Assembly (NCBI RefSeq): GCF_021568905.1
Contig: NZ_JAKGSB010000007.1
Location: forward strand, 1 to 64,000
DNA length: 64,000 nucleotides
Direction of reading: 5' to 3'
Source: Zavarzinia marina
GTDB lineage: Bacteria > Pseudomonadota > Alphaproteobacteria > Zavarziniales > Zavarziniaceae
Positions 1 to 64,000 of this stretch are shown one piece after another. Both the position numbers and the translations under genes were made by a program. A model generated the notes under the pieces. The model was given only the letters and a program-made list of their open reading frames with translations. It had not been told where the DNA came from and made no database searches. The stretch's first letter is position 1, and every line of letters begins with the position of its first letter.

Positions 1-119
1 TCGACAGCCCCTACGAACCGCCGGAAAACCCCGAGATCCGCATCGACACCACCACCCAGTCCGTCGAACAGGCCGCCGACGCCATCGTCAAGAACCTCGC
101 CGAAAAAGGTCTCATCTGA
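1..119 (+). CDS. cysC: APS kinase, C-terminal end (partial)
   Basis: Only the last 38 codons are inside the window; the gene starts to the left. The segment DSPYEPPENPEIRI followed by a short alpha-helical tail ending in NLAEKGLI is characteristic of the C-terminal end of adenylylsulfate kinase, which phosphorylates APS to PAPS in sulfate assimilation. It could be a free CysC or the kinase half of a CysN/CysC fusion; the visible part cannot decide. The stop codon is followed five bases later by a strong intrinsic terminator, so this is the last gene of its transcription unit. Confidence 0.8.
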   Translation, partial: DSPYEPPENPEIRIDTTTQSVEQAADAIVKNLAEKGLI

Positions 120-123
120 CGAA

Positions 124-147
124 AAAGGGGGCGCAAGCGCCCCCTTT
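124..147 (+). terminator. Rho-independent terminator after the APS kinase gene
   Basis: A G/C-rich hairpin (GGGGGCG / CGCCCCC with a CAAG loop) is flanked by AAA on the left and TTT on the right, extending the stem and giving a short U-tract. It lies directly behind the stop codon at 117-119. Because the stem is flanked by A and T runs on both sides it may also stop transcription arriving from the helicase gene on the other strand. Confidence 0.85.
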
Positions 148-159
148 CTCGTTCCAACC

Positions 160-1506
160 TCAGCCCTGCGCCTTGCGGGGCGGACGGCCGTTGCGGGATT
201 GGCCGCCTCGGCTTTCGCCCTGAAGCTTCTGGCCCTGTGGCCTCTGGCCCTGACTCTTCTGACCCTGAGGCTGGCCGTTACGCGGGCGCTGGCCGTTCGG
301 GCGCCGCGCGGGGCCCTGGGGCCGGCGGCCGGCGGGCTGGCGCTTCTCGTCGCTCTCGACCGGGGCATTCGGATTGGCCCGGCGGTCGATCGCCGGGAGT
401 TTCTGGCGCGTGACCTTCTCGATATCGCGGAGATAGGGCATCTCGTCCCGGTCGCAGAAGGAGATGGCGACGCCGTCGTTGCCGGCGCGCGCCGTCCGCC
501 CGATGCGGTGGACATATTGCTCCGGCACGTTGGGCAGTTCGAAATTGACGACATGGCTGATGCCGTCGATGTCGATGCCGCGCGCCGCGATATCGGTCGC
601 GACCAGCACCTTCACCTTGCCCGACTTGAAGCCGGCCAAGGCCCGTTCGCGCTGGCCCTGGCTCTTGTTGCCGTGGATGGCGGCGGCGGTCATGCCGTAG
701 GTCTCGAGATATTCCGCGACCCGGTCGGCACCGCGCTTGGTGCGGGTGAAGACGATGGGACGTTCCACATCGCGCGCCGAGAGCAGTTCGAGGAGCAGGG
801 CGCGCTTGCCCGCGTGCTCGATCAGATAGACCTGCTGGGTCACCCGTTCCGCCGTGGTGGCGACCGGCGTCACCTCGACCTTCACGGGATCGCGCAGCAT
901 GTCGCCCGCCAGCGTCGCGATCTCCTTCGGCATGGTCGCCGAGAAGAACAGGCTTTGCCGGCGCATCGGCAGGCGGCCGACGATCTTGCGGATCGGCACG
1001 ACGAAGCCGAGGTCGAGCATGTGATCGGCCTCGTCCAGCACCACGACCTCGGTATGGTCGAGCCGGCAATGGCCGCTTTCGACATGATCGAGCAGGCGGC
1101 CCGGCGTCGCCACAAGGACGTCCAGCCCGCGCGACAGGGCGCGGATCTGCCCGCCGTGGGGCACGCCGCCGAAGATCACGGCGACCGCGAGTTTGGTGTG
1201 GCGGCCATAGGCGCGGAAGCTCTCGGCGATCTGGGCCGCCAGTTCACGCGTCGGCGCCATGACGAGGACACGGGTGGTCTTGGGCGTCGGGCGCTGGGGA
1301 TGGGCCAGCAGACGGTTCAGGATGGGCAGGGCGAAGGCCGCCGTCTTGCCGGTGCCGGTCTGGGCGATGCCCAGCATGTCGCGGCCTTCGAGCAGGGCGG
1401 GAATGGCGCGCTGCTGGATCGGGGTGGGGTTCTCATAGCCCTGGTCGGCCAGGGCGCGCAGCAGGGGTTCGGCGAGGCCGAGTTCCGTGAATTGGGTCAC
1501 AGACAC
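160..1506 (-). CDS. rhlE: DEAD-box ATP-dependent RNA helicase, RhlE type
   Basis: This 448-residue protein has all the DEAD-box helicase motifs: Q motif around residues 27-31 (PTPIQ), Walker A AQTGTGKT at 48-55, PTRELA at 85-90, VATPGR at 132-137, DEAD at 158-161, SAT at 189-191, ARGID at 318-322 and HRIGRTAR at 333-340. From about residue 372 a basic, low-complexity tail rich in Gln, Gly, Arg and Pro follows, as is usual in RhlE-like helicases where it binds RNA. It probably unwinds structured RNA in ribosome assembly or mRNA decay, often in the cold. It is transcribed alone, convergent with the APS kinase gene. The subgroup name rests on overall architecture. Confidence 0.9.
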   Translation of the reverse strand: MSVTQFTELGLAEPLLRALADQGYENPTPIQQRAIPALLEGRDMLGIAQTGTGKTAAFALPILNRLLAHPQRPTPKTTRVLVMAPTRELAAQIAESFRAYGRHTKLAVAVIFGGVPHGGQIRALSRGLDVLVATPGRLLDHVESGHCRLDHTEVVVLDEADHMLDLGFVVPIRKIVGRLPMRRQSLFFSATMPKEIATLAGDMLRDPVKVEVTPVATTAERVTQQVYLIEHAGKRALLLELLSARDVERPIVFTRTKRGADRVAEYLETYGMTAAAIHGNKSQGQRERALAGFKSGKVKVLVATDIAARGIDIDGISHVVNFELPNVPEQYVHRIGRTARAGNDGVAISFCDRDEMPYLRDIEKVTRQKLPAIDRRANPNAPVESDEKRQPAGRRPQGPARRPNGQRPRNGQPQGQKSQGQRPQGQKLQGESRGGQSRNGRPPRKAQG

Positions 1507-1777
1507 ACTTTCAAAAGGGCCGCGCCACGCCCCTGCAGGATGCGAAGGGCGCCGCTACGGCACGGGGTCCTGGTCTCGCCCCGCGTGCCTGGGTGACCGG
1601 ATGTTGGGAAGATCGCTGCGCTCGACAGGAAGGACGTGGGCAAAGGCCAATGTCCCCTACGCGGCTGGAGCGCAAGAAGCCGGCTTTCCGGCTGCGTCGC
1701 TTATCGCAGATGCGAAGGGACAAGTCAAACTTCCCGTCGCCCGCCCCTTCCGCTAGAACCGGAGCCCCCAACCACGA

Positions 1778-2323
1778 GTGACGCCGCCCATGCCCCGCCC
1801 CCGCCTTTCCGTCTTCATCGCCACGAGCCTCGACGGCTTCATCGCCCGCACCGACGGCGGCATCGACTGGCTGACGGTGGTCGAGGACGAGCACGGGGAG
1901 GATTACGGCTATGGCGAATTCTTCGCCGACTGCGACACGGTGGTGATGGGGCGGAACACCTTCGACATGGTCGCCGGCTTCGATCCCTGGCCCTATGACG
2001 GCAAGCGCGTGATCGTGCTGAGCCACCGCGCGCTCGACACGGTACCGGACGGCGTGACGCGTTACGAAGGTCCGATCGCCGATCTGATCGTGCGGCTCGG
2101 CGAGGACGGTGCCGCCCGCGTCTATATCGACGGTGGCGAGACCATCCGCCAGGCCCTGGCGGAGGATCTGGTGGACGACATGACCCTGTCCCATGTCCCG
2201 GTCATGCTGGGCCGGGGCCTGCCCCTGTTCGGCGACGGCGTGCCCCACGGGCGCTGGCAATTGCTGGGGTCGCGCCATTTCGCCACCGGCCTGGTGCAGG
2301 CGACCTATCGCCGCCTCGAATAG
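1778..2323 (+). CDS. Dihydrofolate reductase family (RibD C-terminal-like) protein
   Basis: The protein has the RibD_C/DHFR-like fold signature: an N-terminal strand LSVFIATSLDGFIA, the segment VMGRNTFDMV in the first third, and near the C-terminus VYIDGGETIRQALAE followed by VMLGRGLPLF. These NADPH-dependent reductases include riboflavin-pathway reductases and many of unknown substrate. Two starts are possible: GTG at 1778 and ATG at 1790; the ATG gives an N-terminus MPRPRLSVF that fits the family better, but GGAG at 1761-1764 suits the GTG. Actual substrate is unknown. It is not obviously in an operon and converges with the MerR gene with a 3-base gap. Confidence 0.8.
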   Translation: MTPPMPRPRLSVFIATSLDGFIARTDGGIDWLTVVEDEHGEDYGYGEFFADCDTVVMGRNTFDMVAGFDPWPYDGKRVIVLSHRALDTVPDGVTRYEGPIADLIVRLGEDGAARVYIDGGETIRQALAEDLVDDMTLSHVPVMLGRGLPLFGDGVPHGRWQLLGSRHFATGLVQATYRRLE

Positions 2324-2326
2324 TGC

Positions 2327-2767
2327 TCAATGCTGCCGGTGGGCGCAGAGCCCGTGGTCCGACAGGACCTCGATCACCCGGCAGTCGGCGATGGAACCGC
2401 CGTGATGGCAGTCGACCATGCGCTTCAACTCGTTGCGCAGCGAGCGCAGGCGCTTCAGCCGGTCCTCCACCTCCACCAGATGGCGGCGCGCGATCTCGTC
2501 CGCATCGTCGCAGGCCTGTTCCGGATGGTCCGACAGGCGCAGCAGATCGCGCACCGCGTCGATCCCGAAGCCGAGGTCGCGGGCATGGCGGATGAAGGCG
2601 AGCCGGCGCAGGCTGCCCTCGCCATAGACACGCTGGTTGCCGCCCGTCCGCGTCGGCGCCGGCAACAGGCCGATCTCTTCGTAATAGCGGATGGTCTGGA
2701 CTTTTGTCTCCGTCCGGCGGGCCAGGTCGCCGATGGACAAGTCCTTGATTTCAGTGGCTTTCGTCAT
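2327..2767 (-). CDS. MerR-family heavy-metal-responsive regulator
   Basis: The 146-residue protein starts with a MerR winged helix (LSIGDLARRTETKVQTIRYYE, residues 10-30; QRVYGEGSLRRLAFI around 45-59), followed by a dimerisation helix (about 93-118) and a metal-binding C-terminus with Cys120-His121-His122, Cys129 and Cys141-x-His143. The Cys near the end of the dimerisation helix and the Cys/His tail fit the ZntR/CadR/PbrR branch (Zn, Cd or Pb). The ATG at 2767 is chosen because AAGGAG lies 13 bases upstream and it matches the family N-terminus. It is divergent from the P1B-ATPase gene and almost certainly regulates it and itself. Confidence 0.92.
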   Translation of the reverse strand: MTKATEIKDLSIGDLARRTETKVQTIRYYEEIGLLPAPTRTGGNQRVYGEGSLRRLAFIRHARDLGFGIDAVRDLLRLSDHPEQACDDADEIARRHLVEVEDRLKRLRSLRNELKRMVDCHHGGSIADCRVIEVLSDHGLCAHRQH

Positions 2768-2781
2768 CCCGCATTTTCTCC

Positions 2782-2812
2782 TTGAAGCTACAGTCGCTTT
2801 AGCTCCCATCGT
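2782..2812 (+). promoter_or_regulatory. MerR-type promoter/operator for the metal ATPase
   Basis: A -35-like TTGAAG (2782-2787) is followed by the imperfect dyad AGCTACAG-TCG-CTTTAGCT (2786-2804, one mismatch), and with a long 19-base spacer by CATCGT (2807-2812) as a weak -10. A dyad filling an over-long 35/-10 spacer is the hallmark of MerR-activated promoters, which the metal-bound regulator untwists. It faces the ATPase gene beginning at 2843. Confidence 0.7.
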
Positions 2813-2842
2813 GGTCTTCGATAGATGGGAAGGACAAGCGGA

Positions 2843-5005
2843 ATGAGCAAGCAGGCCGTCATGACCGAAGCGCCCGTCAGCCATCGGCTGACGGTGGAGG
2901 GCATGGATTGCGCAAGCTGTGCCCTGAAGATCGAGACCGCCCTGAAGCGCCTGCCCGGCGTCGGTGACGTGGCGGTGAATGTGACCGGCGGCACGGTGAC
3001 CGTTACCGAAGGCGCGGTCGCCCCGTCCCTGCCCGACATGGCTGCGGCGATCCGCCGGCTCGGCTTCGGAATCGCCAACGACGTGCATGGGCATGGGCAT
3101 GACCATCACGACCACGCCCACGCCCACGACGATCCGTCCGAGCGCGACAAGCCCTGGTGGCGCACCGCCAAGGGGCGGCTGGTGATCGGCTCCGGCCTCC
3201 TGCTGGGGCTGGCCTATGCCGTCACCCTGGCGGTCCCGGCCGCCGGCACCTGGCCGTTCCTGGCCGCCACCGTCGTCGCCCTGGTGCCCGTGGCGCGCCG
3301 GGCCTTCGCGGCGGCGACCGCCGGCAGCCTGTTCACGATCGAGATGCTGATGACCGTGGCCGCCATCGGCGCGCTCTTCATCGGGGCGGCGGAGGAAGCG
3401 GCGGTGGTGGTCTTCCTCTTCGCCGTGGGCGAGGTGCTGGAAGGCCATGCCGCCGGCAGCGCCCGCCGGGGCATCGCCGCCCTGGCCGCGCTTCGCCCGC
3501 GCACGGCCCTGTTGATCGACGGCGGGATCACCCGCGAGGTCGCGGCGGAAGAGGTCCGGCCGGGCGATCGCGTCCTGGTCCGCCCGGGCGACCGCCTGCC
3601 GTCCGACGGCGTGATCCGCGAGGGCCGCGCGGAAATCGACGAATCCCCGATCAACGGCGAGAGTATTCCCCGTCTGAAGGTCCCGGGCGACGAAGTCTTC
3701 GCCGGTACCATCGCCCTCGACGCCGCCCTGACCGTGGAAGTCACCAAGGGCGCCGAGGACAATACGATCGCCCGCATCATCCGCCTGGTCGAAGAGGCGC
3801 AGGAAGCAAAGGCGCCGGTGGCGCGCTTCATCGACCGTTTCGCCCGGCTCTACATGCCCGCCGTGGTCGCGGCGGCGCTGCTGGTCGCCCTGGTGCCGCC
3901 GCTCGCCTTCGCCGGCGACTGGGACACCTGGATCTACCGTGCCCTCGCCCTGTTGCTGGTCGCCTGCCCCTGCGCCCTGGTGATCTCGACGCCGGCGGCG
4001 ATCGCGGCCGGGCTGTCGGCCGGCGCGCGCCGGGGCCTGCTGATCAAGGGCGGTGCCGTGCTCGAAACCCTGGGCGGCCTGAAGACCATCGCCTTCGACA
4101 AGACCGGGACCTTGACCGAAGGCCGGCCCCGGGTGACCGACGTCCTGCCCGGCGCCCTGTCCGTCGAGGAGGTTCTGCGCCTCGCCGCCGGTCTCGAAGC
4201 CGGCTCCAGCCACCCGATCGCCCGGGCCGTGGTCGCGGCCCATGGCGCCACGCCGCCCGCCGCCGCCGACCTCGGCGCCATTGCCGGCGAAGGGGTGACC
4301 GGCACCGTCGACGGCCGCGCCCTCTTCCTCGGCAGTCCACGGGCGGCCGCCGATCGTGCCCCCCTCGATCTCGAAGCGACGGCGGCGCTGGAGGCCGAGG
4401 GCAAGACGGTCGCGGTGCTGACCGAGGGGAACGCGGTCCTGGGCCTGATCGCGCTGCGCGACGAGCCCCGCGCCGATGCCCGCGACGGGATCGCCGCGCT
4501 GAAGCGGCTCGGCATTTCGGGGGTCATGCTGACCGGCGATAACAGGCGCGCGGCCGAAGCCGTCGGCCGCGACCTGGGGATCGAGGTCCGGGCCGAGCTG
4601 CTGCCGGCCGACAAGGCCCGCATCGTCGGCGAATTGGCGGGCGATGGCAGGGGCCCGGTCGGCAAGGTCGGCGACGGCATCAACGACGCGCCGGCGCTGG
4701 CCGCCGCCCAGGTCGGCATCGCCATGGGCACGGGGGCCGAGGTCGCGCTGGAAGCCGCCGATGCCGCCCTGCTGCACGACCGCCTCGGCGGGGTCGCGGA
4801 TCTGGTGGCGCTGTCGCGGGCGACCATGGCCAATGTCCACACCAATGTGGCGCTGGCCCTCGGCTCCAAGGCGTTGTTCCTGGTCACCACCGTGCTCGGT
4901 GTCACCGGCATGTGGATCGCGGTGCTGGCGGATACGGGGGCGACCGTGCTGGTCACATTGAACGCGCTGCGCCTGCTGCGCTTCCGGCCCTATCAATCTT
5001 CATAG
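2843..5005 (+). CDS. zntA: Heavy-metal-translocating P1B-type ATPase (Zn/Cd/Pb exporter)
   Basis: The 720-residue protein has an N-terminal HMA domain with GMDCASC (Cys23, Cys26), a His/Asp-rich linker at residues 82-95, about eight membrane helices, the transmembrane metal motif CPC at 375-377, the phosphorylation motif DKTGT at 419-423, the SSHP motif at 455-458, and GDGINDAPALA near the C-terminus. CPC plus the divergent ZntR/CadR-like regulator points to divalent Zn/Cd/Pb export rather than copper. The ATG at 2843 has GGAAGGA at 2828-2834; an in-frame ATG at 2825 lacks such a site. Its end overlaps the convergent VOC gene by 13 bases. Confidence 0.93.
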   Translation: MSKQAVMTEAPVSHRLTVEGMDCASCALKIETALKRLPGVGDVAVNVTGGTVTVTEGAVAPSLPDMAAAIRRLGFGIANDVHGHGHDHHDHAHAHDDPSERDKPWWRTAKGRLVIGSGLLLGLAYAVTLAVPAAGTWPFLAATVVALVPVARRAFAAATAGSLFTIEMLMTVAAIGALFIGAAEEAAVVVFLFAVGEVLEGHAAGSARRGIAALAALRPRTALLIDGGITREVAAEEVRPGDRVLVRPGDRLPSDGVIREGRAEIDESPINGESIPRLKVPGDEVFAGTIALDAALTVEVTKGAEDNTIARIIRLVEEAQEAKAPVARFIDRFARLYMPAVVAAALLVALVPPLAFAGDWDTWIYRALALLLVACPCALVISTPAAIAAGLSAGARRGLLIKGGAVLETLGGLKTIAFDKTGTLTEGRPRVTDVLPGALSVEEVLRLAAGLEAGSSHPIARAVVAAHGATPPAAADLGAIAGEGVTGTVDGRALFLGSPRAAADRAPLDLEATAALEAEGKTVAVLTEGNAVLGLIALRDEPRADARDGIAALKRLGISGVMLTGDNRRAAEAVGRDLGIEVRAELLPADKARIVGELAGDGRGPVGKVGDGINDAPALAAAQVGIAMGTGAEVALEAADAALLHDRLGGVADLVALSRATMANVHTNVALALGSKALFLVTTVLGVTGMWIAVLADTGATVLVTLNALRLLRFRPYQSS

Positions 5006-5376
5006 AGTTCGAGGGGCAGGTCGTCCGGGTCGGCGAAGAAGGTGAAGCGCCGGCCCGTGTATTCGTCCACCCGAACCGGCTCCACCGCGATCCCCGCCGC
5101 CGTCAGGCGCTTGATCACCGGATCGAGGGCGGCGACGGCAAAGGCCAGATGGCGGAGCCCCCGGGCCTCGGGCCGGCTGACCCTCGGCGGCGGGTCGGGG
5201 AAGGAGAAGAGTTCGATCATGGCGTGGGGGCCGATGGCCAGATCGCATTTCCACGATTGCCGTTCCGCCCGCCAGACTTCCCGGATCACGGCAAGGCCCA
5301 GGACTTCGGCATAGAAATGCCGCGAGCGTTGGTAGTCGGCGCAGATCACGGCGACATGGTGGAGACGGTCGAGCAT
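4993..5376 (-). CDS. YaeR-like VOC (glyoxalase/bleomycin resistance) metalloprotein
   Basis: A 127-residue single-domain vicinal-oxygen-chelate protein. It begins LHHVAVICADYQRSRHFYAEVLG, has RAERQSWKCDL, then ELFSFPDPP, GLRHLAFAV and ends RFTFFADPDDLPLELYED. This series matches the YaeR/SMU1112c subgroup, in which two His and two Glu bind a divalent metal; His4, the Glu of ELFSFP, His of LRHLAF and the Glu of LELYE are all present. The reaction is not established for the subgroup. A longer upstream reading frame exists but has no similarity; the ATG at 5376 gives the family N-terminus. Confidence 0.88.
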   Translation of the reverse strand: MLDRLHHVAVICADYQRSRHFYAEVLGLAVIREVWRAERQSWKCDLAIGPHAMIELFSFPDPPPRVSRPEARGLRHLAFAVAALDPVIKRLTAAGIAVEPVRVDEYTGRRFTFFADPDDLPLELYED

Positions 5377-5446
5377 GAAGCCCCCTGCGGTTCGGCGCCT
5401 CATCGTATAGGCTCGCCCCCCTGTTGCAACGGCGTCGGAAACCACC

Positions 5447-6199
5447 ATGACCTTCGATCTCGACGGAAACATCGCCCTCGTCACCGGGGCGGCGCGGGGC
5501 CTGGGGCGGGAAATCGCCCTGGGCCTGGCGCGGGCCGGCGCCCTGGTGCTGGTCCATGGCCGCGACGCCGCCAGTCTCGGCCCCGTCGTCGCGGCGATCG
5601 AACAGGCGGGGGGCAAGGCCGCCCCCCTCACCTTCGACCTCGGCGACGAGACGGCCTGCGACGAGGCGCTGGAGACGGCGCGCCGCGATTTCGGGCCGAT
5701 CGCCATCCTGGTCAACAATGCGGGCGCTCGCGACCGCCGCCCGCTTCAGGATCTCGACCGCGCCGCCGTCCGCGCGCTTCTCGAAATCGATCTGGTGGCG
5801 CCCTTCGACCTCTGCCGCCGCCTCGCCGCCCATATGGGTGCCGGCGGGCGGATCGTGAACGTCACCTCGATCGCCGGGCCCATCGCCCGCGCCGGCGATG
5901 CCGCCTATACCGCGGCCAAGGGCGGGCTGGACGCTCTCACCCGCGCCCTGTCAGCCGAACTCGGCCCGCGCGGCATCACGGTCAATGCCGTGGCGCCCGG
6001 CTATTTCGCGACGGAGGCCAATGCGGCCATGGTGGCGGATCCGGGCATCGCCGACTGGCTGTCGCGCCGCACCTCCCTCGGCCGCTGGGGCCGGCCGGAA
6101 GAAATCGCCGGCGCCGTCGTCTTCCTCGCCTCCCCCGCCGCCGCCTATGTCTCGGGCCAGACGCTTGCGGTCGACGGCGGCTACCTCAGCCATTTCTGA
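5447..6199 (+). CDS. Short-chain dehydrogenase/reductase
   Basis: A 250-residue classical SDR with the dinucleotide-binding TGAARGLG at residues 13-20, VNNAG around 87-91, the catalytic Ser in NVTSIAG, and YTAAKGG with Tyr near 154 and Lys four residues later. The C-terminus FLASPAAAYVSGQTLAVDGGY is the usual SDR substrate-loop and cofactor end. It resembles gluconate 5-dehydrogenase / 3-oxoacyl reductase type enzymes, but substrate cannot be assigned. It stands alone between two minus-strand genes. Confidence 0.88.
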   Translation: MTFDLDGNIALVTGAARGLGREIALGLARAGALVLVHGRDAASLGPVVAAIEQAGGKAAPLTFDLGDETACDEALETARRDFGPIAILVNNAGARDRRPLQDLDRAAVRALLEIDLVAPFDLCRRLAAHMGAGGRIVNVTSIAGPIARAGDAAYTAAKGGLDALTRALSAELGPRGITVNAVAPGYFATEANAAMVADPGIADWLSRRTSLGRWGRPEEIAGAVVFLASPAAAYVSGQTLAVDGGYLSHF

Positions 6200-6214
6200 G
6201 GGGCGAGCACGTCC

Positions 6215-7000
6215 TCAATCCCACCAGAAATTCCAGAACTGGCTTTCCATCAGGCTCGCCGCCAACTCTCCAAGCGACTGAAACCCCTGGTCTACGAGAT
6301 CGGGGCAATAAATGTAGAGCTCCCGTGCAAGTGCGAGCGCAGCAACGCGATCCGTTGGTGGGCGGGAGACGAATACGTCCAGTGTATCGCTCCCGAGGGA
6401 GAGCAGTATGGCCCCGAAACGATCGAACCACGATCGCAAGGCGGCGACATGTTGCGCTGGTACCGGGCAGTCGTTCCAACCTCCCCAGCGTAGCAAAGCC
6501 GGGGCTTCGGCCCCATCTTTCAGCGGCAAAATAGCGATGAAGACTTCCGGCTCCTCCTGCGCCCAAGAATAGCCGTAGGCCCAGGTTCGCATGATGTAAG
6601 GCTCTGTCGGCCAGCTGCCATCCGGCAACGGAGCTTCCGAAAACACCTCTTCGTCTATTGCACCGCGCCGCTCGTCCATGAGACTTGCGGGGTACGTGAG
6701 GTGTTTCGCGGTCTCCAGAATTTGTTCCGTGGTCGGCATATCGGGAACCCAAGGGGATTCCGCATCTTCGAGGACACGTTGCGCCCCGTCCTTCGGCCCC
6801 AGCAGCAATGGGTAACCTCGGCCAGCCGAAGCCAGATCCTTCCAGACCCGCAATGCTTCCGAAGCATCTGCCTTTACGATTTCGAAGCGTGGCGAAACGA
6901 GCCCGGAGGCATTGGAAGGCGCAGCCATTGCATCTCGTCCCGTAACTCCACCAAGCGCGGCGAGGGAGAGTGCCCCTGTCGTGAAATCCCGCCGTCTCAT
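6215..7000 (-). CDS. DUF4253 domain protein with Tat signal peptide
   Basis: The 261-residue product starts MRRRDFTTGALSLAALGG, a twin-arginine signal with a short hydrophobic core and a likely cleavage after AMAAP. The C-terminal half has the DUF4253 hallmarks: W-x-x-CPVPAQHVAALRSWFDRFGA (Trp/Cys-Pro), a strand with VSRPPTDRVAALALARE, and the terminal YIYCPDLVDQG ... FWNFWWD. DUF4253 proteins are common in Actinobacteria and Proteobacteria with no known activity. Base composition is visibly lower in G+C than the neighbours and codon choice is less biased, suggesting recent acquisition. It is monocistronic and divergent from the exporter gene. Confidence 0.82.
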   Translation of the reverse strand: MRRRDFTTGALSLAALGGVTGRDAMAAPSNASGLVSPRFEIVKADASEALRVWKDLASAGRGYPLLLGPKDGAQRVLEDAESPWVPDMPTTEQILETAKHLTYPASLMDERRGAIDEEVFSEAPLPDGSWPTEPYIMRTWAYGYSWAQEEPEVFIAILPLKDGAEAPALLRWGGWNDCPVPAQHVAALRSWFDRFGAILLSLGSDTLDVFVSRPPTDRVAALALARELYIYCPDLVDQGFQSLGELAASLMESQFWNFWWD

Positions 7001-7185
7001 CGTCGCCCGGTTTTCTTTTCTGCCTGGATACAGCCTATAGGATCCATATCGAGCGCCAAGGGCCTATCCCCCATGCCGCCTTCCCTTGGAACCGTTCGAA
7101 ATCGCATGACAGGCATGGCGCCGCCCCGCTTACCGGCAAGGGCCCCCACGCGGCATAAAGGGGCGTGTTCCTGTCGAGACTCTTC

Positions 7186-8613
7186 ATGCCCGCATCGGCG
7201 CGCGACGTCGCCCCCCGTCCCGGTTTCCGCACCACCGCCCTGATCATCGCGACGGCGATGTTCATGGAGCAGCTGGACATCACCATCCTGGCTACCGCGC
7301 TGCCCGCCATGGCGCGCGATTTCGGCACCTCGGCGCCGAACCTCAGCCTGGCGATGACGTCCTATCTGCTGTCGCTGGCGATCTTCATTCCGGCCTCGGG
7401 CCTGGTGGCGGACCGCTTCGGGGCGCGGAACGTGTTCCGGGCCGCCATCGTCGTCTTCATTCTGGGGTCCGCCCTCTGTTCGCTGGCGGACAGTCTGGCG
7501 GCGATCGTCGGCGCGCGGCTGCTGCAAGGGCTGGGCGGGGCCATGATGATGCCGGTCGGGCGTCTCATCCTGCTGCGCACCGTCGACAAGCGGGACATGG
7601 TCGCGGCCATGTCGTGGCTGCTGGTGCCGGCGCTGGTCGGGCCCATCATCGGGCCGCCGCTGGGCGGCTTCTTCGTCACCTATCTGGACTGGCGCTGGAT
7701 CTTCTACATCAATGTGCCGATCGGGCTTCTCGGCCTCGTGCTGTCGTCGCGCTTCATTCCCAACCTGCGCGAGGCCCCGGCGCCCGGCCAGCGCTTCGAC
7801 GCGACCGGCATGGCACTGTCGGGCATCGCCCTGGGCGGGCTGTTCTTCGCGGCCGAACTCGCCAGCCGCGAGGGCGAGGGGCGGATCGCCATCGCCCTCG
7901 GCCTGATCGGCGCCGGTTTCGGCTGGCTCTATCTCCGGCACGCCCGGCGCCACCCCTCCCCGATCCTGGACGTCGGCCTGATGCTTGTGCCGACCTTCCG
8001 GCTTTCCATGATCTCGGGTTCGCTGACCCGGATCACCCAGGGCGCGCATCCCTTCCTGCTGCCCCTGATGTTCCAGCTTTCCTTCGGGCTGACGGCGGCC
8101 AGGGCCGGCACCATGATCCTGGCGACGGCGCTGGGGGCCATGCTGATGAAGGCGCTGGCGCCCGCGCTCCTGCGGGCGCTCGGCTTTCGGACGGCGCTGA
8201 CCGTGAACGGCGTGCTCTGCGCCCTGTTCTATGCGGTCTGTGCCTTTTTCAGCCCGAGTTGGCCGGAATGGGCGATCTTCGCGGTGCTGGTCGCCAGCGG
8301 GCTCTCCATGTCCCTGCAGTTCACGGCGCTGAACACCGTCGCCTATGACGAGATCGGCCCGGCGCGCATGAGCGCCGCCACCAGCTTCTATACGACCTTC
8401 CAGCAATTGATGCTGTCGGCCGGGGTCTGCGCCGCCGCGACGGTGCTGCATGTCGCCATGACACTGGGCGAGCGCGACACGCCTGCACGCGGCGATTTCA
8501 CGGCCGCCTTCCTGGTGGTGACGGGCATCTCGCTGCTCGCCGTGATCTGGAACCGCCGCCTCGCCCCCGATGCCGGCAGCGAGATCAGCGGCCATCACCT
8601 GCGCGACCGCTGA
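7186..8613 (+). CDS. MFS transporter, DHA2 family (14-TM drug:proton antiporter type)
   Basis: The protein (about 475 residues) is very hydrophobic and has MFS/DHA2 features: MEQLDITILATALPAMARDFG in helix 1 (motif D1-like), GLVADRFGARNVFR in the 2-3 loop (motif A), ARLLQGLGGAMMMPVGR (motif B), and GPIIGPPLGGFFVTYLDWRWIFYINVPIG (motif C region). Such EmrB/QacA-type proteins export amphipathic toxicants with protons. The ATG at 7186 gives a short polar N-terminus before helix 1; a GTG at 7165 is an in-frame alternative. No membrane-fusion partner or regulator is adjacent. Confidence 0.88.
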   Translation: MPASARDVAPRPGFRTTALIIATAMFMEQLDITILATALPAMARDFGTSAPNLSLAMTSYLLSLAIFIPASGLVADRFGARNVFRAAIVVFILGSALCSLADSLAAIVGARLLQGLGGAMMMPVGRLILLRTVDKRDMVAAMSWLLVPALVGPIIGPPLGGFFVTYLDWRWIFYINVPIGLLGLVLSSRFIPNLREAPAPGQRFDATGMALSGIALGGLFFAAELASREGEGRIAIALGLIGAGFGWLYLRHARRHPSPILDVGLMLVPTFRLSMISGSLTRITQGAHPFLLPLMFQLSFGLTAARAGTMILATALGAMLMKALAPALLRALGFRTALTVNGVLCALFYAVCAFFSPSWPEWAIFAVLVASGLSMSLQFTALNTVAYDEIGPARMSAATSFYTTFQQLMLSAGVCAAATVLHVAMTLGERDTPARGDFTAAFLVVTGISLLAVIWNRRLAPDAGSEISGHHLRDR

Positions 8614-8745
8614 TCCGCTCAGGACCGCCACGGCCCAAACATTTGTGGAAAATGACAAGCATGTCAGTTATCCCATGATGATCGTTCGCCGGATTGCAAC
8701 CGGGGGCCAGGGCGCCGTCGCGCAAATAAGAAGATGGGGAGTGGC

Positions 8746-9564
8746 ATGTTCAATCTGAAGGATCGGGTCGCCGTGATCACCGGCGCGGCGGGCGGCATCG
8801 GCCGGGGCATTGCCCTCGCGCTCGCCAAGCGGGGCTGCAACCTTGCCCTCTCCGACATCGACGAGGCGGCCCTGGAAAAGACCGCCGCCGAAATGGCCGC
8901 CCATGGCGTGAAGGTCACCCACTACCGCCTCGACGTTTCCGATGCGGAGCAGATCGCCGCCTTCCCGGCCCGCGTGCTGGCCGACCACAAGGGGGTCGAC
9001 CTCGTCTTCAACAATGCGGGCGTGGCCATCGGCGGCACTTTCGAGCAGGTCTCCGAAGCCGATTTCGACTGGCTGCTGTCGATCAACCTATTCGGCGTGG
9101 TGCGCATGACGCGCGCCTTCATGCCCCTGCTGCGGGCCAGCTCGGAAGCGCGCATCGTCAATCTGTCCAGCCTGTTCGGCCTGATCGCGCCGCCGGGCCA
9201 GACCGCCTACGCCGCCTCGAAATTCGCGGTGCGCGGCTTTTCCAACGCGCTCCGCCACGAACTCGAGATGGAAGGTGCCCACATCGGCGTCACCGTCGTC
9301 CATCCGGGCGGCATCGCCACCTCGATCGCCAAGAACGCGCGCGTACCCCAGGGCATGAACGCGGTCGACGTCGAGAAACAGCGGAAAGACTTCCAGGCCT
9401 TCCTGCGCATGCCGCCGGAACAGGCGGGCGAAATCATCGTGAAGGCGGTCGAGAAGCGGAAACCCCGCGTCCTCGTCGGCAACGACGCCAAGGCCGCCGG
9501 CTTCATCGAGCGCCTGTTCCCCGTCAACTACTGGAAACTGCTGGGCCGCGCGATGAAGTCCTGA
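8746..9564 (+). CDS. SDR family oxidoreductase
   Basis: A 272-residue classical SDR: TGAAGGIG at residues 12-19, NNAGVA around 90, catalytic Ser in NLSSLFG, and Tyr155-x-x-x-Lys159 (YAASK). The extended C-terminus with KRKPRVLVGNDAKAAGFIERLFPVNYW resembles membrane-associated SDRs acting on lipophilic substrates. ATG 8746 is preceded by GGGGAG at 8737-8742; an in-frame ATG at 8734 is the alternative. It converges with the Old Yellow Enzyme gene, with an inverted repeat between them. Confidence 0.87.
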   Translation: MFNLKDRVAVITGAAGGIGRGIALALAKRGCNLALSDIDEAALEKTAAEMAAHGVKVTHYRLDVSDAEQIAAFPARVLADHKGVDLVFNNAGVAIGGTFEQVSEADFDWLLSINLFGVVRMTRAFMPLLRASSEARIVNLSSLFGLIAPPGQTAYAASKFAVRGFSNALRHELEMEGAHIGVTVVHPGGIATSIAKNARVPQGMNAVDVEKQRKDFQAFLRMPPEQAGEIIVKAVEKRKPRVLVGNDAKAAGFIERLFPVNYWKLLGRAMKS

Positions 9565-9580
9565 GGCTCGGGAGCTTCCC

Positions 9581-9608
9581 CTGCGCGCCCGGATCAGCTG
9601 GCGCGCAG
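9581..9608. terminator. Possible bidirectional terminator hairpin
   Basis: CTGCGCGC (9581-9588) and GCGCGCAG (9601-9608) form a perfect 8-bp inverted repeat with a 12-base loop between two convergent genes. It overlaps the last codons of the Old Yellow Enzyme gene and has no U-tract, so function as terminator is only a suggestion. Confidence 0.3.
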
Positions 9609-10826
9609 GCGGCGGGTCTTGCGGACGCCGATGATGGTTTCGACCGTGCTGACCAGGAACACTTTCAGCGCCGATTCACGGGGCTTCGGATCCCGGCCGC
9701 GGCCGATGCGGCGCAGTTGCCGCGTGTACCAAGTGACCTCCATCAGGGCCATGCGGTCGACCATGCCGATGCCGGTCTTGAGCGGCGAGACCTTTTCCTT
9801 CGGGTCCTTGCCCTCGAGCAGGCGCTGCGAGACCTCGGGCTCGACCGCGAGCAGGCGGGCGATGCCGCAGAGGTCCAGGGAACCGGATTCCAGCGCACCG
9901 TTCATGCCGGCGGCGGTGCGGAAGCCGCCCGTGACCATCAGCGGCACATGGGGGATGCGCGCTCGGACCTTGTCGGCGAAGTCGAGGAAATAGGCTTCGC
10001 GCGCCCGGGTCGAGGCCCTGACCCCGGTCATGGCCGGCGCCTCATAGGTTCCGCCCGAGATTTCGATCAGGTCTATGCCGGCTTCCGACAGCGCGGCCAT
10101 GACGTCGAGCGCCTCTTCCTCTGTGAAGCCGCCGCGCTGGAAATCCGCCGAATTCAGCTTGATGCCGATGGGAAAATCCGGTGCCGTCGCCGCGCGCATG
10201 GCCTCGAGCACACGGAGCACGAAGCGCCGCCGGTTCTCAGGCGTGCCGCCCCATTCGTCGCTGCGCTGATTGGTCAGCGGCGAGAGGAACTGGCTGACCA
10301 GATAGCCGTGCGCCCCATGGATCTGCACACCCGTGAAACCCGCCTTGTGGCAGATGCCCGCGGCGCGGCCGAAGCGGGCGATGATGTCCTCGATCTCGTC
10401 GCCGGTCAGGGCGCGCGGGGTCTCGAAGAACGCCTTCATGGAGTCGCTGAAGGGCACGGCGGAGGGCGAGACGGTTTCGACGTTCAGCCCCTTCGGCGCC
10501 TGGCGGCCGGGGTGGTTGATCTGGGCCCAGATATGCGCGCCCCCGGCCTTGCCGGCAGCCGCCCATTCGCGCAGCAGATCCATGTCGCGCTCGTCCTCGA
10601 TCACCACATTTCCCGGCTCGCCCAGGGCGCGGCGGTCGATCATGATATTGCCGGTGATCAGCAGGCCGGTGCCGCCCGCGCCCCAGCGCCGGTACAGGCG
10701 CACCAATTCGGGCGTGACGCGATTGTCGAAGGTGCCCAGCGCCTCGCTCATGGCGGATTTGGCGATCCGGTTGGGCAGCTGAATGCCGTTGCCCAACGCC
10801 AGCGGCGTGCCGAGAGTGATCGTCAT
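9594..10826 (-). CDS. NADH:flavin oxidoreductase (Old Yellow Enzyme family)
   Basis: A 410-residue FMN-dependent TIM-barrel reductase. Visible signatures: LGNGIQLPNRIAKSAMSE at the N-terminus (FMN-binding strand 1), QINHPGRQAP, the active-site IHGAHGYLVSQFLSP followed by NQRSDEWGG, and PLMVTGGFRT for the phosphate-binding end. It belongs with the larger OYE group near the reductase domain of 2,4-dienoyl-CoA reductase but lacks the 4Fe-4S and second flavin domains. It would reduce an activated C=C bond. Start at 10826 has GGGAGG upstream. It is the last gene of the co-directional minus-strand series of the P450 island. Confidence 0.87.
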   Translation of the reverse strand: MTITLGTPLALGNGIQLPNRIAKSAMSEALGTFDNRVTPELVRLYRRWGAGGTGLLITGNIMIDRRALGEPGNVVIEDERDMDLLREWAAAGKAGGAHIWAQINHPGRQAPKGLNVETVSPSAVPFSDSMKAFFETPRALTGDEIEDIIARFGRAAGICHKAGFTGVQIHGAHGYLVSQFLSPLTNQRSDEWGGTPENRRRFVLRVLEAMRAATAPDFPIGIKLNSADFQRGGFTEEEALDVMAALSEAGIDLIEISGGTYEAPAMTGVRASTRAREAYFLDFADKVRARIPHVPLMVTGGFRTAAGMNGALESGSLDLCGIARLLAVEPEVSQRLLEGKDPKEKVSPLKTGIGMVDRMALMEVTWYTRQLRRIGRGRDPKPRESALKVFLVSTVETIIGVRKTRRLRAS

Positions 10827-10959
10827 CCTGCCTGTCCTCCCTGGATCGACGGGCGCGGCGGTCGGCGCGCCCGGCATTTGTTATGCAAGACTTTGTCAGG
10901 CGAACAACAAGATTTTAACGAGAACGAGGCCGATTGCCACCGATTGCACGGGCCGACGG

Positions 10960-12165
10960 TCAGGGCACGGGATTGGCGCCCGCCAGCCCGCCCGCCAGAT
11001 TGCCGAGGAGGCCGGAGAGGAGGTCGGGCACGAGACGGGTCAGCACCGGCCCCGGCTTCAGGCTGCCGACCAGGGCGGTCACACCTTCCGCCGGCAGCAG
11101 GCCGAGGATATCGCCGACCAGCGGCAGGGACGCCAGCGAGCCCGGACCCGTCGGCAGGTCGCCGACGCGCAGCGTCTCGCCCGAGACGAGCGCCGCCAGG
11201 CTGCCGACCAGATCGCCGACGATGGGAACGGAATCGATCGGCGTACCCGTGGTGCCGCCGGGCAGGATGCCCCCGAGCAGGCCACCCAAGGGGGCCTGGC
11301 CGGTACCGGTGGCGACCAGATCGCCCAGCAGGTCCCCGACCGCCGAGCCGGCCAGCACGGAAGGTTCCTCGACCGGTACCGCGACGGGCGCGATGTCGCC
11401 GAAGCCGGAGCCGCCGGCCATGGCCCCGCCGGCCCGCGAAATGAAGCGCGTGCCCGTCACCGTGGGCGCCGCCAGATAGAGGTTGCGCCGCCCCAACGTG
11501 CGGTGCCGGACGAGCAGCGAGGGCGCATCCTCGCCCCCGGCATAGAGCCTGAGGCCGACCAGCCCCAATGCCCCGCCATCGTCGAAACCGCCGGACGCGA
11601 AGAGCGCGAGGCCGTTTTCCGGGAAGGCCATATACTCCAGTTCGGCATCGGCGCCGAATTTGCCGATGTCGCCATAGCTGGCGCCGATACCCATGCGGAA
11701 GCCGTCGCCGCCGTAGAAGGACAACCCCAGCCGGCCGACGAAGCCGTCGCCGATGTCGCCCGACTGATAGCCGGCAAGGGCTTCGAGCGTCATACGCTCC
11801 AGGTAGTATTCGCCGATGGCCGCGACCGAGACCTGGGTCTCGCCATCGACCACGAGCCCCGAGGCAGCGATGCCGAGCAGATGATGCTCCGGTTGCCGGA
11901 AGAAGAGCTGCACGGCCCCGCCGTAGACACCGAGTTCGTCCGCGACCATGCCCGCGATGCCGTCGACCTGCAGGCCGAGACTGTCGCCGATGGGCAGGGT
12001 CACGCTGGGTGCCGCGCCATAGAGCGTGCCGCCCTCGTCGCCGCCCCCGAAGACGTCGATCTGGAAACTGCTGCCGGCGACCGCGACCGGCGCCTGCGCC
12101 GCCGATACCGCTGGGGCGGCGGCCAGCGCAGCCCCCATCATCGCCCCCATGACCGTTCTGTTCAT
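10960..12165 (-). CDS. Secreted/outer-membrane protein of unknown function with Leu/Gly-rich repeats
   Basis: I do not recognise a family. The 401-residue product begins MNRTVMGAMMGAALAAAPAVSA, a Sec signal peptide with cleavage near ASA-Q. Residues about 30-230 alternate short amphipathic strands with Gly/Asp turns, as in a beta-barrel or beta-sandwich surface protein. The last about 130 residues hold irregular repeats of VGDLLGDL, LLGGILPGG, VGDLVGSL, VGDILGLLP and GLLGNLAGGL. AAGGAAGAAG upstream supports the ATG at 12165 rather than 12186. It sits between DUF1302 and Old Yellow Enzyme genes on the same strand, so a role at the envelope in the same process is likely. Confidence 0.65.
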   Translation of the reverse strand: MNRTVMGAMMGAALAAAPAVSAAQAPVAVAGSSFQIDVFGGGDEGGTLYGAAPSVTLPIGDSLGLQVDGIAGMVADELGVYGGAVQLFFRQPEHHLLGIAASGLVVDGETQVSVAAIGEYYLERMTLEALAGYQSGDIGDGFVGRLGLSFYGGDGFRMGIGASYGDIGKFGADAELEYMAFPENGLALFASGGFDDGGALGLVGLRLYAGGEDAPSLLVRHRTLGRRNLYLAAPTVTGTRFISRAGGAMAGGSGFGDIAPVAVPVEEPSVLAGSAVGDLLGDLVATGTGQAPLGGLLGGILPGGTTGTPIDSVPIVGDLVGSLAALVSGETLRVGDLPTGPGSLASLPLVGDILGLLPAEGVTALVGSLKPGPVLTRLVPDLLSGLLGNLAGGLAGANPVP

Positions 12166-12286
12166 CTTCTTCTTCCTTGGATTCATCCCTGGCGATACCC
12201 GGCCGCACCCGAAAAAAACGGGGGAAGGCGGACGAACGGGAGGAGCCCGTCCCCCTTCCCCCAGTCGAGCCGGGGGAAGCCGGCAG

Positions 12287-14161
12287 CTAGAACTGATAGG
12301 TTACGCGGAGTGCGATCTCGTCGGCGAAATCGAGGGTCGAGACGGCGTTCTTGTTGTCGTTCTTGCCCGCGATGATGGTGGCGTGAAGGTCGACCTGCCA
12401 TTTGTCGTCGGGCTTCCAGCGCACGCCCGGCTGGATGTAGAAGCCGCCCTGCAGATCGTAGAGGACGGCCCATTCGAAGCGCCATTCCAGCGACGGCGAA
12501 GGCTGGAACCCGGCGAAGGCCACGGCGTGATAGGAATCGATGCCGCCGTGCAGGCCGGTCTCGTTGCCGCCGTACCCGTCGAGGCTGCGGCCGAACAGGT
12601 CGCTGGCGGATTTGTAGATATATTGCCCGACCAGATAGGCGGCCGGGAAATCCGCGCTCCAGCGGTACCATTTCTCGACCACGGCGGCGAAGGCCCATTC
12701 GTCCTTGATCTGGAAGTCCTTGGTCAGGGACGGCGCGGTGAACACCTTGTCGGGCGTATAGGTCAGCTCGACGCGGGCGATGAGCTGCTCGAAGAACGAG
12801 CCGGGGCTGCCTTCGAAGACATAATTGGCGCTGGCGCCGAAGATGTTCTCGTAAGGGAAGACCCGCTCGATATGGCCGCGCAGGCCGCCCGACAGCCAGA
12901 AGAACGTGTCGAGTTCCGCCGCCGCCAGGCTCGGGCTGTCGCCGACGTTATAGGCGGTCAGCGCGCCGGTCGCCGGCTGGAAATCGTCCACCGCCGCATT
13001 GAGCGCCTGCACGCCGTCGAGGCGGACGGCACCGGCATAATAGAACCATTCCTCCTGGCTCTTCACGCCGCGTGCCTGGTCGACCTCGAACGGCGTCTCG
13101 GCCAGGGTGGCGCCGGAGCCCGGCAGCAGGGGAATATCGGCGGAATGGCCGGATTTGGTCCAGCGGATGACACCGTCCGGATTATGCCGGCTCATGGCGA
13201 TGAACTGCAGGCCGAGACTGTCGAGCTGGCCCCTGATGCGGCCGCCGACGTTCCACAGATTGTCGGCATAGCCGTCGTAGCGGTCGTGCAGGGTGAATTG
13301 ATCGGGGATGATGTTGTAGGGGGTCGAGGGATTGGGATAGATCGTCGGCTCGAACTTCTGGATGAAGCCTTCGACCTCCCAATCGGCCGAGACCTGATAG
13401 GACGCTCGCAGCCCGAGCCCCGGCACCCGCTTGTCGGAATATTCCTCCAGCCCGGGATCCAGGATCAGGTGACGCCGCAGGTCCAGCCCGTTCGGCACGT
13501 CCAGCACACGGAAGAACACCGCCTCGCCCCAGGCGATCTGCTGATTGCCGAGACGGGCGAAGAACGGGCCGTTCACATAGTTGAGGGTCGCGACCGGCAG
13601 GTCGATCATGTAGTTCTTCTGCGCGAATTCGAGCGGCGTGCCGCCGCCGCCCTCGCGCATCTGGGTCTGGAAGAAATCGACGTCGGTGACGTCGTTGTAG
13701 GGGTTCCAGTCATAGACGGCGCGCAGGGTCGCCGAGGCGCTCCAATTCGCGTTGATCGCGGCCTTCATGTTGAGTTCGAGCCGGCTGATCATCAGGTTCA
13801 GGTCGTTGCTGGTCGACGGCACGTCGCGATAGCCGGTCGGCGGCAGGGTGACGGCGGAGCCGAACAGCGGCCCGGTCAGATCGTCCAATACCGGCAGCGA
13901 CAATCCGGCCAGCACCCGATTGACGGCATTCAGGGCACCGAGATCGAGGCCCAAAGGTTCCAGCGGAATTTCCTGCCCGTTGAACGGGTCGCCCGACTGA
14001 TTGTTCGGGTTCTCCTTGTCCGACAGTTTCCACGCCATCTGATGCTGGATGAAGCCGGAGATCTGGAAGTCGATACCGAAGGACGGCACCGCCATGCCCA
14101 GCAGCGCGGTGCCCCCCATCAGGGCGGCGACCAACCGCTTCTCCGAAAATTCCCTTTTCAT
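12287..14161 (-). CDS. DUF1302 family outer-membrane protein
   Basis: A 624-residue exported protein with a signal peptide (hydrophobic core LVAALMGGTALLGMAV, cleavage near SFG). It has the DUF1302 pattern: an N-terminal ISGFIQHQMAWK strand, LNLMISRLELNMKA, the conserved LGNQQIAWGEAVFFRVLDV..NGLDLRRHL block, and many aromatic-ended beta-strands up to the terminal RVTYQF, typical of an outer-membrane barrel. DUF1302 proteins recur with DUF1329 proteins and MMPL exporters in proteobacterial hydrophobic-compound clusters, and that is also the arrangement here. Mechanism is unknown; an outer-membrane channel role is an inference from the fold. Confidence 0.85.
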   Translation of the reverse strand: MKREFSEKRLVAALMGGTALLGMAVPSFGIDFQISGFIQHQMAWKLSDKENPNNQSGDPFNGQEIPLEPLGLDLGALNAVNRVLAGLSLPVLDDLTGPLFGSAVTLPPTGYRDVPSTSNDLNLMISRLELNMKAAINANWSASATLRAVYDWNPYNDVTDVDFFQTQMREGGGGTPLEFAQKNYMIDLPVATLNYVNGPFFARLGNQQIAWGEAVFFRVLDVPNGLDLRRHLILDPGLEEYSDKRVPGLGLRASYQVSADWEVEGFIQKFEPTIYPNPSTPYNIIPDQFTLHDRYDGYADNLWNVGGRIRGQLDSLGLQFIAMSRHNPDGVIRWTKSGHSADIPLLPGSGATLAETPFEVDQARGVKSQEEWFYYAGAVRLDGVQALNAAVDDFQPATGALTAYNVGDSPSLAAAELDTFFWLSGGLRGHIERVFPYENIFGASANYVFEGSPGSFFEQLIARVELTYTPDKVFTAPSLTKDFQIKDEWAFAAVVEKWYRWSADFPAAYLVGQYIYKSASDLFGRSLDGYGGNETGLHGGIDSYHAVAFAGFQPSPSLEWRFEWAVLYDLQGGFYIQPGVRWKPDDKWQVDLHATIIAGKNDNKNAVSTLDFADEIALRVTYQF

Positions 14162-14206
14162 TCCCTGCCCCCTGTTGTTGCTTTTTTCCGCATCCGGGAA
14201 GTGGTT

Positions 14207-15172
14207 CTACCGGTCCGCGCCGGCGGCCAGCCGGACGACACGCCCGGCGTTACCGGCGGCGAGCCAGCGTTTCGCATCGATGCTGACGACGGCCTGATAC
14301 CAGCCCGTGGCGACGTCGCCGGGCGTGACCGAGGTGAAGCGATCGGCCGCGTCGCTGCCGACCAGCATGCTGCGCAGGCCGGTGACCAGGACGCTGCCGG
14401 CGGCGCCGCGACTGACACCCAGCAGATTGGCCTTGATGCCGCTGGCCACCGGATCCCAGGTCGTCCCGCCGTCCCTGGTGCGCAGCACGCGCCCGTCCTG
14501 GCCGACGGCATAGCCGATGCCGTCGTCGCCGATGGCGACATCGAACAGCGAGGCATTGCCCTTGTGGACGACGGTCCAGCGCCGGCCGCCGTCGGTCGAT
14601 TGCAGGATCGCCTCGAATTCCGCGACGATGGTGATGGTGCCGTCGCCCGCGACGGAGACGCCGTAGACGTGGGGCTGGAACCCTTCCCCATTGGTCGACG
14701 ACCAGTCGTAGGTGACGGGCGACCAGGACTTGCCCGCGTCGTCCGAGACCAGAAGCGTGCCGAAGGCCCCGACGGCGACGGCGAGGCCCGCCGCATTCAT
14801 GTCGACGGCGAACAGCCGCGCGTCGGTGACGGGCGGGATCCGGGTCCAGCCCGCGCCGTCTTTCCGGAAGATCGCGCCGCGCTGCCCGACCACGAGGCCG
14901 AGGCCCCGTTTCAGGCGGCAGCCCAGCAGGGCACCGTCGGGCGTGACATCCGTCCCGGCTGCCCAGGTGGCGCCGCCGTCCGCGCTTTCGAACAACAGCC
15001 CCGGTGCCCCGACCGCGATGAGATCGTCGCCGTCGGACGCCATGCAGAACAGGGCTTCATGGGCCGTGCCCTGGTGAAGGATCTCGAAGCCGGCCGGCGC
15101 GGCCAGGGCGGCGGCCGACACGCAGCCGGCCGCCCCCGCCGCAAGGGCGAGCCTGAAGAAGAAGGGTCTCAT
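14207..15172 (-). CDS. YCF48-related/BNR-repeat beta-propeller protein, exported
   Basis: A 321-residue protein with a signal peptide (MRPFFFRLALAAGAAG.., cleavage near LAA) and repeated Asp-box-like units: LFESADGGATW, LVSDDAGKSW, LQSTDGGRRW, LRTRDGGTTW. Each is followed by a Gly-rich strand (AVGAPGL, VVGQRGA, VGAFGT, VGQDGR), as in the YCF48/HCF136 seven-bladed propeller. The family name comes from a photosystem II assembly factor, but bacterial copies beside DUF1329/RND genes probably act as periplasmic scaffolds. Gaps of 45 and 23 bases to its neighbours indicate one operon. Confidence 0.83.
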   Translation of the reverse strand: MRPFFFRLALAAGAAGCVSAAALAAPAGFEILHQGTAHEALFCMASDGDDLIAVGAPGLLFESADGGATWAAGTDVTPDGALLGCRLKRGLGLVVGQRGAIFRKDGAGWTRIPPVTDARLFAVDMNAAGLAVAVGAFGTLLVSDDAGKSWSPVTYDWSSTNGEGFQPHVYGVSVAGDGTITIVAEFEAILQSTDGGRRWTVVHKGNASLFDVAIGDDGIGYAVGQDGRVLRTRDGGTTWDPVASGIKANLLGVSRGAAGSVLVTGLRSMLVGSDAADRFTSVTPGDVATGWYQAVVSIDAKRWLAAGNAGRVVRLAAGADR

Positions 15173-15195
15173 CGATGCTCTCCCCCGCGGCCCGA

Positions 15196-16581
15196 TCAGG
15201 TGCTGCCCAGGCGGCGGATCGCCTGGATGGTGAGATAGCGTTCGTAGAGGCTGCCCTCGTTCCATTCGCAGCGGTAACCGCCCGGGATCTCGTCGGCGAG
15301 ATAGAAGCGGCTCATGCGGTTGGTCTGGATGTCGTGGCACATGACCGCCTGCACCGACCACACCACTTCGCCATTGCCGTCCTTCACGCTGAGGTCGCCC
15401 TTCTCGTAACGGCCGAAGGCGGCATCGACGGTCTTCCACAATTGGCCGCGCCGGTCATAGGTATTGCAGCCGACCGACATCATGTTGCGGACGTCGACAT
15501 AGGTCCTGCGCTTGCCGACCGGCGCGCGCGGGTAACCCGTCGGCTCGCTTTCGACGACGATCACTTCGGGAATGAATTCGACGTTGTATTCGTAGAAGGT
15601 CTGGCCCTTCGGGCCGCCGTGGACCTCCGGCTCCCAATTCGGCCGATCGCCGTGCCAGTTGCCGCCCGTCACGCCAAGGTGCGGCTTGGTCTCGATCACC
15701 TTGTAGTTGCCCCAGGTCAGCATGGGATCGCCGGCATGCCAGGCGTCCGACAGGAACAGGGTGATGCCGGGCACCAGCGGCTCGAAACGCTGGTTGGTGG
15801 GGAAGCGGCGTTCGCGCTTGAAGGCGGGCAGATAGCCGAAGAGGTCGGGGAATTTGGTCTGGTCGTACATCCAGTTCGACAGGAAGGAGGTGCCCTTCAC
15901 GTCGTTCGGCGCGGTGAAGAACACCGACTGGAAGCGCAGCATGTCCTCGAAGCCGTCCTCGACATAGGGCTTGTTCGGATCGTTCACCAGGCCGCTGATG
16001 TTCTCCTCGACCCAGCAGAAGTCGTATTGATAGGCGACATTGCCCGAGGGCGAGATATCCCAGTCCCGGACCGCGTAGAAGGCCTGGTCGTTGCGGCCCC
16101 ACGACAGGGTCAGATTGGCGTAGACCTCGATCCCGGTCCTGGCCTCGGGGAAGGGATTGCCGCCGATCCAGCGATTGCCGTCCTGGGTGACGACATTGCC
16201 CGTCGCGTCGAACTTCGCCTTGCCGGCGTTGCGGACCGTCGCCTCCAGATATTTGGTGTTGTAGAGCTTGGTGATGTCGGTGGTGACCGGCGCGACGCGG
16301 ACACGCCGGCCCATCTCCTTGATCTGGATATAGGCGATGGGATCGAACAGGTCCTTGACGATGTCGACGTTGCTGGCGTCGATGACGTCGCCTTCCTTGA
16401 CCTTGCCCTTGGTATAGGCCTCGAGCGAGCGCAATTCCTCGGGATAGGCCTTGGCCGTGTCCTGGGCGTTGGCGATCAGCGGCCACAACGGCTGCAGCAC
16501 GCCGGCGGCGACCACGCCCTTGGCGGTCCGCTCCATGAACTGGCGCCGGCTGTAACCCGCATCATATTTCCTGATATGCAT
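15196..16581 (-). CDS. DUF1329 family periplasmic protein (Tat-exported)
   Basis: A 461-residue protein with an N-terminal SRRQFMERTAKGVVAAGV twin-arginine motif and the DUF1329 pattern: WIGGNPFPEA, an LSWGRND segment, DPMLTWGNY, and near the C-terminus RRTYVDVRNMMSVGCNTYDRRGQLWK and FYLADEIPGGY. Predicted fold is similar to a lipoprotein-carrier/LolB-like beta-sheet, so binding of a lipophilic molecule in the periplasm is a plausible inference. It lies 39 bases downstream of the RND exporter gene. Most DUF1329 proteins I know use a Sec signal, so the Tat motif is slightly unusual. Confidence 0.85.
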   Translation of the reverse strand: MHIRKYDAGYSRRQFMERTAKGVVAAGVLQPLWPLIANAQDTAKAYPEELRSLEAYTKGKVKEGDVIDASNVDIVKDLFDPIAYIQIKEMGRRVRVAPVTTDITKLYNTKYLEATVRNAGKAKFDATGNVVTQDGNRWIGGNPFPEARTGIEVYANLTLSWGRNDQAFYAVRDWDISPSGNVAYQYDFCWVEENISGLVNDPNKPYVEDGFEDMLRFQSVFFTAPNDVKGTSFLSNWMYDQTKFPDLFGYLPAFKRERRFPTNQRFEPLVPGITLFLSDAWHAGDPMLTWGNYKVIETKPHLGVTGGNWHGDRPNWEPEVHGGPKGQTFYEYNVEFIPEVIVVESEPTGYPRAPVGKRRTYVDVRNMMSVGCNTYDRRGQLWKTVDAAFGRYEKGDLSVKDGNGEVVWSVQAVMCHDIQTNRMSRFYLADEIPGGYRCEWNEGSLYERYLTIQAIRRLGST

Positions 16582-16620
16582 CCGATCTCTCCCTTCGTTC
16601 GATTGTGTGCCGACTGAAGT

Positions 16621-19056
16621 TCAGTGCGCCGCCAGCGCCTTCAGTTCGTTGTCGTCCGTCACATAGGCGGACAGGTCGACGCTCTCGCCGACGATCAGGT
16701 CGTCGCGCGCCATGAAGCGGGGTTTCACGAGCCAGACCAGCAGGGGCACCACGATCAGCGCGATGATCATGTTGATGAGCATGACCATGACCAGCAGCAG
16801 CCCCATGTCCGCGAGGAACTTCAGTTCGGACAGGAAGTACCAGGGCAGGATGCCGAGCAGCATGATCGAGGCGGTGAAGAAGATCGCCTTGCCGGTGGTC
16901 GCGACCGACGCCAGGATCGCGCTGTCGTATTGCCTGTGGCCCTGGAATTCCTCGCAGATGCGCGACAGCAGATAGATGCCGTAGTCGATGCCGACGCCGA
17001 TGCCGATCGCGGTGATGGGCAGGCTGTTGACGTCGAGCCCGATGCCCATCTCGACCATTACCGCCGACAGGAAGTAATTGGACAGGTTCACCGGGATCAG
17101 CAGCAGAAGCCCCGCCACGATCGACCTGTAGGCCAGCGCGCAGCAGACGAACATGGCGAGGTTGAGAAGGCCGAGGATGATCCAGTGGTAATGTTCCACG
17201 GCATCGTTGATCGACTGCTGCAGGGCGATGGTGCCGGTCGCGAGACGGACGCGGAAATCCGGATGATCCGCCCCGACGAGATCGACCGCGGCCCTGGCCT
17301 GGGCGATCGCCTGATCGACCGTCGCCTGGGTGTTGTCCTTGTACCAGAGCGAGATCGTGCCGTTCTGCTGCTCGAAATCGGTGACGTGGAGGAAGGCCTT
17401 CGGGCTGGTGCCGAACATCAGCGCCCCGACCGCCGCCCCGACCGAGGCATCGTCGCGTTCCAGCGGCAGCCACTTCGGATTGCCGCCCGCGAACAGGCGG
17501 TTGGCCTCGGGCAGATAGTCGGCGAAGGACAGGGTGGCGACCGGTGGCACCGGCTGCTTTTCGAGGAAATACTCGATCCGGGCCATGGTCTCGATCGTGT
17601 GGGCCTGACGGGCGACACGCTTGGGGTTCACCGGATCCTTGGCCTCGAGCACGATCTCGAGGGTGTTCAGACCGGGGAAATGGTCGTTGATCTTGGCGAC
17701 GGCGACGTTGAATTCGGACGTGTCGTAGAGAAGATTGCTGCCCTCGACCGGGTTGCCGATCTTGATGTGCATGGTCTGATAGAGGCTGAAGGCGGCGACC
17801 AGGACGACCGCGGCCGTGGTGAAGCGCGCCCGGCGGCCGAAGGTCCAGGTCGAGAGGCCGCGCAGCATGTCGCGGATCATGACGTGGACGCCGTGATCGC
17901 CCGCGCGCCCCGTGATCTTCAGAATGTTCCGCGGCACCGGCAGCCAGGACAGCAGCAGGGGCGCCAGGAAGACATTGGCCGGGACCAGCATGAAGGCCCA
18001 GAAGCCGCAGAAGATCGCGAGGCGTTCCATCACCGGGATGGGGGCGACGGCGATGAGGCAGAGGCCGATCGCATCGGTGACGATGCCGAGGGTGCCCGGC
18101 ACCATCATCACGCCGAGCGAGATCTCGGCCGCCTTGCGCCGGTCCTTGACGTGATGCAGGACCTCGCAATAGCGCTCGATGAACTGCACGCAATGGCTGA
18201 ACGAGCGCGCCACGTGAAGCAGCGGCACCACCATGATCAGCGGCTCGATCGGCAGGCCCAGCCAGCCGACGAAGCCGAAGCCCCAGACTGCGGCCACGGC
18301 GCTGGCGGCCAGCGGCACGACGACGCCGATCACATTCCGCATGTAGACCGCGAGCGACAGCACGAGGGCCAGCAGCGTGATGCCGAAGATCCAGAGCATC
18401 TGGTGCTGGTAGTGATAGACCCAGCCGGTCAGGGCCGGCTGGCCCGCCATATAGACTTCGTGATCGGCGTCGCGCTCGCGCTCCACGAGGGCCTGCATGT
18501 ATTGAAAGACTTCGCCGTAATCGAGCAGGCGCTCGATGAAGGTTGCGGTGATGATGGTGGCGGTGCCGTCGTGGGAGATCAGGAAGGCCCGGGCGTTGGG
18601 CGACATTTCCACCCGGCGGCGGAATTCGTCGACATCGGCCCGATCGCGCGGCGGGTGATCGCCCATGATCGGCTGGACGTCGATGCCTTCGGGCGTCGCC
18701 TCGGCATAGCGCGCCTTTTCCGTGGTGATCGAGAGCACCTGGTCGTGATCGACGGCGGGCGCCAGGTCGACGTCCCGCGTCATGTTCCAGACCTTGTTCA
18801 GGGTCTCGATATTGTAGATGTCGCCGTCCTTGCGCTTGATCATCACGGTGACGGTCAGCGGGTTGCCGAAGTTCGGATGGTCCTTGAAGGTCTGGACATA
18901 GGGATGATCGGCCGGCAGCAGGTCGGAGAAGATTGTCCGCAGCTCGACGTTGCGCAGGCCGAGACCGAAGAAGACCGTCAGCGCGATCGCCGCGCCGAGC
19001 GTGACCAGGCGGTTCGCCATGATCCACCGGGCAATTCTGAAGGGGGTATTCTGCAC
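16621..19056 (-). CDS. RND/MMPL family exporter
   Basis: An 811-residue membrane protein with the RND design: one N-terminal helix (LVTLGAAIALTVFFGLGL), a large periplasmic loop (about residues 45-215), a five-helix MMPL block, a second periplasmic loop (about 400-600) and a second helix block containing IGIGVGIDYGIYLLSRICEEF and TGKAIFFTASIMLLGILPWY. GxxxDYG in helix 4 of each half is the proton-relay site; the first half reads less canonical. The family exports lipids, hopanoids or other hydrophobic molecules without needing a TolC-type partner nearby. Adjacent DUF1329/YCF48/DUF1302 genes are its likely functional partners. Confidence 0.87.
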   Translation of the reverse strand: MQNTPFRIARWIMANRLVTLGAAIALTVFFGLGLRNVELRTIFSDLLPADHPYVQTFKDHPNFGNPLTVTVMIKRKDGDIYNIETLNKVWNMTRDVDLAPAVDHDQVLSITTEKARYAEATPEGIDVQPIMGDHPPRDRADVDEFRRRVEMSPNARAFLISHDGTATIITATFIERLLDYGEVFQYMQALVERERDADHEVYMAGQPALTGWVYHYQHQMLWIFGITLLALVLSLAVYMRNVIGVVVPLAASAVAAVWGFGFVGWLGLPIEPLIMVVPLLHVARSFSHCVQFIERYCEVLHHVKDRRKAAEISLGVMMVPGTLGIVTDAIGLCLIAVAPIPVMERLAIFCGFWAFMLVPANVFLAPLLLSWLPVPRNILKITGRAGDHGVHVMIRDMLRGLSTWTFGRRARFTTAAVVLVAAFSLYQTMHIKIGNPVEGSNLLYDTSEFNVAVAKINDHFPGLNTLEIVLEAKDPVNPKRVARQAHTIETMARIEYFLEKQPVPPVATLSFADYLPEANRLFAGGNPKWLPLERDDASVGAAVGALMFGTSPKAFLHVTDFEQQNGTISLWYKDNTQATVDQAIAQARAAVDLVGADHPDFRVRLATGTIALQQSINDAVEHYHWIILGLLNLAMFVCCALAYRSIVAGLLLLIPVNLSNYFLSAVMVEMGIGLDVNSLPITAIGIGVGIDYGIYLLSRICEEFQGHRQYDSAILASVATTGKAIFFTASIMLLGILPWYFLSELKFLADMGLLLVMVMLINMIIALIVVPLLVWLVKPRFMARDDLIVGESVDLSAYVTDDNELKALAAH

Positions 19057-19115
19057 GTCTCGAAGCCTCTACTGACGGGACGGTTGGGGGGCGCGGGCGG
19101 CTGTCATGGCGGATG

Positions 19116-19535
19116 TCACGGCTGTCGCCCGGCCAGGCCGATGCGCAGGCACGCCACCGCATCGGCCACCAGGGCGACCGCGAGGATCGGGGCCGCGCCG
19201 CGGACAAGGCCGATGGCGATCAGGACGACGGCGACGGCTTTGGCCGCGAGCGTCAGGCGGACCGCGACCGCCCCCCGGGCGCGCAGCCGCAGGACGGCTG
19301 CCCAGACGGCGAAGAACCCCATCAGATTGACCAGCAGCCAGCCGGTGGCGCCGAGGTCGGGCACCACCGCGTCATGGCCGATCCGGCCGTTCAGCCAGAA
19401 CCACAGCGCCAGATAGCGCTCGGCCAGGAAGGGCACGGCGAAGGGCGCCAGGATCACCAGATCGGCCATCGCCACCTGGCGCAGCACGCCCCCGGCGCTT
19501 TCCGCCGGCATCGTGACGGGTTCCGTCGTCACCAT
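19116..19535 (-). CDS. Small four-helix membrane protein, unknown
   Basis: A 139-residue protein with hydrophobic segments near residues 22-45, 64-84, 93-110 and 114-132 and a basic C-terminus. The middle contains FLAERYLALWFWLNGRIGHD and GATGWLLVNLMGFFAVWAAVLRL. I do not recognise a family. It lies 3 bases behind the SnoaL-like gene and 59 bases before the RND exporter, so it belongs to that operon. Confidence 0.6.
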   Translation of the reverse strand: MVTTEPVTMPAESAGGVLRQVAMADLVILAPFAVPFLAERYLALWFWLNGRIGHDAVVPDLGATGWLLVNLMGFFAVWAAVLRLRARGAVAVRLTLAAKAVAVVLIAIGLVRGAAPILAVALVADAVACLRIGLAGRQP

Positions 19536-19538
19536 CGT

Positions 19539-19949
19539 TCAGCTGGCCTTGGCCATGCCGAAGGCGGCGACGGCGACCGCCGTGTTCATGAAATCGCGGA
19601 AACGTAGCCATTTGCCGTCCGCCACCGTGATGACATGGACGAAGTCGCTGTCGATGGTGCCGCCGGTGACGCGCGCGGTCAGGTTCAGATGGCCGGTGAC
19701 CACCACCTTGTCGCCTTCGCAGATGAAGTCCTCGGCGTCGAACTGATGGATGTCGACCGAGGCCAGCACCGTCTCGAAGAAGCGCCGCGCCTCGTCGAGC
19801 CCGGCATAGAAACCGGCATAGGGAATGATGCCGGGGCCGTAGAATTCGATCCGCACTTCGTCGTGCAGCAGGGTCAGGATCTGGTCCACGTCGCCGCGCC
19901 CGAAGGCTTCGAACAGGGCCTTGGTGACGTCGATCGGTTGCATGGTCAT
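19539..19949 (-). CDS. SnoaL-like / nuclear transport factor 2 family protein
   Basis: A 136-residue alpha+beta barrel protein. ALFEAFGRGDVDQILTLLHDEVRIEFYGP is the typical helix-strand opening of SnoaL-like proteins, with an acidic pocket residue run (FDAEDFICEGDKVVVTGHLNLTAR) and a C-terminal strand DGKWLRFRDFMNTA. The superfamily contains ketosteroid isomerases, limonene-epoxide hydrolases and polyketide cyclases. Start at 19949 is fixed by AGGAGG just upstream; a longer frame to 19991 lacks one. Position in an oxidation cluster suggests an isomerase or hydrolase on the P450 pathway intermediate, but this is inference. Confidence 0.82.
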   Translation of the reverse strand: MTMQPIDVTKALFEAFGRGDVDQILTLLHDEVRIEFYGPGIIPYAGFYAGLDEARRFFETVLASVDIHQFDAEDFICEGDKVVVTGHLNLTARVTGGTIDSDFVHVITVADGKWLRFRDFMNTAVAVAAFGMAKAS

Positions 19950-19996
19950 GGTTTCCTCCTGTGTCTTGATGCTGTGGCGGCCTTGGGCCATCCGGT

Positions 19997-20866
19997 TCAG
20001 GGTTTCGGCGCCCCGGCTTCGAGCAGCCAGTCGGCGGTGCGCGGGTTGAGGTCGGCATAGGCCGGCTGGGACCGGTCGCGCCGGGCCGCGACAGAGGCGG
20101 CAACGTCACCGGTTACGAACATGCCGGCGTTCCAGGCGGCGCTGAGGCCGAGGCCGGCGCCGACGCCGTGATCGCGGGCGAACAGAAGGCCCGCCTTGAT
20201 GCCCGCGACCGCCAGCGGCGACTTGGCCGCCAGCCGCCCGGCCAGCGCCAGCGCCGCCTGGCGCAGCGCCGCCGCATCGGGCGCGATTTCGGTGACGAAG
20301 CCGTGGCGCAGCGCCTCTTTCGCCGGCATCGGGCGCCCGGTCAGCGCCAGTTCGGCGGCGAGCCCGGGCGGGATCAGCAGGGGCAGGCGCTGCAAGGTGC
20401 CCATGTCCGGGGCCAGCCCCATCTCGACCTCCGCTGCCTGGAAATAGCCGTCGTCCGCGCACAGGCGCAGGGTCGCGGCACAGACGAGATCCAGGCCGGC
20501 GCCGATGCAGCCGCCCTGGATGGCGGCGATCACCGGAAAGCGCACCTGTTCGAGCGTCGCGACGGCCTGCTGCAGATCGAGGACGACGTGGCGCAGGCTC
20601 TCGCTGAAACGCCCGGCGTCCATGCCGGGGGGACATTCGCTGCAGCGGAAGAAATCGAAGGCCATGCCGGCGCTGAAATGCGGCCCCTCGGCTTCGACGA
20701 CCGCGGCCCGGACCGTGCCCGCCTCATCGAGATCGCGGAGCGCGCGCCCGAAGTCGCGCCAGAAGCGCCACGGCAGGCTGTTCCGCCGGTCCGGCCGGTT
20801 CAGGGTCAGCACGGCCACTCCCGGCATCGCCATGGTCACGCGAAAGCCGCTGTCGCGATCCGTCAT
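19997..20866 (-). CDS. Enoyl-CoA hydratase/isomerase family, dienoyl-CoA isomerase-like
   Basis: A 289-residue crotonase. The oxyanion-hole segments HFSAGMAF and IQGGCIGAG are present. The segment AAEVEMGLAPDMGTLQRLP closely matches the delta(3,5)-delta(2,4)-dienoyl-CoA isomerase (ECH1) active site, keeping both the Glu (of AEVE) and the Asp (of APDMG) that shift protons in that enzyme, and GLDLVCAATLRLCADDGYFQ also follows ECH1. I therefore favour a dienoyl-CoA isomerase over a plain hydratase. It starts two bases after the aldehyde dehydrogenase stop, i.e. translationally coupled. Confidence 0.85.
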   Translation of the reverse strand: MTDRDSGFRVTMAMPGVAVLTLNRPDRRNSLPWRFWRDFGRALRDLDEAGTVRAAVVEAEGPHFSAGMAFDFFRCSECPPGMDAGRFSESLRHVVLDLQQAVATLEQVRFPVIAAIQGGCIGAGLDLVCAATLRLCADDGYFQAAEVEMGLAPDMGTLQRLPLLIPPGLAAELALTGRPMPAKEALRHGFVTEIAPDAAALRQAALALAGRLAAKSPLAVAGIKAGLLFARDHGVGAGLGLSAAWNAGMFVTGDVAASVAARRDRSQPAYADLNPRTADWLLEAGAPKP

Positions 20867-20868
20867 GG

Positions 20869-22320
20869 TCACTTCCTGATCAGGAGGTCGAGCAGGCGCT
20901 GGCGGCCCGGCCCGAAGGGCGGACGCACCAGGGCGCTCGAATCGATGAAGGTCTGGCGATAGATCGCGCGCGGCGTCGAAAAGCGGCGAAAGCCGTCGGC
21001 GCCGTGATAGGCGCCCATGCCGCTGGGCCCGGTCCCGCCGAAGGGCAGGCTTTCGATCGTGTAGTGCATGATGACGTCGTTGATCACCACGCCGCCCGAC
21101 GTCGTCTCGCGCGACAGGCGCCGCGTCTCGGCCCGGTCGGTGCCGAAGTAATAGAGCGCCAGGGGGCGCGGCCGGGCGTTGACCGCCGCGACCGCCGCAT
21201 CGAAATCGGTGCAGGACTTCAGCACGATCAGCGGGCCGAAGATCTCTTCCTGCATGATGCGCGCATCGTCCGGCGGATCGACCACGACGGTGATCGGCAT
21301 GCGCCGGCCCGCCGGCTGGGGCCTGTGTCCCGGCGCCCTCAGGATGGCGGCGCCCCGCTCCTCCGCGTCGCTCAATTGCCCGGCGAGGCGCGTGTAGTGG
21401 GCGGTGTTGATGACGGCCGAGACATCGGGGCTGTCGGTGCCGCCGGGCGCCATGCGCCCGATTTCCGCGACGAGGGCGTCGGCGAGCCCCTGACGCGCGG
21501 CCGCCGGCACCAGGATGTAATCGGGGGCGAGGCAGACCTGACCCATGTTCAGCATCTTGCCGCCGATGATGCGGCGCGCCGCCATGGCGAGATCCGCGCC
21601 ACGGCCGATGACCACGGGCGATTTCCCGCCCAGTTCCAGCGTCACGGGCACCAGATTGTCGGCGGCGGCGCGCATGATCAGCTTCGCCACCTCGCCGCCC
21701 CCGGTGTAGATCAGGTGATCGAACGGCAGCTTGCTGAAAGCCTCGCTCACGGCGCGGCCGCCGGTCGCCACCCCGATCTCGTCGGCATCGAAGCGTTCGG
21801 CGAACAGGTCGGACAGCAGCGAGGCCGTATGAGGCGTATGTTCCGACGGCTTCAGCATCGCGCGATTGCCGGCCGCCAGGATGCCGGCCAAAGGCGCCAC
21901 CAGCAGATTGACCGGGAAGTTCCACGGCCCCATCACCCCGACCACGCCCACCGGCTGATGAAGGACCCGCGCGCTGGCGCCCAGAAGCGACAGATGCAGG
22001 GGCAGTGGCCGGCGCTCGGGCCGCATCCAGGCCCTGGTCCGGCCGCGCGCGTGCTTCAGCGCCTCGATCGTGGTGAAGATCTCGGCGATCATGGTCTGAT
22101 GCCAGGACCGGTGGCCGTAGTCGGCGGCCACCGCCTCGGCGATCCGCGCGCGATTGTCGACGAGGAGAGCGATGCAGCGGTTCAGGCGATCGATGCGGCG
22201 CGCCGCCGTCGGATAGGGTTCGCCGGCGGCGCCCGACCGTAACCGGTCGAGACACAGGCGCAATTCATCCTCGGGGCCGGCGCCGGGCAAAGCGCCGCCT
22301 TCGACCTGCTTCGTTCTCAT
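20869..22320 (-). CDS. Aldehyde dehydrogenase (coniferyl/fatty aldehyde type)
   Basis: A 483-residue NAD(P)-dependent ALDH of the class-3/coniferyl aldehyde dehydrogenase group. Landmarks: VGVVGVMGPWNFPVNLLVAPL (cofactor site), KPSEHTP, the TGGGEVAKLIM loop, general-base Glu in LELGGKSP, catalytic Cys in MGQVCLAPDYIL, and EEIFGPLIVLK. It would oxidise an aldehyde formed after P450 hydroxylation and alcohol oxidation to the acid used by the CoA ligase. Start ATG at 22320 has GAGGACACCTG upstream. It is coupled to the dienoyl-CoA isomerase-like gene. Confidence 0.87.
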   Translation of the reverse strand: MRTKQVEGGALPGAGPEDELRLCLDRLRSGAAGEPYPTAARRIDRLNRCIALLVDNRARIAEAVAADYGHRSWHQTMIAEIFTTIEALKHARGRTRAWMRPERRPLPLHLSLLGASARVLHQPVGVVGVMGPWNFPVNLLVAPLAGILAAGNRAMLKPSEHTPHTASLLSDLFAERFDADEIGVATGGRAVSEAFSKLPFDHLIYTGGGEVAKLIMRAAADNLVPVTLELGGKSPVVIGRGADLAMAARRIIGGKMLNMGQVCLAPDYILVPAAARQGLADALVAEIGRMAPGGTDSPDVSAVINTAHYTRLAGQLSDAEERGAAILRAPGHRPQPAGRRMPITVVVDPPDDARIMQEEIFGPLIVLKSCTDFDAAVAAVNARPRPLALYYFGTDRAETRRLSRETTSGGVVINDVIMHYTIESLPFGGTGPSGMGAYHGADGFRRFSTPRAIYRQTFIDSSALVRPPFGPGRQRLLDLLIRK

Positions 22321-22389
22321 CAGGTGTCCTCGAAACTCTCGGATTTTCGTGCTGTCGGGCGCCGAGCGCTCGCCACCCGGCACAAAGGG

Positions 22390-22440
22390 CTAGGCCCCGG
22401 TCCCCTCGGGTCTTCGACCCGTCATCGTCGCTCTGGACAT
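22390..22440 (-). CDS. Possible 16-residue leader ORF upstream of the ALDH gene
   Basis: A short frame reading MSRATMTGRRPEGTGA and a TAG stop has an unusually strong Shine-Dalgarno region, AAAGGAGG followed by Gs, before its ATG. It lies in the 233-base gap between the ferredoxin and ALDH genes and contains a CGGGTC-TTC-GACCCG hairpin (22407-22421). It may be a leader peptide or simply chance; no similarity is recognised. Confidence 0.3.
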   Translation of the reverse strand: MSRATMTGRRPEGTGA

Positions 22441-22553
22441 ATGCCCCCCCTCCTTTATGGCCAATTTTTTGGCTCGTTCTAATTCTGCACTTTAGAAACT
22501 ATTTACGTCAAACATCTTTGGTATCTGCGATCGATTAATCCGCCCACTCTGGT

Positions 22554-22877
22554 TCATTCCTGGGGCACCCGGACCGTGAGATGGTTCAATGCCGGATCCA
22601 GGGTGATCTGGCAGGCGAGACGGGTTCCGGGCGGGTTGTCGTCGAAGAAGGACAGGAGATCGACCTCGAGTCCCTCGGCCTCGCCGACCAGGGCCCGGAA
22701 GGCGGCGTCCTCGACCACCACGCGGCAGGTGCCGCAGGAACCGGCCCCGCCGCATTCCCCCAGGATGCCGCGCACGTCGCAGGCCCGACCGATTTCCATC
22801 AGCGTCTGGCCGCAGGGCGCGTCGAGGGTGCGATGCACCCCGTCCATCTGGATGAAGGTGACGGTGATTGACGACAT
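22554..22877 (-). CDS. [2Fe-2S] ferredoxin (P450 redox partner type)
   Basis: A 107-residue adrenodoxin/putidaredoxin-like ferredoxin. The cluster ligands follow C-x5-C-x2-C (CGGAGSCGTC) and a fourth Cys in RLACQITLD; the opening is ITVTFIQMDGVHRTLDAP with TLMEIGRACDVRGI. Such ferredoxins deliver electrons to class-I bacterial P450s. It lies 88 bases behind the P450 gene on the same strand, so pairing is likely. No ferredoxin reductase is present in the window. Confidence 0.92.
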   Translation of the reverse strand: MSSITVTFIQMDGVHRTLDAPCGQTLMEIGRACDVRGILGECGGAGSCGTCRVVVEDAAFRALVGEAEGLEVDLLSFFDDNPPGTRLACQITLDPALNHLTVRVPQE

Positions 22878-22965
22878 TCCGATTGCTCCGAGGCCGCCGG
22901 CCGAAGCCGGCCGGCGGGAAGAGAGAGATCCGCCCCGACCCTGACGGCCGGGGCCTGGATGGGGA

Positions 22966-24225
22966 TCAGCGCGCCTTCGGCACGAATTGGAGCGAATTAT
23001 GCTCCGGCCCATGGTTCAGCAGGCTGACGCCCTGCCAGCGGATGGGCGCGGCGCGGCGCACGGCCGCATAGCGGTCCAGCAGCTCCAGCACCGTCATCTC
23101 CGCCTCCAGGCGGGCCAGGGGCGCGCCCAGGCAGCGGTGGATGCCGTGGCCGAAGCTCATCTGGCGGTTGCCGTTCGGACGGTCCATCTTGAACGCATAG
23201 GGGTCGGGAAAGACGTCGGGATCGTAATTGGCGGCGCCGAAGAAACAGGCGACCCAATCGCCGCGCTTGATCCGGGCATGGCCGATCTCGACGTCGCGCG
23301 TCGCCACCCGGAACAGGCGTTGCGGCGGCCCGTGATAGCGCAGCGTCTCCTCATAGACCGCATTGAAGCGCGACCGGTCCTCCTGCAACGCTTCCCAGAC
23401 GCCGGGTTCGTCGGCCAGCACCGCGAACATGTTGCCGAGAAGGAAACTGGTGGTTTCGGCCCCGGCCACGGTCGCGGTCACGCAGAAGCGGATGATCTCT
23501 TCCTCCGTCAGGCGTTCGCCGTCGACTTCCGTCTCGATGAAGGCGTTCAGCAGGTCGCCGGGCGAGGCCTCGCCCCGCGCCCGTGCCGCCATCTGCTCCC
23601 GCACATGCGTCGTATAGAATTCCGAAACTTCCAGATTGCACGCCTGGCGCTCCTCGGCCGACAGATCGGCGGACAGCATGAAGGCGGTGGCCCAGCGCCG
23701 GATGTCGCGGTCGCGTTCCTGCGGCACCCCCATCACCAGCGCGATCACCCGCGCCGGCAGCAGGGCGCAATAATCCGCCATCACGTCGACCGCGCCGCCG
23801 GGCGCCGCCTGGTCGAAGAAGGTTTCCATGGTATCGCGCGCCAATTCGCGCACCGCCGGGCCCAGGGACTGGATCGCCGCCGGCGAAAACGCCTTGGAGG
23901 CGATCTTCCGCAACCGGGTGTGTTCCGGCCGGTCGTGATTGACCAGCATCAGGGTCGGCGCGGTCGATTGTTCCTGCAGGCCGTCGCGGGACGAGAACGT
24001 GTCGTGATCGAAGGCGACGCGCGAAACGTCGGCATGGGACAGCACCACCCAGGACGGCTCCGGCAGGTCGACGCCCGGAACCGTGCCGGGCGGATAGTCG
24101 CGATAGCCATAGAGCGGCGCCGCCGCCCGCAGTTCGTCGTAATAGGGAAAGGGATTGCGCACCACTTCCGGGCTGTTCAGCATCTCGACCGTGAAGGCCT
24201 TCGCGGCGGGTTTACCCATTGTCAT
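22966..24225 (-). CDS. Cytochrome P450
   Basis: A 419-residue soluble bacterial P450. The haem-binding loop is FGHGIHRCLGAPLAR (Cys is the proximal ligand), the I-helix has AGAETT (oxygen-activating acid/Thr), the K-helix has EETLR, and the N-terminal half has DRPEHTRLRKI (C-helix His/Arg for haem propionate). It hydroxylates an unactivated C-H bond using the neighbouring ferredoxin. CYP family cannot be assigned by eye. ATG 24225 (MTMGKP) is taken; a GTG nine bases upstream is possible. It is divergent from the acyl-CoA ligase gene. Confidence 0.93.
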   Translation of the reverse strand: MTMGKPAAKAFTVEMLNSPEVVRNPFPYYDELRAAAPLYGYRDYPPGTVPGVDLPEPSWVVLSHADVSRVAFDHDTFSSRDGLQEQSTAPTLMLVNHDRPEHTRLRKIASKAFSPAAIQSLGPAVRELARDTMETFFDQAAPGGAVDVMADYCALLPARVIALVMGVPQERDRDIRRWATAFMLSADLSAEERQACNLEVSEFYTTHVREQMAARARGEASPGDLLNAFIETEVDGERLTEEEIIRFCVTATVAGAETTSFLLGNMFAVLADEPGVWEALQEDRSRFNAVYEETLRYHGPPQRLFRVATRDVEIGHARIKRGDWVACFFGAANYDPDVFPDPYAFKMDRPNGNRQMSFGHGIHRCLGAPLARLEAEMTVLELLDRYAAVRRAAPIRWQGVSLLNHGPEHNSLQFVPKAR

Positions 24226-24250
24226 GTTATTCACTTTCTTATCGACATTG

Positions 24251-24263
24251 TTTCCTCCGGAAA
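24251..24263. promoter_or_regulatory. Small dyad between P450 and CoA ligase genes
   Basis: TTTCC-TCC-GGAAA forms a 5-bp dyad in the A/T-richer part of the 130-base divergent intergenic region, which must contain promoters for both genes. ATCGACATTG and CAATCGACAA flank it loosely. It could be an operator, for example of the MarR-like protein downstream; there is no direct support. Confidence 0.3.
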
Positions 24264-24355
24264 TAATATGGCGAGGGCGAGACGATGCGTCAATCGACAA
24301 TCTGATCGACGGCGCCCGCCCGCCCAATCCGCAACGACACGAGGAACGACAGGCA

Positions 24356-25954
24356 ATGCGCGGCCAGATGATGAATTTCCCCCTGACCATCCCCTCGATC
24401 CTCGAGCACGCGGCGGCCAATACGCCGGATCAGGAGATCGTCTCGGTCGAGGCGGACGGCAGCCGCACGCGCCTGAATTTCGCCGATCTCGCGCTCTGTG
24501 CCGCGCGCGCCGGGCGGTTCATGCTCGACCTCGGCATTGCCCCCGGGGCGCGGGTGGCGACGCTGGCGTGGAACACGCACCGTCACCTGGCGCTCTATTA
24601 TGCCGTGCCCGGCATCGGCGCCGTGTGTCACACCATCAACCCGCGCCTCGATCCGAAGACGATCGTCCATATCGCGGCCGAGGCGGGCGATGTCGCGTTG
24701 TTCTTCGACGCCGATTTCCTGGACCTGGCCCGTGCGCTGCGCGATCAGGTGCCGTCGCTGCGCCACTTCGTCCTGCTCGGCGGCGCCGACGCGCATCCCG
24801 TGGCCGATTGGCCGGATCTGCTTCATTTCGACGATGCCGTCGCCGTCGCGCCGCCGCTTTCGGCCTGGCCCGCGGTCGCCGAGGATCAGGCGTCCGGGCT
24901 CTGCTACACGTCCGGCACCACCGGCAATCCCAAGGGCGTTCTCTACAGTCACCGCTCGACGGTGCTGCATGCCCTGGTGTGCGGCCTGCCCGGCAATCTG
25001 AACATCCGCGAGACCGACGCCGTGGTGCCGGTGGTTCCCATGTTCCACGTCAATGCCTGGGGCCTGCCCTATCTCTGCATGCTGGCGGGCGCACGGCTGG
25101 TCCTGCCGCGCAACCGGCTGGACGGCGCCAGCCTCGCCGCCCTGTTCAACGAGGAAGGCGTGACCCTGTCGGTCGGCGTGCCGACGATCTGGCTCGGGCT
25201 TGCGGAATTCATGCGCGCCAGCGGCACCACCCTGCCCCGCCTGGAACGCCTGATGGTGGGCGGAGCCGCCCTGTCGCGGAATCTGATCGCCCATTTCGAG
25301 GAACGCCACGGGATCGAGATCCTGCAGGGCTGGGGCATGACCGAAACCAGCCCCGTCTGCACCATCGGCACCCTGCGCCCGGCCGAAGCCGCCCTGCCCC
25401 AGGGCGAAAAGGCCGCGCTGAAACTCAGGCAGGGGCGACCGCTCTATGGCGTAAGGCTGAAGATCGCCGACGGCACCGAGGCGCCGGGCCTCACCCCCGG
25501 CGAACTGCTGGTGCACGGCGCCTGGATCGCCAGTGGCTACTACAATCGGGACGGCTCGGATTTTCAGAGCCGCTGGCTCGCCACCGGCGACATCGCCCAG
25601 ATCGAGCCGGGCAACCGCCTGCTGCTGACCGATCGCGCCAAGGATCTGATCAAATCGGGCGGTGAATGGATCAGTTCCGCCTGGCTGGAGGAGCTGGCAA
25701 TGCAGGTCGACGGTGTCGAGAGCGCCGCCGCGATCGCCGTGCCGGACGCGACCTGGGGCGAGCGGCCCATGCTGATCGTGAAGACCGAGGTGGGCGCGGC
25801 CGTGACGGACTCGGCGATCGTCGCCCATCTTTCCGGCAGCCTGGCGAAGTGGCAGGTGCCGCGGCGCATCGTCTTCGTCGACGCCTTTCCCCTGGGCGCC
25901 ACGGGCAAGATCCTGAAGACCGAACTGCGCCGCCGCCATGGCGCATCGGCGTGA
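24356..25954 (+). CDS. Fatty-acid/acyl-CoA synthetase (AMP-binding family)
   Basis: A 532-residue adenylate-forming ligase. The P-loop YTSGTTGNPKG, motif GWGMTETSP, the ATP-binding D in WLATGDIA, the hinge Arg/Lys region LTDRAKDLIKSGGEWIS and the C-terminal lysine in GATGKILKTEL are all present. The length and the sequence around MFHVNAWGLPY place it with medium/long-chain acyl-CoA synthetases. The ATG at 24356 has GAGG at 24341-24344; an upstream open frame runs into the P450 gene and is not used. It would activate the acid produced by the ALDH for beta-oxidation. Confidence 0.9.
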   Translation: MRGQMMNFPLTIPSILEHAAANTPDQEIVSVEADGSRTRLNFADLALCAARAGRFMLDLGIAPGARVATLAWNTHRHLALYYAVPGIGAVCHTINPRLDPKTIVHIAAEAGDVALFFDADFLDLARALRDQVPSLRHFVLLGGADAHPVADWPDLLHFDDAVAVAPPLSAWPAVAEDQASGLCYTSGTTGNPKGVLYSHRSTVLHALVCGLPGNLNIRETDAVVPVVPMFHVNAWGLPYLCMLAGARLVLPRNRLDGASLAALFNEEGVTLSVGVPTIWLGLAEFMRASGTTLPRLERLMVGGAALSRNLIAHFEERHGIEILQGWGMTETSPVCTIGTLRPAEAALPQGEKAALKLRQGRPLYGVRLKIADGTEAPGLTPGELLVHGAWIASGYYNRDGSDFQSRWLATGDIAQIEPGNRLLLTDRAKDLIKSGGEWISSAWLEELAMQVDGVESAAAIAVPDATWGERPMLIVKTEVGAAVTDSAIVAHLSGSLAKWQVPRRIVFVDAFPLGATGKILKTELRRRHGASA

Positions 25955-26053
25955 AAAATAGTTTCTTGTGAACAGGTTTTGATCACGCTACCGTGGCGGC
26001 TTCCGTCGGCCGTAACCAAGTCGAGGCCAGCTCTGTTTCCGGACACGCGCGTG

Positions 26054-26578
26054 ATGTCGAAGTATAACCTCATCTATCCCATTACCCGCGAGAATGCCGC
26101 GCTCAATTTCCTCAAGCTCTTTTTTCCCTATCACTACACGGTCGGCATGGCCGTGGAGAAGAATTTGAGCAGCGGCATCCTCGATCGCCACCAGACCGTC
26201 ATCATGTGGCTGATCCATTCGCGCGGTCATGAGGGGCGTGTTCTTCACCGCAAGGTGATCGAGCAGTTGATCATCGAATGGTACGAGTTGAGCAGCCCGG
26301 CCATTTCGAAGGCGCTGCGCAAATTGAGCCAGCCGCCGCTCGAATTCCTGACCATCGAGGAGAGCGCCGAGTCGGGCCGGGAGAAGGTGATTTCCCTGAC
26401 CGACAAGGGCGTCCAGTTCATTTCCGAGATGATCGCCAACGGCGAACGCTTCATCAATGCAATCGTTCAGCACCTGACGGACGTCCAGATCCACACCGGC
26501 ATGGAGTTCATGTCCCGCGTCGGCGAGGTGGTGGAACTGGAGATGGACGAAGACGAACGAAAGCCCGCCGTCGGCTGA
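26054..26578 (+). CDS. MarR-like winged-helix regulator
   Basis: The 174-residue protein has a helical N-terminus, a winged-helix region (LIIEWYELSSPAISKALRKLSQPP ... VISLTDKGVQFI) and a long C-terminal dimerisation helix. The strand-turn RLEF/KVISLTDKG is the MarR wing. GTG at 26051 directly precedes the ATG used here. It follows the CoA ligase gene by 99 bases on the same strand and is convergent with the FadL-like gene, so it is a likely regulator of this cluster. Family placement is by pattern only. Confidence 0.7.
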   Translation: MSKYNLIYPITRENAALNFLKLFFPYHYTVGMAVEKNLSSGILDRHQTVIMWLIHSRGHEGRVLHRKVIEQLIIEWYELSSPAISKALRKLSQPPLEFLTIEESAESGREKVISLTDKGVQFISEMIANGERFINAIVQHLTDVQIHTGMEFMSRVGEVVELEMDEDERKPAVG

Positions 26579-26594
26579 CGGCCCCCTGCCCGTC

Positions 26595-27887
26595 TCACCA
26601 GGCGTAATTGATCGCGACCGCCCCCTCGACGATGCCGTGGGTGGAACTGATCCGCTGGTCGGGCGACAGCGGATTGAAGCCGTCTTGCGACAGCGGCAGG
26701 GCATAGGTGATGCCGACGTCCAGGGTTACATCGTCGAACAGGGCCTGACTGAAGCCCGCGGCGACGTTGTGGCGCATGATCGCCGGCGCCATGGCGTTCA
26801 GCAGCGCGTCGCGACCGCCGTAGAGCTTGGTGGCATAGGCATAGCCGGCACGCAGCGCCAGGCTCTCGCTGACGCGATGCTCGGCCCCGAGGTGCAGGAT
26901 CCATTGATCCTTCCAGCCGAAGCCCGCGCCCCCGTCGCTGCCCAGCATGGGATTTCCCGGCACCAGCGGATTGACGAAGCGATTTCCCAGCACCGGCACA
27001 TCGGCATAGAACACGCCCTGGACATCGGCGGCGAGCGTCACATCCGCGACGGGATCATAGGCGATCCCCAGGGCCAGGATCGCCGGCAGGTCGAAATTGC
27101 CGCCTTCCGGCAAAAGGCCGCCGTATCGCTCGTAACGCTCCATGTTCGCCTCGGTCTGATAGGTCAGGCCGATCGCGACATCCTCTCCCTCGTAGTGGAT
27201 GCCGATCTTGGCGGCATAGCCGAAGGCTTCGTCGATGCCGTTGTCGCCGATGTTCGCGGGATCGACGGAGGCCGGGGCCAGGGCGGTGAAACCCTTGGCC
27301 TTGAAGCGGGAATAGACCAGGGCCGGCGACACCCCGACGGACAGCGCCGGGCTCAGGCGATAGGCGATGGTCGGCGTCACGAAGAGGGCACTGGTGTCGA
27401 GCGTGCTCTCGCCGCCGCACAAGGGGCCCGAGGGCATGCCGAACGGGCAATTGCTGCGCGGGTGGCCGGGAAAGGCCACGCCCAGGCCGAACAGCCCATA
27501 GGCGGAAATCCCGACCGCCCAGCGCTCGTCGATGCGATGGGTGGCCGAGGCGAAGGGCACCTCGAAGAAGCGCTCCTTGTTGTCCGACCGGCCGGGCTCG
27601 AGCGGGAACGGCCCCGCGCCGGCGCCCGAGACCTCGAGATCCGCGGCCTGATAGAGAATCGTCAGGCCGATGGTGAGTTGATCGCCGACCACGACCGTCG
27701 CCGCCGGATTGTTGATGGCGGCCACCGCATCCCGCGCTATGGCCATGCCGGCGCCGCCCATGCCCCTGTCCTTGGCGCTGGTCCCGGTCAGGACCAGGCC
27801 GCCGCTGGCGCCCCACGCAGAACCCGCCCCGGCACAGAGAACCGTACCCAGGGCCGCCACACGCCACATCACCGTCCGCACACTCAT
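26595..27887 (-). CDS. FadL/OmpP1-family outer-membrane transporter
   Basis: A 430-residue protein with a signal peptide (MSVRTVMWRVAALGTVLCAG, cleavage near AWG-A). The mature N-terminus GGLVLTGTSAKDRGMGGAGMAIARDAVAAINNPAA is the FadL/TodX hatch signature, followed by a 14-strand type barrel ending INYAW. FadL channels bring long-chain fatty acids or hydrocarbons across the outer membrane. GGGGGAAAG precedes the start. It is divergent from a LysR gene and adjacent to the P450/CoA ligase cluster, so it probably supplies that pathway's substrate. Confidence 0.9.
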   Translation of the reverse strand: MSVRTVMWRVAALGTVLCAGAGSAWGASGGLVLTGTSAKDRGMGGAGMAIARDAVAAINNPAATVVVGDQLTIGLTILYQAADLEVSGAGAGPFPLEPGRSDNKERFFEVPFASATHRIDERWAVGISAYGLFGLGVAFPGHPRSNCPFGMPSGPLCGGESTLDTSALFVTPTIAYRLSPALSVGVSPALVYSRFKAKGFTALAPASVDPANIGDNGIDEAFGYAAKIGIHYEGEDVAIGLTYQTEANMERYERYGGLLPEGGNFDLPAILALGIAYDPVADVTLAADVQGVFYADVPVLGNRFVNPLVPGNPMLGSDGGAGFGWKDQWILHLGAEHRVSESLALRAGYAYATKLYGGRDALLNAMAPAIMRHNVAAGFSQALFDDVTLDVGITYALPLSQDGFNPLSPDQRISSTHGIVEGAVAINYAW

Positions 27888-28015
27888 GTCTTTCCCCCCA
27901 TGCCACCGACCAGAATGGGTGTGTACGGGTGAAGACGGAATGCGATAGTTTGTGGTTAACCTGTGCAAAAAAATTCAATCAACGGATGGAAGCAGGCAAC
28001 GGGATGGAAGCGTGA

Positions 28016-28873
28016 ATGTATTGGGGCGATCTTCCCTTCATCATCGCCGTTCATCGGCACGGCACCTTCAGCGCCGCCGCCAAGGCCCTGGGCGTCACCC
28101 ATACGACGGTGGCGCGCCGGATCAAGGGGCTGGAGCGCCTCTATGGTTCACAACTGGTCGATCCGGCGCGCGGCGGCATCGCGCTCACCGCCGCCGGCGA
28201 GACCGTGCTCGAGACGGCGCTGCGCATCGAGGATCAACTGCTGGATCTCGAGCGTGTCGTCTCGGGCAACGACACCCGCCTTGCCGGCGTGCTGCGTCTC
28301 GCCACCTGCGACGCCTTTGCCTGGCTCTATGCCGACGCCTTCCGCAGCTTCGGCGACCGCTATCCCCTCATCGAACTCGAGATCATCGCCGGCAACGAAG
28401 TCCTGAACCTGTCACGGCGCGAGGCGGACATCGCGATCCGGGTGACCAATACGCCCCAGGACAGTCTGGTCGGGCGGCGCATCAACAGGCTCGACCATGC
28501 GGTCTACGGCACCCATGACATGGCCGATCGGGCGAAGGCCGGACGCCACTATGTCGACCTGCCCTGGATCACCTATGCGACACGCCAGCCGACCCGCATG
28601 ATCGATGCCTGGATGCAGGACAATCTGCCGAACGCCAAGATCGCGGCCCAGGTCGACACCACCCTGATCATGCTGCGCGCTGTCCAGGCGGGCATCGGCG
28701 TCGCCGTGCTGCCGACCGTGCTGGGCGACGGCTGCCCCAGCCTGGAACGCCTGTCGCCTCTCCTGCCCGAATTGCGTCAGGACGTCTGGCTGCTGACTCC
28801 GCGCGAACTGCTCACCACCGCCCGCGTCCGCGCCTTCTACGACCATATGGCCGGCAACCGTCCCCGCCACTGA
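28016..28873 (+). CDS. LysR-family transcriptional regulator
   Basis: A 285-residue LTTR. The HTH spans residues about 5-55 (FIIAVHRHGTFSAAAKALGVTHTTVARRIKGLE), followed by the linker helix and the effector domain (LRLATCDAF..., READIAIRVTN). It belongs to the LTTR subgroup with short HTH openings WGDLPF. It is divergent from the FadL-like gene across 128 bases containing the palindrome GGTTAACC at 27954-27961, a candidate site, so FadL is its likely target. It converges with the GntR gene. Confidence 0.88.
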   Translation: MYWGDLPFIIAVHRHGTFSAAAKALGVTHTTVARRIKGLERLYGSQLVDPARGGIALTAAGETVLETALRIEDQLLDLERVVSGNDTRLAGVLRLATCDAFAWLYADAFRSFGDRYPLIELEIIAGNEVLNLSRREADIAIRVTNTPQDSLVGRRINRLDHAVYGTHDMADRAKAGRHYVDLPWITYATRQPTRMIDAWMQDNLPNAKIAAQVDTTLIMLRAVQAGIGVAVLPTVLGDGCPSLERLSPLLPELRQDVWLLTPRELLTTARVRAFYDHMAGNRPRH

Positions 28874-28903
28874 CAGGCCACGGGTATCGGCGGGCACGGG
28901 GTC

Positions 28904-29641
28904 TCAGAGCCGCGGCAGGCCGAGGCCGGCGGGCGGCACGGTGCCGGTCACGCCCGAAAAGCGGTAGCGGCTGCTGGGCGCCGTGATCCGCGCGGCCGAG
29001 GCGACCATGTTCAAGGACCAGGTACGCCGGCGCAGCACGATGCACGGCAGGCTGGCCGTCACCTGCAGCAGACGGGCGAGATCCGCCCCCGGCAGATCCG
29101 CCTCGAACACCTGCTCCGCCGCCTGCAGGGGGCCGAGCGACATCAGATGGTCGTAAGGCGTCACGCGGGTGAAATCCTGGGTCAGGAAATCGGGTGCGAA
29201 GGCGAGATTGGCGCAGCGGTCCTCGTGCTGCACCGGCACGCCGTCGGCCAGATGCAGCAGGACGGCGCGGCCGTAACGCTCCCCGGGGGCGAGGCCCATG
29301 AAGGCCGCCATGGCCGGGTCCGCCTCGGCCGCGAGGCGGATGACGCGGCAGCCATAGGCCTGGCCGCCAGCACGTACCGCCTCGGCGATATTGTTGATCT
29401 CGAACATCGCCTGTTCGGTCTTGCGGCTGGCGACGAAGGAGCCGACGCCCTGGACTCGGGTGACCGCGCCCGCCTGCTCGAGTTCGCGGAGCGCCCGGTT
29501 GGCGGTCATGCGCGAGACGCCGAAACGCTTGATCAGGTCCAGTTCCGAGGGAATGCGGTCGCCCGGGCGCAGGCGCCCCGCCTCGATCTCCCCGGTCACG
29601 AAAGCCTTCAGGCGCTGATAATGCGGCAGGGGTTGATTCAT
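28904..29641 (-). CDS. GntR-family (HutC subfamily, UTRA domain) regulator
   Basis: A 245-residue regulator with a GntR winged helix at residues about 8-70 (PSELDLIKRFGVSRMTANRALRELEQAGAVTRVQGVGSFVA) and a UTRA ligand domain (FEINNIAEAVRAGGQAY ... GRAVLLHLADGVPVQHEDRCAN). UTRA regulators bind small metabolites; HutC binds urocanate. It is divergent from the phytanoyl-dioxygenase-like gene and separated from it by a perfect palindrome overlapping the promoter, so it most likely represses that gene and itself. This is one of two HutC-type proteins in the island. Confidence 0.88.
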   Translation of the reverse strand: MNQPLPHYQRLKAFVTGEIEAGRLRPGDRIPSELDLIKRFGVSRMTANRALRELEQAGAVTRVQGVGSFVASRKTEQAMFEINNIAEAVRAGGQAYGCRVIRLAAEADPAMAAFMGLAPGERYGRAVLLHLADGVPVQHEDRCANLAFAPDFLTQDFTRVTPYDHLMSLGPLQAAEQVFEADLPGADLARLLQVTASLPCIVLRRRTWSLNMVASAARITAPSSRYRFSGVTGTVPPAGLGLPRL

Positions 29642-29663
29642 CGCCTCGGCTCTCGTCCACTAC

Positions 29664-29692
29664 TTGACATGACATGTATATACATGATCGGA
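29664..29692 (+). promoter_or_regulatory. Promoter with GntR/HutC-type operator (TGT-ATAT-ACA)
   Basis: TTGACA (29664-29669) is a consensus -35. The perfect 14-bp palindrome CATGTATATACATG (29673-29686) occupies the spacer and reaches the -10 position (ATCGGA, weak). TGTATATACA is the classic HutC/GntR half-site pair. A repressor bound here would block the promoter for the gene starting at 29733. Confidence 0.75.
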
Positions 29693-29732
29693 TCGAAGGC
29701 AATCGAAAGCCGCCAACCCGAGGAGCCGCATC

Positions 29733-30542
29733 GTGGCACAAACCGCCGTTTCCCTGCCAACCCAAGACGTGGTCGACCGTTTCGAGCGCGACGGCGCAAT
29801 CATCCTGCGCGGCGTGTTCAAGGATTGGGTGGAGGACCTGCGCCAAGGCACGGCGAAGCTGATGCAGGCGCCCAGCCCGCTGGAGCGGTCCTATCAGCCG
29901 GCCGACGGCAGCGCGCCCTTCTTCCAGGATCTGTGCAACTGGCAGCGCATTCCCGAATATCGCCGCTTCGTCGAGGACTCGGGCGCCGGACGCATCGCCG
30001 CCGCCCTGATGCAGTCGCGCAGCGCGCGCTTCTTCCACGACCACATCCTGGTCAAGGAGCCGGGCAATTCCATCGTCACGCCCTGGCATCAGGACCTGCC
30101 GTACTACTGCTGCAGCGGCGAGAAGAGCGTTTCCATGTGGATCCCCCTGGATCCGGTGCCGCGCGAGATCACCCTGGAACTGGTCGGCGGCTCGCACCGC
30201 TGGGGTCACAGCTACAAGCCCATGCGCTTCGACGGGACCGAGCTTTATGCCGGCGACAAGGCGCCGGTCATGCCCGACATCGACGGCCACCGCGCGGACT
30301 ACGACATCCTCGGCTGGGCGGTGGAGCCGGGCGATGCGGTCTGCTTCCATTTCGCCACCGTCCACGGCGCGCCCGCCAATCTCTCGAAACAGAACCGGCG
30401 CCGCGTGTTCTCCGCCCGCTGGGTGGGCGACGGCGCGGTCTTCATCGACCGCGGCGGTAAGGGTTCGCCCCCGTTCCGCCACCTCGGCCTGAAGACCGGC
30501 GATGCACTGGAAGGGCCGGAATTCCCCGATCTGGCGGCTTGA
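29733..30542 (+). CDS. Phytanoyl-CoA dioxygenase family (Fe(II)/2-oxoglutarate) protein
   Basis: A 269-residue PhyH-fold oxygenase. The metal triad is His119-x-Asp121 (TPWHQDLPYY) and His211 (VHGAPAN), and a later Arg (RRRVFSARW) is placed to hold 2-oxoglutarate. The GTG start has GAGGAG at 29720-29725. Bacterial PhyH proteins hydroxylate or demethylate small acids and amino-acid derivatives, not only phytanoyl-CoA. Control by a HutC-type regulator and position in a histidine island suggest a histidine-derived substrate; this is inference. It converges with the ABC importer operon with an 18-base gap carrying a G/C palindrome (30544-30557). Confidence 0.85.
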   Translation: MAQTAVSLPTQDVVDRFERDGAIILRGVFKDWVEDLRQGTAKLMQAPSPLERSYQPADGSAPFFQDLCNWQRIPEYRRFVEDSGAGRIAAALMQSRSARFFHDHILVKEPGNSIVTPWHQDLPYYCCSGEKSVSMWIPLDPVPREITLELVGGSHRWGHSYKPMRFDGTELYAGDKAPVMPDIDGHRADYDILGWAVEPGDAVCFHFATVHGAPANLSKQNRRRVFSARWVGDGAVFIDRGGKGSPPFRHLGLKTGDALEGPEFPDLAA

Positions 30543-30560
30543 GGCGCGGCGCCGCGCGGG

Positions 30561-32189
30561 TCAGAGCCGCGCGGCCAACAGGCCGTCCAGCCAGCCGGTG
30601 TTCATTTCCGGCACGGAGGAGAGCAGCACCTTCGTGTAGTCCTTGCGCGGCGGGAACAGGACTTCCGCCCGCGTGCCCCGGTCCACCACCCGGCCGTGGC
30701 GCATGACGACGACGTCGTCCGCGATCGCCTTCACGGTCGCCAGTTCGTGGGTGATGAAGAAATAGGACAGCCGCATCTCGCGCTGGAGCCGCATGAGGAG
30801 CTTCAGGATGCCCTCGGCGACGAGCTGGTCGAGGGCGGAGGTGACCTCGTCGCAGATCACCACCTCGGGTTCGGCGGCAAGCGCGCGGGCGATGCCGATG
30901 CGCTGCTTCTGGCCGCCCGATAATTCGCCCGGATAGCGGTCGGCGAAAGCCTTCGGCAGTTCGATCATGTCCAGCATCTCGGCGACCCGGCGCGCCACCT
31001 CGGCACGGTCGAGGCCGAGATAGAAGCGCATGGGCCGGCCGATGATGTCGCGGACCTTCTGGCGCGGATTGAGCGCGGTATCGGCCATCTGATAGATCAT
31101 CTGGATGCGCTGGCGATCCTCGCGGCTGCGCCCGGCGAGCGTCGGCGACAGCGGCCCGCCGTCGATCAGCACGTCGCCCGAAACCGGCGGCAGCAGGCCG
31201 GCGATGACCCGGGCCAGGGTCGATTTGCCGGAACCGGACTCGCCGACCACCGCGACCGTGCGGCCGCGGTGGAGATCGACGCTGACGTCGTCGAGCACGG
31301 TCATGCCCCGGCCATAGGCGGCCGAGACCTTCCGCACCGACAGCACGGGATCGAGCGCGGGCGCCGGCGCCTCGGGCTTTTCCATGTGGCGCACGGCCCA
31401 GAGCGAGCGCGTGTAGTCCTCGCGCGGGGCGGCCATCATCTCGTCCGCCGGCGCCTCCTCGACCTCGCGGCCGTATTGCAGGACCTTGATGCGGTCGGCC
31501 ATCTGGGCGACCACGGCGAGGTCGTGGGTGATGTAGATCGCCGCCGTCCGATATTGCCGCACCACGTCCTTGATCGCCGCCAGGACCTCGATCTGGGTGG
31601 TGACGTCGAGGGCCGTGGTCGGTTCGTCGAAGATGATCAGGTCGGGCCGACAGGCCATGGCCATGGCCGTCATCGCGCGCTGCAACTGCCCGCCCGAGAC
31701 CTGATGGGGATAGCGAAAGCCGATGCGGTCGGGATCCGGCAGCTGCATGCGGCGGTAGAGCGCCTTGGCCTCCTCATGGGCCTCGGCCCTGGACTTCACG
31801 CCGTGGCGCACCGGCGCCTCGGCATATTGGTCGATCAGGCGGTGGGCGGGATCGAAGGCGGCGGCGGCGCTCTGCGCGACATAGGCGATGCGGGCCCCGC
31901 GCAGGCCGCGCTTCTCCGCCTCGCTCGCGGTGGCGAGATCGATGCCGTCGAACATTATGCTGCCGCCGGCGATGCGGCAGCCTTCGCGGGCATACCCCAT
32001 GGCGGCCAGCCCGATGGTGGATTTGCCGGCCCCGGACTCGCCGATCAGGCCCAGGACCTCGCCCCGGTTCAGATCGAGATCGACGCCGTGGACGATCTCG
32101 CCCCAGTCGCCGGCGGCATTCCGCGCCTCGATGCGCAGCCCCCGGATCTCGAGCAGGCGATCGCCCTTCCGCCGCGCCGTATCGGTCAT
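30561..32189 (-). CDS. Peptide-type ABC transporter, fused double ATPase (DppD-DppF type)
   Basis: The 542-residue protein carries two complete nucleotide-binding domains: Walker [10 protein letters not shown], signature [10 protein letters not shown] and Walker [13 protein letters not shown] in the first half, and [17 protein letters not shown] and [12 protein letters not shown] in the second. The two-in-one arrangement replaces separate DppD and DppF subunits. It is the last gene of an operon (dehydrogenase, DppB-like, DppC-like, this gene) with 4-base overlap to the permease gene. Imports peptide-sized solutes with the substrate-binding protein encoded at 49831-51384. Confidence 0.92.
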
Positions 32190-33013
32190 GACTTCGCCCC
32201 GCTCGCCTTGCCCAGCACCCAGTCGACCACGAAATTCACCGCCACCGTCAGGATGGCGATGGCGAGCCCCGGCAGCACGGGCGTGACGTCGCCGAAGGTG
32301 ATCAGGGTCGCGTTGTCGCGCACCATCGAGCCCCAGTCGGCCAGCGGCGGCTGGATGCCGATGCCGAGGAAGGAGAGCGCGGAGATGAAGAGGAAGACGA
32401 AGCAGAAGCGCACGCCGAATTCCGCGATCAGGGGCGGCAGGACGTTGGGCAGCACCTCGCGCCGGACGATCCACCACAGGCTCTCGCCCCGAAGCCGTGC
32501 CGCCTCGACGAAATCGAGCACGACGACATTCATCCCGACCGAGCGCGCGAGGCGGAAGACGCGCGTCGAATCCAGCACCGCCACCACCGCGATCAGGACC
32601 GGGATCGAGGTGCCGAAGATGGTGAGCAGCAGAAGCGCGTAGATGAGCTGGGGGATCGCCATCAGGATGTCGACGATCCAGGACAGCACCATGTCGACCC
32701 AGCCGCCGCGCACCGCCGCGAACAGGCCCAGCAGGCCGCCGACGGAAAAGGACAGCGCCGTGATCAGCAGGGCGATGCCGATGGTGTTGCGCGCGCCGTA
32801 GATCAGGCGGCTGAACATGTCGCGGCCGATATTGTCGGTCCCGAGCAGGAAGGCGCCGCCCCAGGGATCATACTGGCTGGAGACGATCTCGGATTCGCCG
32901 AAGGGGGCGATCCAGTGGGCGAAGAGCGCGACGACGGCATAGCCGAGAACCACCGCCATGCCGAGCAGCGCCGTCGGCGGGATGCGGAAGAACTGGCGAA
33001 GGGCGCGGGACAA
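32186..33013 (-). CDS. ABC transporter permease (DppC type)
   Basis: A 275-residue inner-membrane permease with six predicted helices and the family's conserved opening: after the first helix HWIAPFGESE..., then LLGTDNIGRDMFSRLIYGARNTIGIAL, typical of DppC/OppC N-terminal segments. The EAA loop is LDFVEAARLRGESLWWIVRREVLPNVLPPLI. Its start is 13 bases downstream of the DppB-like stop and its stop overlaps the ATPase start (ATGA). Confidence 0.93.
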   Translation of the reverse strand: MSRALRQFFRIPPTALLGMAVVLGYAVVALFAHWIAPFGESEIVSSQYDPWGGAFLLGTDNIGRDMFSRLIYGARNTIGIALLITALSFSVGGLLGLFAAVRGGWVDMVLSWIVDILMAIPQLIYALLLLTIFGTSIPVLIAVVAVLDSTRVFRLARSVGMNVVVLDFVEAARLRGESLWWIVRREVLPNVLPPLIAEFGVRFCFVFLFISALSFLGIGIQPPLADWGSMVRDNATLITFGDVTPVLPGLAIAILTVAVNFVVDWVLGKASGAKS

Positions 33014-33026
33014 GGCTCTCTCCCCC

Positions 33027-34037
33027 TCAGCGCGGATGCAGCAGGCGGGGGTTGCTGACGATCGACAGCACGTCCGCCAGCAGATTGAGCAGGATATAGG
33101 CGGCCGCGAAGATCATGCTGGCCACCTGCACCACCGGCAGATCCCGCTTGGAGACGGAATCGACCAGCAACTGGCCGAGGCCCGGATAGACGAAGACCAC
33201 CTCGACCAGCACGACGCCGACGATGAGATAGGCGATGTTCACCGCGATCACGTTGATGATCGGCGCCAGCGCGTTGGGCAGCGCGTGCTGCACGACGACG
33301 CGCCAGGGCGTGATGCCCTTCAGGCGCACCATCTCGATATAGGGCGTCGACAGGAGATTGATGATCGCCGCCCGCGTCATCCGCATCATATGCGCGGTCG
33401 TGCACATGGTGAGGGTGATCGCCGGCAGGAACAGGACATAGAGCCTTTCGCCGAACCCCATGCCGGCCGAGACCTGGGACAGGCTGGGGAACCAGCCGAG
33501 TTCGATCGCGAAGACGAGAACGAGGACATAGGAAACGAAGAATTCGGGAAAGGAGATCGCGCCGAGGGTCGCGGTGCTGATCACCCGGTCGAGAATGCTG
33601 TTGCGATAGAGTGCCGCGACGATGCCGAGGCCGACCGCCAGGGGCACCGCGATCACCGCCGCGTAACCGGCCAGGAACATGGTGTTGAACAGGCGCGTGC
33701 CGAGAATGTCGGCGATACGGATCTCGCCCGAGAGGGAATAGCCGAGATCGCCCTGCAGGAGCCCGCCGAGCCAGTTGAGGTAGCGGATATGGGCCGGCAC
33801 GTCGAGGCCGAGGCGGCTGCGCAGCGCCGCCACCGTCTCGGGCGTGCCCGACTGGCCGAGCACGGCGGCGGCGAAATCGCCCGGCAGCAGTTCGACCCCG
33901 AAGAAGATGATGAGCGAGACCACGAACAGGGTGACGACGCCGATCGCGAGGCGCCGCGCCACCATGACGAGGATCGGCGGCATGCGGAACGCCCGGCGGG
34001 TCTCGGCGCCCGCCTTGCCGTCCTCGGCCGCGCTCAC
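33027..34037 (-). CDS. ABC transporter permease (DppB type)
   Basis: A 336-residue permease with the DppB/OppB pattern: a first helix with VTLFVVSLIIFFGVELLPGD, LGLDVPAHIRYLNWLGGLLQGDLGYSL, the EAA loop IEMVRLKGITPWRVVVQHALPNALAPI, and the C-terminal VVLVEVVFVYPGLGQLLVDSV. It pairs with the DppC-type subunit to form the pore. Its start overlaps the stop of the dehydrogenase gene by 4 bases, tying the oxidase and importer into one transcript. Confidence 0.93.
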   Translation of the reverse strand: MSAAEDGKAGAETRRAFRMPPILVMVARRLAIGVVTLFVVSLIIFFGVELLPGDFAAAVLGQSGTPETVAALRSRLGLDVPAHIRYLNWLGGLLQGDLGYSLSGEIRIADILGTRLFNTMFLAGYAAVIAVPLAVGLGIVAALYRNSILDRVISTATLGAISFPEFFVSYVLVLVFAIELGWFPSLSQVSAGMGFGERLYVLFLPAITLTMCTTAHMMRMTRAAIINLLSTPYIEMVRLKGITPWRVVVQHALPNALAPIINVIAVNIAYLIVGVVLVEVVFVYPGLGQLLVDSVSKRDLPVVQVASMIFAAAYILLNLLADVLSIVSNPRLLHPR

Positions 34038-35410
34038 GGCAGCATTTTCCCCGGATTCATCAGGCCGTGGGGATCGAGGGCGGTCTTGATGGCGCGCATC
34101 GCAGCGACGGCGGGATCGCCCAATTCCTCCACCATGAACTTCCGCTTGCCGAGGCCGACGCCGTGTTCACCCGTACAGGTGCCTTCCATGGCGATGGCGC
34201 GCGCCGCCAGATCCTCGCTGATGCGCATGGCTTCGGCGCTCTCGGTCGGATCGTCGGGATCGAACAGGATGTAGAGGTGGAAATTGCCGTCGCCGACATG
34301 GCCGACCAGCGGCGCCGGCAGCGAGCAGCATTCGAGATCGGCCTTGGTCTCGGTGATGCATTCGACGAGCCGCGAGATCGGCACGCAGACGTCGGTCGAC
34401 ATGCCCCGCGCCCCGGGCTTCAGCAGTTTCGACGACGCCACCGCCATGTAGCGCGCATGCCAGAGGGCGCGTCGCTCCTCCTCGTTCGCGGCCCAGCGGA
34501 AATCGCTGCCGCCGTTCGCCTGAGCGAGGTCGCGCACGATCTCGATCTCGGCCGCGACGCCCTTGGGATTGCCGGCGAATTCGAGGAACAGCATGGGTTG
34601 CTCGGGAAAATCGGTCTTGCAGTAGAGGTTGATCGCCTTGAGCTGGACCTCGTCGGCGACCTCGATCCGCGACATGGCGATGCCGCATTGCAGGACCTCG
34701 ACCACGGTACGCACCGCGTGTTCCATGTCGGGGAAGGAGCAGGTGGCGGCCGATACCTGTTCCGGGATCCCCGCCAGCTTCAGATTGAGTTCCGTGATGA
34801 TGCCGAGGGTGCCTTCGGCGCCGACGAAGAGACGGGTGAGATCATAGCCCGCCGAGGTCTTCTTGGCGCGCTGGCCCGTGCGCAGGATCGAACCGTCGGC
34901 CAGCACCGCCCGGAGCGACAGCACCATGTCCTTCATGGTGCCGTAACGCACCGCATTGGTGCCCGAGGCGCGGGTGGAGGCCATGCCGCCGAAAGTCGCC
35001 TCCCCCGCCGGATCGACGGGAAAGAACAGCCCCATGTCGCGGATGTAGTCGTTCAACTCGCCCCGGGTGACGCCCGGCTCCACCGTGCAGTCCATGTCGT
35101 CCGGACGGACGGCGACGATCCGCTTCATGCGCGACAGGTCGATGGAGACGCCGCCCCTGACCGCCTGCACCTGGCCCTCGACAGAGGTGCCGGCGCCGAA
35201 GGGTACGATGGGCATGCCGTGCGCGGCGCAGATCTTCACCGCCTCGACCACATCCGCCTCGCTTTCGGCGAAGAAGACCGCGTCGGGCAGCGCCGTCGGA
35301 TGCCAGGATTCGCCGTGACCATGCTGGTCCCGGATTGCCCGGGCGGTGCTGACCCGGTCCCCGAAGCGCGCCGCGAGCGCCTGGAGCGCCGATTGCCTGT
35401 CGTCCGTCAT
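34034..35410 (-). CDS. FAD-linked D-2-hydroxyacid dehydrogenase (LDHD/GlcD type)
   Basis: A 458-residue flavoprotein with an N-terminal PCMH FAD-binding domain (PIVPFGAGTSVEGQ, VDPAGEATFGGMASTRASGTNAVRYG) and a C-terminal FAD-oxidase domain (GHVGDGNFHL and GEHGVGLGKRKFM holding the metal and substrate). Such enzymes oxidise D-lactate, glycolate or other D-2-hydroxyacids to 2-oxoacids. It heads the peptide-type ABC importer operon, and an operator of the hut type lies upstream. Within a histidine island, imidazole-lactate is an attractive substrate (inference). ATG at 35410 is used; the frame stays open further upstream without family similarity. Confidence 0.88.
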   Translation of the reverse strand: MTDDRQSALQALAARFGDRVSTARAIRDQHGHGESWHPTALPDAVFFAESEADVVEAVKICAAHGMPIVPFGAGTSVEGQVQAVRGGVSIDLSRMKRIVAVRPDDMDCTVEPGVTRGELNDYIRDMGLFFPVDPAGEATFGGMASTRASGTNAVRYGTMKDMVLSLRAVLADGSILRTGQRAKKTSAGYDLTRLFVGAEGTLGIITELNLKLAGIPEQVSAATCSFPDMEHAVRTVVEVLQCGIAMSRIEVADEVQLKAINLYCKTDFPEQPMLFLEFAGNPKGVAAEIEIVRDLAQANGGSDFRWAANEEERRALWHARYMAVASSKLLKPGARGMSTDVCVPISRLVECITETKADLECCSLPAPLVGHVGDGNFHLYILFDPDDPTESAEAMRISEDLAARAIAMEGTCTGEHGVGLGKRKFMVEELGDPAVAAMRAIKTALDPHGLMNPGKMLP

Positions 35411-35552
35411 GGTGACCGTTCGAACCCCGCCTGAAACACCCGCCGCCTTTGGCGGCCACGGCCGATCTTCGCACCGCCACCCGCGCCGGTTCAATCCCGG
35501 CGGCGTCGACGCCCCGATCGGCATGATCGGGAAAATCTTCGGCCAGTGCTTT

Positions 35553-35572
35553 TTATTTGTAAACACATAAAA
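35553..35572 (-). promoter_or_regulatory. HutC-type operator upstream of the dehydrogenase/ABC operon
   Basis: A 20-base near-palindrome TTTATnTGT-N2-ACAnATAAA with core TGT-AAAC-ACA. Its right 16 bases differ in one position from the site in front of the distant substrate-binding-protein gene (51466-51481), which points to shared control of the two halves of the transporter. Confidence 0.65.
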
Positions 35573-35592
35573 ATCGCACTTGAAGGCTCACA

Positions 35593-35615
35593 GGCTCATA
35601 ATTGGGTCATGAGCC
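35593..35615. repeat. Inverted repeat between two hut-type operators
   Basis: GGCTCAT (35593-35599) and ATGAGCC (35609-35615) form a perfect 7-bp inverted repeat with a 9-base spacer. A direct copy GGCTCA also occurs at 35585-35590. It sits midway in the divergent region between the dehydrogenase and aminotransferase genes and could bind a second regulator. Confidence 0.4.
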
Positions 35616-35631
35616 CGTCGACAACGGATTT

Positions 35632-35645
35632 ATTGTCCGTACAAT
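35632..35645 (+). promoter_or_regulatory. HutC-type operator upstream of the HisC-like gene
   Basis: ATTGTCCGTACAAT is a 14-base palindrome apart from its centre (core TGT-CCGT-ACA), 35 bases before the aminotransferase ATG. It matches the hutH-upstream site in TTGTCyGTACAA, so both probably bind the same HutC repressor. Confidence 0.7.
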
Positions 35646-35680
35646 GAAACCGTCCAGCGTTGTCCCGAAGGATCGAAGCC

Positions 35681-36793
35681 ATGGCCGCATCCACCCCCCT
35701 GATCCGCGACGAGGTGACGTCGCTGCCGACCTACAACGCGGGCCTTCATCCGGAAAAGCTGCGCCGCCAGCTCGGCCTGGAGCGGATCGTGAAGCTGGAC
35801 AGCAACGAGAACCCCCTCGGCCCCTCGCCCGCCGCCATCGAGGCCGTGCGCGCCGCCGCGAACGACCTGTTCCGCTATCCCGACCGCGACGAGACGGTGC
35901 TGCGCGGCCTGATCGCGGCACGGCTCGGCGTCGATGCCGACCGCCTCGCCTTCGGCGACGGTTCGGAGGATCTGATCGGCATCATCTACCGCATGGTCAT
36001 GCGGCCCGGCGAATGCGCCGTCACCACGATGCCGAGCTTCGGCCTGCACAAGATCTGGGCCGACGTCCTGGGCGCCCATGCCCGCCTCCTGCCGTTCGAG
36101 GCGGGATGGCGCTTTCCCGTCGCCGCGATCGAGGCGGCGCTGGCCGAAAAGCCGAGGGTGCTGATTCTCGCCACCCCGTCCAATCCGGTGGGCGCGGTGC
36201 TGACCGGGCAGGACATCGGCCGCATCCTCGCTGCCTGCGGCCCGGAAACGTTGCTGATCCTCGACGAAGCCTATGTCGAATTCGTCTCGCCCGAGGCACG
36301 GGTCGACACGCTCGCCATGCTGGCCGCGCATCATGGTCCCTGGGTCGTGCTGCGGACCTTTTCCAAGGCTTATGGCCTCGCCGGCCTCCGTATCGGCTAT
36401 GGCATCGCCCATGACGCGGATTTCGTCCGCAATCTCTATAAGGTGCGCTCGCCCTTCTCGGTCAATGCCGCGGCGCTGGCAGCGGCCGAGGCGGCCTATG
36501 CCGACACCGCCCATCTGGACCGGGTGACCGCCGAGATCCGCGCCCTGCGCGCCGCCCTGCGCGGCGCCCTGGCGCTGCGCGGTTACGCGGTCGCGCCGAG
36601 CGAGGCCAATTCCCTGTTCTTCGACACCGGGCGCGACGGCGCCGCCGTGGCCGAAGCCCTGCGCCGCCGGGGTGTTCTGGTCAAACCCTGGCTGGAGCCC
36701 GGCTATACCGGCTTCATCCGCGTCTCCATCGGCACCCGCGCGGACAACGAGGCCTTCCTCGCCGCGCTCGACGCCGTCATGGCCGAGGCATGA
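35681..36793 (+). CDS. hisC: Histidinol-phosphate aminotransferase-like PLP enzyme
   Basis: A 370-residue fold-type I aminotransferase of the HisC group: SNENPLG at 41-47, FRYPD, the strand LLILDEAYVEF binding the PLP pyridine nitrogen, the Schiff-base lysine at 229 in RTFSKAYGLAGLRIGY (Arg for phosphate nearby) and a C-terminal FIRVSIGT arginine. ATG 35681 has AAGGA at 35668-35672. No other his biosynthesis gene is near; instead it sits in the hut island with a hut-type operator. HisC paralogs can transaminate aromatic amino acids, so interconversion of imidazole-pyruvate and histidine is a credible role. The symbol reflects the family, not a proven biosynthetic function. Confidence 0.85.
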   Translation: MAASTPLIRDEVTSLPTYNAGLHPEKLRRQLGLERIVKLDSNENPLGPSPAAIEAVRAAANDLFRYPDRDETVLRGLIAARLGVDADRLAFGDGSEDLIGIIYRMVMRPGECAVTTMPSFGLHKIWADVLGAHARLLPFEAGWRFPVAAIEAALAEKPRVLILATPSNPVGAVLTGQDIGRILAACGPETLLILDEAYVEFVSPEARVDTLAMLAAHHGPWVVLRTFSKAYGLAGLRIGYGIAHDADFVRNLYKVRSPFSVNAAALAAAEAAYADTAHLDRVTAEIRALRAALRGALALRGYAVAPSEANSLFFDTGRDGAAVAEALRRRGVLVKPWLEPGYTGFIRVSIGTRADNEAFLAALDAVMAEA

Positions 36794-36824
36794 GGCGGTG
36801 GCGGGCGCCGCCGGCCGGATCGCG

Positions 36825-37832
36825 TCAGAGCGTCTCGGGCGCCACCGTCCCGGCCACCGTGGCAAGGATCGCGCCCGCCGGCACCAGGGCCGCGCGATAG
36901 CGGTTGACGACGACGCCGGCAGCACCGAAGCGCAGGTCCAGCGGCGGCCGCAGCGGTTCGTCGACATCATGGAGGCGGCCGGCGATCTGATCCGCCGCGA
37001 CCTCCTGCCCGACATCGAAAGCCGGCTCGAACAGGCCGGCGCGGGGCGCCAGCAGCCGCCCACCCGGCGCCGGCACGACATAGCGCGTGCCGGGCGCCGC
37101 GCAGTCTCCACGCCAGACCCCGGTCCAATGCAGGACCCGCCGCACCCCGGCCACCGCCCGGGCGAGCGAGCCGGGCGAGACCAGGGCACCGCCGCCGAAT
37201 TCCGAGGACAGGAAGGGCACGCCGTGCGCCAGGACGGCACCGTCGAAATCGCCGAAATCGGGCTCGAGCGGGATCGTGACCGTCAGCGGCGCGCCCAGCC
37301 AGGCCGCCGCCTCGATCCCCTTGGCGCGGAGACGCGGCTCCGCCGGCAGGCTGAGGAAGGCCTGATCCGCATAGAGGCCCGTGGTGCCGCCGGAATGAAG
37401 GTCCAGCACGAAATCGGCCATGGGCACCAGATGCTCCATCACGAAACCGGCGATCGCCGCCGTCGGCCCCCGGTCGGGCGCGCCGGGAAAGGCGCGGTTG
37501 AGATTGACCCCGTCGAGCGGCGAGACCCGCCGCGCGGCGCGGACGGCCGGCGCGTTGAAGGCGGGCAGCAGGATGATCCGCCCCGTCAGTTCGGCCAGCG
37601 GCAGGTCGTGGACCAGCCGGCGCAGCGCGATCTGACCTTCGTATTCGTCGCCATGGATGCCGGCGGTCAGCAGCACCGTGGGCCCCTCGCCCCGGCGCAG
37701 CACGATCACGGGCACGGGGATCAGGCTGGCCGCGTGCCGATCGTCGGAATGATCGAGGTAGAGATTGCCGGCGTTGATCCCCGCCGCCGAGAAATCGAGC
37801 GTCGTGTGTACCGGTCCGAAGGAAATCATCAT
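36825..37832 (-). CDS. Succinylglutamate desuccinylase/aspartoacylase (M14-like) family deacylase
   Basis: A 335-residue zinc deacylase. The metal site reads HGDEYEG (His60, Glu63) and DLHSGG (His146); VNLNRAFPG is the substrate-carboxylate site and the Glu in SSEFGGGA is the likely general base. The C-terminal third is a beta barrel with PAPGGRLLAPRAGLFEP. The overall pattern resembles DoeB-like N-acyl amino-acid deacetylases. Next to the HutC gene it may release histidine, or a methylated histidine, from an N-acyl or peptide-like form. This is inference. It converges with the aminotransferase gene (31-base gap) and is divergent from HutC. Confidence 0.85.
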   Translation of the reverse strand: MMISFGPVHTTLDFSAAGINAGNLYLDHSDDRHAASLIPVPVIVLRRGEGPTVLLTAGIHGDEYEGQIALRRLVHDLPLAELTGRIILLPAFNAPAVRAARRVSPLDGVNLNRAFPGAPDRGPTAAIAGFVMEHLVPMADFVLDLHSGGTTGLYADQAFLSLPAEPRLRAKGIEAAAWLGAPLTVTIPLEPDFGDFDGAVLAHGVPFLSSEFGGGALVSPGSLARAVAGVRRVLHWTGVWRGDCAAPGTRYVVPAPGGRLLAPRAGLFEPAFDVGQEVAADQIAGRLHDVDEPLRPPLDLRFGAAGVVVNRYRAALVPAGAILATVAGTVAPETL

Positions 37833-37918
37833 GCCGCCTCTTTGAAGCCGGAACCGCTTGCGCGACTTGATCCGGGCCCGAAACCCAATCCATTCTGTCG
37901 AGACGCGGGAACGGCACC

Positions 37919-38713
37919 ATGAAACCGTCGCCGCCGAAGGAAAAACGCGAGCCCATGAACTGTGAAATGCCGAAAACGCCCAGCTTCGCCCTCGACGGTC
38001 AGGGCCCCCTGTTCAAGCAGATCGGGCGCGCGGTCACCGAACAGATCCTGAAGGGCCGCTACAAGCAGGGTGAGAAACTGCCGTCGGAAGCCGAACTGAC
38101 GGAGATCTTCAACACCTCGCGCCAGACCGTGAACAAGGCGATCACCGAACTGGCGAAGAGCGGTCTCGTCGAACGCAACCGGCGCGCCGGCACCGTCGTC
38201 TCCTGGCAGTTCCAGGAACGCTTCGTGCTGCCGCTGCGCGACGTCTCGGACGAGATCGAGCGGACCAAGCAGCTCTACGAATACCGCATTCTCGAACGGC
38301 GCGTGATCCGCAACGGCAAGGGCGGCGTCACCTGGCCGGCACTGCCCGCGGGCGCCCGCCTGCTGTTCATCGAGGCGATCCACCTCGCCGACAATCTGCC
38401 GGTCCAGCTCGAGACCCGCTACATCAATTTCGATGCCTTCCCCCATGTGGAACACGAGCAATTCCAGGACGTCCCGCCCAGCAAATGGCTGCTGGACAAC
38501 ATCCCCTGGTCCGAGGTCGAGCATACGGTGCGCGCCACCAACGCCAGCGCCGATCTCGCCAACAAGCTGGGTGTCAAGGTCGGCGCGGCGCTTCTGGTCG
38601 TGGATCGCCAGACATTCCATCGTGGCCTGCCCATCACGGTGGTGCATCTGACCTATCCGGGCGACCGCTTCTCGATCAAGGGCCGCTTCAGCCTCGACCG
38701 CCCGGAAAGCTGA
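37919..38713 (+). CDS. hutC: HutC-type GntR/UTRA transcriptional repressor
   Basis: A 264-residue regulator: winged helix around residues 45-95 (QGEKLPSEAELTEIFNTSRQTVNKAITELAKSGLVERNRRAGTVV) and a UTRA domain with YEYRILERRVI, FIEAIHLADNLPVQLETRYIN and DVPPSKWLLDNIPWSEVEHTVRATNA. The last block (PxxWLL...P.tEaEH.I.A) is the HutC signature; HutC releases DNA when it binds urocanate. It is the best candidate for the TGT-N4-ACA operators in the island. ATG 37919 is used, an in-frame ATG at 37955 is possible. Confidence 0.88.
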   Translation: MKPSPPKEKREPMNCEMPKTPSFALDGQGPLFKQIGRAVTEQILKGRYKQGEKLPSEAELTEIFNTSRQTVNKAITELAKSGLVERNRRAGTVVSWQFQERFVLPLRDVSDEIERTKQLYEYRILERRVIRNGKGGVTWPALPAGARLLFIEAIHLADNLPVQLETRYINFDAFPHVEHEQFQDVPPSKWLLDNIPWSEVEHTVRATNASADLANKLGVKVGAALLVVDRQTFHRGLPITVVHLTYPGDRFSIKGRFSLDRPES

Positions 38714-38727
38714 GCCGAGCCGCCCCC

Positions 38728-39780
38728 TCACTCCGCCGCCTGGCCGGTGGCGCCGGGGGGATCGTTCTCCGCCGCGATCATCCGGTCCAGCAGACGGCGG
38801 AAGCGCAGCGGGCCGCCGTCGATGGCGAGGTCGATCGGGCGGGTCCGCGCCGTATCCAGGCCCTTCTGCACCGCGTTCAGGATCTCCTTGTCCTCGTCGA
38901 AGGCGGCCTTGATGCTTTTCGACATGAAGGCGGAGGTTTCGGCGCATTCGGGCTTCACGTTGCGGAGCTGGAACCAGTAGTAGCGCGTCCGCTTTTCGTT
39001 CACCGGCGTCATCAGGTTGTAGGATTCCATGATGAAGGCATCGTCCGGCACCGGCCTGTTCCGGCCGCCCTTGCCGGCCGGCGTGAACAGCGCCTTGATC
39101 ACGGCGAGGCTGGGGAAGCGCACCTCATAGTGCTGAAGCCGGTCGCAATGGCCCTCGAACGGCACCAGCGGCTGATAGAGGGGAGCGACCTCGACGTCAT
39201 TCATCCAGCGCGAGACGGTGACGCCGTCGCCCGCGATGTCGATGTCGAGCGGCGTCTCCTCGCAGGCCGATTGCGCGAAGGACGACTGATGCACCCATGA
39301 GACATGGGAGGGGTCGAGCAGATTGTCGGTAACCAGCAGATAATTGCAGTCGAGATCCATCACCGGCCCGGTATTGAAACCCCAGGCGGGATCGCCCCAA
39401 TGCTCGATCTCCAGGATCTTGTCCGGATCGGCGAGCGCCGGATCGCCCATCCAGATCCAGACCAGATCATAACGCTCCACGACCGGATAGGACCGGATAT
39501 GGGCCTTGGCCGGGATCAGGGACTGGCCGGGCACGCGCACACAGGTGCCGGCGCAATCGAAGGTCAGGCCGTGATAGCCGCATTCCACCTGGTCGCCCTT
39601 CAGCCGGCCCATGGACAGCGGCAGCTTGCGGTGCGGACAGGCATCCTCCAGCGCCGCGGGTGCCCCGGACTCCGTCCGATAGATCACGATCTTCTCGCCC
39701 ATGATCTCGATCTGGCGCAGGTCCCGCGTGACCGCATGGCCCCAATCCGCGACGTACCAGGTGTGATTGCGCAAATACAT
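38728..39780 (-). CDS. Rieske non-haem iron oxygenase, VanA-like (demethylase type)
   Basis: The 350-residue alpha subunit has a Rieske cluster with Cys48-Pro-His50 (CPHRKLPLSMGRL) and Cys67-x-x-His70 (CGYHGLTFD), and a mononuclear iron site in DNLLDPSHVSWVH (two His plus a distal Asp). The sequence layout, 350 residues and lack of a beta subunit match vanillate O-demethylase (VanA) and caffeine N-demethylase type enzymes. A methylated ring such as methylhistidine would be a fitting substrate in this island, but this is inference. No reductase (VanB) is nearby. It is divergent from a LysR gene. Confidence 0.87.
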   Translation of the reverse strand: MYLRNHTWYVADWGHAVTRDLRQIEIMGEKIVIYRTESGAPAALEDACPHRKLPLSMGRLKGDQVECGYHGLTFDCAGTCVRVPGQSLIPAKAHIRSYPVVERYDLVWIWMGDPALADPDKILEIEHWGDPAWGFNTGPVMDLDCNYLLVTDNLLDPSHVSWVHQSSFAQSACEETPLDIDIAGDGVTVSRWMNDVEVAPLYQPLVPFEGHCDRLQHYEVRFPSLAVIKALFTPAGKGGRNRPVPDDAFIMESYNLMTPVNEKRTRYYWFQLRNVKPECAETSAFMSKSIKAAFDEDKEILNAVQKGLDTARTRPIDLAIDGGPLRFRRLLDRMIAAENDPPGATGQAAE

Positions 39781-39902
39781 GTCGAACCTCGAAACGGTTG
39801 GGCCGGCCTCGTCATCGGACGGCCATGGCCTGGGCGATCACGGTTTCAAATTCATGATGGCTAATGCGAAACCCGCAGAAAATAGAGAAATCATGCTAAA
39901 TT

Positions 39903-39921
39903 ACTTTAGATCGACTAAAGT
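39903..39921. promoter_or_regulatory. LysR-type operator, perfect 7-bp dyad
   Basis: ACTTTAG-ATCGA-CTAAAGT is a perfect inverted repeat of 7 bp with a 5-base spacer. It contains the T-N11-A arrangement of LysR-type sites and lies in the A/T-rich 153-base region between the Rieske gene and the divergent LysR gene, 12 bases before the LysR start. Confidence 0.65.
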
Positions 39922-39933
39922 CAGGAACATGCC

Positions 39934-40827
39934 GTGGCCCGCCGCCTGCCCCCGCTCCGCGCCCTCGAGACCTTCGAGGCGATCTGCCGCCACGGCGGCG
40001 TCGCCCGCGCGGCGGAGGAATTGGGCGTCTCGCCCGGCGCGGTCAGCCAGCAGCTCCGCCTGCTCGAGGATCACGTGGGCCGTGCCCTGTTCCGCCGCAC
40101 CGGCCGCCGGCTGGAACTGACGGCCGCCGGCAAGCCCTATTTCGAACTGGTGTTCGAAGGCTTCGAGCGCCTGCGCGACGCCCAGAAGCTGCTGGAGCGA
40201 GGCATCGCCGGGCTCGCCGTCAGCGCGCTGCCCTCCCTGATGGTGAAATGGCTGGCGCCCCGGGTCTACGGCTGGCAGCAGTCGCGCGACTTCATCGATC
40301 TGCGCCTCGAAGGCCACCACCGGGAGGACGGGCTGGAGAACGGCACGGTGGATTTCCGCCTGACCTATGGCTCGCGCGTCGTGCTGCACCACCGTTCCGC
40401 CGAGCTCTTCGTCGACCGCGTGGTACCGGTGGCGAGCCCGCGCCTGGCGGCGGAACTCTCGTCCCCGGCGGCGATCGCCCGTCTGCCCCTGATCCATATC
40501 GACTGGCGCCCGGACCATCCGAACGGCCCGACCTGGGACGACTGGTTCGCCGCCGCCGGCATCGCGCCGCGCTTGCCGGCACCGGAACGGCTCTATTCCC
40601 TGTCGGGCGTCGCCCTGGATGCCGCCGTCCGGGGCGAGGGCGTCGCCCTCGGCCAGCGCTGCTTCATCGCCGACGACGTGGCGAGCGGGCGCCTCGCCAT
40701 CCTGTCGGACCTGGAACTGCCCATGCCCGTGCCCTATTTCGTCGCCTGGAACGATGCCACGATCCGCAAGCCCGGGGCCCGCGATTTTCTCGACTGGCTG
40801 CTCGGCGAAGCCATGGGGTTTCGATAA
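39934..40827 (+). CDS. LysR-family regulator (GcvA-like)
   Basis: A 297-residue LTTR. The N-terminus RRLPPLRALETFEAICRHGGVARAAEELGVSPGAVSQQLRLLEDHVGRALFRRTGRR is the GcvA/AmpR-type HTH, followed by an effector domain ending LDWLLGEA. GTG 39934 has AGGAA upstream. The palindrome at 39903-39921 next to its start and divergence from the VanA-like gene identify that oxygenase as its probable target. It reads toward hutH 139 bases away. Confidence 0.88.
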   Translation: MARRLPPLRALETFEAICRHGGVARAAEELGVSPGAVSQQLRLLEDHVGRALFRRTGRRLELTAAGKPYFELVFEGFERLRDAQKLLERGIAGLAVSALPSLMVKWLAPRVYGWQQSRDFIDLRLEGHHREDGLENGTVDFRLTYGSRVVLHHRSAELFVDRVVPVASPRLAAELSSPAAIARLPLIHIDWRPDHPNGPTWDDWFAAAGIAPRLPAPERLYSLSGVALDAAVRGEGVALGQRCFIADDVASGRLAILSDLELPMPVPYFVAWNDATIRKPGARDFLDWLLGEAMGFR

Positions 40828-40888
40828 TGAGCCGACATAAAGCCCCTCATTCGCCGCCTCCATCAACAAAGGTTCTCTTCGCGCTTAT

Positions 40889-40904
40889 TTTTGTCTGTAC
40901 AAAA
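40889..40904 (+). promoter_or_regulatory. HutC-type operator upstream of hutH
   Basis: TTTTGT-CTGT-ACAAAA has 6-bp perfect arms around a 4-base centre (core TGT-CTGT-ACA), 62 bases before the hutH start. It is the strongest of the island's HutC-like sites because it adjoins the canonical HutC target gene. Confidence 0.75.
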
Positions 40905-40966
40905 CCAAACGTCTGCGAGAGGCTGATGGACGATGCCGCCGGCGCCGGCAGTTCTGGAGACCCGTC

Positions 40967-42502
40967 ATGTCCGCGATCACCCTGACCCCCGGCTCCGTCA
41001 CCCTGGACGATCTGCGGCGGATCTACCGGGGCGACTGTACCGCCGTCCTCGACCGGGCCATGCGTCCGGCGATCGACGCCGCCGCCGCCATGGTCGCCGC
41101 CGCGGCCGATGGCCCCGCGGTCTATGGCGTCAATACGGGCTTCGGCAAGCTGGCCAGCACGCGCATCGCCCCGGCCGAGACCGCCACGCTCCAGCGCAAC
41201 CTGATCCTGTCCCATTCCTCCGGCGTCGGCGCCCCCCTGCCCGAGCCCGTGGTGCGCCTGATGCTGGCGCTGAAGCTGGTCTCGCTGGGGCGCGGCGCCT
41301 CGGGTGTCCGTTTCGAGCTGATCGAACTGCTCGAGGCCATGCTGGCCAAGGGTGTGACCCCGGTGGTGCCGGGCCAGGGCTCGGTCGGGGCGTCGGGCGA
41401 TCTCGCGCCGCTCGCCCATATGACCGCCGTCATGATCGGCGAGGGCGAAGCCTTCTTCGACGGCACGCGCACGACCGGCGGCGCGGCACTGGCCGCCGCC
41501 GGGCTGTCGCCCGTGGTGCTCGGGCCTAAGGAAGGCCTCGCCATGATCAACGGCACCCAGGTGTCGACGGCCATGGCGCTGGCCGGCCTGTTCGACGCCT
41601 TCGTGCTGGCGCAGTCGGCCCTCGTCACCGGCGCCCTCAGCGTCGATGCCGCCATGGCCTCCATGGCGCCGTTCCGGGCGGAGATCCATGCCCTGCGCGG
41701 CCATCGGGGCCAGATCGATGCCGGTGCCACGCTGCATGCCCTGGTCTCCACCTCGAGCATCTGCGTCTCGCATCTCACCGGCGACACCCGCGTGCAGGAT
41801 CCCTATTGCATGCGCTGCCAGCCCCAGGTGACCGGCGCCTGCATCGACCTGCTGCGCCAGGTCGGCGCCACCCTGGAGACCGAGGCGAATGCGGTCACCG
41901 ACAATCCCCTGGTGCTGACGGAAGCCGGCGTCATCGTTTCCGGCGGCAATTTCCACGCCGAACCCGTGGCCTTCGCCGCCGACCAGACCGCGCTCGCCAT
42001 CGCCGAGATCGGCGCCATCGCCCAGCGCCGCATCGCCACCCTGGTGGATCCCGCCCTGAACTTCGGCCTGCCCGCTTTTCTCAGCCCGCGCCCGGGGGTC
42101 AATTCCGGCTTCATGATCGCGGAAGTGACCACCGCCGCCCTGATGTCCGAGAACAAGCAGCGCGCCGCCCCCTGTTCCGTCGACTCGACGCCGACCAGCG
42201 CCAATCAGGAAGACCATGTCTCGATGGCCGCCCATGGCGCGCGGCGCCTGATGGAGATGAACGCCAATCTGTCCGTCATCCTGGGGGTCGAGGCCCTGAC
42301 CGGGGCGCAGGGCATCGAGTTGCGCGCGCCGTTGCAGACCTCGACACCGCTGGCCGGTGCCGTCGCCGCGGTCCGCGCCGTCGTACCGGCGCTGGAGGAC
42401 GATCGCCTGATGGCGCCCGACATCGAGGCCGCCGCCGCCCTGGTCCGCTCCGGCGCCCTGATCGCCGCGGTGGGCGACATCCCCTTCCCCTCATTGTCCT
42501 GA
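40967..42502 (+). CDS. hutH: Histidine ammonia-lyase
   Basis: A 511-residue enzyme converting histidine to urocanate and ammonia. It has YGVNTGFG at 53-60, the MIO-cofactor Ala142-Ser143-Gly144 inside [34 protein letters not shown], and [17 protein letters not shown], the last three being the histidase-specific substrate segments. GGAG lies before the ATG. A Rieske oxygenase gene follows 22 bases behind its stop in the same orientation, which is unusual; hutU, hutI and hutG are 12 kb away on the other strand. A hut-type operator lies upstream. Confidence 0.96.
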
Positions 42503-42524
42503 TCAAACGCGAGGCGAGGTTCCC

Positions 42525-43643
42525 ATGTCCACGGTCCAGACGATCCTCGAAGCCCTCGAACCCTTCGCGACGGCGCCGCCGGCCGTGCCGCGCGCCATGC
42601 CGGCGCCCTTCTATACAGACGCCGATTTCCTCACGCTCGAGGAAGAGGCGGTGTTCCGCAAGGAATGGGTCTGCCTCGGCCATGCCGGCGAGATCCCGAA
42701 ACCCGGCGACTATTTCACCACCGACCTGGTGGGCGAGCCGCTGCTGGTGGTCCGGGGCCGGGACGGCGCGGTGCGCGTGCTCTCCAACGTCTGCCGCCAC
42801 CGGGGCAATGTCGTCGCCGAGGGCAAGGGCAATGCCAGGCTGTTCTCCTGCGCCTATCACGCCTGGAGTTACAAGGACGACGGCGGCCTCGTCGCCGCGC
42901 CGCTGATGGACAAGGTGCCGGGCTTCGACAAGGCGGACTGCGGCCTGATCCCGTTCCGGACCGAGCTTTGGCAGAATTTCGTCTTCGTCAATCTGGACGG
43001 GAAAGCCGCGCCCCTGGCCCCCCGGCTCGAAGGCCTGCTGCCCCATATCGATCCGTTCCAGCATCAGGACCGGATCAGCGTCTTCGTGACGGACGATGTC
43101 TGGGCCACGAACTGGAAATGCCTGGTCGAGAATTTCATGGAGGGGTACCACCTGACCCCCACCCATCCCCGCACCCTGCACCCGATCACGCCGACCAGCC
43201 TGTGCCGCAAGATCCCCGGCACGGTCGATTATACGGCCTATGAATCCCATTATTCGCCGGACACGCCGGAGCGCACGCCCTATCACCCGCGACTGCCCGA
43301 GACGCATCGCCGCCATTCGACGCTGTTCTGCGTCTTCCCCAGTTTCGTCGTCTCCTATGCCTCCCATTTCACGCTCTATCTCTGCCTGCGGCCGAAAGGC
43401 GTGGGCGAGGTGGCGATCCATTGGGGTGTCGCCGGCTATGTCGACAGCGTCGACGCGCCGGAAGTGGCGCCCTATGTCGCGCTGTGCAACGCCTTCAACG
43501 CCGAGGACAAGGCGAAGCTGGAAACCCTGATCAAGGGCCTGCGCTCGCGCGCCTATGTCCCGGGCTTGCTGGCGCCGGACGATCTGGAAGGCACGATCGT
43601 CGATTTCTACCGCTTCATGGCCGATCGCCTGGCCGATATCTGA
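42525..43643 (+). CDS. Rieske non-haem iron oxygenase, GbcA/choline monooxygenase-like
   Basis: A 372-residue alpha subunit with a Rieske site Cys90-x-His92 (CRHRG) and Cys109-x-x-His112 (CAYHAWSY), bridging Glu202, and the mononuclear iron site His209/His214 in EGYHLTPTHPRTLHP. This pattern (EN.MExYH...H) is typical of oxygenases that act on quaternary ammonium betaines (GbcA, choline monooxygenase, CntA, stachydrine demethylase). Co-transcription with hutH under a hut-type operator suggests a histidine betaine (hercynine) or related compound as substrate; this is inference. No ferredoxin reductase is adjacent. Confidence 0.88.
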   Translation: MSTVQTILEALEPFATAPPAVPRAMPAPFYTDADFLTLEEEAVFRKEWVCLGHAGEIPKPGDYFTTDLVGEPLLVVRGRDGAVRVLSNVCRHRGNVVAEGKGNARLFSCAYHAWSYKDDGGLVAAPLMDKVPGFDKADCGLIPFRTELWQNFVFVNLDGKAAPLAPRLEGLLPHIDPFQHQDRISVFVTDDVWATNWKCLVENFMEGYHLTPTHPRTLHPITPTSLCRKIPGTVDYTAYESHYSPDTPERTPYHPRLPETHRRHSTLFCVFPSFVVSYASHFTLYLCLRPKGVGEVAIHWGVAGYVDSVDAPEVAPYVALCNAFNAEDKAKLETLIKGLRSRAYVPGLLAPDDLEGTIVDFYRFMADRLADI

Positions 43644-43646
43644 GCC

Positions 43647-44552
43647 TCAGGCGCCGGCCAGTTCCGCCCGGATGCAGGCGGCCAGCGCCTCGGCCGGCGC
43701 GGTGCGCGGCTGATCGGCCGGGCCGACGATCACCACGCCCTGACGCATGGCGCTGCCGGCCAGCGGCCGGCGGATCACGCGCCACCCGTCATGGGCCCGC
43801 GCCCCTTCGCGCCGCGTGATCAGCAAGGACACGCCGAGCCCGTTGGCCACCAGCCCGAACACCATCTCGAGGGAGGTCGCGCGATAGGCGATGCGCGGCT
43901 CGATCCCCGCCGCGCGAAACGGCGAGAGCAGGAATTCCCGCGACAGCGGCAGATCCACCAGGACGAAGGGTTCCGCCGCCAGATCCCCGACCGTCACCGC
44001 CTCCTGCGCCGCAAGCCGATGGCCAGCCGGCAGCAGGACATAGGGCCGCAGTTCGCCCACCGTCTCCGCCGCGAGGCCCGGCCCGATCTCGACGTCATAG
44101 GTGAGCGCCAGTTCGATCCGCCCGGCGGCGACGCGCCGGTTCAGGCCGTCGAGATCGCCCTCGTGGATCGAGACCGAGACCCCGGGATGGCGCGCCACCA
44201 TGCGGCGCAGCACCGCCGGCACATATTGCGGGCCAAGGGTCGAGAAATAGCCGAAGGCGACATGGCCCGCGACCTCGCCGCCGTCCGTCGCCACCGGCGC
44301 TTCGAAACCGGCGAGCAGGGCGGAAAGGCGCCGCGCCTCCGCCAGTTTGCGCAGGCCGAATTCGGTCGGCACCAGGCCGCGCGCCGGCAGGCGCTGGAAC
44401 AGATCCCGTCCCAGGATCGCCTCCAGTTCGCGCAGCGCGACCGAGACCGAGGGCTGGGACAGGTTGAGCGCCCGCGCCGCCCCCGCCGTGCTGCCCGCCT
44501 CCGCCACCGCGATCAGGGTCCGCAGGTGACGCACCGTCGTCGATATAGCCAT
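43647..44552 (-). CDS. LysR-family regulator
   Basis: A 301-residue LTTR: HTH HLRTLIAVAEAGSTAGAARALNLSQPSVSVALRELEAILGRDLFQRLPARG, then the effector domain (HVAFGYFSTLGPQYVP...). It is divergent from the CoA-transferase gene, separated by about 100 A/T-rich bases holding a long dyad. It is convergent with the hutH-linked oxygenase with a 3-base gap. It probably regulates the CoA-transferase/acyl-CoA dehydrogenase pair. Confidence 0.88.
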   Translation of the reverse strand: MAISTTVRHLRTLIAVAEAGSTAGAARALNLSQPSVSVALRELEAILGRDLFQRLPARGLVPTEFGLRKLAEARRLSALLAGFEAPVATDGGEVAGHVAFGYFSTLGPQYVPAVLRRMVARHPGVSVSIHEGDLDGLNRRVAAGRIELALTYDVEIGPGLAAETVGELRPYVLLPAGHRLAAQEAVTVGDLAAEPFVLVDLPLSREFLLSPFRAAGIEPRIAYRATSLEMVFGLVANGLGVSLLITRREGARAHDGWRVIRRPLAGSAMRQGVVIVGPADQPRTAPAEALAACIRAELAGA

Positions 44553-44563
44553 TCCCTATATCC

Positions 44564-44591
44564 ATAATGAAAAAACGATATTTTTCGTTAT
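44564..44591. promoter_or_regulatory. LysR-type dyad before the CoA-transferase operon
   Basis: ATAATGAAAAA (44564-44574) and TTTTTCGTTAT (44581-44591) form an inverted repeat with 10 of 11 paired positions and a 6-base spacer. It lies 11 bases upstream of the LysR start and 60 bases before the CoA-transferase start, and is the only long A/T-rich element in this gap. Confidence 0.6.
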
Positions 44592-44651
44592 ATCACGGCC
44601 GGCGGACAATGGCGCCCGTCGACGGCATCCCGCCGTCCGGGAACACCGCCG

Positions 44652-45878
44652 ATGACCCAGTCCGATCCCGCCCCTTCGACCGGCCCCCTCGCCGGCCTCC
44701 GCATCCTCGACTTCACCCGCGTGCTCTCCGGCCCCTATTGCACCGCCCTGCTCGCCGATCTCGGCGCCGAAGTGGTGAAGGTGGAGGCGCCTCAGGGAGA
44801 CGACTATCGTCACGTCGGCCCGTTCCGCGAAGGACAGAGCGCGCTGTTCCAACTGGTGAACCGCAACAAGCGCGGCATCGCCATCGACCTGAAACAGCCG
44901 GCGGGACAAGCCCTGGCGCGGGATCTCGCGGCGCGGGCCGACGTCGTCGTCGAGAATTTCCGGCCCGGCGTCGCCGCCCGCCTCGGTCTCGACGCGGAAC
45001 GCCTGATGGCGGCCGATCCCCGCCTCGTCTATGCCAGCATCTCGGGCTTCGGGCAGTCGGGCCCGAACGCCGCCCTGCCCGCCTTCGATCTGGTCGCCCA
45101 GGCGCTCTCGGGTTTCATGGCCCTGACCGGAGAGGCGGCGGGCAGCCCCATGAAGACCGGCGAGTCGATCGGTGATCTCGCCGCCGGGCTGTTCGCCTCC
45201 TGGTCGATCCTCGCCGCCCTCCTCGAACGGGAGCGGACCGGGCGGGGCCGCCGGCTCGATATCGCCATGGTCGATTCCCTGGTCGCCCTGTTGCCGACCG
45301 CCGTGGCGCAATGGATGTTCGGCGCCGGCGCGCCGACGAGGGTGGGCAACCGCCATCCCCTGTCGACGCCCTTCGGCGCCTATCGGGCGCGCGACGGCCA
45401 TCTGGTCATCTGCGTGCTGAACCAGACCCAGTTCCGCCATCTGGCGGAAACCCTGGATCAGCCGGATCTGGCGGATGATCCCCGCTTCGCCAGCGACGCC
45501 AGGCGCACGGAACACGAGGCGATCCTGCGCGCGCGGATCGAGGCAGGGCTTGCCCGCTGGACGGTGGCGGAAGCGGTCGCCGCCCTGTCCGCCGCCGGTG
45601 TTCCCGCCGCGGCGATCGCCGAGGCCGCCGCCGTGTTCGAGGGCGAGCATGTCCGGGCGCGGGGCCTGATCGGCGAGACCGGGCATCCGCGGCTCGGCCC
45701 GATCCCGGCGATGGAACAGCCGGTCCATTTCGCGGGCCTGCCCCGGGGCGGCCAGCGCCCGGCACCGGCTCTCGGCGCCGACAATGCCGATGTCCTGTCG
45801 CGCTGGCTTTCGCTGGACGACACAGGGATCGCCACCCTCGCCGCCGACGGCACCATCACTCGGGAAGACCGCTCATGA
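44652..45878 (+). CDS. CaiB/BaiF (class III) CoA-transferase
   Basis: A 408-residue class III CoA-transferase. LAGLRILDFTRVLSGPYCTALLADLGAEVVKVE is the family's N-terminal Rossmann-like start; the catalytic Asp lies in a segment such as AFDLVAQALSG; the C-terminal end has ILRARIEAGLARW and GVPAAAIAEAA. Such enzymes move CoA between carboxylic acids without ATP. The stop overlaps the acyl-CoA dehydrogenase start by 4 bases (ATGA), so the two act in sequence: CoA ester formation, then alpha,beta-desaturation. Imidazole-propionate or a betaine are possible substrates. Confidence 0.9.
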   Translation: MTQSDPAPSTGPLAGLRILDFTRVLSGPYCTALLADLGAEVVKVEAPQGDDYRHVGPFREGQSALFQLVNRNKRGIAIDLKQPAGQALARDLAARADVVVENFRPGVAARLGLDAERLMAADPRLVYASISGFGQSGPNAALPAFDLVAQALSGFMALTGEAAGSPMKTGESIGDLAAGLFASWSILAALLERERTGRGRRLDIAMVDSLVALLPTAVAQWMFGAGAPTRVGNRHPLSTPFGAYRARDGHLVICVLNQTQFRHLAETLDQPDLADDPRFASDARRTEHEAILRARIEAGLARWTVAEAVAALSAAGVPAAAIAEAAAVFEGEHVRARGLIGETGHPRLGPIPAMEQPVHFAGLPRGGQRPAPALGADNADVLSRWLSLDDTGIATLAADGTITREDRS

Positions 45879-47008
45879 CCACGCCCCTCGCCGAGACGGA
45901 TACCATCGCCCTCGACCAGATCCGCCGCCTCTGCGCCGAGGCGATCGCGCCTTCGGCCCAAGCCTGCGACGCCGAGGCCCGTTTTCCCGACGCGCAACTG
46001 AAGGCACTGGCGGCGCTGGGCGCCATGGGCATGAATCTGCCGGAAGCCTGGGGCGGGCCCGGGCTTTCGGCGCCTGCGCTGGCGCTGGCGGTCGAGGCCG
46101 TCGCGGGTGCCTGCGGCGGCACCGCCTCCGCCCTGACCGCTCATTTCCTGGCGAGTGACGCGATCCTGATCGGCGGTGACGATCCCGCCCGCGCGCGCTG
46201 GCTGCCCGCCGCCGCGAGGGGCGATATCCTCGGCGCCTTCGCCCTGACCGAACCCCGCGCCGGTTCCAACCCGGCCGACATGAAATGCCGCGCCATCCGG
46301 GACGGCGATGGTTACCGCCTGAGCGGGGTGAAGCACTTCATCTCGAACGGTGGCGTCGCCGATTTCATCGTCGTCTTCGCCGTCACCGACCCCGATGCCG
46401 GCCACCGGGGGATCAGCGCCTTCGTCGTAGAGAAGGGCACGCCGGGCTTCACCGCCGGCCCGCCGGAGCCGACCATGGGCATGAAGGGCGGCCATGTCTT
46501 CGAATTGTCCTTCGACTGCCGCCTGCCGGCCACGGCGCGCCTCGGGCCGGAAGGCAGCGGCTTCAGGACGGCCATGACGGTGCTGGACAACGGCCGGATC
46601 GAGGTCGCGGCCATGTGCCTCGGCATCGCGCAAGCCTCACTCGACGAAGCCGTGGCCTGGGCCAGGCAGCGCCCGATCGGCGGACAGATGCTGTCCGACT
46701 ATCAGGGCATCCAATGGATGATCGCCGACATGGCGACCCAGCTTCGCGCCGCCCGCCTGCTGACCGAGGCGGCGGCGCGGAAGCGCGGCACGGGCGAGCG
46801 CTATTCCCTCGACGCCGCCATGGCCAAGCTGCACGCCTCCGAAGCGGCGGGCCGGGTGGCGGACCTCGCCCTGCAGATCCACGGCGGTTATGGCTATACC
46901 GCCGCCCTGCCCCTGGAACGCCGGGTGCGCGACCTGCGCATCATGCGGATCTACGAGGGATCGTCGGAAGTCCAGCGCGGCATCATCGCGCGACACCTGC
47001 TGGCCTGA
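45875..47008 (+). CDS. Acyl-CoA dehydrogenase
   Basis: A 377-residue flavoprotein with the standard three-domain layout: helical N-terminus, middle beta domain (FALTEPRAGSNPADMKCRAI, the FAD-binding loop; GVKHFISNGG) and C-terminal helical domain ending LRIMRIYEGSSEVQRGIIARHLL. The catalytic base is the Glu of YEGSSE. It oxidises an acyl-CoA to the 2-enoyl-CoA and needs electron-transfer flavoprotein, not encoded here. Its last 26 bases overlap the convergent monooxygenase gene. Confidence 0.92.
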   Translation: MTTPLAETDTIALDQIRRLCAEAIAPSAQACDAEARFPDAQLKALAALGAMGMNLPEAWGGPGLSAPALALAVEAVAGACGGTASALTAHFLASDAILIGGDDPARARWLPAAARGDILGAFALTEPRAGSNPADMKCRAIRDGDGYRLSGVKHFISNGGVADFIVVFAVTDPDAGHRGISAFVVEKGTPGFTAGPPEPTMGMKGGHVFELSFDCRLPATARLGPEGSGFRTAMTVLDNGRIEVAAMCLGIAQASLDEAVAWARQRPIGGQMLSDYQGIQWMIADMATQLRAARLLTEAAARKRGTGERYSLDAAMAKLHASEAAGRVADLALQIHGGYGYTAALPLERRVRDLRIMRIYEGSSEVQRGIIARHLLA

Positions 47009-48350
47009 CGGCGGGCGCGGCGTAGCGGCTGGCGGGCCGGTTCAGGCCGAGGTGATCGCGGAGCGTCTCCCCCTCGTATTCCCGCCGCAGGAGGCCGCGG
47101 CCCTGCAACGCCGGTACCACCTCGGCGACGAAATCGGCGAGGCCGGCGGGCAGCACCGGGAAGGTCAGCATGAAGCCGTCGCAGGCGCCCTGGGTGAACC
47201 ATTCCTCCATCCGGTCGGCGATCTCTGTCGCCGTGCCGCGCGCCGGGGCGTTGCCGCGCTCGTAGCGCTGCCAGAGCTGGCGCGGCGTCAGGCGCTCGTC
47301 CCGGATCAGGCGCACGATCTGTTCGAAATAGACCGTCGACAGATTGGCCGACTTCGGAATGCGGTCCAGCGGGATGGGCTGATCGGGATCGAGGTCGGAG
47401 AGATCGGCCTCCAGATCCATGCCGATCCGCTGATAGCCGACGGTGGGATGGATCATGTCCTGCAGGGCCTGATGCCTGGCCTCCGCCGCCGCCTTGCTCT
47501 CGGCCACGGTCGGGGACAGGCCGGCCAGAATCTTCAACTGGTCGGGGGTGCGGCCGAATTTCGCCATGCGCCCCTTCAGGTCGCGATAGAAGGCCTGGGC
47601 CGCCGCCAGCGTCTCGTGGGAGGTGAAGACCACTTCCGCCGTCTCCGCCGCCAGTTCCTTGCCCGCTTCGGACGAGCCGGCCTGGATGATCACCGGCCGG
47701 CCCTGCGGGCTGCGCGCCAGATTGAGGGCGCCATGCAGCTTGATGAATTCGCCGTCATGATCGAGGGGATGGAACCTGGCGGGATCGAAATAGACGCCGT
47801 TCTCCCTGTCGAAGACGATGGCGTCGTCGTCATAGGTATCCCACAGCGCCTTCACCACATCGACGAATTCCCGCGCCCGGTCGTAGCGCCGGGCATGGGG
47901 CGGCATGGCGTGCAGGCCGAAATTCCGCGCGGCATAATCATTGGACGAGGTGACGACGTTCCACGCCGCCCGGCCCTTGCTGATGTGATCGAGCGAGCCG
48001 AAGAGACGCGCCAGATTATAGGGCTCGTGGAAGCTGGTGGAGGCCGTGCCGCCGAGGCCGATGTGCCTTGTCCGCCCGGCGAGCGCGGTCAGCAGGGTGA
48101 CCGGCTCCAGGATGTTCATATACATCGGATAGCGCGACCAGGCGTCCAGGTTCTCGGTCCGCGCCGCCGGCGTATCGGCCAGGAAGAAGAGATCGAAGCG
48201 CCCGGCCTCGGCAAGCGCCGCCATGTCGGCGAAATAATCGACGTCGTTCGAGGGATTGGTCGTCCGCGCCGACGCCATCCAGGAGGACGGATGCGCCCCC
48301 GTCACATGGGCGAGCAGGGCGAGCGCCATCTGGTTACCGCTTTTCGTCAT
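46983..48350 (-). CDS. LLM-class FMN monooxygenase (NtaA/SnaA/DszA family), copy 1
   Basis: A 455-residue FMNH2-dependent luciferase-like protein. NtaA/DszA markers: GAHPSSWMASARTTNPSNDVDYFADMAALAEAGRFDLFFLADTPA, the RIGLGGTASTSFHEPYN-like loop, HISKGRAAWNVVTSSNDYAARNFG and GRPVIIQAGSSEAGKE. Members cleave C-N or C-S bonds in nitrilotriacetate, EDTA, dibenzothiophene sulfone and similar. It is a close paralog of the next gene (27-base gap), indicating tandem duplication. No flavin reductase (NtaB/DszD) is present in the window. Substrate unknown; position suggests link to the hut island. Confidence 0.9.
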   Translation of the reverse strand: MTKSGNQMALALLAHVTGAHPSSWMASARTTNPSNDVDYFADMAALAEAGRFDLFFLADTPAARTENLDAWSRYPMYMNILEPVTLLTALAGRTRHIGLGGTASTSFHEPYNLARLFGSLDHISKGRAAWNVVTSSNDYAARNFGLHAMPPHARRYDRAREFVDVVKALWDTYDDDAIVFDRENGVYFDPARFHPLDHDGEFIKLHGALNLARSPQGRPVIIQAGSSEAGKELAAETAEVVFTSHETLAAAQAFYRDLKGRMAKFGRTPDQLKILAGLSPTVAESKAAAEARHQALQDMIHPTVGYQRIGMDLEADLSDLDPDQPIPLDRIPKSANLSTVYFEQIVRLIRDERLTPRQLWQRYERGNAPARGTATEIADRMEEWFTQGACDGFMLTFPVLPAGLADFVAEVVPALQGRGLLRREYEGETLRDHLGLNRPASRYAAPAVRPAGVAR

Positions 48351-48376
48351 CGTCAGATACCTTCCGTCGTTCCGGC

Positions 48377-49732
48377 TCAGCCGGCCGCCTTCATGCCGGC
48401 CCGCGCGTAGCGGCTTTCGGGCCGCCTGAACCCCAGGTGTTCACGCAGGGTCGTGCCTTCGTAGTCGAGCTTGTAGAGACCCCGGCGCTGCAATTCCGGC
48501 ACGACGCCGGCGACGAAGGCTTCCAGCCCGTCGGGCAGGGTCGGGAAGATCACCATGTAACCGTCGCAGGCGCCGAGGGAGAACCATTCCTCCATCGCGT
48601 CGGCGACATCCGCCGGGGTGCCGATCACGCGCTTGTTGCCCCGCTCGTAGCGCTGCCAGAGCTGGCGGAGCGTCAGCTTCTGTTCCGTGATCATGGCGAC
48701 GATCTGCTGGAAATAGCGCGTGTGCAGATTGGCCGATTTCGGGATCCGGTCGAGCGGGATGGGCTGGTCCGGATCGAGGTCGGAAACATCCGCCTCGAGA
48801 TCCGAGGCGACGCGGATCTTGCCGACCAGGGGATGGATCATCTCCTGCAGGGTGCGGTGCTTGTCCTCTGCCTCCCAGCGGCTTTCGCCGATCGTCGGCG
48901 TCAGCCCGGCGAGAACCCTGATCTCGTCGGGCGTGCGGCCGAACTTCGCCATGCGGCCCTTCACGTCGTCGTAATAGGCCTTGGCCGCTTCCGGCGTGTC
49001 GTCCGAATTGAAGACCACTTCCGCCGTCTCGGCCGCCAACTCCTTGCCCGCGTCGGACGCGCCGGCCTGGATGATCACCGGCTGCCCCTGGGGGCAGCGG
49101 GCGAGGTTCAGGGCCGAATGCATCTTGAAGAATTCGCCCTGGTGGTCGAGGACGTGGAATTTGGCGGGATCGAAATAGACGCCGCGCGCCTTGTCGAAGA
49201 CGACGGCGTCGTCGTCATAGGTGTCCCACAGCGCCTTGACGATCTCGACGAATTCCTTCGCCCGCGCGTAACGCCGGGCGTGGGGCGCCAGCTTGTCCTC
49301 GCCGAAATTGCGGGCGGCGTAATTGTTGCCCGAGGTGACGACGTTCCAGGCCGCGCGGCCATGGGAAATATGATCGAGCGAGCCGTAGAGACGGGCGAGG
49401 TTATAGGGCTCGTAGAAACTGGTCGAAGCCGTGCCGCCGAGGCCGATGCGGCTGGTATGGCCGGCCAGCGCGGTCAGCAGGGTGATCGGCTCCAGGCAGT
49501 TCATATAGGGGATGTAGCGCGACCAGGCGTCCAGATTGTCGGTCCGCGCCGCCGGCGTGTCGGCGATGAAGAAGAGGTCGAATTTCCCCTTCTCGGCGAG
49601 TTGGGCCATGGCGACGTGATAGTCGATATCGTTGGTGCCGTCGGTGGCGCCCGGGGCCTTCATCCAGCCCGCGGGGTGCAGCCCGTGGGCCTGCGCCAGA
49701 AGTGCCAGCGCCATCTTTCCACGCTCAGCCAT
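48377..49732 (-). CDS. LLM-class FMN monooxygenase (NtaA/SnaA/DszA family), copy 2
   Basis: A 451-residue paralog of the preceding gene, sharing most of the same blocks: HPAGWM, NDIDYHVAMAQLAEKGKFDLFFIADTPAARTDNLDAWSR, GRAAWNVVTSGNNYAARNFG, QPVIIQAGASDAGKELAAETAEVVF and DLDPDQPIPLDRIPKSANL. The two differ mainly in the last 50 residues and in scattered loops, so they may act on related but different substrates. ATG at 49732 is used; an upstream open frame is dissimilar. Its upstream intergenic region holds the terminator of the neighbouring substrate-binding-protein gene. Confidence 0.9.
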   Translation of the reverse strand: MAERGKMALALLAQAHGLHPAGWMKAPGATDGTNDIDYHVAMAQLAEKGKFDLFFIADTPAARTDNLDAWSRYIPYMNCLEPITLLTALAGHTSRIGLGGTASTSFYEPYNLARLYGSLDHISHGRAAWNVVTSGNNYAARNFGEDKLAPHARRYARAKEFVEIVKALWDTYDDDAVVFDKARGVYFDPAKFHVLDHQGEFFKMHSALNLARCPQGQPVIIQAGASDAGKELAAETAEVVFNSDDTPEAAKAYYDDVKGRMAKFGRTPDEIRVLAGLTPTIGESRWEAEDKHRTLQEMIHPLVGKIRVASDLEADVSDLDPDQPIPLDRIPKSANLHTRYFQQIVAMITEQKLTLRQLWQRYERGNKRVIGTPADVADAMEEWFSLGACDGYMVIFPTLPDGLEAFVAGVVPELQRRGLYKLDYEGTTLREHLGFRRPESRYARAGMKAAG

Positions 49733-49774
49733 CGCCGAAATCCCCTTACCGATGAGAAGCAAGACAAAGAAAAA

Positions 49775-49802
49775 GGGAGGGGTGCCGCCAAGCACCCCTC
49801 CC
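49775..49802 (-). terminator. Rho-independent terminator behind the substrate-binding-protein gene
   Basis: The stem GGGAGGGGTGC / GCACCCCTCCC (11 bp, loop CGCCAA) lies directly downstream of the stop at 49831. On the minus strand it is followed by TTTTTCTTTG, a good U-tract. It ends transcription of the substrate-binding-protein gene before the monooxygenase genes. Confidence 0.9.
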
Positions 49803-49830
49803 CCTATGTGGACCGTTCAGGTCATGGCGG

Positions 49831-51384
49831 TCAGGCGAACCACCAGCGTTCCGCGAACCGGCCGCCGTCCATGGAGAAGTCGGAGCCGAGCTCGCCGAAC
49901 ATCACCTTGGTCGAGGCGGCGTCGACGAAATTCGCCACCACCGGGCAGATCTGGCCGCCGGTCTCGGAGATCAGGGTCTGCATGTCGTAGTAGAGCTGGC
50001 GACGCTTCGCGAGGTCGAACTCGGTCCGCGCCGCGACCATCATCTGGTCGAGCTTCGGATCGGACATATGGGTCTCGTTCCAGCCGGCGGCGATGCCGTC
50101 GGTCGAATAGGCGAGCGAGAGCATGGCGTCCTCGTTCGCGCGGCCCGACCAGCGCGCGGCGCAGAAGGGCTTCTTGAACCAGATGTTGTCCCAGTAGCCG
50201 TCTTCCGGCGTCTTCGTCACCTTGATGTCGATGCCGGCCTTCAGCGCCTGCTCGCGGAACAGCACGGCCGCGTCGGTCGCGCCGGTGAACGGCGTCTCGG
50301 AGACGAAGAGCTCGACCGACAGGCTGTCGTGGCCCGCCTTCTTCAGGTGGAACTTGGCCTTGTCCGGATCATAGGCCTTGGGCTTCAGGTCCGGATTGTA
50401 GAACTGGTAGGACGGCGTGATCGGCTGATCGTTGCCGACCGAGGCGAAACCGCCCGCGATCACCTTCACCATCTCCTCGCGGTCGATGGCGTATTTCATC
50501 GCCGTGCGGACGTCGATGTTGGTGAAGGGATCGGCATCCATCAGCATGGGGAAGGTGTAATGCGCCTTGCCCGCGACCGAGAGGAGCTGCACGTCCTTGT
50601 TCCGCTTCAGGAGGCCGGCGGTCTTCAGGTCGACGAAATTATAGGCGTCGATATCGCCCGAAACGAGGGCGGAGGTCCGGGCCGCCGCATCCTTGATGCA
50701 GATCATCTCGACCGCGTCGAAATGGGCGCGGCCTTCCTTCCAGTAGTTGGGATTGCGCTTCACCACCGATTTGACGCCCGGCTCGAGCGACACGAGCATG
50801 TAGCCGCCGGTGCCGATGCCCTTCGAGAAATCGGTCGTGCCGTTCTTCACCATGCCCAGGGTCTCGAGGGTCATGATGTCGGGGAAGCTGACGTTGCCGT
50901 CGCTCAGCACGACGGTCAGTTCGTATTTGCCCGTCGCCTTCACGTCGGAGACCGGCTTCAAGATCGGCGCGGCCGAAGAGGTCGTGCCTTCCTCGCGGTG
51001 GCGGTTCAGGGAATAGACCGCGTCCTCGGCGGTGAATTCGCTGCCGTCATGGAAGGTGACGCCCTGGCGCAGCTTGAAGACCCAGGTCTTCGCATCGGCG
51101 GAGCCTTCCCAGCTTTCGGCCAGTTCCGGCACCAGCACGCCGCCGGGGCCGAATTCGATCAGGTTGTTGTAGAGCTGGCGGAAGATGAAGAGCTGGAAAT
51201 AGGTGGAGTAGAGCGCGGGGTCGAGACTGTCGACGGCGGCGAAATCGCCGATCCCCACCCGCAGCGTGCCGCCCTTCTTCGGCGTCGCCGCCAGGAGCCT
51301 GCGCGGCATCAGACCGATCGCACCGGCGGCCGCAGCCGAGCCGATGAGAAAATCGCGACGCCCTATGCCATTGGAAAACGCCAT
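49831..51384 (-). CDS. ABC transporter periplasmic substrate-binding protein (SBP_bac_5), Tat-exported
   Basis: A 517-residue family 5 binding protein. The N-terminus has a twin-arginine motif GRRDFLIG (residues 8-15) and a long hydrophobic core, and the mature start is TPKKGGTLRVGIGDF. Family marks: PELAESWEGSADAKTWVFKLRQGVTFHDGSEFTAEDAVYS, SLEPGVKSVVKRNPNYWKEG, and YSTDGI near the end. It is the only family 5 binding protein here and must serve the peptide-type importer encoded 16 kb away. It is monocistronic with its own terminator and operator; a near-identical operator precedes the importer operon. Confidence 0.9.
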   Translation of the reverse strand: MAFSNGIGRRDFLIGSAAAAGAIGLMPRRLLAATPKKGGTLRVGIGDFAAVDSLDPALYSTYFQLFIFRQLYNNLIEFGPGGVLVPELAESWEGSADAKTWVFKLRQGVTFHDGSEFTAEDAVYSLNRHREEGTTSSAAPILKPVSDVKATGKYELTVVLSDGNVSFPDIMTLETLGMVKNGTTDFSKGIGTGGYMLVSLEPGVKSVVKRNPNYWKEGRAHFDAVEMICIKDAAARTSALVSGDIDAYNFVDLKTAGLLKRNKDVQLLSVAGKAHYTFPMLMDADPFTNIDVRTAMKYAIDREEMVKVIAGGFASVGNDQPITPSYQFYNPDLKPKAYDPDKAKFHLKKAGHDSLSVELFVSETPFTGATDAAVLFREQALKAGIDIKVTKTPEDGYWDNIWFKKPFCAARWSGRANEDAMLSLAYSTDGIAAGWNETHMSDPKLDQMMVAARTEFDLAKRRQLYYDMQTLISETGGQICPVVANFVDAASTKVMFGELGSDFSMDGGRFAERWWFA

Positions 51385-51465
51385 CTCGGCCTCCTCGTTC
51401 TTCCATCCCCTGCCCGCCGCGCGGGCCTCCATCCGGTCTTCGAAAATCGTCCCACATCCCTGTGA

Positions 51466-51481
51466 TTTGTAAAGACATAAA
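51466..51481 (-). promoter_or_regulatory. HutC-type operator upstream of the binding-protein gene
   Basis: TTTGT-AAAG-ACATAAA (core TGT-AAAG-ACA) lies about 80 bases before the binding-protein ATG. It matches 15 of 16 bases with 35557-35572 upstream of the dehydrogenase/permease operon. Confidence 0.65.
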
Positions 51482-51573
51482 GGCGAGGAATTGAATATTT
51501 CCTTGGCAGATGGCGATCGCCGCCGGCGCCGTGCCGCTTTTTTGGTCAGGTGATGCCCGGAAAAAGGCAAGCA

Positions 51574-51591
51574 CGCGCGTCGAAGCGCGCG
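51574..51591 (-). terminator. Possible terminator behind the hutIGUD operon
   Basis: CGCGCG-TCGAAG-CGCGCG forms a 6-bp hairpin 32 bases downstream of the hutD stop. On the minus strand a TTTTT run follows 7-12 bases later, which is slightly far for a classical intrinsic terminator. Confidence 0.4.
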
Positions 51592-51622
51592 ACGCAGGGC
51601 GAAAACCGCCGCCCGCTATTGT

Positions 51623-52225
51623 TCAGACATCAAGCGGGGAGAGGATGCGGTAAAGCTGTACGGCGACCAGCATGCCACTGCCCGTCAGGCTCTGCCATCC
51701 CCCGATGCCCCCCGTGATCGAGGCGGCGTCGCGCGGCGCCAGATCCGGCCCGCCGGCAAGGCGAAAACCGCCCGCGAGGACGACCACCACGCTCGTCTCC
51801 GCCAGCGGAAAACCGCCGACGCCGGAGACACGCAGCACGTCGGCCCGGGCGGCATGAACCCCGCGCCGAACCATGACGTTGAGATCCTCGATCGCGCCGC
51901 CATGCAGATGCGCGTCGAGCGGCCAGTCGCCCGGAAAGCTCGCCTGATCCCCCACCTGGTCGAGAACGAAGCGCAGGCCGTCCGGGCCCTCCAGGGTCAT
52001 GCCCGCGCCGGCGGTCAGGGTGAGGATGCGGTCGTAGCCGGCAAGGGCGGAAAAAGGCCCGTCCGCCGCGACCCGTGCCATGCTGATCCGCCAGTCGAAA
52101 TCGCGGGCGGCGATGGCGGCATCGGGCGGGAAGATCGCGATCTCCGCCGTGGTGCCGCCACCATTGGCCCAGGGCATGGTGCGATGGGCGGCCGCCGGCA
52201 GCAGGCGATGGACCGGGGCCGCCAT
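51623..52225 (-). CDS. hutD: HutD family cupin protein
   Basis: A 200-residue protein with the HutD double-cupin pattern: HRTMPWANGGGTTAEIAIFP, FDWRISMARVAADGPFSALAGYDRILTLTAGAGMTL, and FPGDWPLDAHLHGGAIEDLNVMVRRG. HutD is widespread in hut operons; in Pseudomonas it is thought to limit hut activity rather than catalyse a step. ATG 52225 is 11 bases after the hutU stop, so it closes the hutI-hutG-hutU-hutD operon. Confidence 0.9.
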   Translation of the reverse strand: MAAPVHRLLPAAAHRTMPWANGGGTTAEIAIFPPDAAIAARDFDWRISMARVAADGPFSALAGYDRILTLTAGAGMTLEGPDGLRFVLDQVGDQASFPGDWPLDAHLHGGAIEDLNVMVRRGVHAARADVLRVSGVGGFPLAETSVVVVLAGGFRLAGGPDLAPRDAASITGGIGGWQSLTGSGMLVAVQLYRILSPLDV

Positions 52226-52236
52226 CCGCCCTGCCC

Positions 52237-53910
52237 TCAGTTGCCCAGGATGCCGGGCAGGCGCAGGCCCTTGTCGCGGGCGCAGTCGAGGGCGATGTCG
52301 TAGCCGGCGTCGGCATGGCGCATGACGCCGGTCGCCGGATCGTTCCACAGCACGCGGCCGATGCGCGCGTCCGCTTCGGCCGTGCCGTCGCAGCAGACGA
52401 CCATGCCCGAATGCTGGCTGAAGCCCATGCCGACGCCGCCGCCATGATGCAGCGAGACCCAGGTGGCGCCGGAGGCGCAATTCAGCAGGGCATTGAGCAG
52501 CGGCCAGTCGGAGACGGCGTCGGACCCGTCCTTCATCGCTTCCGTCTCGCGGTTGGGCGAGGCGACGGACCCCGAGTCGAGATGATCGCGGCCGATCACG
52601 ATCGGCGCCTTCAATTCGCCGTTCCGCACCATCTCGTTGAAGGCGAGGCCGAGGCGATGACGGTCGCCGAGACCAACCCAGCAGATCCGCGCCGGCAGGC
52701 CCTGGAAGGCGATGCGTTCCCGCGCCATGTCCAGCCAATTGTGGAGATGGGCATTGTCCGGCAGCAGTTCCTTCACCTTGGCGTCGGTCCTGTAGATGTC
52801 CTCCGGATCGCCCGAGAGGGCGGCCCAGCGGAACGGGCCGATGCCCCGGCAGAATTGCGGGCGGATATAGGCCGGCACGAAGCCGGGGAAATCGAAGGCA
52901 TCCGTCAGCCCCTCGTCGAAGGCGCGCTGGCGGATGTTGTTGCCGTAGTCCAGCGTCGGGATGCCCATGCGCCAGAAATCCAGCATGGCCTCGACATGGA
53001 CCTTCATCGACGCCTTGGCCGCCGCCTCGACCCGCTTCGGATCGCTCTCACGCGCGGCCTTCCATTCGGCCAGGGTCCAGCCCGCCGGCAGGTAGCCGTT
53101 GATCGGATCATGCGCGGAAGTCTGGTCGGTGACGATGTCGGGGCGAATGCCGCGCCTCACCATTTCGGGGAAGACGTCGGCGGCATTGCCGAGCAGACCG
53201 ACGGAGATCGCCTTGCCCTCGGCATGGGCCTTCTCGACGATGGCCACGGCCTCGTCGATGGTCTCGGCCTTCACGTCGACGTAACGGGTGCGCAGGCGGA
53301 AATCGATATGGTCGGGATCGCATTCGACCGCGATGCAGGAGGCGCCGGCCATGGTCGCCGCCAGGGGCTGCGCCCCGCCCATGCCGCCGAGGCCGCCGGT
53401 CAAGATCCATTTGCCCTTCAGATTGCCGTCGAAATGCTGGCGCCCCGCCTCGACGAAGGTTTCATAGGTGCCCTGGACGATGCCCTGGGTGCCGATATAG
53501 ATCCACGAGCCGGCCGTCATCTGGCCGTACATCATCAGGCCCTTGCGGTCGAGTTCGTTGAAATGGTCCCAGGTCGCCCAGTTCGGCACCAGGTTGGAAT
53601 TGGCGATCAGCACCCGGGGCGCGTCGGCGTGGGTCTTGAACACGCCGACCGGCTTGCCGGACTGAACCAGCAGGGTCTCGTCGTTCTCCAGCGTCTTCAG
53701 GCTGGCGACGATGCGGTCGAAATCGTCCCAGGTGCGCGCCGCGCGGCCGATGCCGCCATAGACCACCAGTTCGTTCGGATTCTCCGCCACTTCGGCGTCG
53801 AGATTGTTCATGAGCATGCGCAGCGGCGCTTCGGTCAGCCAACTCTTGGCGTTCAGTTCGGTGCCGCGCGGGGCCCGCACTTCGCGGGTGTTGTGGCGGG
53901 GGTTGCTCAT
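52237..53910 (-). CDS. hutU: Urocanate hydratase
   Basis: A 557-residue NAD-dependent enzyme hydrating urocanate to 4-imidazolone-5-propionate. Landmarks: [51 protein letters not shown] (NAD), the active-site block [22 protein letters not shown] containing the catalytic Cys, and the C-terminal [34 protein letters not shown] upstream fixes the ATG at 53910. It lies 17 bases behind hutG. Confidence 0.97.
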
Positions 53911-53927
53911 CTCATCACTCCTCGGGG

Positions 53928-54731
53928 TCAGGCGGCGCGGCGGGCGATCGCCTCGATCGCCTGAAGCATGTCGCGCAGATAGGGTCGAAGTTGGCCGGCC
54001 ACGGCCGGATCAAAGGACCAGGGGGCGGCTTCCGCGCTCAGATAGGCGCGCTGGCCGAGTTCCATCTGGATCGCGTGCACGCCCGTCTCCGGCCGGCCGT
54101 AATGCCGCGTGGTCCAGCCGCCCTTGAAGCGGCCGTTGACCACGTGATCGAAGCCATCGCGCCCGGCCGCCTTCGCGACCTCGGCGACCGCCGTCAGAAT
54201 CTCGTCCGAACAGGTGGCGCCCGCGTTGTTGCCGATGTTGAAGACCGGCAGACGCCCCTCGAACAGAAACGGGATGTCGGAGCGGATCGAATGGCAGTCG
54301 TAGAGCACCACCATGGGATGGATTGTCCGCAGGCGCTCGACCTCCGCCGCCAGCGCCGCGTGATAGGGCGCGTGGAAGGCAAGGCGCCGGCGCTCCACTT
54401 CCGCGGCATCGGGCGCCTGGCCCGGTTTCCAGATCGGCCGGCCGTCGAAATCCGTCTCGGGCACGAGACCCGTCGTGTTCTGCCCGGGATAGAGCGATCG
54501 GCCGGAAGGATCGCGATTGGCGTCGATCACATAGCGATGGAAATTGGCGTGCACGACCGTGGCGCCGGGAAGGAGCCCGTCATAGAGCCGGTCGATATGC
54601 CAGTCCGTATCCGCCAAGGCCCGCCCGGTCGCATTGAGGGCGGCGGCGATATCGTTGGGCACGAAGGTGCCGCCATGGGGCTGGCCCAGGATGACGGGGC
54701 CGTCGCCCCGGATCACGCCGACCGGCGTCAT
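53928..54731 (-). CDS. hutG: N-formylglutamate deformylase
   Basis: A 267-residue FGase. Motifs: [33 protein letters not shown] (metal and substrate site), [24 protein letters not shown] and [15 protein letters not shown]. It releases formate from N-formyl-L-glutamate, the last step of the HutF route. Its start overlaps the hutI stop by 4 bases (ATGA), showing translational coupling. This is the deformylase type of HutG, not the formiminoglutamase type, which matches the presence of hutF. Confidence 0.94.
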
Positions 54732-55942
54732 GCCTCGACCCCTTCGAGGAAACGCGCGTGCAGGGGATTGAAACCGATCCGATAGGAAAGCTCGGCCGGA
54801 TCCGCCACGTCGAAGACGGCGAGATCCGCGGCCTTGCCGACTTCGATGGAACCCGTCTCGTCGCCAAGGCCGAGCGCCCTGGCCGCATTGACGGTGACCC
54901 CCGCCAGCGCCTCCGCCGGGGTCAGGCGGAACAGGGTGCAGCCCATGTTCATGGTCAGCAGCAGGGAGGTCAGGGGGGAAGTGCCCGGGTTGCAGTCGGT
55001 CGAAAGCGCGATCGGCACCCCGGCCCCCTTCAGCCGCCCGATCGGCGGCATCTGGGTTTCGCGCAGGCAGTAGAAGGCACCGGGCAGCAGGGTGGCGACG
55101 GTGCCCGCCCGCGCCATGGCGGCCACGCCTGCCTCGTCCAGATATTCGATGTGATCCGCCGAAAGACCGTCGAACTGCGCGGCCAGCGCCGCCCCGCCGA
55201 GGTTGGAGAGCTGTTCGGCATGGATCTTCACGGGCAGGCCCAGGACCGTCGCCGCCTCGAACATGCGCCGGGTCTGCGCCACCGAGAAGGCGATCCCCTC
55301 GCAGAAGGCATCGACCGCGTCGACCAGTCCCTGGGCATGGGCGGCGGGCAGCACCTCATGGCACAGGAAATCGATGAAATCGTCCGGTCGGCCGGCGAAT
55401 TCGGGCGGCAGGGCATGGGCCCCGAGAAAGGTGGTGCGGATCCGCACCTTGCGGTGCCGGGCCAGATCGCGTGCCACCCGCAGCATCTTCAATTCATTCT
55501 CGAGGTCGAGGCCATAGCCCGATTTCACCTCGACCGTCCCCGTCCCTTCCGCCAGCAGGGCGTCGAGGCGGCCGAGCGCGCCGGCCAGAAGCTGGTCCGC
55601 CGCGGCGGCACGGGTGGCCCGCACGGTCGACATGATGCCGCCGCCGGCCGCCGCGATCTCGGCATAGCTGGCGCCTTCGAGCCGCATCTCGAATTCCCGC
55701 GCCCGGCTGCCGCCATGGACGAGATGGGTGTGGCAGTCGATCAGTGCCGGCGTCACCAGCCGGCCGCCCAGATCGATATGGGGCCAGGCCGCGAATTGCC
55801 GCGGCAGATCCCCTCGCCCGCCGACGAATTGGATGCGACCATCGGCGACGACGATGGCGCCATCGTCCAGAAGGCCATAGCCGGAAGGTTCGGCCATGGT
55901 CGCGATGCGCGCTTTTATCAAGACAAATGATGCGGCGGACAT
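54728..55942 (-). CDS. hutI: Imidazolonepropionase
   Basis: A 404-residue metal amidohydrolase opening 4-imidazolone-5-propionate to N-formimino-glutamate. It has [70 protein letters not shown] and [11 protein letters not shown], all HutI-specific blocks. ATG 55942 has GAGGG upstream; an in-frame TTG at 55957 is unlikely. First gene of hutI-hutG-hutU-hutD; its promoter faces hutF with a palindrome between. Confidence 0.96.
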
Positions 55943-55999
55943 ACTCGGTTCCCTCAATCCCTGCGGAGAAACCGCTTGCCTTTCATCGTAGAGGCAACA

Positions 56000-56017
56000 T
56001 TATTGTCTAGTCAATAA
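56000..56017. promoter_or_regulatory. Palindromic operator between hutI and hutF
   Basis: TTATTG-TCTAGT-CAATAA has perfect 6-bp arms. The core TGT-CTAG-TCA differs in one position from the TGT-N4-ACA consensus of the other hut-type sites. It lies 11 bases before the hutF ATG and 58 bases before the hutI start, where one bound dimer could silence both directions. Confidence 0.65.
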
Positions 56018-56028
56018 AAGGCAGGCCG

Positions 56029-57393
56029 ATGACGGTGATTTTCGCGGATCAGGCCCTGCTGCCCGCGGGCTGGGCGACAGGGGTTCGGATCATCCTACGC
56101 CCGGATGGCGGGATCGGCACGGTAGAGGCCGGGGGCCGGGCCGAGCCCGGCGACCTGCGCGTCGCGATCTTGCTGCCCGCCCCCGCCAATCTGCACAGCC
56201 ACGCGTTCCAGCGCGCCATGGCCGGCCTGACGGAACATCGCGGCCGGGGACGCGACAGTTTCTGGACCTGGCGCGACCTGATGTATCGCTTCACGGCCCA
56301 TCTGACGCCGGACGACGTGCAAGCGATCGCCGCCCAGGTCCAGATGGAGATGCTGGAGGCGGGCTATGCCGCCGTCGCCGAATTCCACTACCTGCACCAT
56401 GCGCCCGACGGCGCCGATTATGCCGACATCGGCGAGATGTCGGCCCGGGTGGCCGAAGCGGCGGCGGAGACCGGCATCGGCCTCACCCATCTGCCGGTGC
56501 TCTATGCCCATGGTGGCGCGGGCGGAAAGCCGCTGGAGCCGGCGCAGGGCCGCTTCGGCTGCGACCTGCCGCGCTTCGAGCGCCTGATGGCCTCGGCGGC
56601 GCGGGCGATCGCCGCCCTGCCGGCCGACTGCCGTCTCGGCATCGCGCCCCATTCGCTGCGCGCGACCACGCCCGACCTGCTGCGCGCCGCCACCACCGCC
56701 TTCGCCGGCGGCCCGATCCATATCCATATCGCCGAACAGATGCGCGAAGTCCGGGACGTCGAGGCATGGCTCGGCGCCCGGCCGGTCGCCTGGCTACTCG
56801 ACAATCTGCCGATCGACGCCGCCTGGTGCCTGATCCACGCCACCCATATGACCGGGTCCGAAACCGAGGCCCTGGCCGGAAGCGGTGCCGTCGCCGGGCT
56901 CTGCCCGATCACGGAGGCCAATCTCGGCGACGGCCTCTTCCCCATGGCGGATTTCACCGGGGCGGGCGGCACCTATGGCGTCGGTTCCGACTCCAACGTC
57001 CGCATCGCCCTTGCCGAGGAATTGCGCCTGCTCGAATACGGCCAGCGCCTGTCCCATCAGTCGCGCGCCGTGATCTGCCCGGAAGACGCCTCGAACGGCC
57101 GAACGCTCTATGAGGCGGTCCTGGCCGGCGGCGGTCGGGCTCTCGGCCGCGACGCCGGCTGCATCGCGCCCGGCCGCCTCGCCGATCTCGTCGCGCTGGA
57201 CGGTGACGCCCTCGCCCTCGACGGACGGAAGGGCGACCGCATTCTGGACGCCTGGCTCTTCGCCGGCGACGACCGCCTCGTCACCGACGTCTGGTCCGCC
57301 GGCCGCCATCAGGTCCGCAACGGCCGCCACGAGGCGCGCGACCGGATCGAGCCCCGCTACAGATCCGCGCTGCGCCGGCTCCTCGCCGCCTGA
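56029..57393 (+). CDS. hutF: Formimidoylglutamate deiminase
   Basis: A 454-residue amidohydrolase releasing ammonia from N-formimino-glutamate. Metal ligands and active-site blocks: LPAPANLHSHAFQRAMAGLTEHRG, AEFHYLHHAPDG, IHIHIAEQMREVRDVEAWLG, HATHMTGSE and GVGSDSNVRIALAEELRLLEYGQRL. These are diagnostic for HutF versus related deaminases. With hutG it forms the two-step formyl route to glutamate. It is divergent from hutI with an 86-base gap. Confidence 0.95.
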   Translation: MTVIFADQALLPAGWATGVRIILRPDGGIGTVEAGGRAEPGDLRVAILLPAPANLHSHAFQRAMAGLTEHRGRGRDSFWTWRDLMYRFTAHLTPDDVQAIAAQVQMEMLEAGYAAVAEFHYLHHAPDGADYADIGEMSARVAEAAAETGIGLTHLPVLYAHGGAGGKPLEPAQGRFGCDLPRFERLMASAARAIAALPADCRLGIAPHSLRATTPDLLRAATTAFAGGPIHIHIAEQMREVRDVEAWLGARPVAWLLDNLPIDAAWCLIHATHMTGSETEALAGSGAVAGLCPITEANLGDGLFPMADFTGAGGTYGVGSDSNVRIALAEELRLLEYGQRLSHQSRAVICPEDASNGRTLYEAVLAGGGRALGRDAGCIAPGRLADLVALDGDALALDGRKGDRILDAWLFAGDDRLVTDVWSAGRHQVRNGRHEARDRIEPRYRSALRRLLAA

Positions 57394-57409
57394 ACGTCTT
57401 CCGACCGGC

Positions 57410-59170
57410 TCAGCGCGTGGGGCGCACCACCCGGCCCGGGCGGGCCCCGGTGTCCTCGTCATTCAGGCGCGTCACCTCGCCATGGGCCAGCGTCGCGAGA
57501 TAGCCCGTCGAAAGCTGGAGGAAGCGGGCGCCGCCCGCCGGCAGGTCGGCATGGAGTTCCGGCATGTGGTCACGCAGATTGTCGAGGTCGATCACATTGA
57601 CGTCCGCCCGTTTGCCGACCTCGAGCGTGCCGCGATCGGCGAAGCCGAACAGGCGCGCCGGCACCGACGTCGCCTTGGACACCACCAGTTCGACCGGCAG
57701 GCGCGCGCCCCGCGACCGCCCCCTGACCCAATGGGTCAGACCATAGGTCGGCATGGACATGTCGCAGATGAAACGGACATGGGCGCCGGCGTCCGAAAGC
57801 CCGGTGACGCTGTTCGGGTCCATCAGCATCTCGCGGCAGACGTCCAGATTGCCGTCGACGAAGTTGGAGCCGAGGAAAACGGCGACCGTCCGGCCCTCGT
57901 CCTCGAGCAGATAGTCGTAGAAATAGTCGACCGGATCCCGGTTCGCCGCCGCCGCCAGGGCGCCGATCGACTGGTCGAAGGTCGGTTCGTAGTCGAAGCC
58001 CGGGCCCATCTTGAACATCATGGGCAGCAGCATGGCGTAAAAGCCGGGCAAGGCATTCTCCGTCGCCCCCGGCCGACCGGTCGGCACATTGTCCTCGGCC
58101 AGGATCGCCGCCTTCACCTCGGGCTTGCGCAATTCGCGCAGCATTTCGGCCCTGGGCAGATCGGCGAGGCGCAGATAGGTCGGCCGGCGCATGAAGGGAT
58201 GATAGGCGAGGAGCGAGGCCAGGAAGGTCACTGGCCTCGATGCGATCATCGGGGCGAGCTTCGCGCCCCGGCCGTTCTCGGCCGCCGTCGCGTCGAGCAC
58301 GTCGCGCCAGACACCGGGCTGGGAGGCGATCTGCACGGTCGTGAAGACCACCCGCTGATCGGTCGCGCGCGACAGCCGCGCGAACATCGCCACCTCGTCC
58401 AGCAACGGCGCCTGTTCCGGCGGCAGTCCCGGCAATTGCCCGGTCGTGTTGGCGCCGATCGCCTGCAGCACGCCGCCGCCGCCCGCCTTCAGGCCCCGGG
58501 CGATGGCCAGAAGCTCGTCCTCCGCCGCGAAAGTACCGGGCACCGGGTCGCCGGAGAGCGAGCGGTGGCCCTGGATGCGCGAAGTCGAGAAACCGACGGC
58601 GCCCGCCCGCGCGGCGCCTTCGGCGATGGCCGCCATGCGCGCGACGTCCTCCGCCGTCGCCGCGTGGTCCCGGGTCGCGCGCTCGCCCATGACGTAGAAG
58701 CGAAGCGCGCCATGGCCGATCTGCGCGCCGACGTCCATGGTCCAGCGCCGGCCGTCGAGGTAATGGAGATAATCCTCGAAGCTCTCCCAGGCGCCCCAGG
58801 GCATGCCCTCGTGCAGCGCCGTGCCGGGAATGTCCTCGACCCCTTCCATGAGATCGATCAGGGCTTCCGCCTCGCCCGGCCTCACGGGGGCGAAGCCGAC
58901 GCCGCAATTGCCCATGACGACCGTCGTGACGCCGTTCGCGGCCGAGCCTTCGAGCCGCTCGTCCCAGGTGACCTGGCCGTCGTAATGGGTGTGGGCGTCG
59001 ATCCAGCCGGGCGTCACCAGCGCGCCATCGGCGTCGATCGTCCGCCGCGCCGGCCCGGTGATCCGGCCGATTTCCGCAATCGCGCCGTCCTTGATGCCGA
59101 TGTCGGCCGTCCGCGCGGCGGCGCCGGTCCCATCCACCACGGATCCCGCCCTGATCACTGTATCGAACAT
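57410..59170 (-). CDS. N-acyl-D-amino-acid deacylase (D-aminoacylase) family amidohydrolase
   Basis: A 586-residue amidohydrolase with [18 protein letters not shown] (His-x-His metal pair), [16 protein letters not shown], and ATKL-like C-terminal blocks: [46 protein letters not shown]. The N-terminal [15 protein letters not shown] is common to the D-aminoacylase/D-glutamate deacylase group. The length and Cys/Asp-containing motifs support metal-dependent deacylation of N-acyl-D-amino acids or related cyclic amides. It converges with hutF with 16 bases between and may belong to the island functionally; the frame is open far upstream, but ATG 59170 gives the family start. Confidence 0.85.
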
Positions 59171-59643
59171 CGTCCCCTCTCCCCGGTCCGGCCTTTCCGG
59201 CCGTTGTTTCGTCTTGCCCGGCCGGCCCCCGGCCGTCCGCCGATCCATTCCTGCCCCGTGCGGAAGTCCCTGTCGAGACGGAAAGCCGATCACCCAGGAA
59301 AATCCCCGGGCCCGGATCTTCTTGCGGCGCAGGCGATCGAGCGCCACGGCGACGATGACCACGATGCCGATGGCGGGAATTTGACGGCGGGACGAGATGC
59401 CGAGGATCGACGCGCCATCGATCAGCATGGTGTGGAACGGGACCTTCACACCCGGTTTCAAGGCGGATGACGTCCCGCCCCACCGGACCGGGTGGTCGCG
59501 CGCATTCCCGCTCTTCTCCGCCGACCCGCCTCGGGTGCATCATCCCGACGGTGATCGTCGGTGCGCGCTCGGGGTCGTCTTCGCGAACAAACCCTGCCGG
59601 GATTTCGCCGGTGGCGGCCTACACTACGCCTCGGGACACGACA
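59171..59643. other. 473-base gap without an intact gene
   Basis: No intact gene is recognisable. The minus-strand part 59303-59461 looks like the end of a decayed permease gene (separate entry). The rest must contain promoters for the deacylase (minus) and the phosphatase-family gene (plus); I see no clear operator, hairpin or RNA gene. Confidence 0.6.
59303..59461 (-). pseudogene. Remnant of a sugar-type ABC permease C-terminus
   Basis: The minus-strand frame reads VPFHTMLIDGASILGISS then RQIPAIGIVVIVAVALDRLRRKK. The pattern L.DG...LGIS...Q....G.VVI.AVALDRLRRK is how RbsC/YtfT-type (BPD_transp_2) permeases end: loop, last membrane helix and basic tail. Only this end is present and it runs on without a stop into the 5' region of the deacylase gene, so it is not a functional gene. 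Recognised by eye from pattern alone, so alternative explanations remain. Confidence 0.45.
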
Positions 59644-60300
59644 ATGAATGATCCGCTCGAACCGACAGGCCGCGCCGCGCGACACGATCTCTTTCTCGTG
59701 CGCCATGGCGAGACCGTCTGGAATCGTGAAAAACGGTTCCAGGGCCTGCGGGATTCGCCATTGACGGCGACCGGCCGCGACCAGGCTTCGGCGGCCGGCG
59801 ATTGCCTGGCCCGCCTGCTCCACGACAGGCCGGGCCTGCCCTTGATCTGCAGTCCCCTGCCCCGGGCCCTGGCGACGGCTTCGATCATCCGCGGCCGCTG
59901 GCCGGGGCCGCCCCCGATCGCCGACGCGGCGCTTCGCGAGGTGGCGCTGGGCGACTGGGAAGGCCGTACACGGTCCGAGGTGAAGGCGGCCTGGGCCGCC
60001 CGCCTCGCGGCCGTGCCGAAACCCCAATGGTATTTCGAGGCGCCGGACGGCGAAGCCTATGACGCCGCCCGGCGGCGGGCGGAAGCTTTCCTCCGCGATC
60101 TGGCGGGTCCCGCCGTGGTGGTCACCCACAGCATCTTCGGCCGGCTGCTGCGGGGCGTTCACGAAGGCCTGGAGCGGGAGGCGACCGTGGCGCTGCCGGC
60201 GCCGCACGACGCGGTCTGGCATCTCGCGCCAGACGGCAGTGTGCGCCTGGTGTCGACCGCGAGCATGGCAGCCGACGGCGCGTCCGCGCTCAGGAGCTGA
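59644..60300 (+). CDS. Histidine phosphatase family (phosphoglycerate-mutase-like) protein
   Basis: A 218-residue member of the histidine phosphatase superfamily. The catalytic LVRHGETVWN (phospho-His), the Arg/Glu region ICSPLPRALATASII and LREVALGDWEG, and the second His in VVVTHSIFGRLLRGV are all present. Probably a small-molecule phosphatase (GpmB/CobC type); no cobalamin or glycolytic genes are near. Starts at ATG 59644. Convergent with the cyclase gene. Confidence 0.9.
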   Translation: MNDPLEPTGRAARHDLFLVRHGETVWNREKRFQGLRDSPLTATGRDQASAAGDCLARLLHDRPGLPLICSPLPRALATASIIRGRWPGPPPIADAALREVALGDWEGRTRSEVKAAWAARLAAVPKPQWYFEAPDGEAYDAARRRAEAFLRDLAGPAVVVTHSIFGRLLRGVHEGLEREATVALPAPHDAVWHLAPDGSVRLVSTASMAADGASALRS

Positions 60301-60356
60301 TCCGGAGCCGCGCCTCGCGAAGGCCGTCCCGCGGCCGCCGGGTGCCCGACATGGTC

Positions 60357-62084
60357 TCAGGCCTTGAGGGCGGTCAGGCCGTGCAGGCCGATCACGGCTT
60401 CCTCGTCGCCGAGGGCCAGGGTCTTGGCGGCCAGTTTCGGCAGGTTTTCGCCGGCGGCCTTGGCCGTCTCGTCCGAGACCACGCAATCGACCATGAATTC
60501 CTTGGTCGCGTCCTGAAGCCGCGCCGCGACGGAGACCGTATCGCCGATGGCGGTCAACAGCAGGCCGCGAGACGGGTCGCCGATCACCGTGACGATCGCC
60601 GTGCCCGTATGGACGCCGATGCCGATACGCAGCGGAAAGGGCAGCGCGGCGGCGAACTTGTCGTTCAGCGCCTCCATGGTCGACAGCATCGCGCGCGAAG
60701 CGCCCAGCGCGCAGGAAGCGCCGGCCCCCTCCCGGTCGTCCAGGCCGAAGACCGCCAGCAGCCGGTCGGTCATGAAACTGTCGACGCGGCCGCCGTGGGC
60801 TTCCGCCTCCTGGCTCATCTCCTTGATGAAGGTGTTGATGATCAGCGTCATGTCATAGGGGGTGAGGCGCCGCGTCAGGCCGTTGAAGGCCCGGATGTCG
60901 ACCACCACCACCGTGACCCGCCGCTCCGCCCCCCAGCGATAGGTATCGTCCATCGACTGCTGGCGCTCGGTCTGCGGCAGGATGGGCAACAGGATCTGCG
61001 CCGAAATATCGTCGGCGACCCGGAGCTGGCAGGCCAGGCGGACGTTCCCGGGCGCGCCGATCCGCTTCAGCATCGCCGCTTCCAGATCGTTGGGCGGCGG
61101 CAATTTGTCGGCCCCGACGCCGATCGCGACACGGCAGGTCGAACACCGCCCGCGCCCGCCGCACATCGCGGGATGGGGAACGCGGGCGATGCGGCTCGCC
61201 TCCAGCACGCTGGTCCCCTTGGTCACCTTGATCTCGCGATGGCCGACGAACCGGACGGTCGCCCGGCCGGCCCGGCGCCGCACGGTCTGCCGCACGCCGA
61301 TGAACATCAGAACCGAGCCCGCCAGGCCGAGGAAGACGTATCGCGAGGTATCGATGATCGGATAGAGATGCTTGACCGGGTCGTCGTCCGCCGTCTCCGC
61401 GGCGGCCGCGCCGTAGTCGTCACGTCCATAGCCCCCGCCGTAGCTGCCGGCGGCGGGCGCCGGCGCCGGCTCGCGGGCCTGGCGCGTCGCGCCGATGAAG
61501 CCGGAAAAGGCCAGGATCGGCACGAGGACGACGAAAGCGGTCCAGAAATTGCGCCAGCGCCGGAACCCCTGGCGCGAGCGGAGCATCTGGGTCAGGCCGA
61601 TGCAGCCATGGACCCAGGCGCACGTCAGGATGGCGAGTTGCAGATCCGCCCGTGAATCCCAGAGCCACGCCAGCACCTTGCCGTATTCGACTTCGTCCGG
61701 ACGCCCCCAATGGCCGATCCGCATGGTCACCACATGATCGATCACCAGATAGGGGATCGTCAGGCCGAGCAGGATCTGCACCGCCTCGTCCCAGGGCATC
61801 CAAAGGGTGCGCCGCCGGAGCAGGCGCCGCAGCACCAGCGTCAAATGGACGACGAAGGCGCCGTAGAGCAGCACCGTCCCGGGCCAAGTCTGCCACAGCC
61901 AGACGCGCCAGGTCTGCACCTCGGTCATGACCTCGAGCCCGATGATGCCCATCGCATGATTGATCAGATGCAGAGAGACGAAGACGAACATGACGATGCC
62001 CGACCACAGCCGCAGCGAGGTCTCGATCGCCATCAGACGGGAACGGGGGCCGAGCGCCTCGGCGGTGAGCGGCGCGTCACTCAT
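60357..62084 (-). CDS. Membrane [2Fe-2S]-ferredoxin/adenylyl cyclase fusion
   Basis: A 575-residue protein. Residues about 1-200 and 248-265 hold five to six membrane helices with several His (39, 43, 80), reminiscent of cytochrome-b type subunits such as SdhC. Residues about 275-370 are a plant-type ferredoxin domain with Cys308, Cys314, Cys317 and Cys352 (CGGRGRCSTC ... ACQL). Residues about 388-570 are a class III cyclase: metal Asp396 in VVVVDIRAF, Asp440 in FMTDRLLAVFG, then GIGVHTGTAIV and AIGDTVSVAARL. The usual GD at the second metal site reads TD here. The design suggests redox or respiratory sensing feeding cAMP/cGMP synthesis. Confidence 0.88.
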   Translation of the reverse strand: MSDAPLTAEALGPRSRLMAIETSLRLWSGIVMFVFVSLHLINHAMGIIGLEVMTEVQTWRVWLWQTWPGTVLLYGAFVVHLTLVLRRLLRRRTLWMPWDEAVQILLGLTIPYLVIDHVVTMRIGHWGRPDEVEYGKVLAWLWDSRADLQLAILTCAWVHGCIGLTQMLRSRQGFRRWRNFWTAFVVLVPILAFSGFIGATRQAREPAPAPAAGSYGGGYGRDDYGAAAAETADDDPVKHLYPIIDTSRYVFLGLAGSVLMFIGVRQTVRRRAGRATVRFVGHREIKVTKGTSVLEASRIARVPHPAMCGGRGRCSTCRVAIGVGADKLPPPNDLEAAMLKRIGAPGNVRLACQLRVADDISAQILLPILPQTERQQSMDDTYRWGAERRVTVVVVDIRAFNGLTRRLTPYDMTLIINTFIKEMSQEAEAHGGRVDSFMTDRLLAVFGLDDREGAGASCALGASRAMLSTMEALNDKFAAALPFPLRIGIGVHTGTAIVTVIGDPSRGLLLTAIGDTVSVAARLQDATKEFMVDCVVSDETAKAAGENLPKLAAKTLALGDEEAVIGLHGLTALKA

Positions 62085-62145
62085 CGGCGCGCACCTCGGG
62101 CAGGGGTCGAAAGGTCACGGGCGGGGTCCGGCGGTCATGCGGGGA

Positions 62146-62577
62146 TCAAAAGCCGCGCGCGGCTTCGGTGCGCAGGCGCATGGCCAGGTTCCGAGCCACC
62201 GCCAGGGAAAAATCGGGCTTGTCGTGCATCAGGCGAAAGAAACTGTCGCGGTCGAGGCGCAGCAATTCGAGGTCCGAGACGGCACGCACGGTCAGCGAGC
62301 GTTCGGCGTCGCAGAGCACGCCGACCTCGCCGATCACCGCGCCCGGGCCGTCGACGCCGAAGCGCTGGAGCCCGTCCCCGCCCTCGCGCACGAATTCGAC
62401 GTCGCCGTTCAGCACGATATAGACCGCGTCGGAAGGATCGCCGCCGTGGCACAGCGTTTCCCCGGTCGACAGGCGGACCCGGTCGCTGAGACAGGCCAGC
62501 AGGCGCATCGAACCGGCGTCCGTGCCCCTGAAGTTGGGCGTCTCCTGCAAGGTCGAAATTTCAGACTCGAGCGCCAT
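62146..62577 (-). CDS. Cyclic-nucleotide-binding domain protein
   Basis: A 143-residue single-domain CNB protein: LSDRVRLSTGETLCHGGDPSDAVYIVLNGDVEFV, then the phosphate-binding cassette GAVIGEVGVLCDAERSLTVRAVSDLELLRLDRDSF (Gly-Glu plus Arg). There is no helix-turn-helix, so it is a sensor or partner rather than a transcription factor. AGGAAGGGACG precedes the ATG. It lies 61 bases before the cyclase gene and 79 bases behind the ABC gene on the same strand, suggesting it reads the cyclase's product. Confidence 0.88.
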   Translation of the reverse strand: MALESEISTLQETPNFRGTDAGSMRLLACLSDRVRLSTGETLCHGGDPSDAVYIVLNGDVEFVREGGDGLQRFGVDGPGAVIGEVGVLCDAERSLTVRAVSDLELLRLDRDSFFRLMHDKPDFSLAVARNLAMRLRTEAARGF

Positions 62578-62656
62578 CGTCCCTTCCTCTCCTGCCGGCC
62601 CATCATATAGCCGGACCCCTGCCAAAGCGATAAGCCAATGCCCGACGGCGACAGCC

Positions 62657-64000
62657 TCAAGCGCCGCCCGACACCAGGCGCCCCCCCTTGAACCGATAGA
62701 CGGCGTCGAACCCCTCGGCTTCGTCGCCGTCGCCTAGGCTGGTGATCAGGGTGCGTCCCGCCATCGCCCGGCGCACCCCGTCGAGCAGGGTCGCCGCATC
62801 CGCGGCCGGCAGCGCGCCGAGCGTGCCGTTCAGCACCAGAATCTCGGGCCGGCGCAACAGGGCGCGCGCCACGGCGAAACGCGCCCGCTGCTGCGGATGC
62901 AGATTCTGCCCGCCCTTGCCGACATCGAAGCGCATACCGAGATCGAACACGGTCTCGTCGAGGCCGAGTTCGGTCAGGACCGCGGTCACCAGGGGCACGA
63001 TCCTGTCGCGCATATGCATCTTGTCGCCGGCGATGCGCCCGAACAGCAGGTTGTCCAGCATGGGGGCCTGACGCATGTAGCGGTCGTAGTCGTAGAATTC
63101 GATCGCGTCCCGCAGTTCGTGCGGCAGGTGGCGCTGGAAACTCTGGCGTGCCCTGAGCAGCCGGGCGCGGAATTCCGGCGTCAGCAGGCCGATGCGATGC
63201 CGGGGCTCGATGAATTCGAATACGAGTTCGAGAAGCTCGCCGCGAAGCGCCGGCGTCGGCCCCCAGTCCCCCTGCTTCGCCAGGGCGTCGAGAACATCCG
63301 TCAGTTCCTCGACCAGGGACGGCGAAAGGAAGGAGTAGCGCTCGAACACCGGATGGTCGGGCGGCAGGCCGGCGAATGTCTCGACCGCCATTTCGGCGAT
63401 CTTCCGCCCGCCGGCGAGCAGCGATCCCAGCAACCCCTCGGCTTCGAGGATCGACAGGGTGAAGGGATCATGGGCGAGGCCCGTCCCCTTCAGCCGGCCG
63501 CCGACGGGAATGCCGAACATCAGGTTCTCCCCGATCGTGGCCTGCCTGTTGTAACGCGTGGCATCGAAGCGTTCGATGACATGGGTCAGGCCCGCCGTCT
63601 CGATCCGCTCGTGCAGCAGGCGCCGCGCGGCGACGATGCGGTCGGCCGTGTGATCCAGGAATTCGCCTTCGAGCCTCGAATTCAGGCCGAGGCGCCGGAC
63701 ATGCTCGTTCCCGCCGACCGCGTCGATCGCCTCGTGCAGGCGCCGGCTCAGGGTCTCGGGTCCCTCCCCCGGGCCGAGCCGGCTGTAATCGACGTCGTCC
63801 TCGCCCGGTGCCGCGGTCATCCGGCGCAGGCCGATCAGCAGATTGTCGCGCAGCGAACCGGCGGAAAGATCGGGCGACGGCCCGCAATAGGTGAGATGCC
63901 GGGCCAGCGTCGCCTCGGGAAAGGACGAAAGATCACAGTCGCCCACGGCGATCGAGCCTTCGTATTCGGTGATCTGTCGGCCGATCAGGCGGCACAGGAC
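62657..64000 (-). CDS. ABC-type ATPase/permease, C-terminal part (partial, unusual)
   Basis: At least the C-terminal 447 residues of an ABC protein; the 5' end and Walker A are beyond the right edge. The visible part begins EYEGSIAVGDCDLSSF.. and a Q-loop-like SLRDNLLIGL, but then has two further NL.FG segments, TIGENLMFGI and MLDNLLFGRI, before a signature-like GKGGQNLHPQQRARFAVARALLRRP. Between the Q-loop and signature about 300 extra residues are inserted. The Walker B is ILVLNGTLGAL: Asp and the catalytic Glu are replaced by Asn and Gly, so ATP hydrolysis at this site is doubtful. It precedes the CNB and cyclase genes. Confidence 0.75.
   Translation of the reverse strand, partial: VLCRLIGRQITEYEGSIAVGDCDLSSFPEATLARHLTYCGPSPDLSAGSLRDNLLIGLRRMTAAPGEDDVDYSRLGPGEGPETLSRRLHEAIDAVGGNEHVRRLGLNSRLEGEFLDHTADRIVAARRLLHERIETAGLTHVIERFDATRYNRQATIGENLMFGIPVGGRLKGTGLAHDPFTLSILEAEGLLGSLLAGGRKIAEMAVETFAGLPPDHPVFERYSFLSPSLVEELTDVLDALAKQGDWGPTPALRGELLELVFEFIEPRHRIGLLTPEFRARLLRARQSFQRHLPHELRDAIEFYDYDRYMRQAPMLDNLLFGRIAGDKMHMRDRIVPLVTAVLTELGLDETVFDLGMRFDVGKGGQNLHPQQRARFAVARALLRRPEILVLNGTLGALPAADAATLLDGVRRAMAGRTLITSLGDGDEAEGFDAVYRFKGGRLVSGGA

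Follow-up and report, generated by a model that had tools for sequence, protein, structure and literature searches.

What does a class III CoA-transferase, translationally coupled to an acyl-CoA dehydrogenase (ACAD), do among genes for histidine utilization (hut)? The question is raised by a stretch of 64,000 nucleotides (hereafter the window) on contig C15 of Zavarzinia marina, an alphaproteobacterium of soil or water with a genome of 3.95 Mb. The original prediction was that the two enzymes convert imidazole propionate to urocanyl-CoA, which on exchange of its CoA would give urocanate for the urocanate hydratase HutU. The pair recurs beside and inside the hut operons of unrelated bacteria, and therefore probably converts imidazole propionate, a product of gut microbes that has been tied to diabetes and heart disease, into an intermediate of histidine breakdown. 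We hold a link between the pair and the hut pathway to be very probable; that the pair is a side-entry module of this pathway for imidazole-4-propionate (dihydrourocanate) is, judging from sequence comparisons, the likely form of that link.

Table 1. Features of the Zavarzinia marina window, with positions, strand and supporting evidence.
Feature	Position	Strand	Evidence
HutC-type repressor, one of two in the window	28904-29641	-	
Perfect palindrome CATGTATATACATG, upstream of the preceding repressor	29673-29686		
PhyH-type dioxygenase, divergent from the same repressor	29733-30542		
GlcD-like FAD 2-hydroxyacid oxidase, recurrent companion of the pair	34034-35566	-	
HisC-like aminotransferase, recurrent companion of the pair	35660-36793	+	
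HutC-type repressor, the other of the two	37919-38713	+	TIGR02018 238.4 bits, cut-off 220
VanA-type Rieske oxygenase, recurrent companion of the pair	38728-39780	-	PF00355 and PF19112
hutH, histidine ammonia-lyase	40967-42502	+	PRK09367 687.8 and TIGR01225 658.2 bits, both above cut-off
Second Rieske oxygenase	42525-43643		
LysR-type regulator, divergent from the pair	43647-44552	-	PF00126 and PF03466
Predicted LysR operator, a perfect T-N11-A dyad (TATAG-N7-CTATA) that overlaps the start of the LysR gene	44544-44560	.	sequence
Class III (CaiB/Frc-type) CoA-transferase, proposed urocanyl-CoA:imidazole-propionate CoA-transferase	44652-45878	+	408 aa; PF02515
ACAD, proposed imidazole-propionyl-CoA dehydrogenase	45875-47008	+	377 aa; PF02771/PF02770/PF00441
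Two NtaA/DmoA-type FMN (LLM) monooxygenases and a peptide-type solute-binding protein, between the pair and hutU	46983-51570	-	
hutU, urocanate hydratase, would take the product of the pair	52237-53910	-	TIGR01228 976 bits, cut-off 375
hutG, N-formylglutamate deformylase	53928-54731	-	TIGR02017 362 bits, cut-off 279
hutI, imidazolonepropionase	54728-55957	-	TIGR01224 484.6 bits, cut-off 298
hutF, formimidoylglutamate deiminase	56029-57393	+	TIGR02022 587 bits, cut-off 413

The family assignments and both open reading frame boundaries of the original prediction hold. The CoA-transferase belongs to class III on the strength of a full-length match to CoA_transf_3 (Pfam PF02515; 427.8 bits against a cut-off of 23.3) and of its catalytic Asp175, found in 78/78 aligned relatives. 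The second protein is an ACAD by its matches to all three acyl-CoA dehydrogenase domains of Pfam, its catalytic Glu361, present in 80/80 relatives covered by the alignment, and its AlphaFold2 model (pLDDT 90.9), which has the standard short-chain ACAD fold with a Z of about 53 to SCAD. Coupling of the two genes is likewise borne out: the CoA-transferase gene ends in TCATGA, and the ACAD start codon at 45875 shares the four nucleotides ATGA with this TGA stop. The pair was said to lie beside hutH, which is indeed near, but a Rieske oxygenase gene and the LysR gene intervene. Opp transporter genes also belong to this island, and everything from these to the SBP5 gene is conserved as a block in another Zavarzinia genome.

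Relatives were found in bacterial genomes by ACAD sequence alone, and the best 80 loci were taken. A hut gene (hutU, H, I, F or G) lies at most 10 kb from the pair in 33 of them, in counts where loci from one genus are not independent rows. Hut linkage is seen in alpha-, beta- and gammaproteobacteria, including Pseudomonas, Chelatococcus and other Hyphomicrobiales, Rhodobacterales, Alcaligenaceae and other Betaproteobacteria; mapped on the ACAD tree, the trait changes state 12 times. None of 20 control loci, carrying paralogous class III CoA-transferases in six genomes that own hutU, is hut-linked; the association thus recurs in unrelated lineages and above the control level, as is expected of an accessory module. 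Against this, the remaining 47 loci, some of them short contigs, have no hut gene within 10 kb, and the nearest relatives outside Zavarzinia (Acidocella, Novosphingobium) are among these. Hosts nevertheless possess hutU: it is encoded elsewhere in 27/27 checked genomes whose pair lacks adjacent hut genes, against a baseline of 69/241 genomes of the class that takes in small genomes, and in 4/4 genomes of the class that carry the ACAD. Z. marina itself has a sole copy of hutU; also against the module, this copy lies 5 kb from the pair, and the pair here has a LysR operator of its own.

At 15 of the linked loci the nearest hut gene lies less than 600 bp away on the same strand, and mostly this is hutU, 21-173 bp upstream of the transferase gene; the order HutU-CoA-transferase-ACAD is found in Pseudomonas and several Hyphomicrobiales, e.g. 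Chelatococcus. The clearest cases are plasmid records of Paracoccus aminophilus (pAMI6), P. alcaliphilus and Thioclava, retrieved by a search separate from that for the best 80 loci: here the pair lies inside a hut operon, hutI-hutH-hutG-CoA-transferase-ACAD-hutU, and in the two Paracoccus species genes of this operon overlap. As a CoA exchange loop predicts, neither ligase nor thioesterase could be recognised among the genes annotated around the pair in these plasmid operons. Several Pseudomonas genomes have two full copies of hutU, one of them in the operon of the pair, while two others have no full hutU match and their contigs end within hutU beside the pair. Breaks inside the adjoining hutU occur at three Pseudomonas loci and are consistent with two nearly identical copies per genome.

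Other features of these neighbourhoods vary by lineage. Seven loci illustrate the diversity of adjoining transporters: TRAP DctP/DctM in Rhodobacterales and Rhodobiaceae, a cytosine/purine-type permease in Pseudomonas and Novosphingobium, an amino acid ABC transporter in Castellaniella and Paracoccus. A variant layout at five loci (L040, L043, L046, L051 and L075) combines a divergent hutU (59-63% identical) and a CoA-transferase on the opposite strand with a facing LysR-ACAD unit; in Bosea, an MmgE/PrpD gene accompanies the CoA-transferase, and arginase-family and Opp genes accompany LysR-ACAD. This layout possibly serves a related substrate. A HutH-like ammonia-lyase, 39% identical to the HutH of the window, is encoded directly after the ACAD gene at L036 (around 2818) and L043 (around 11299).

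The pathway originally proposed from gene proximity is well supported by the HutU-CoA-transferase-ACAD order, the plasmid operons, the adjoining HutC repressors described below and the hut-free paralogues; what we infer is its substrate, the direction in which it runs, the exchange of CoA and the inducer of LysR. The CoA-transferase would convert imidazole propionate to imidazole-propionyl-CoA, from which the ACAD would remove two hydrogens across C-alpha and C-beta to yield urocanyl-CoA, passing its electrons to ETF and on to ETF:quinone oxidoreductase. The transferase would then use urocanyl-CoA as the CoA donor for a further molecule of imidazole propionate, freeing urocanate and closing the loop without ATP, and urocanate would proceed through HutU, HutI, HutF and HutG to glutamate. 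If the ACAD product enters at HutU, the simplest substrate of this enzyme is imidazole-propionyl-CoA, and imidazole propionate is the obvious compound for an ACAD step that yields urocanate; forms of it that carry a methyl or thiol group would also suit this genomic context.

Could the two enzymes serve a better known substrate? Every curated named-substrate model (NCBIfam) for either protein scores well under its cut-off. A carnitine or betaine route of the CaiB/CaiA kind, working with the GbcA-like Rieske enzyme, had been offered as the alternative in the original prediction. The proteins do belong to the same broad superfamilies and a Rieske gene lies 1 kb upstream, but the scores fall far short (carnitine CoA-transferase NF002914, 142 against 413 bits; CaiA NF002885, 148.6 against 540; GbcA, 140.9 against 670), and betaine genes do not recur among the neighbours examined, choline transport genes appearing at one Leisingera plasmid locus; we consider this route extremely improbable. 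The same wide margins weigh against an ordinary module for short-chain or dicarboxylic acids (glutarate, 3-sulfinopropionate, short acyl-CoA) that lies near hut by chance, even though the LysR-CoA-transferase-ACAD layout is typical of such modules, from which the nearest models also come: succinate-glutarate CoA-transferase (NF052585) gives 323 bits for a cut-off of 750, glutaryl-CoA dehydrogenase (NF045552) 221 for 470, 3-sulfinopropionyl-CoA desulfinase Acd (NF042439) 256 for 600, and acryloyl-CoA reductase AcrC (NF042972), the best curated model for the ACAD, 372.7 for 640. We accordingly rejected the betaine/carnitine, glutarate, 3-sulfinopropionate and acryloyl-CoA assignments. Contig C9 moreover carries a separate LysR-ACAD-CoA-transferase set whose transferase reaches 568 bits as succinate-glutarate CoA-transferase; as the likely glutarate system of this genome, it is a better candidate than the pair, which we dismissed in that role. 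Nor would chance be expected to place the pair in hut operons repeatedly; a module of this ordinary kind is quite unlikely.

Two further readings keep the link to urocanate. The pair might run in reverse, reducing urocanyl-CoA to imidazole-propionyl-CoA as an electron sink: ACADs are reversible, and the best curated model is a reductase, AcrC, if below its cut-off. This is very unlikely: most hosts are aerobic proteobacteria that have hutU in one operon with the pair, uptake transporters adjoin the pair, and Z. marina encodes an ETF:quinone oxidoreductase. Alternatively, the pair may feed hut from a modified imidazole propionate, N-methylated or 2-thiolated (from ergothioneine), with the island's Rieske oxygenases as partners. 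Such a substrate is favoured by the VanA-type and GbcA-like Rieske, HisC-like and GlcD-like genes that repeatedly accompany the pair, in Gemmobacter and Mesorhizobium among others; against it, the units of Pseudomonas, Paracoccus and Chelatococcus consist of hut genes and transport without Rieske genes, and the HutU copies match ordinary urocanate hydratase, while their thiourocanate scores fall far short of the cut-offs. We regard a modified substrate as unlikely, and retain imidazole propionate itself as the preferred one.

The ACAD has acidic residues of its own that may bear on this preference. Residue 243, a Glu in the window's enzyme, is acidic (Glu or Asp) in 81/81 orthologues versus 0/9 paralogues, and is Gly in 4/5 of the best solved homologues among the matches listed; Asp95 is present in 81/81 orthologues and absent in the paralogues. 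They lie on the two helices that should form the wall of the acyl pocket, and may hold the imidazole ring there. The relatives were collected with two peptide patterns, so that the pattern-internal residues N132 and Q277-W281 look falsely invariant. N132 and YQG-QWM were dropped as clade-defining residues since they sit in the search patterns and the plasmid members inside hut operons carry D132.

Control of the pair differs between lineages. A LysR gene adjoins it in most related loci, whereas in Pseudomonas putida and Castellaniella the adjoining regulator is a true HutC (290 and 262 bits for TIGR02018, cut-off 220). The original prediction had described the LysR operator as unlike the hut boxes, and we agree: TATAG-N7-CTATA has a single match within the window (0.01 expected) and is not a HutC box. 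The dyad is found at the same position in Zavarzinia, Acidocella and two further near-relative genomes. Since it is no HutC box, the pair in the Zavarzinia lineage seems to have its own inducer, as had been proposed. A weak HutC-like box occurs at 40890, upstream of hutH.

A cassette of the VanA-type Rieske, second Rieske, HisC-like and GlcD-like genes travels with the pair, whole or in part, at six loci, sometimes without local hut genes, and homologues of the VanA-type Rieske oxygenase (59-62%) adjoin the pair at four. This cassette may serve imidazole lactate or N-methylhistidine: the GlcD-like oxidase and the HisC-like aminotransferase would turn imidazole lactate into histidine by way of imidazole pyruvate, and N-methyl groups could be stripped by a Rieske enzyme. 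Such chemistry would agree with the three substrates named in the title of Coote and Hassall 1973 (Biochem J 132:409; cited in PMC3953581 and PMC9157411), according to which Pseudomonas testosteroni degrades imidazolylpropionate, imidazolyl-lactate and histidine. We give even chances to the broader proposal that pair and island form an undescribed, horizontally spread salvage of imidazole propionate, imidazole lactate and N-methylated histidines into hut; the pair would then be the first genes to which the catabolism of imidazole propionate in bacteria is assigned.

Gut microbes produce imidazole propionate, which has been associated with insulin resistance, heart failure and atherosclerosis (PMC11390552, PMC10854170, PMC12554895). 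Papers on the compound deal with how it is formed and with the diseases to which it is linked (e.g. PMC13320830, PMC11390552). The literature we searched on this compound names no catabolic gene and includes no text with urocanyl-CoA. As a two-gene module whose Pseudomonas and Paracoccus hosts can be cultured, the pair opens imidazole-propionate breakdown to direct testing. If our reading is correct, it would supply genes for the degradation described in 1973, and its enzymes could be used to assay or remove imidazole propionate.

Several known systems resemble the pair. CaiB/CaiA, BbsEF/BbsG (benzylsuccinate) and GcdG/GcdH (glutarate) also activate by CoA exchange and then dehydrogenate between C-alpha and C-beta, with the same folds and catalytic Asp and Glu; the pair differs from systems of the CaiB/CaiA type in curated scores far below the cut-offs, in its partners (hutU, hutH, hutG, HutC) and in the conserved acidic residues of its ACAD. 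With the classical hut pathway under HutC control it shares the steps HutU-HutI-HutF-HutG, downstream of its proposed product, and a place inside the Paracoccus and Thioclava hut operons, to which it would add a CoA-thioester entry for the saturated side chain, absent from classical accounts of hut, and, in Zavarzinia, a LysR switch of its own. The urocanate reductase UrdA of gut bacteria produces imidazole propionate from urocanate and acts on the free acid. The pair would interconvert the same two compounds, in the opposite direction, as CoA thioesters and with enzymes of different protein families. Finally, the 1973 work on P. testosteroni, to judge by its title, sets a proteobacterial precedent for imidazolylpropionate degradation; its citation names no genes, and the loci of the pair are candidates for them.
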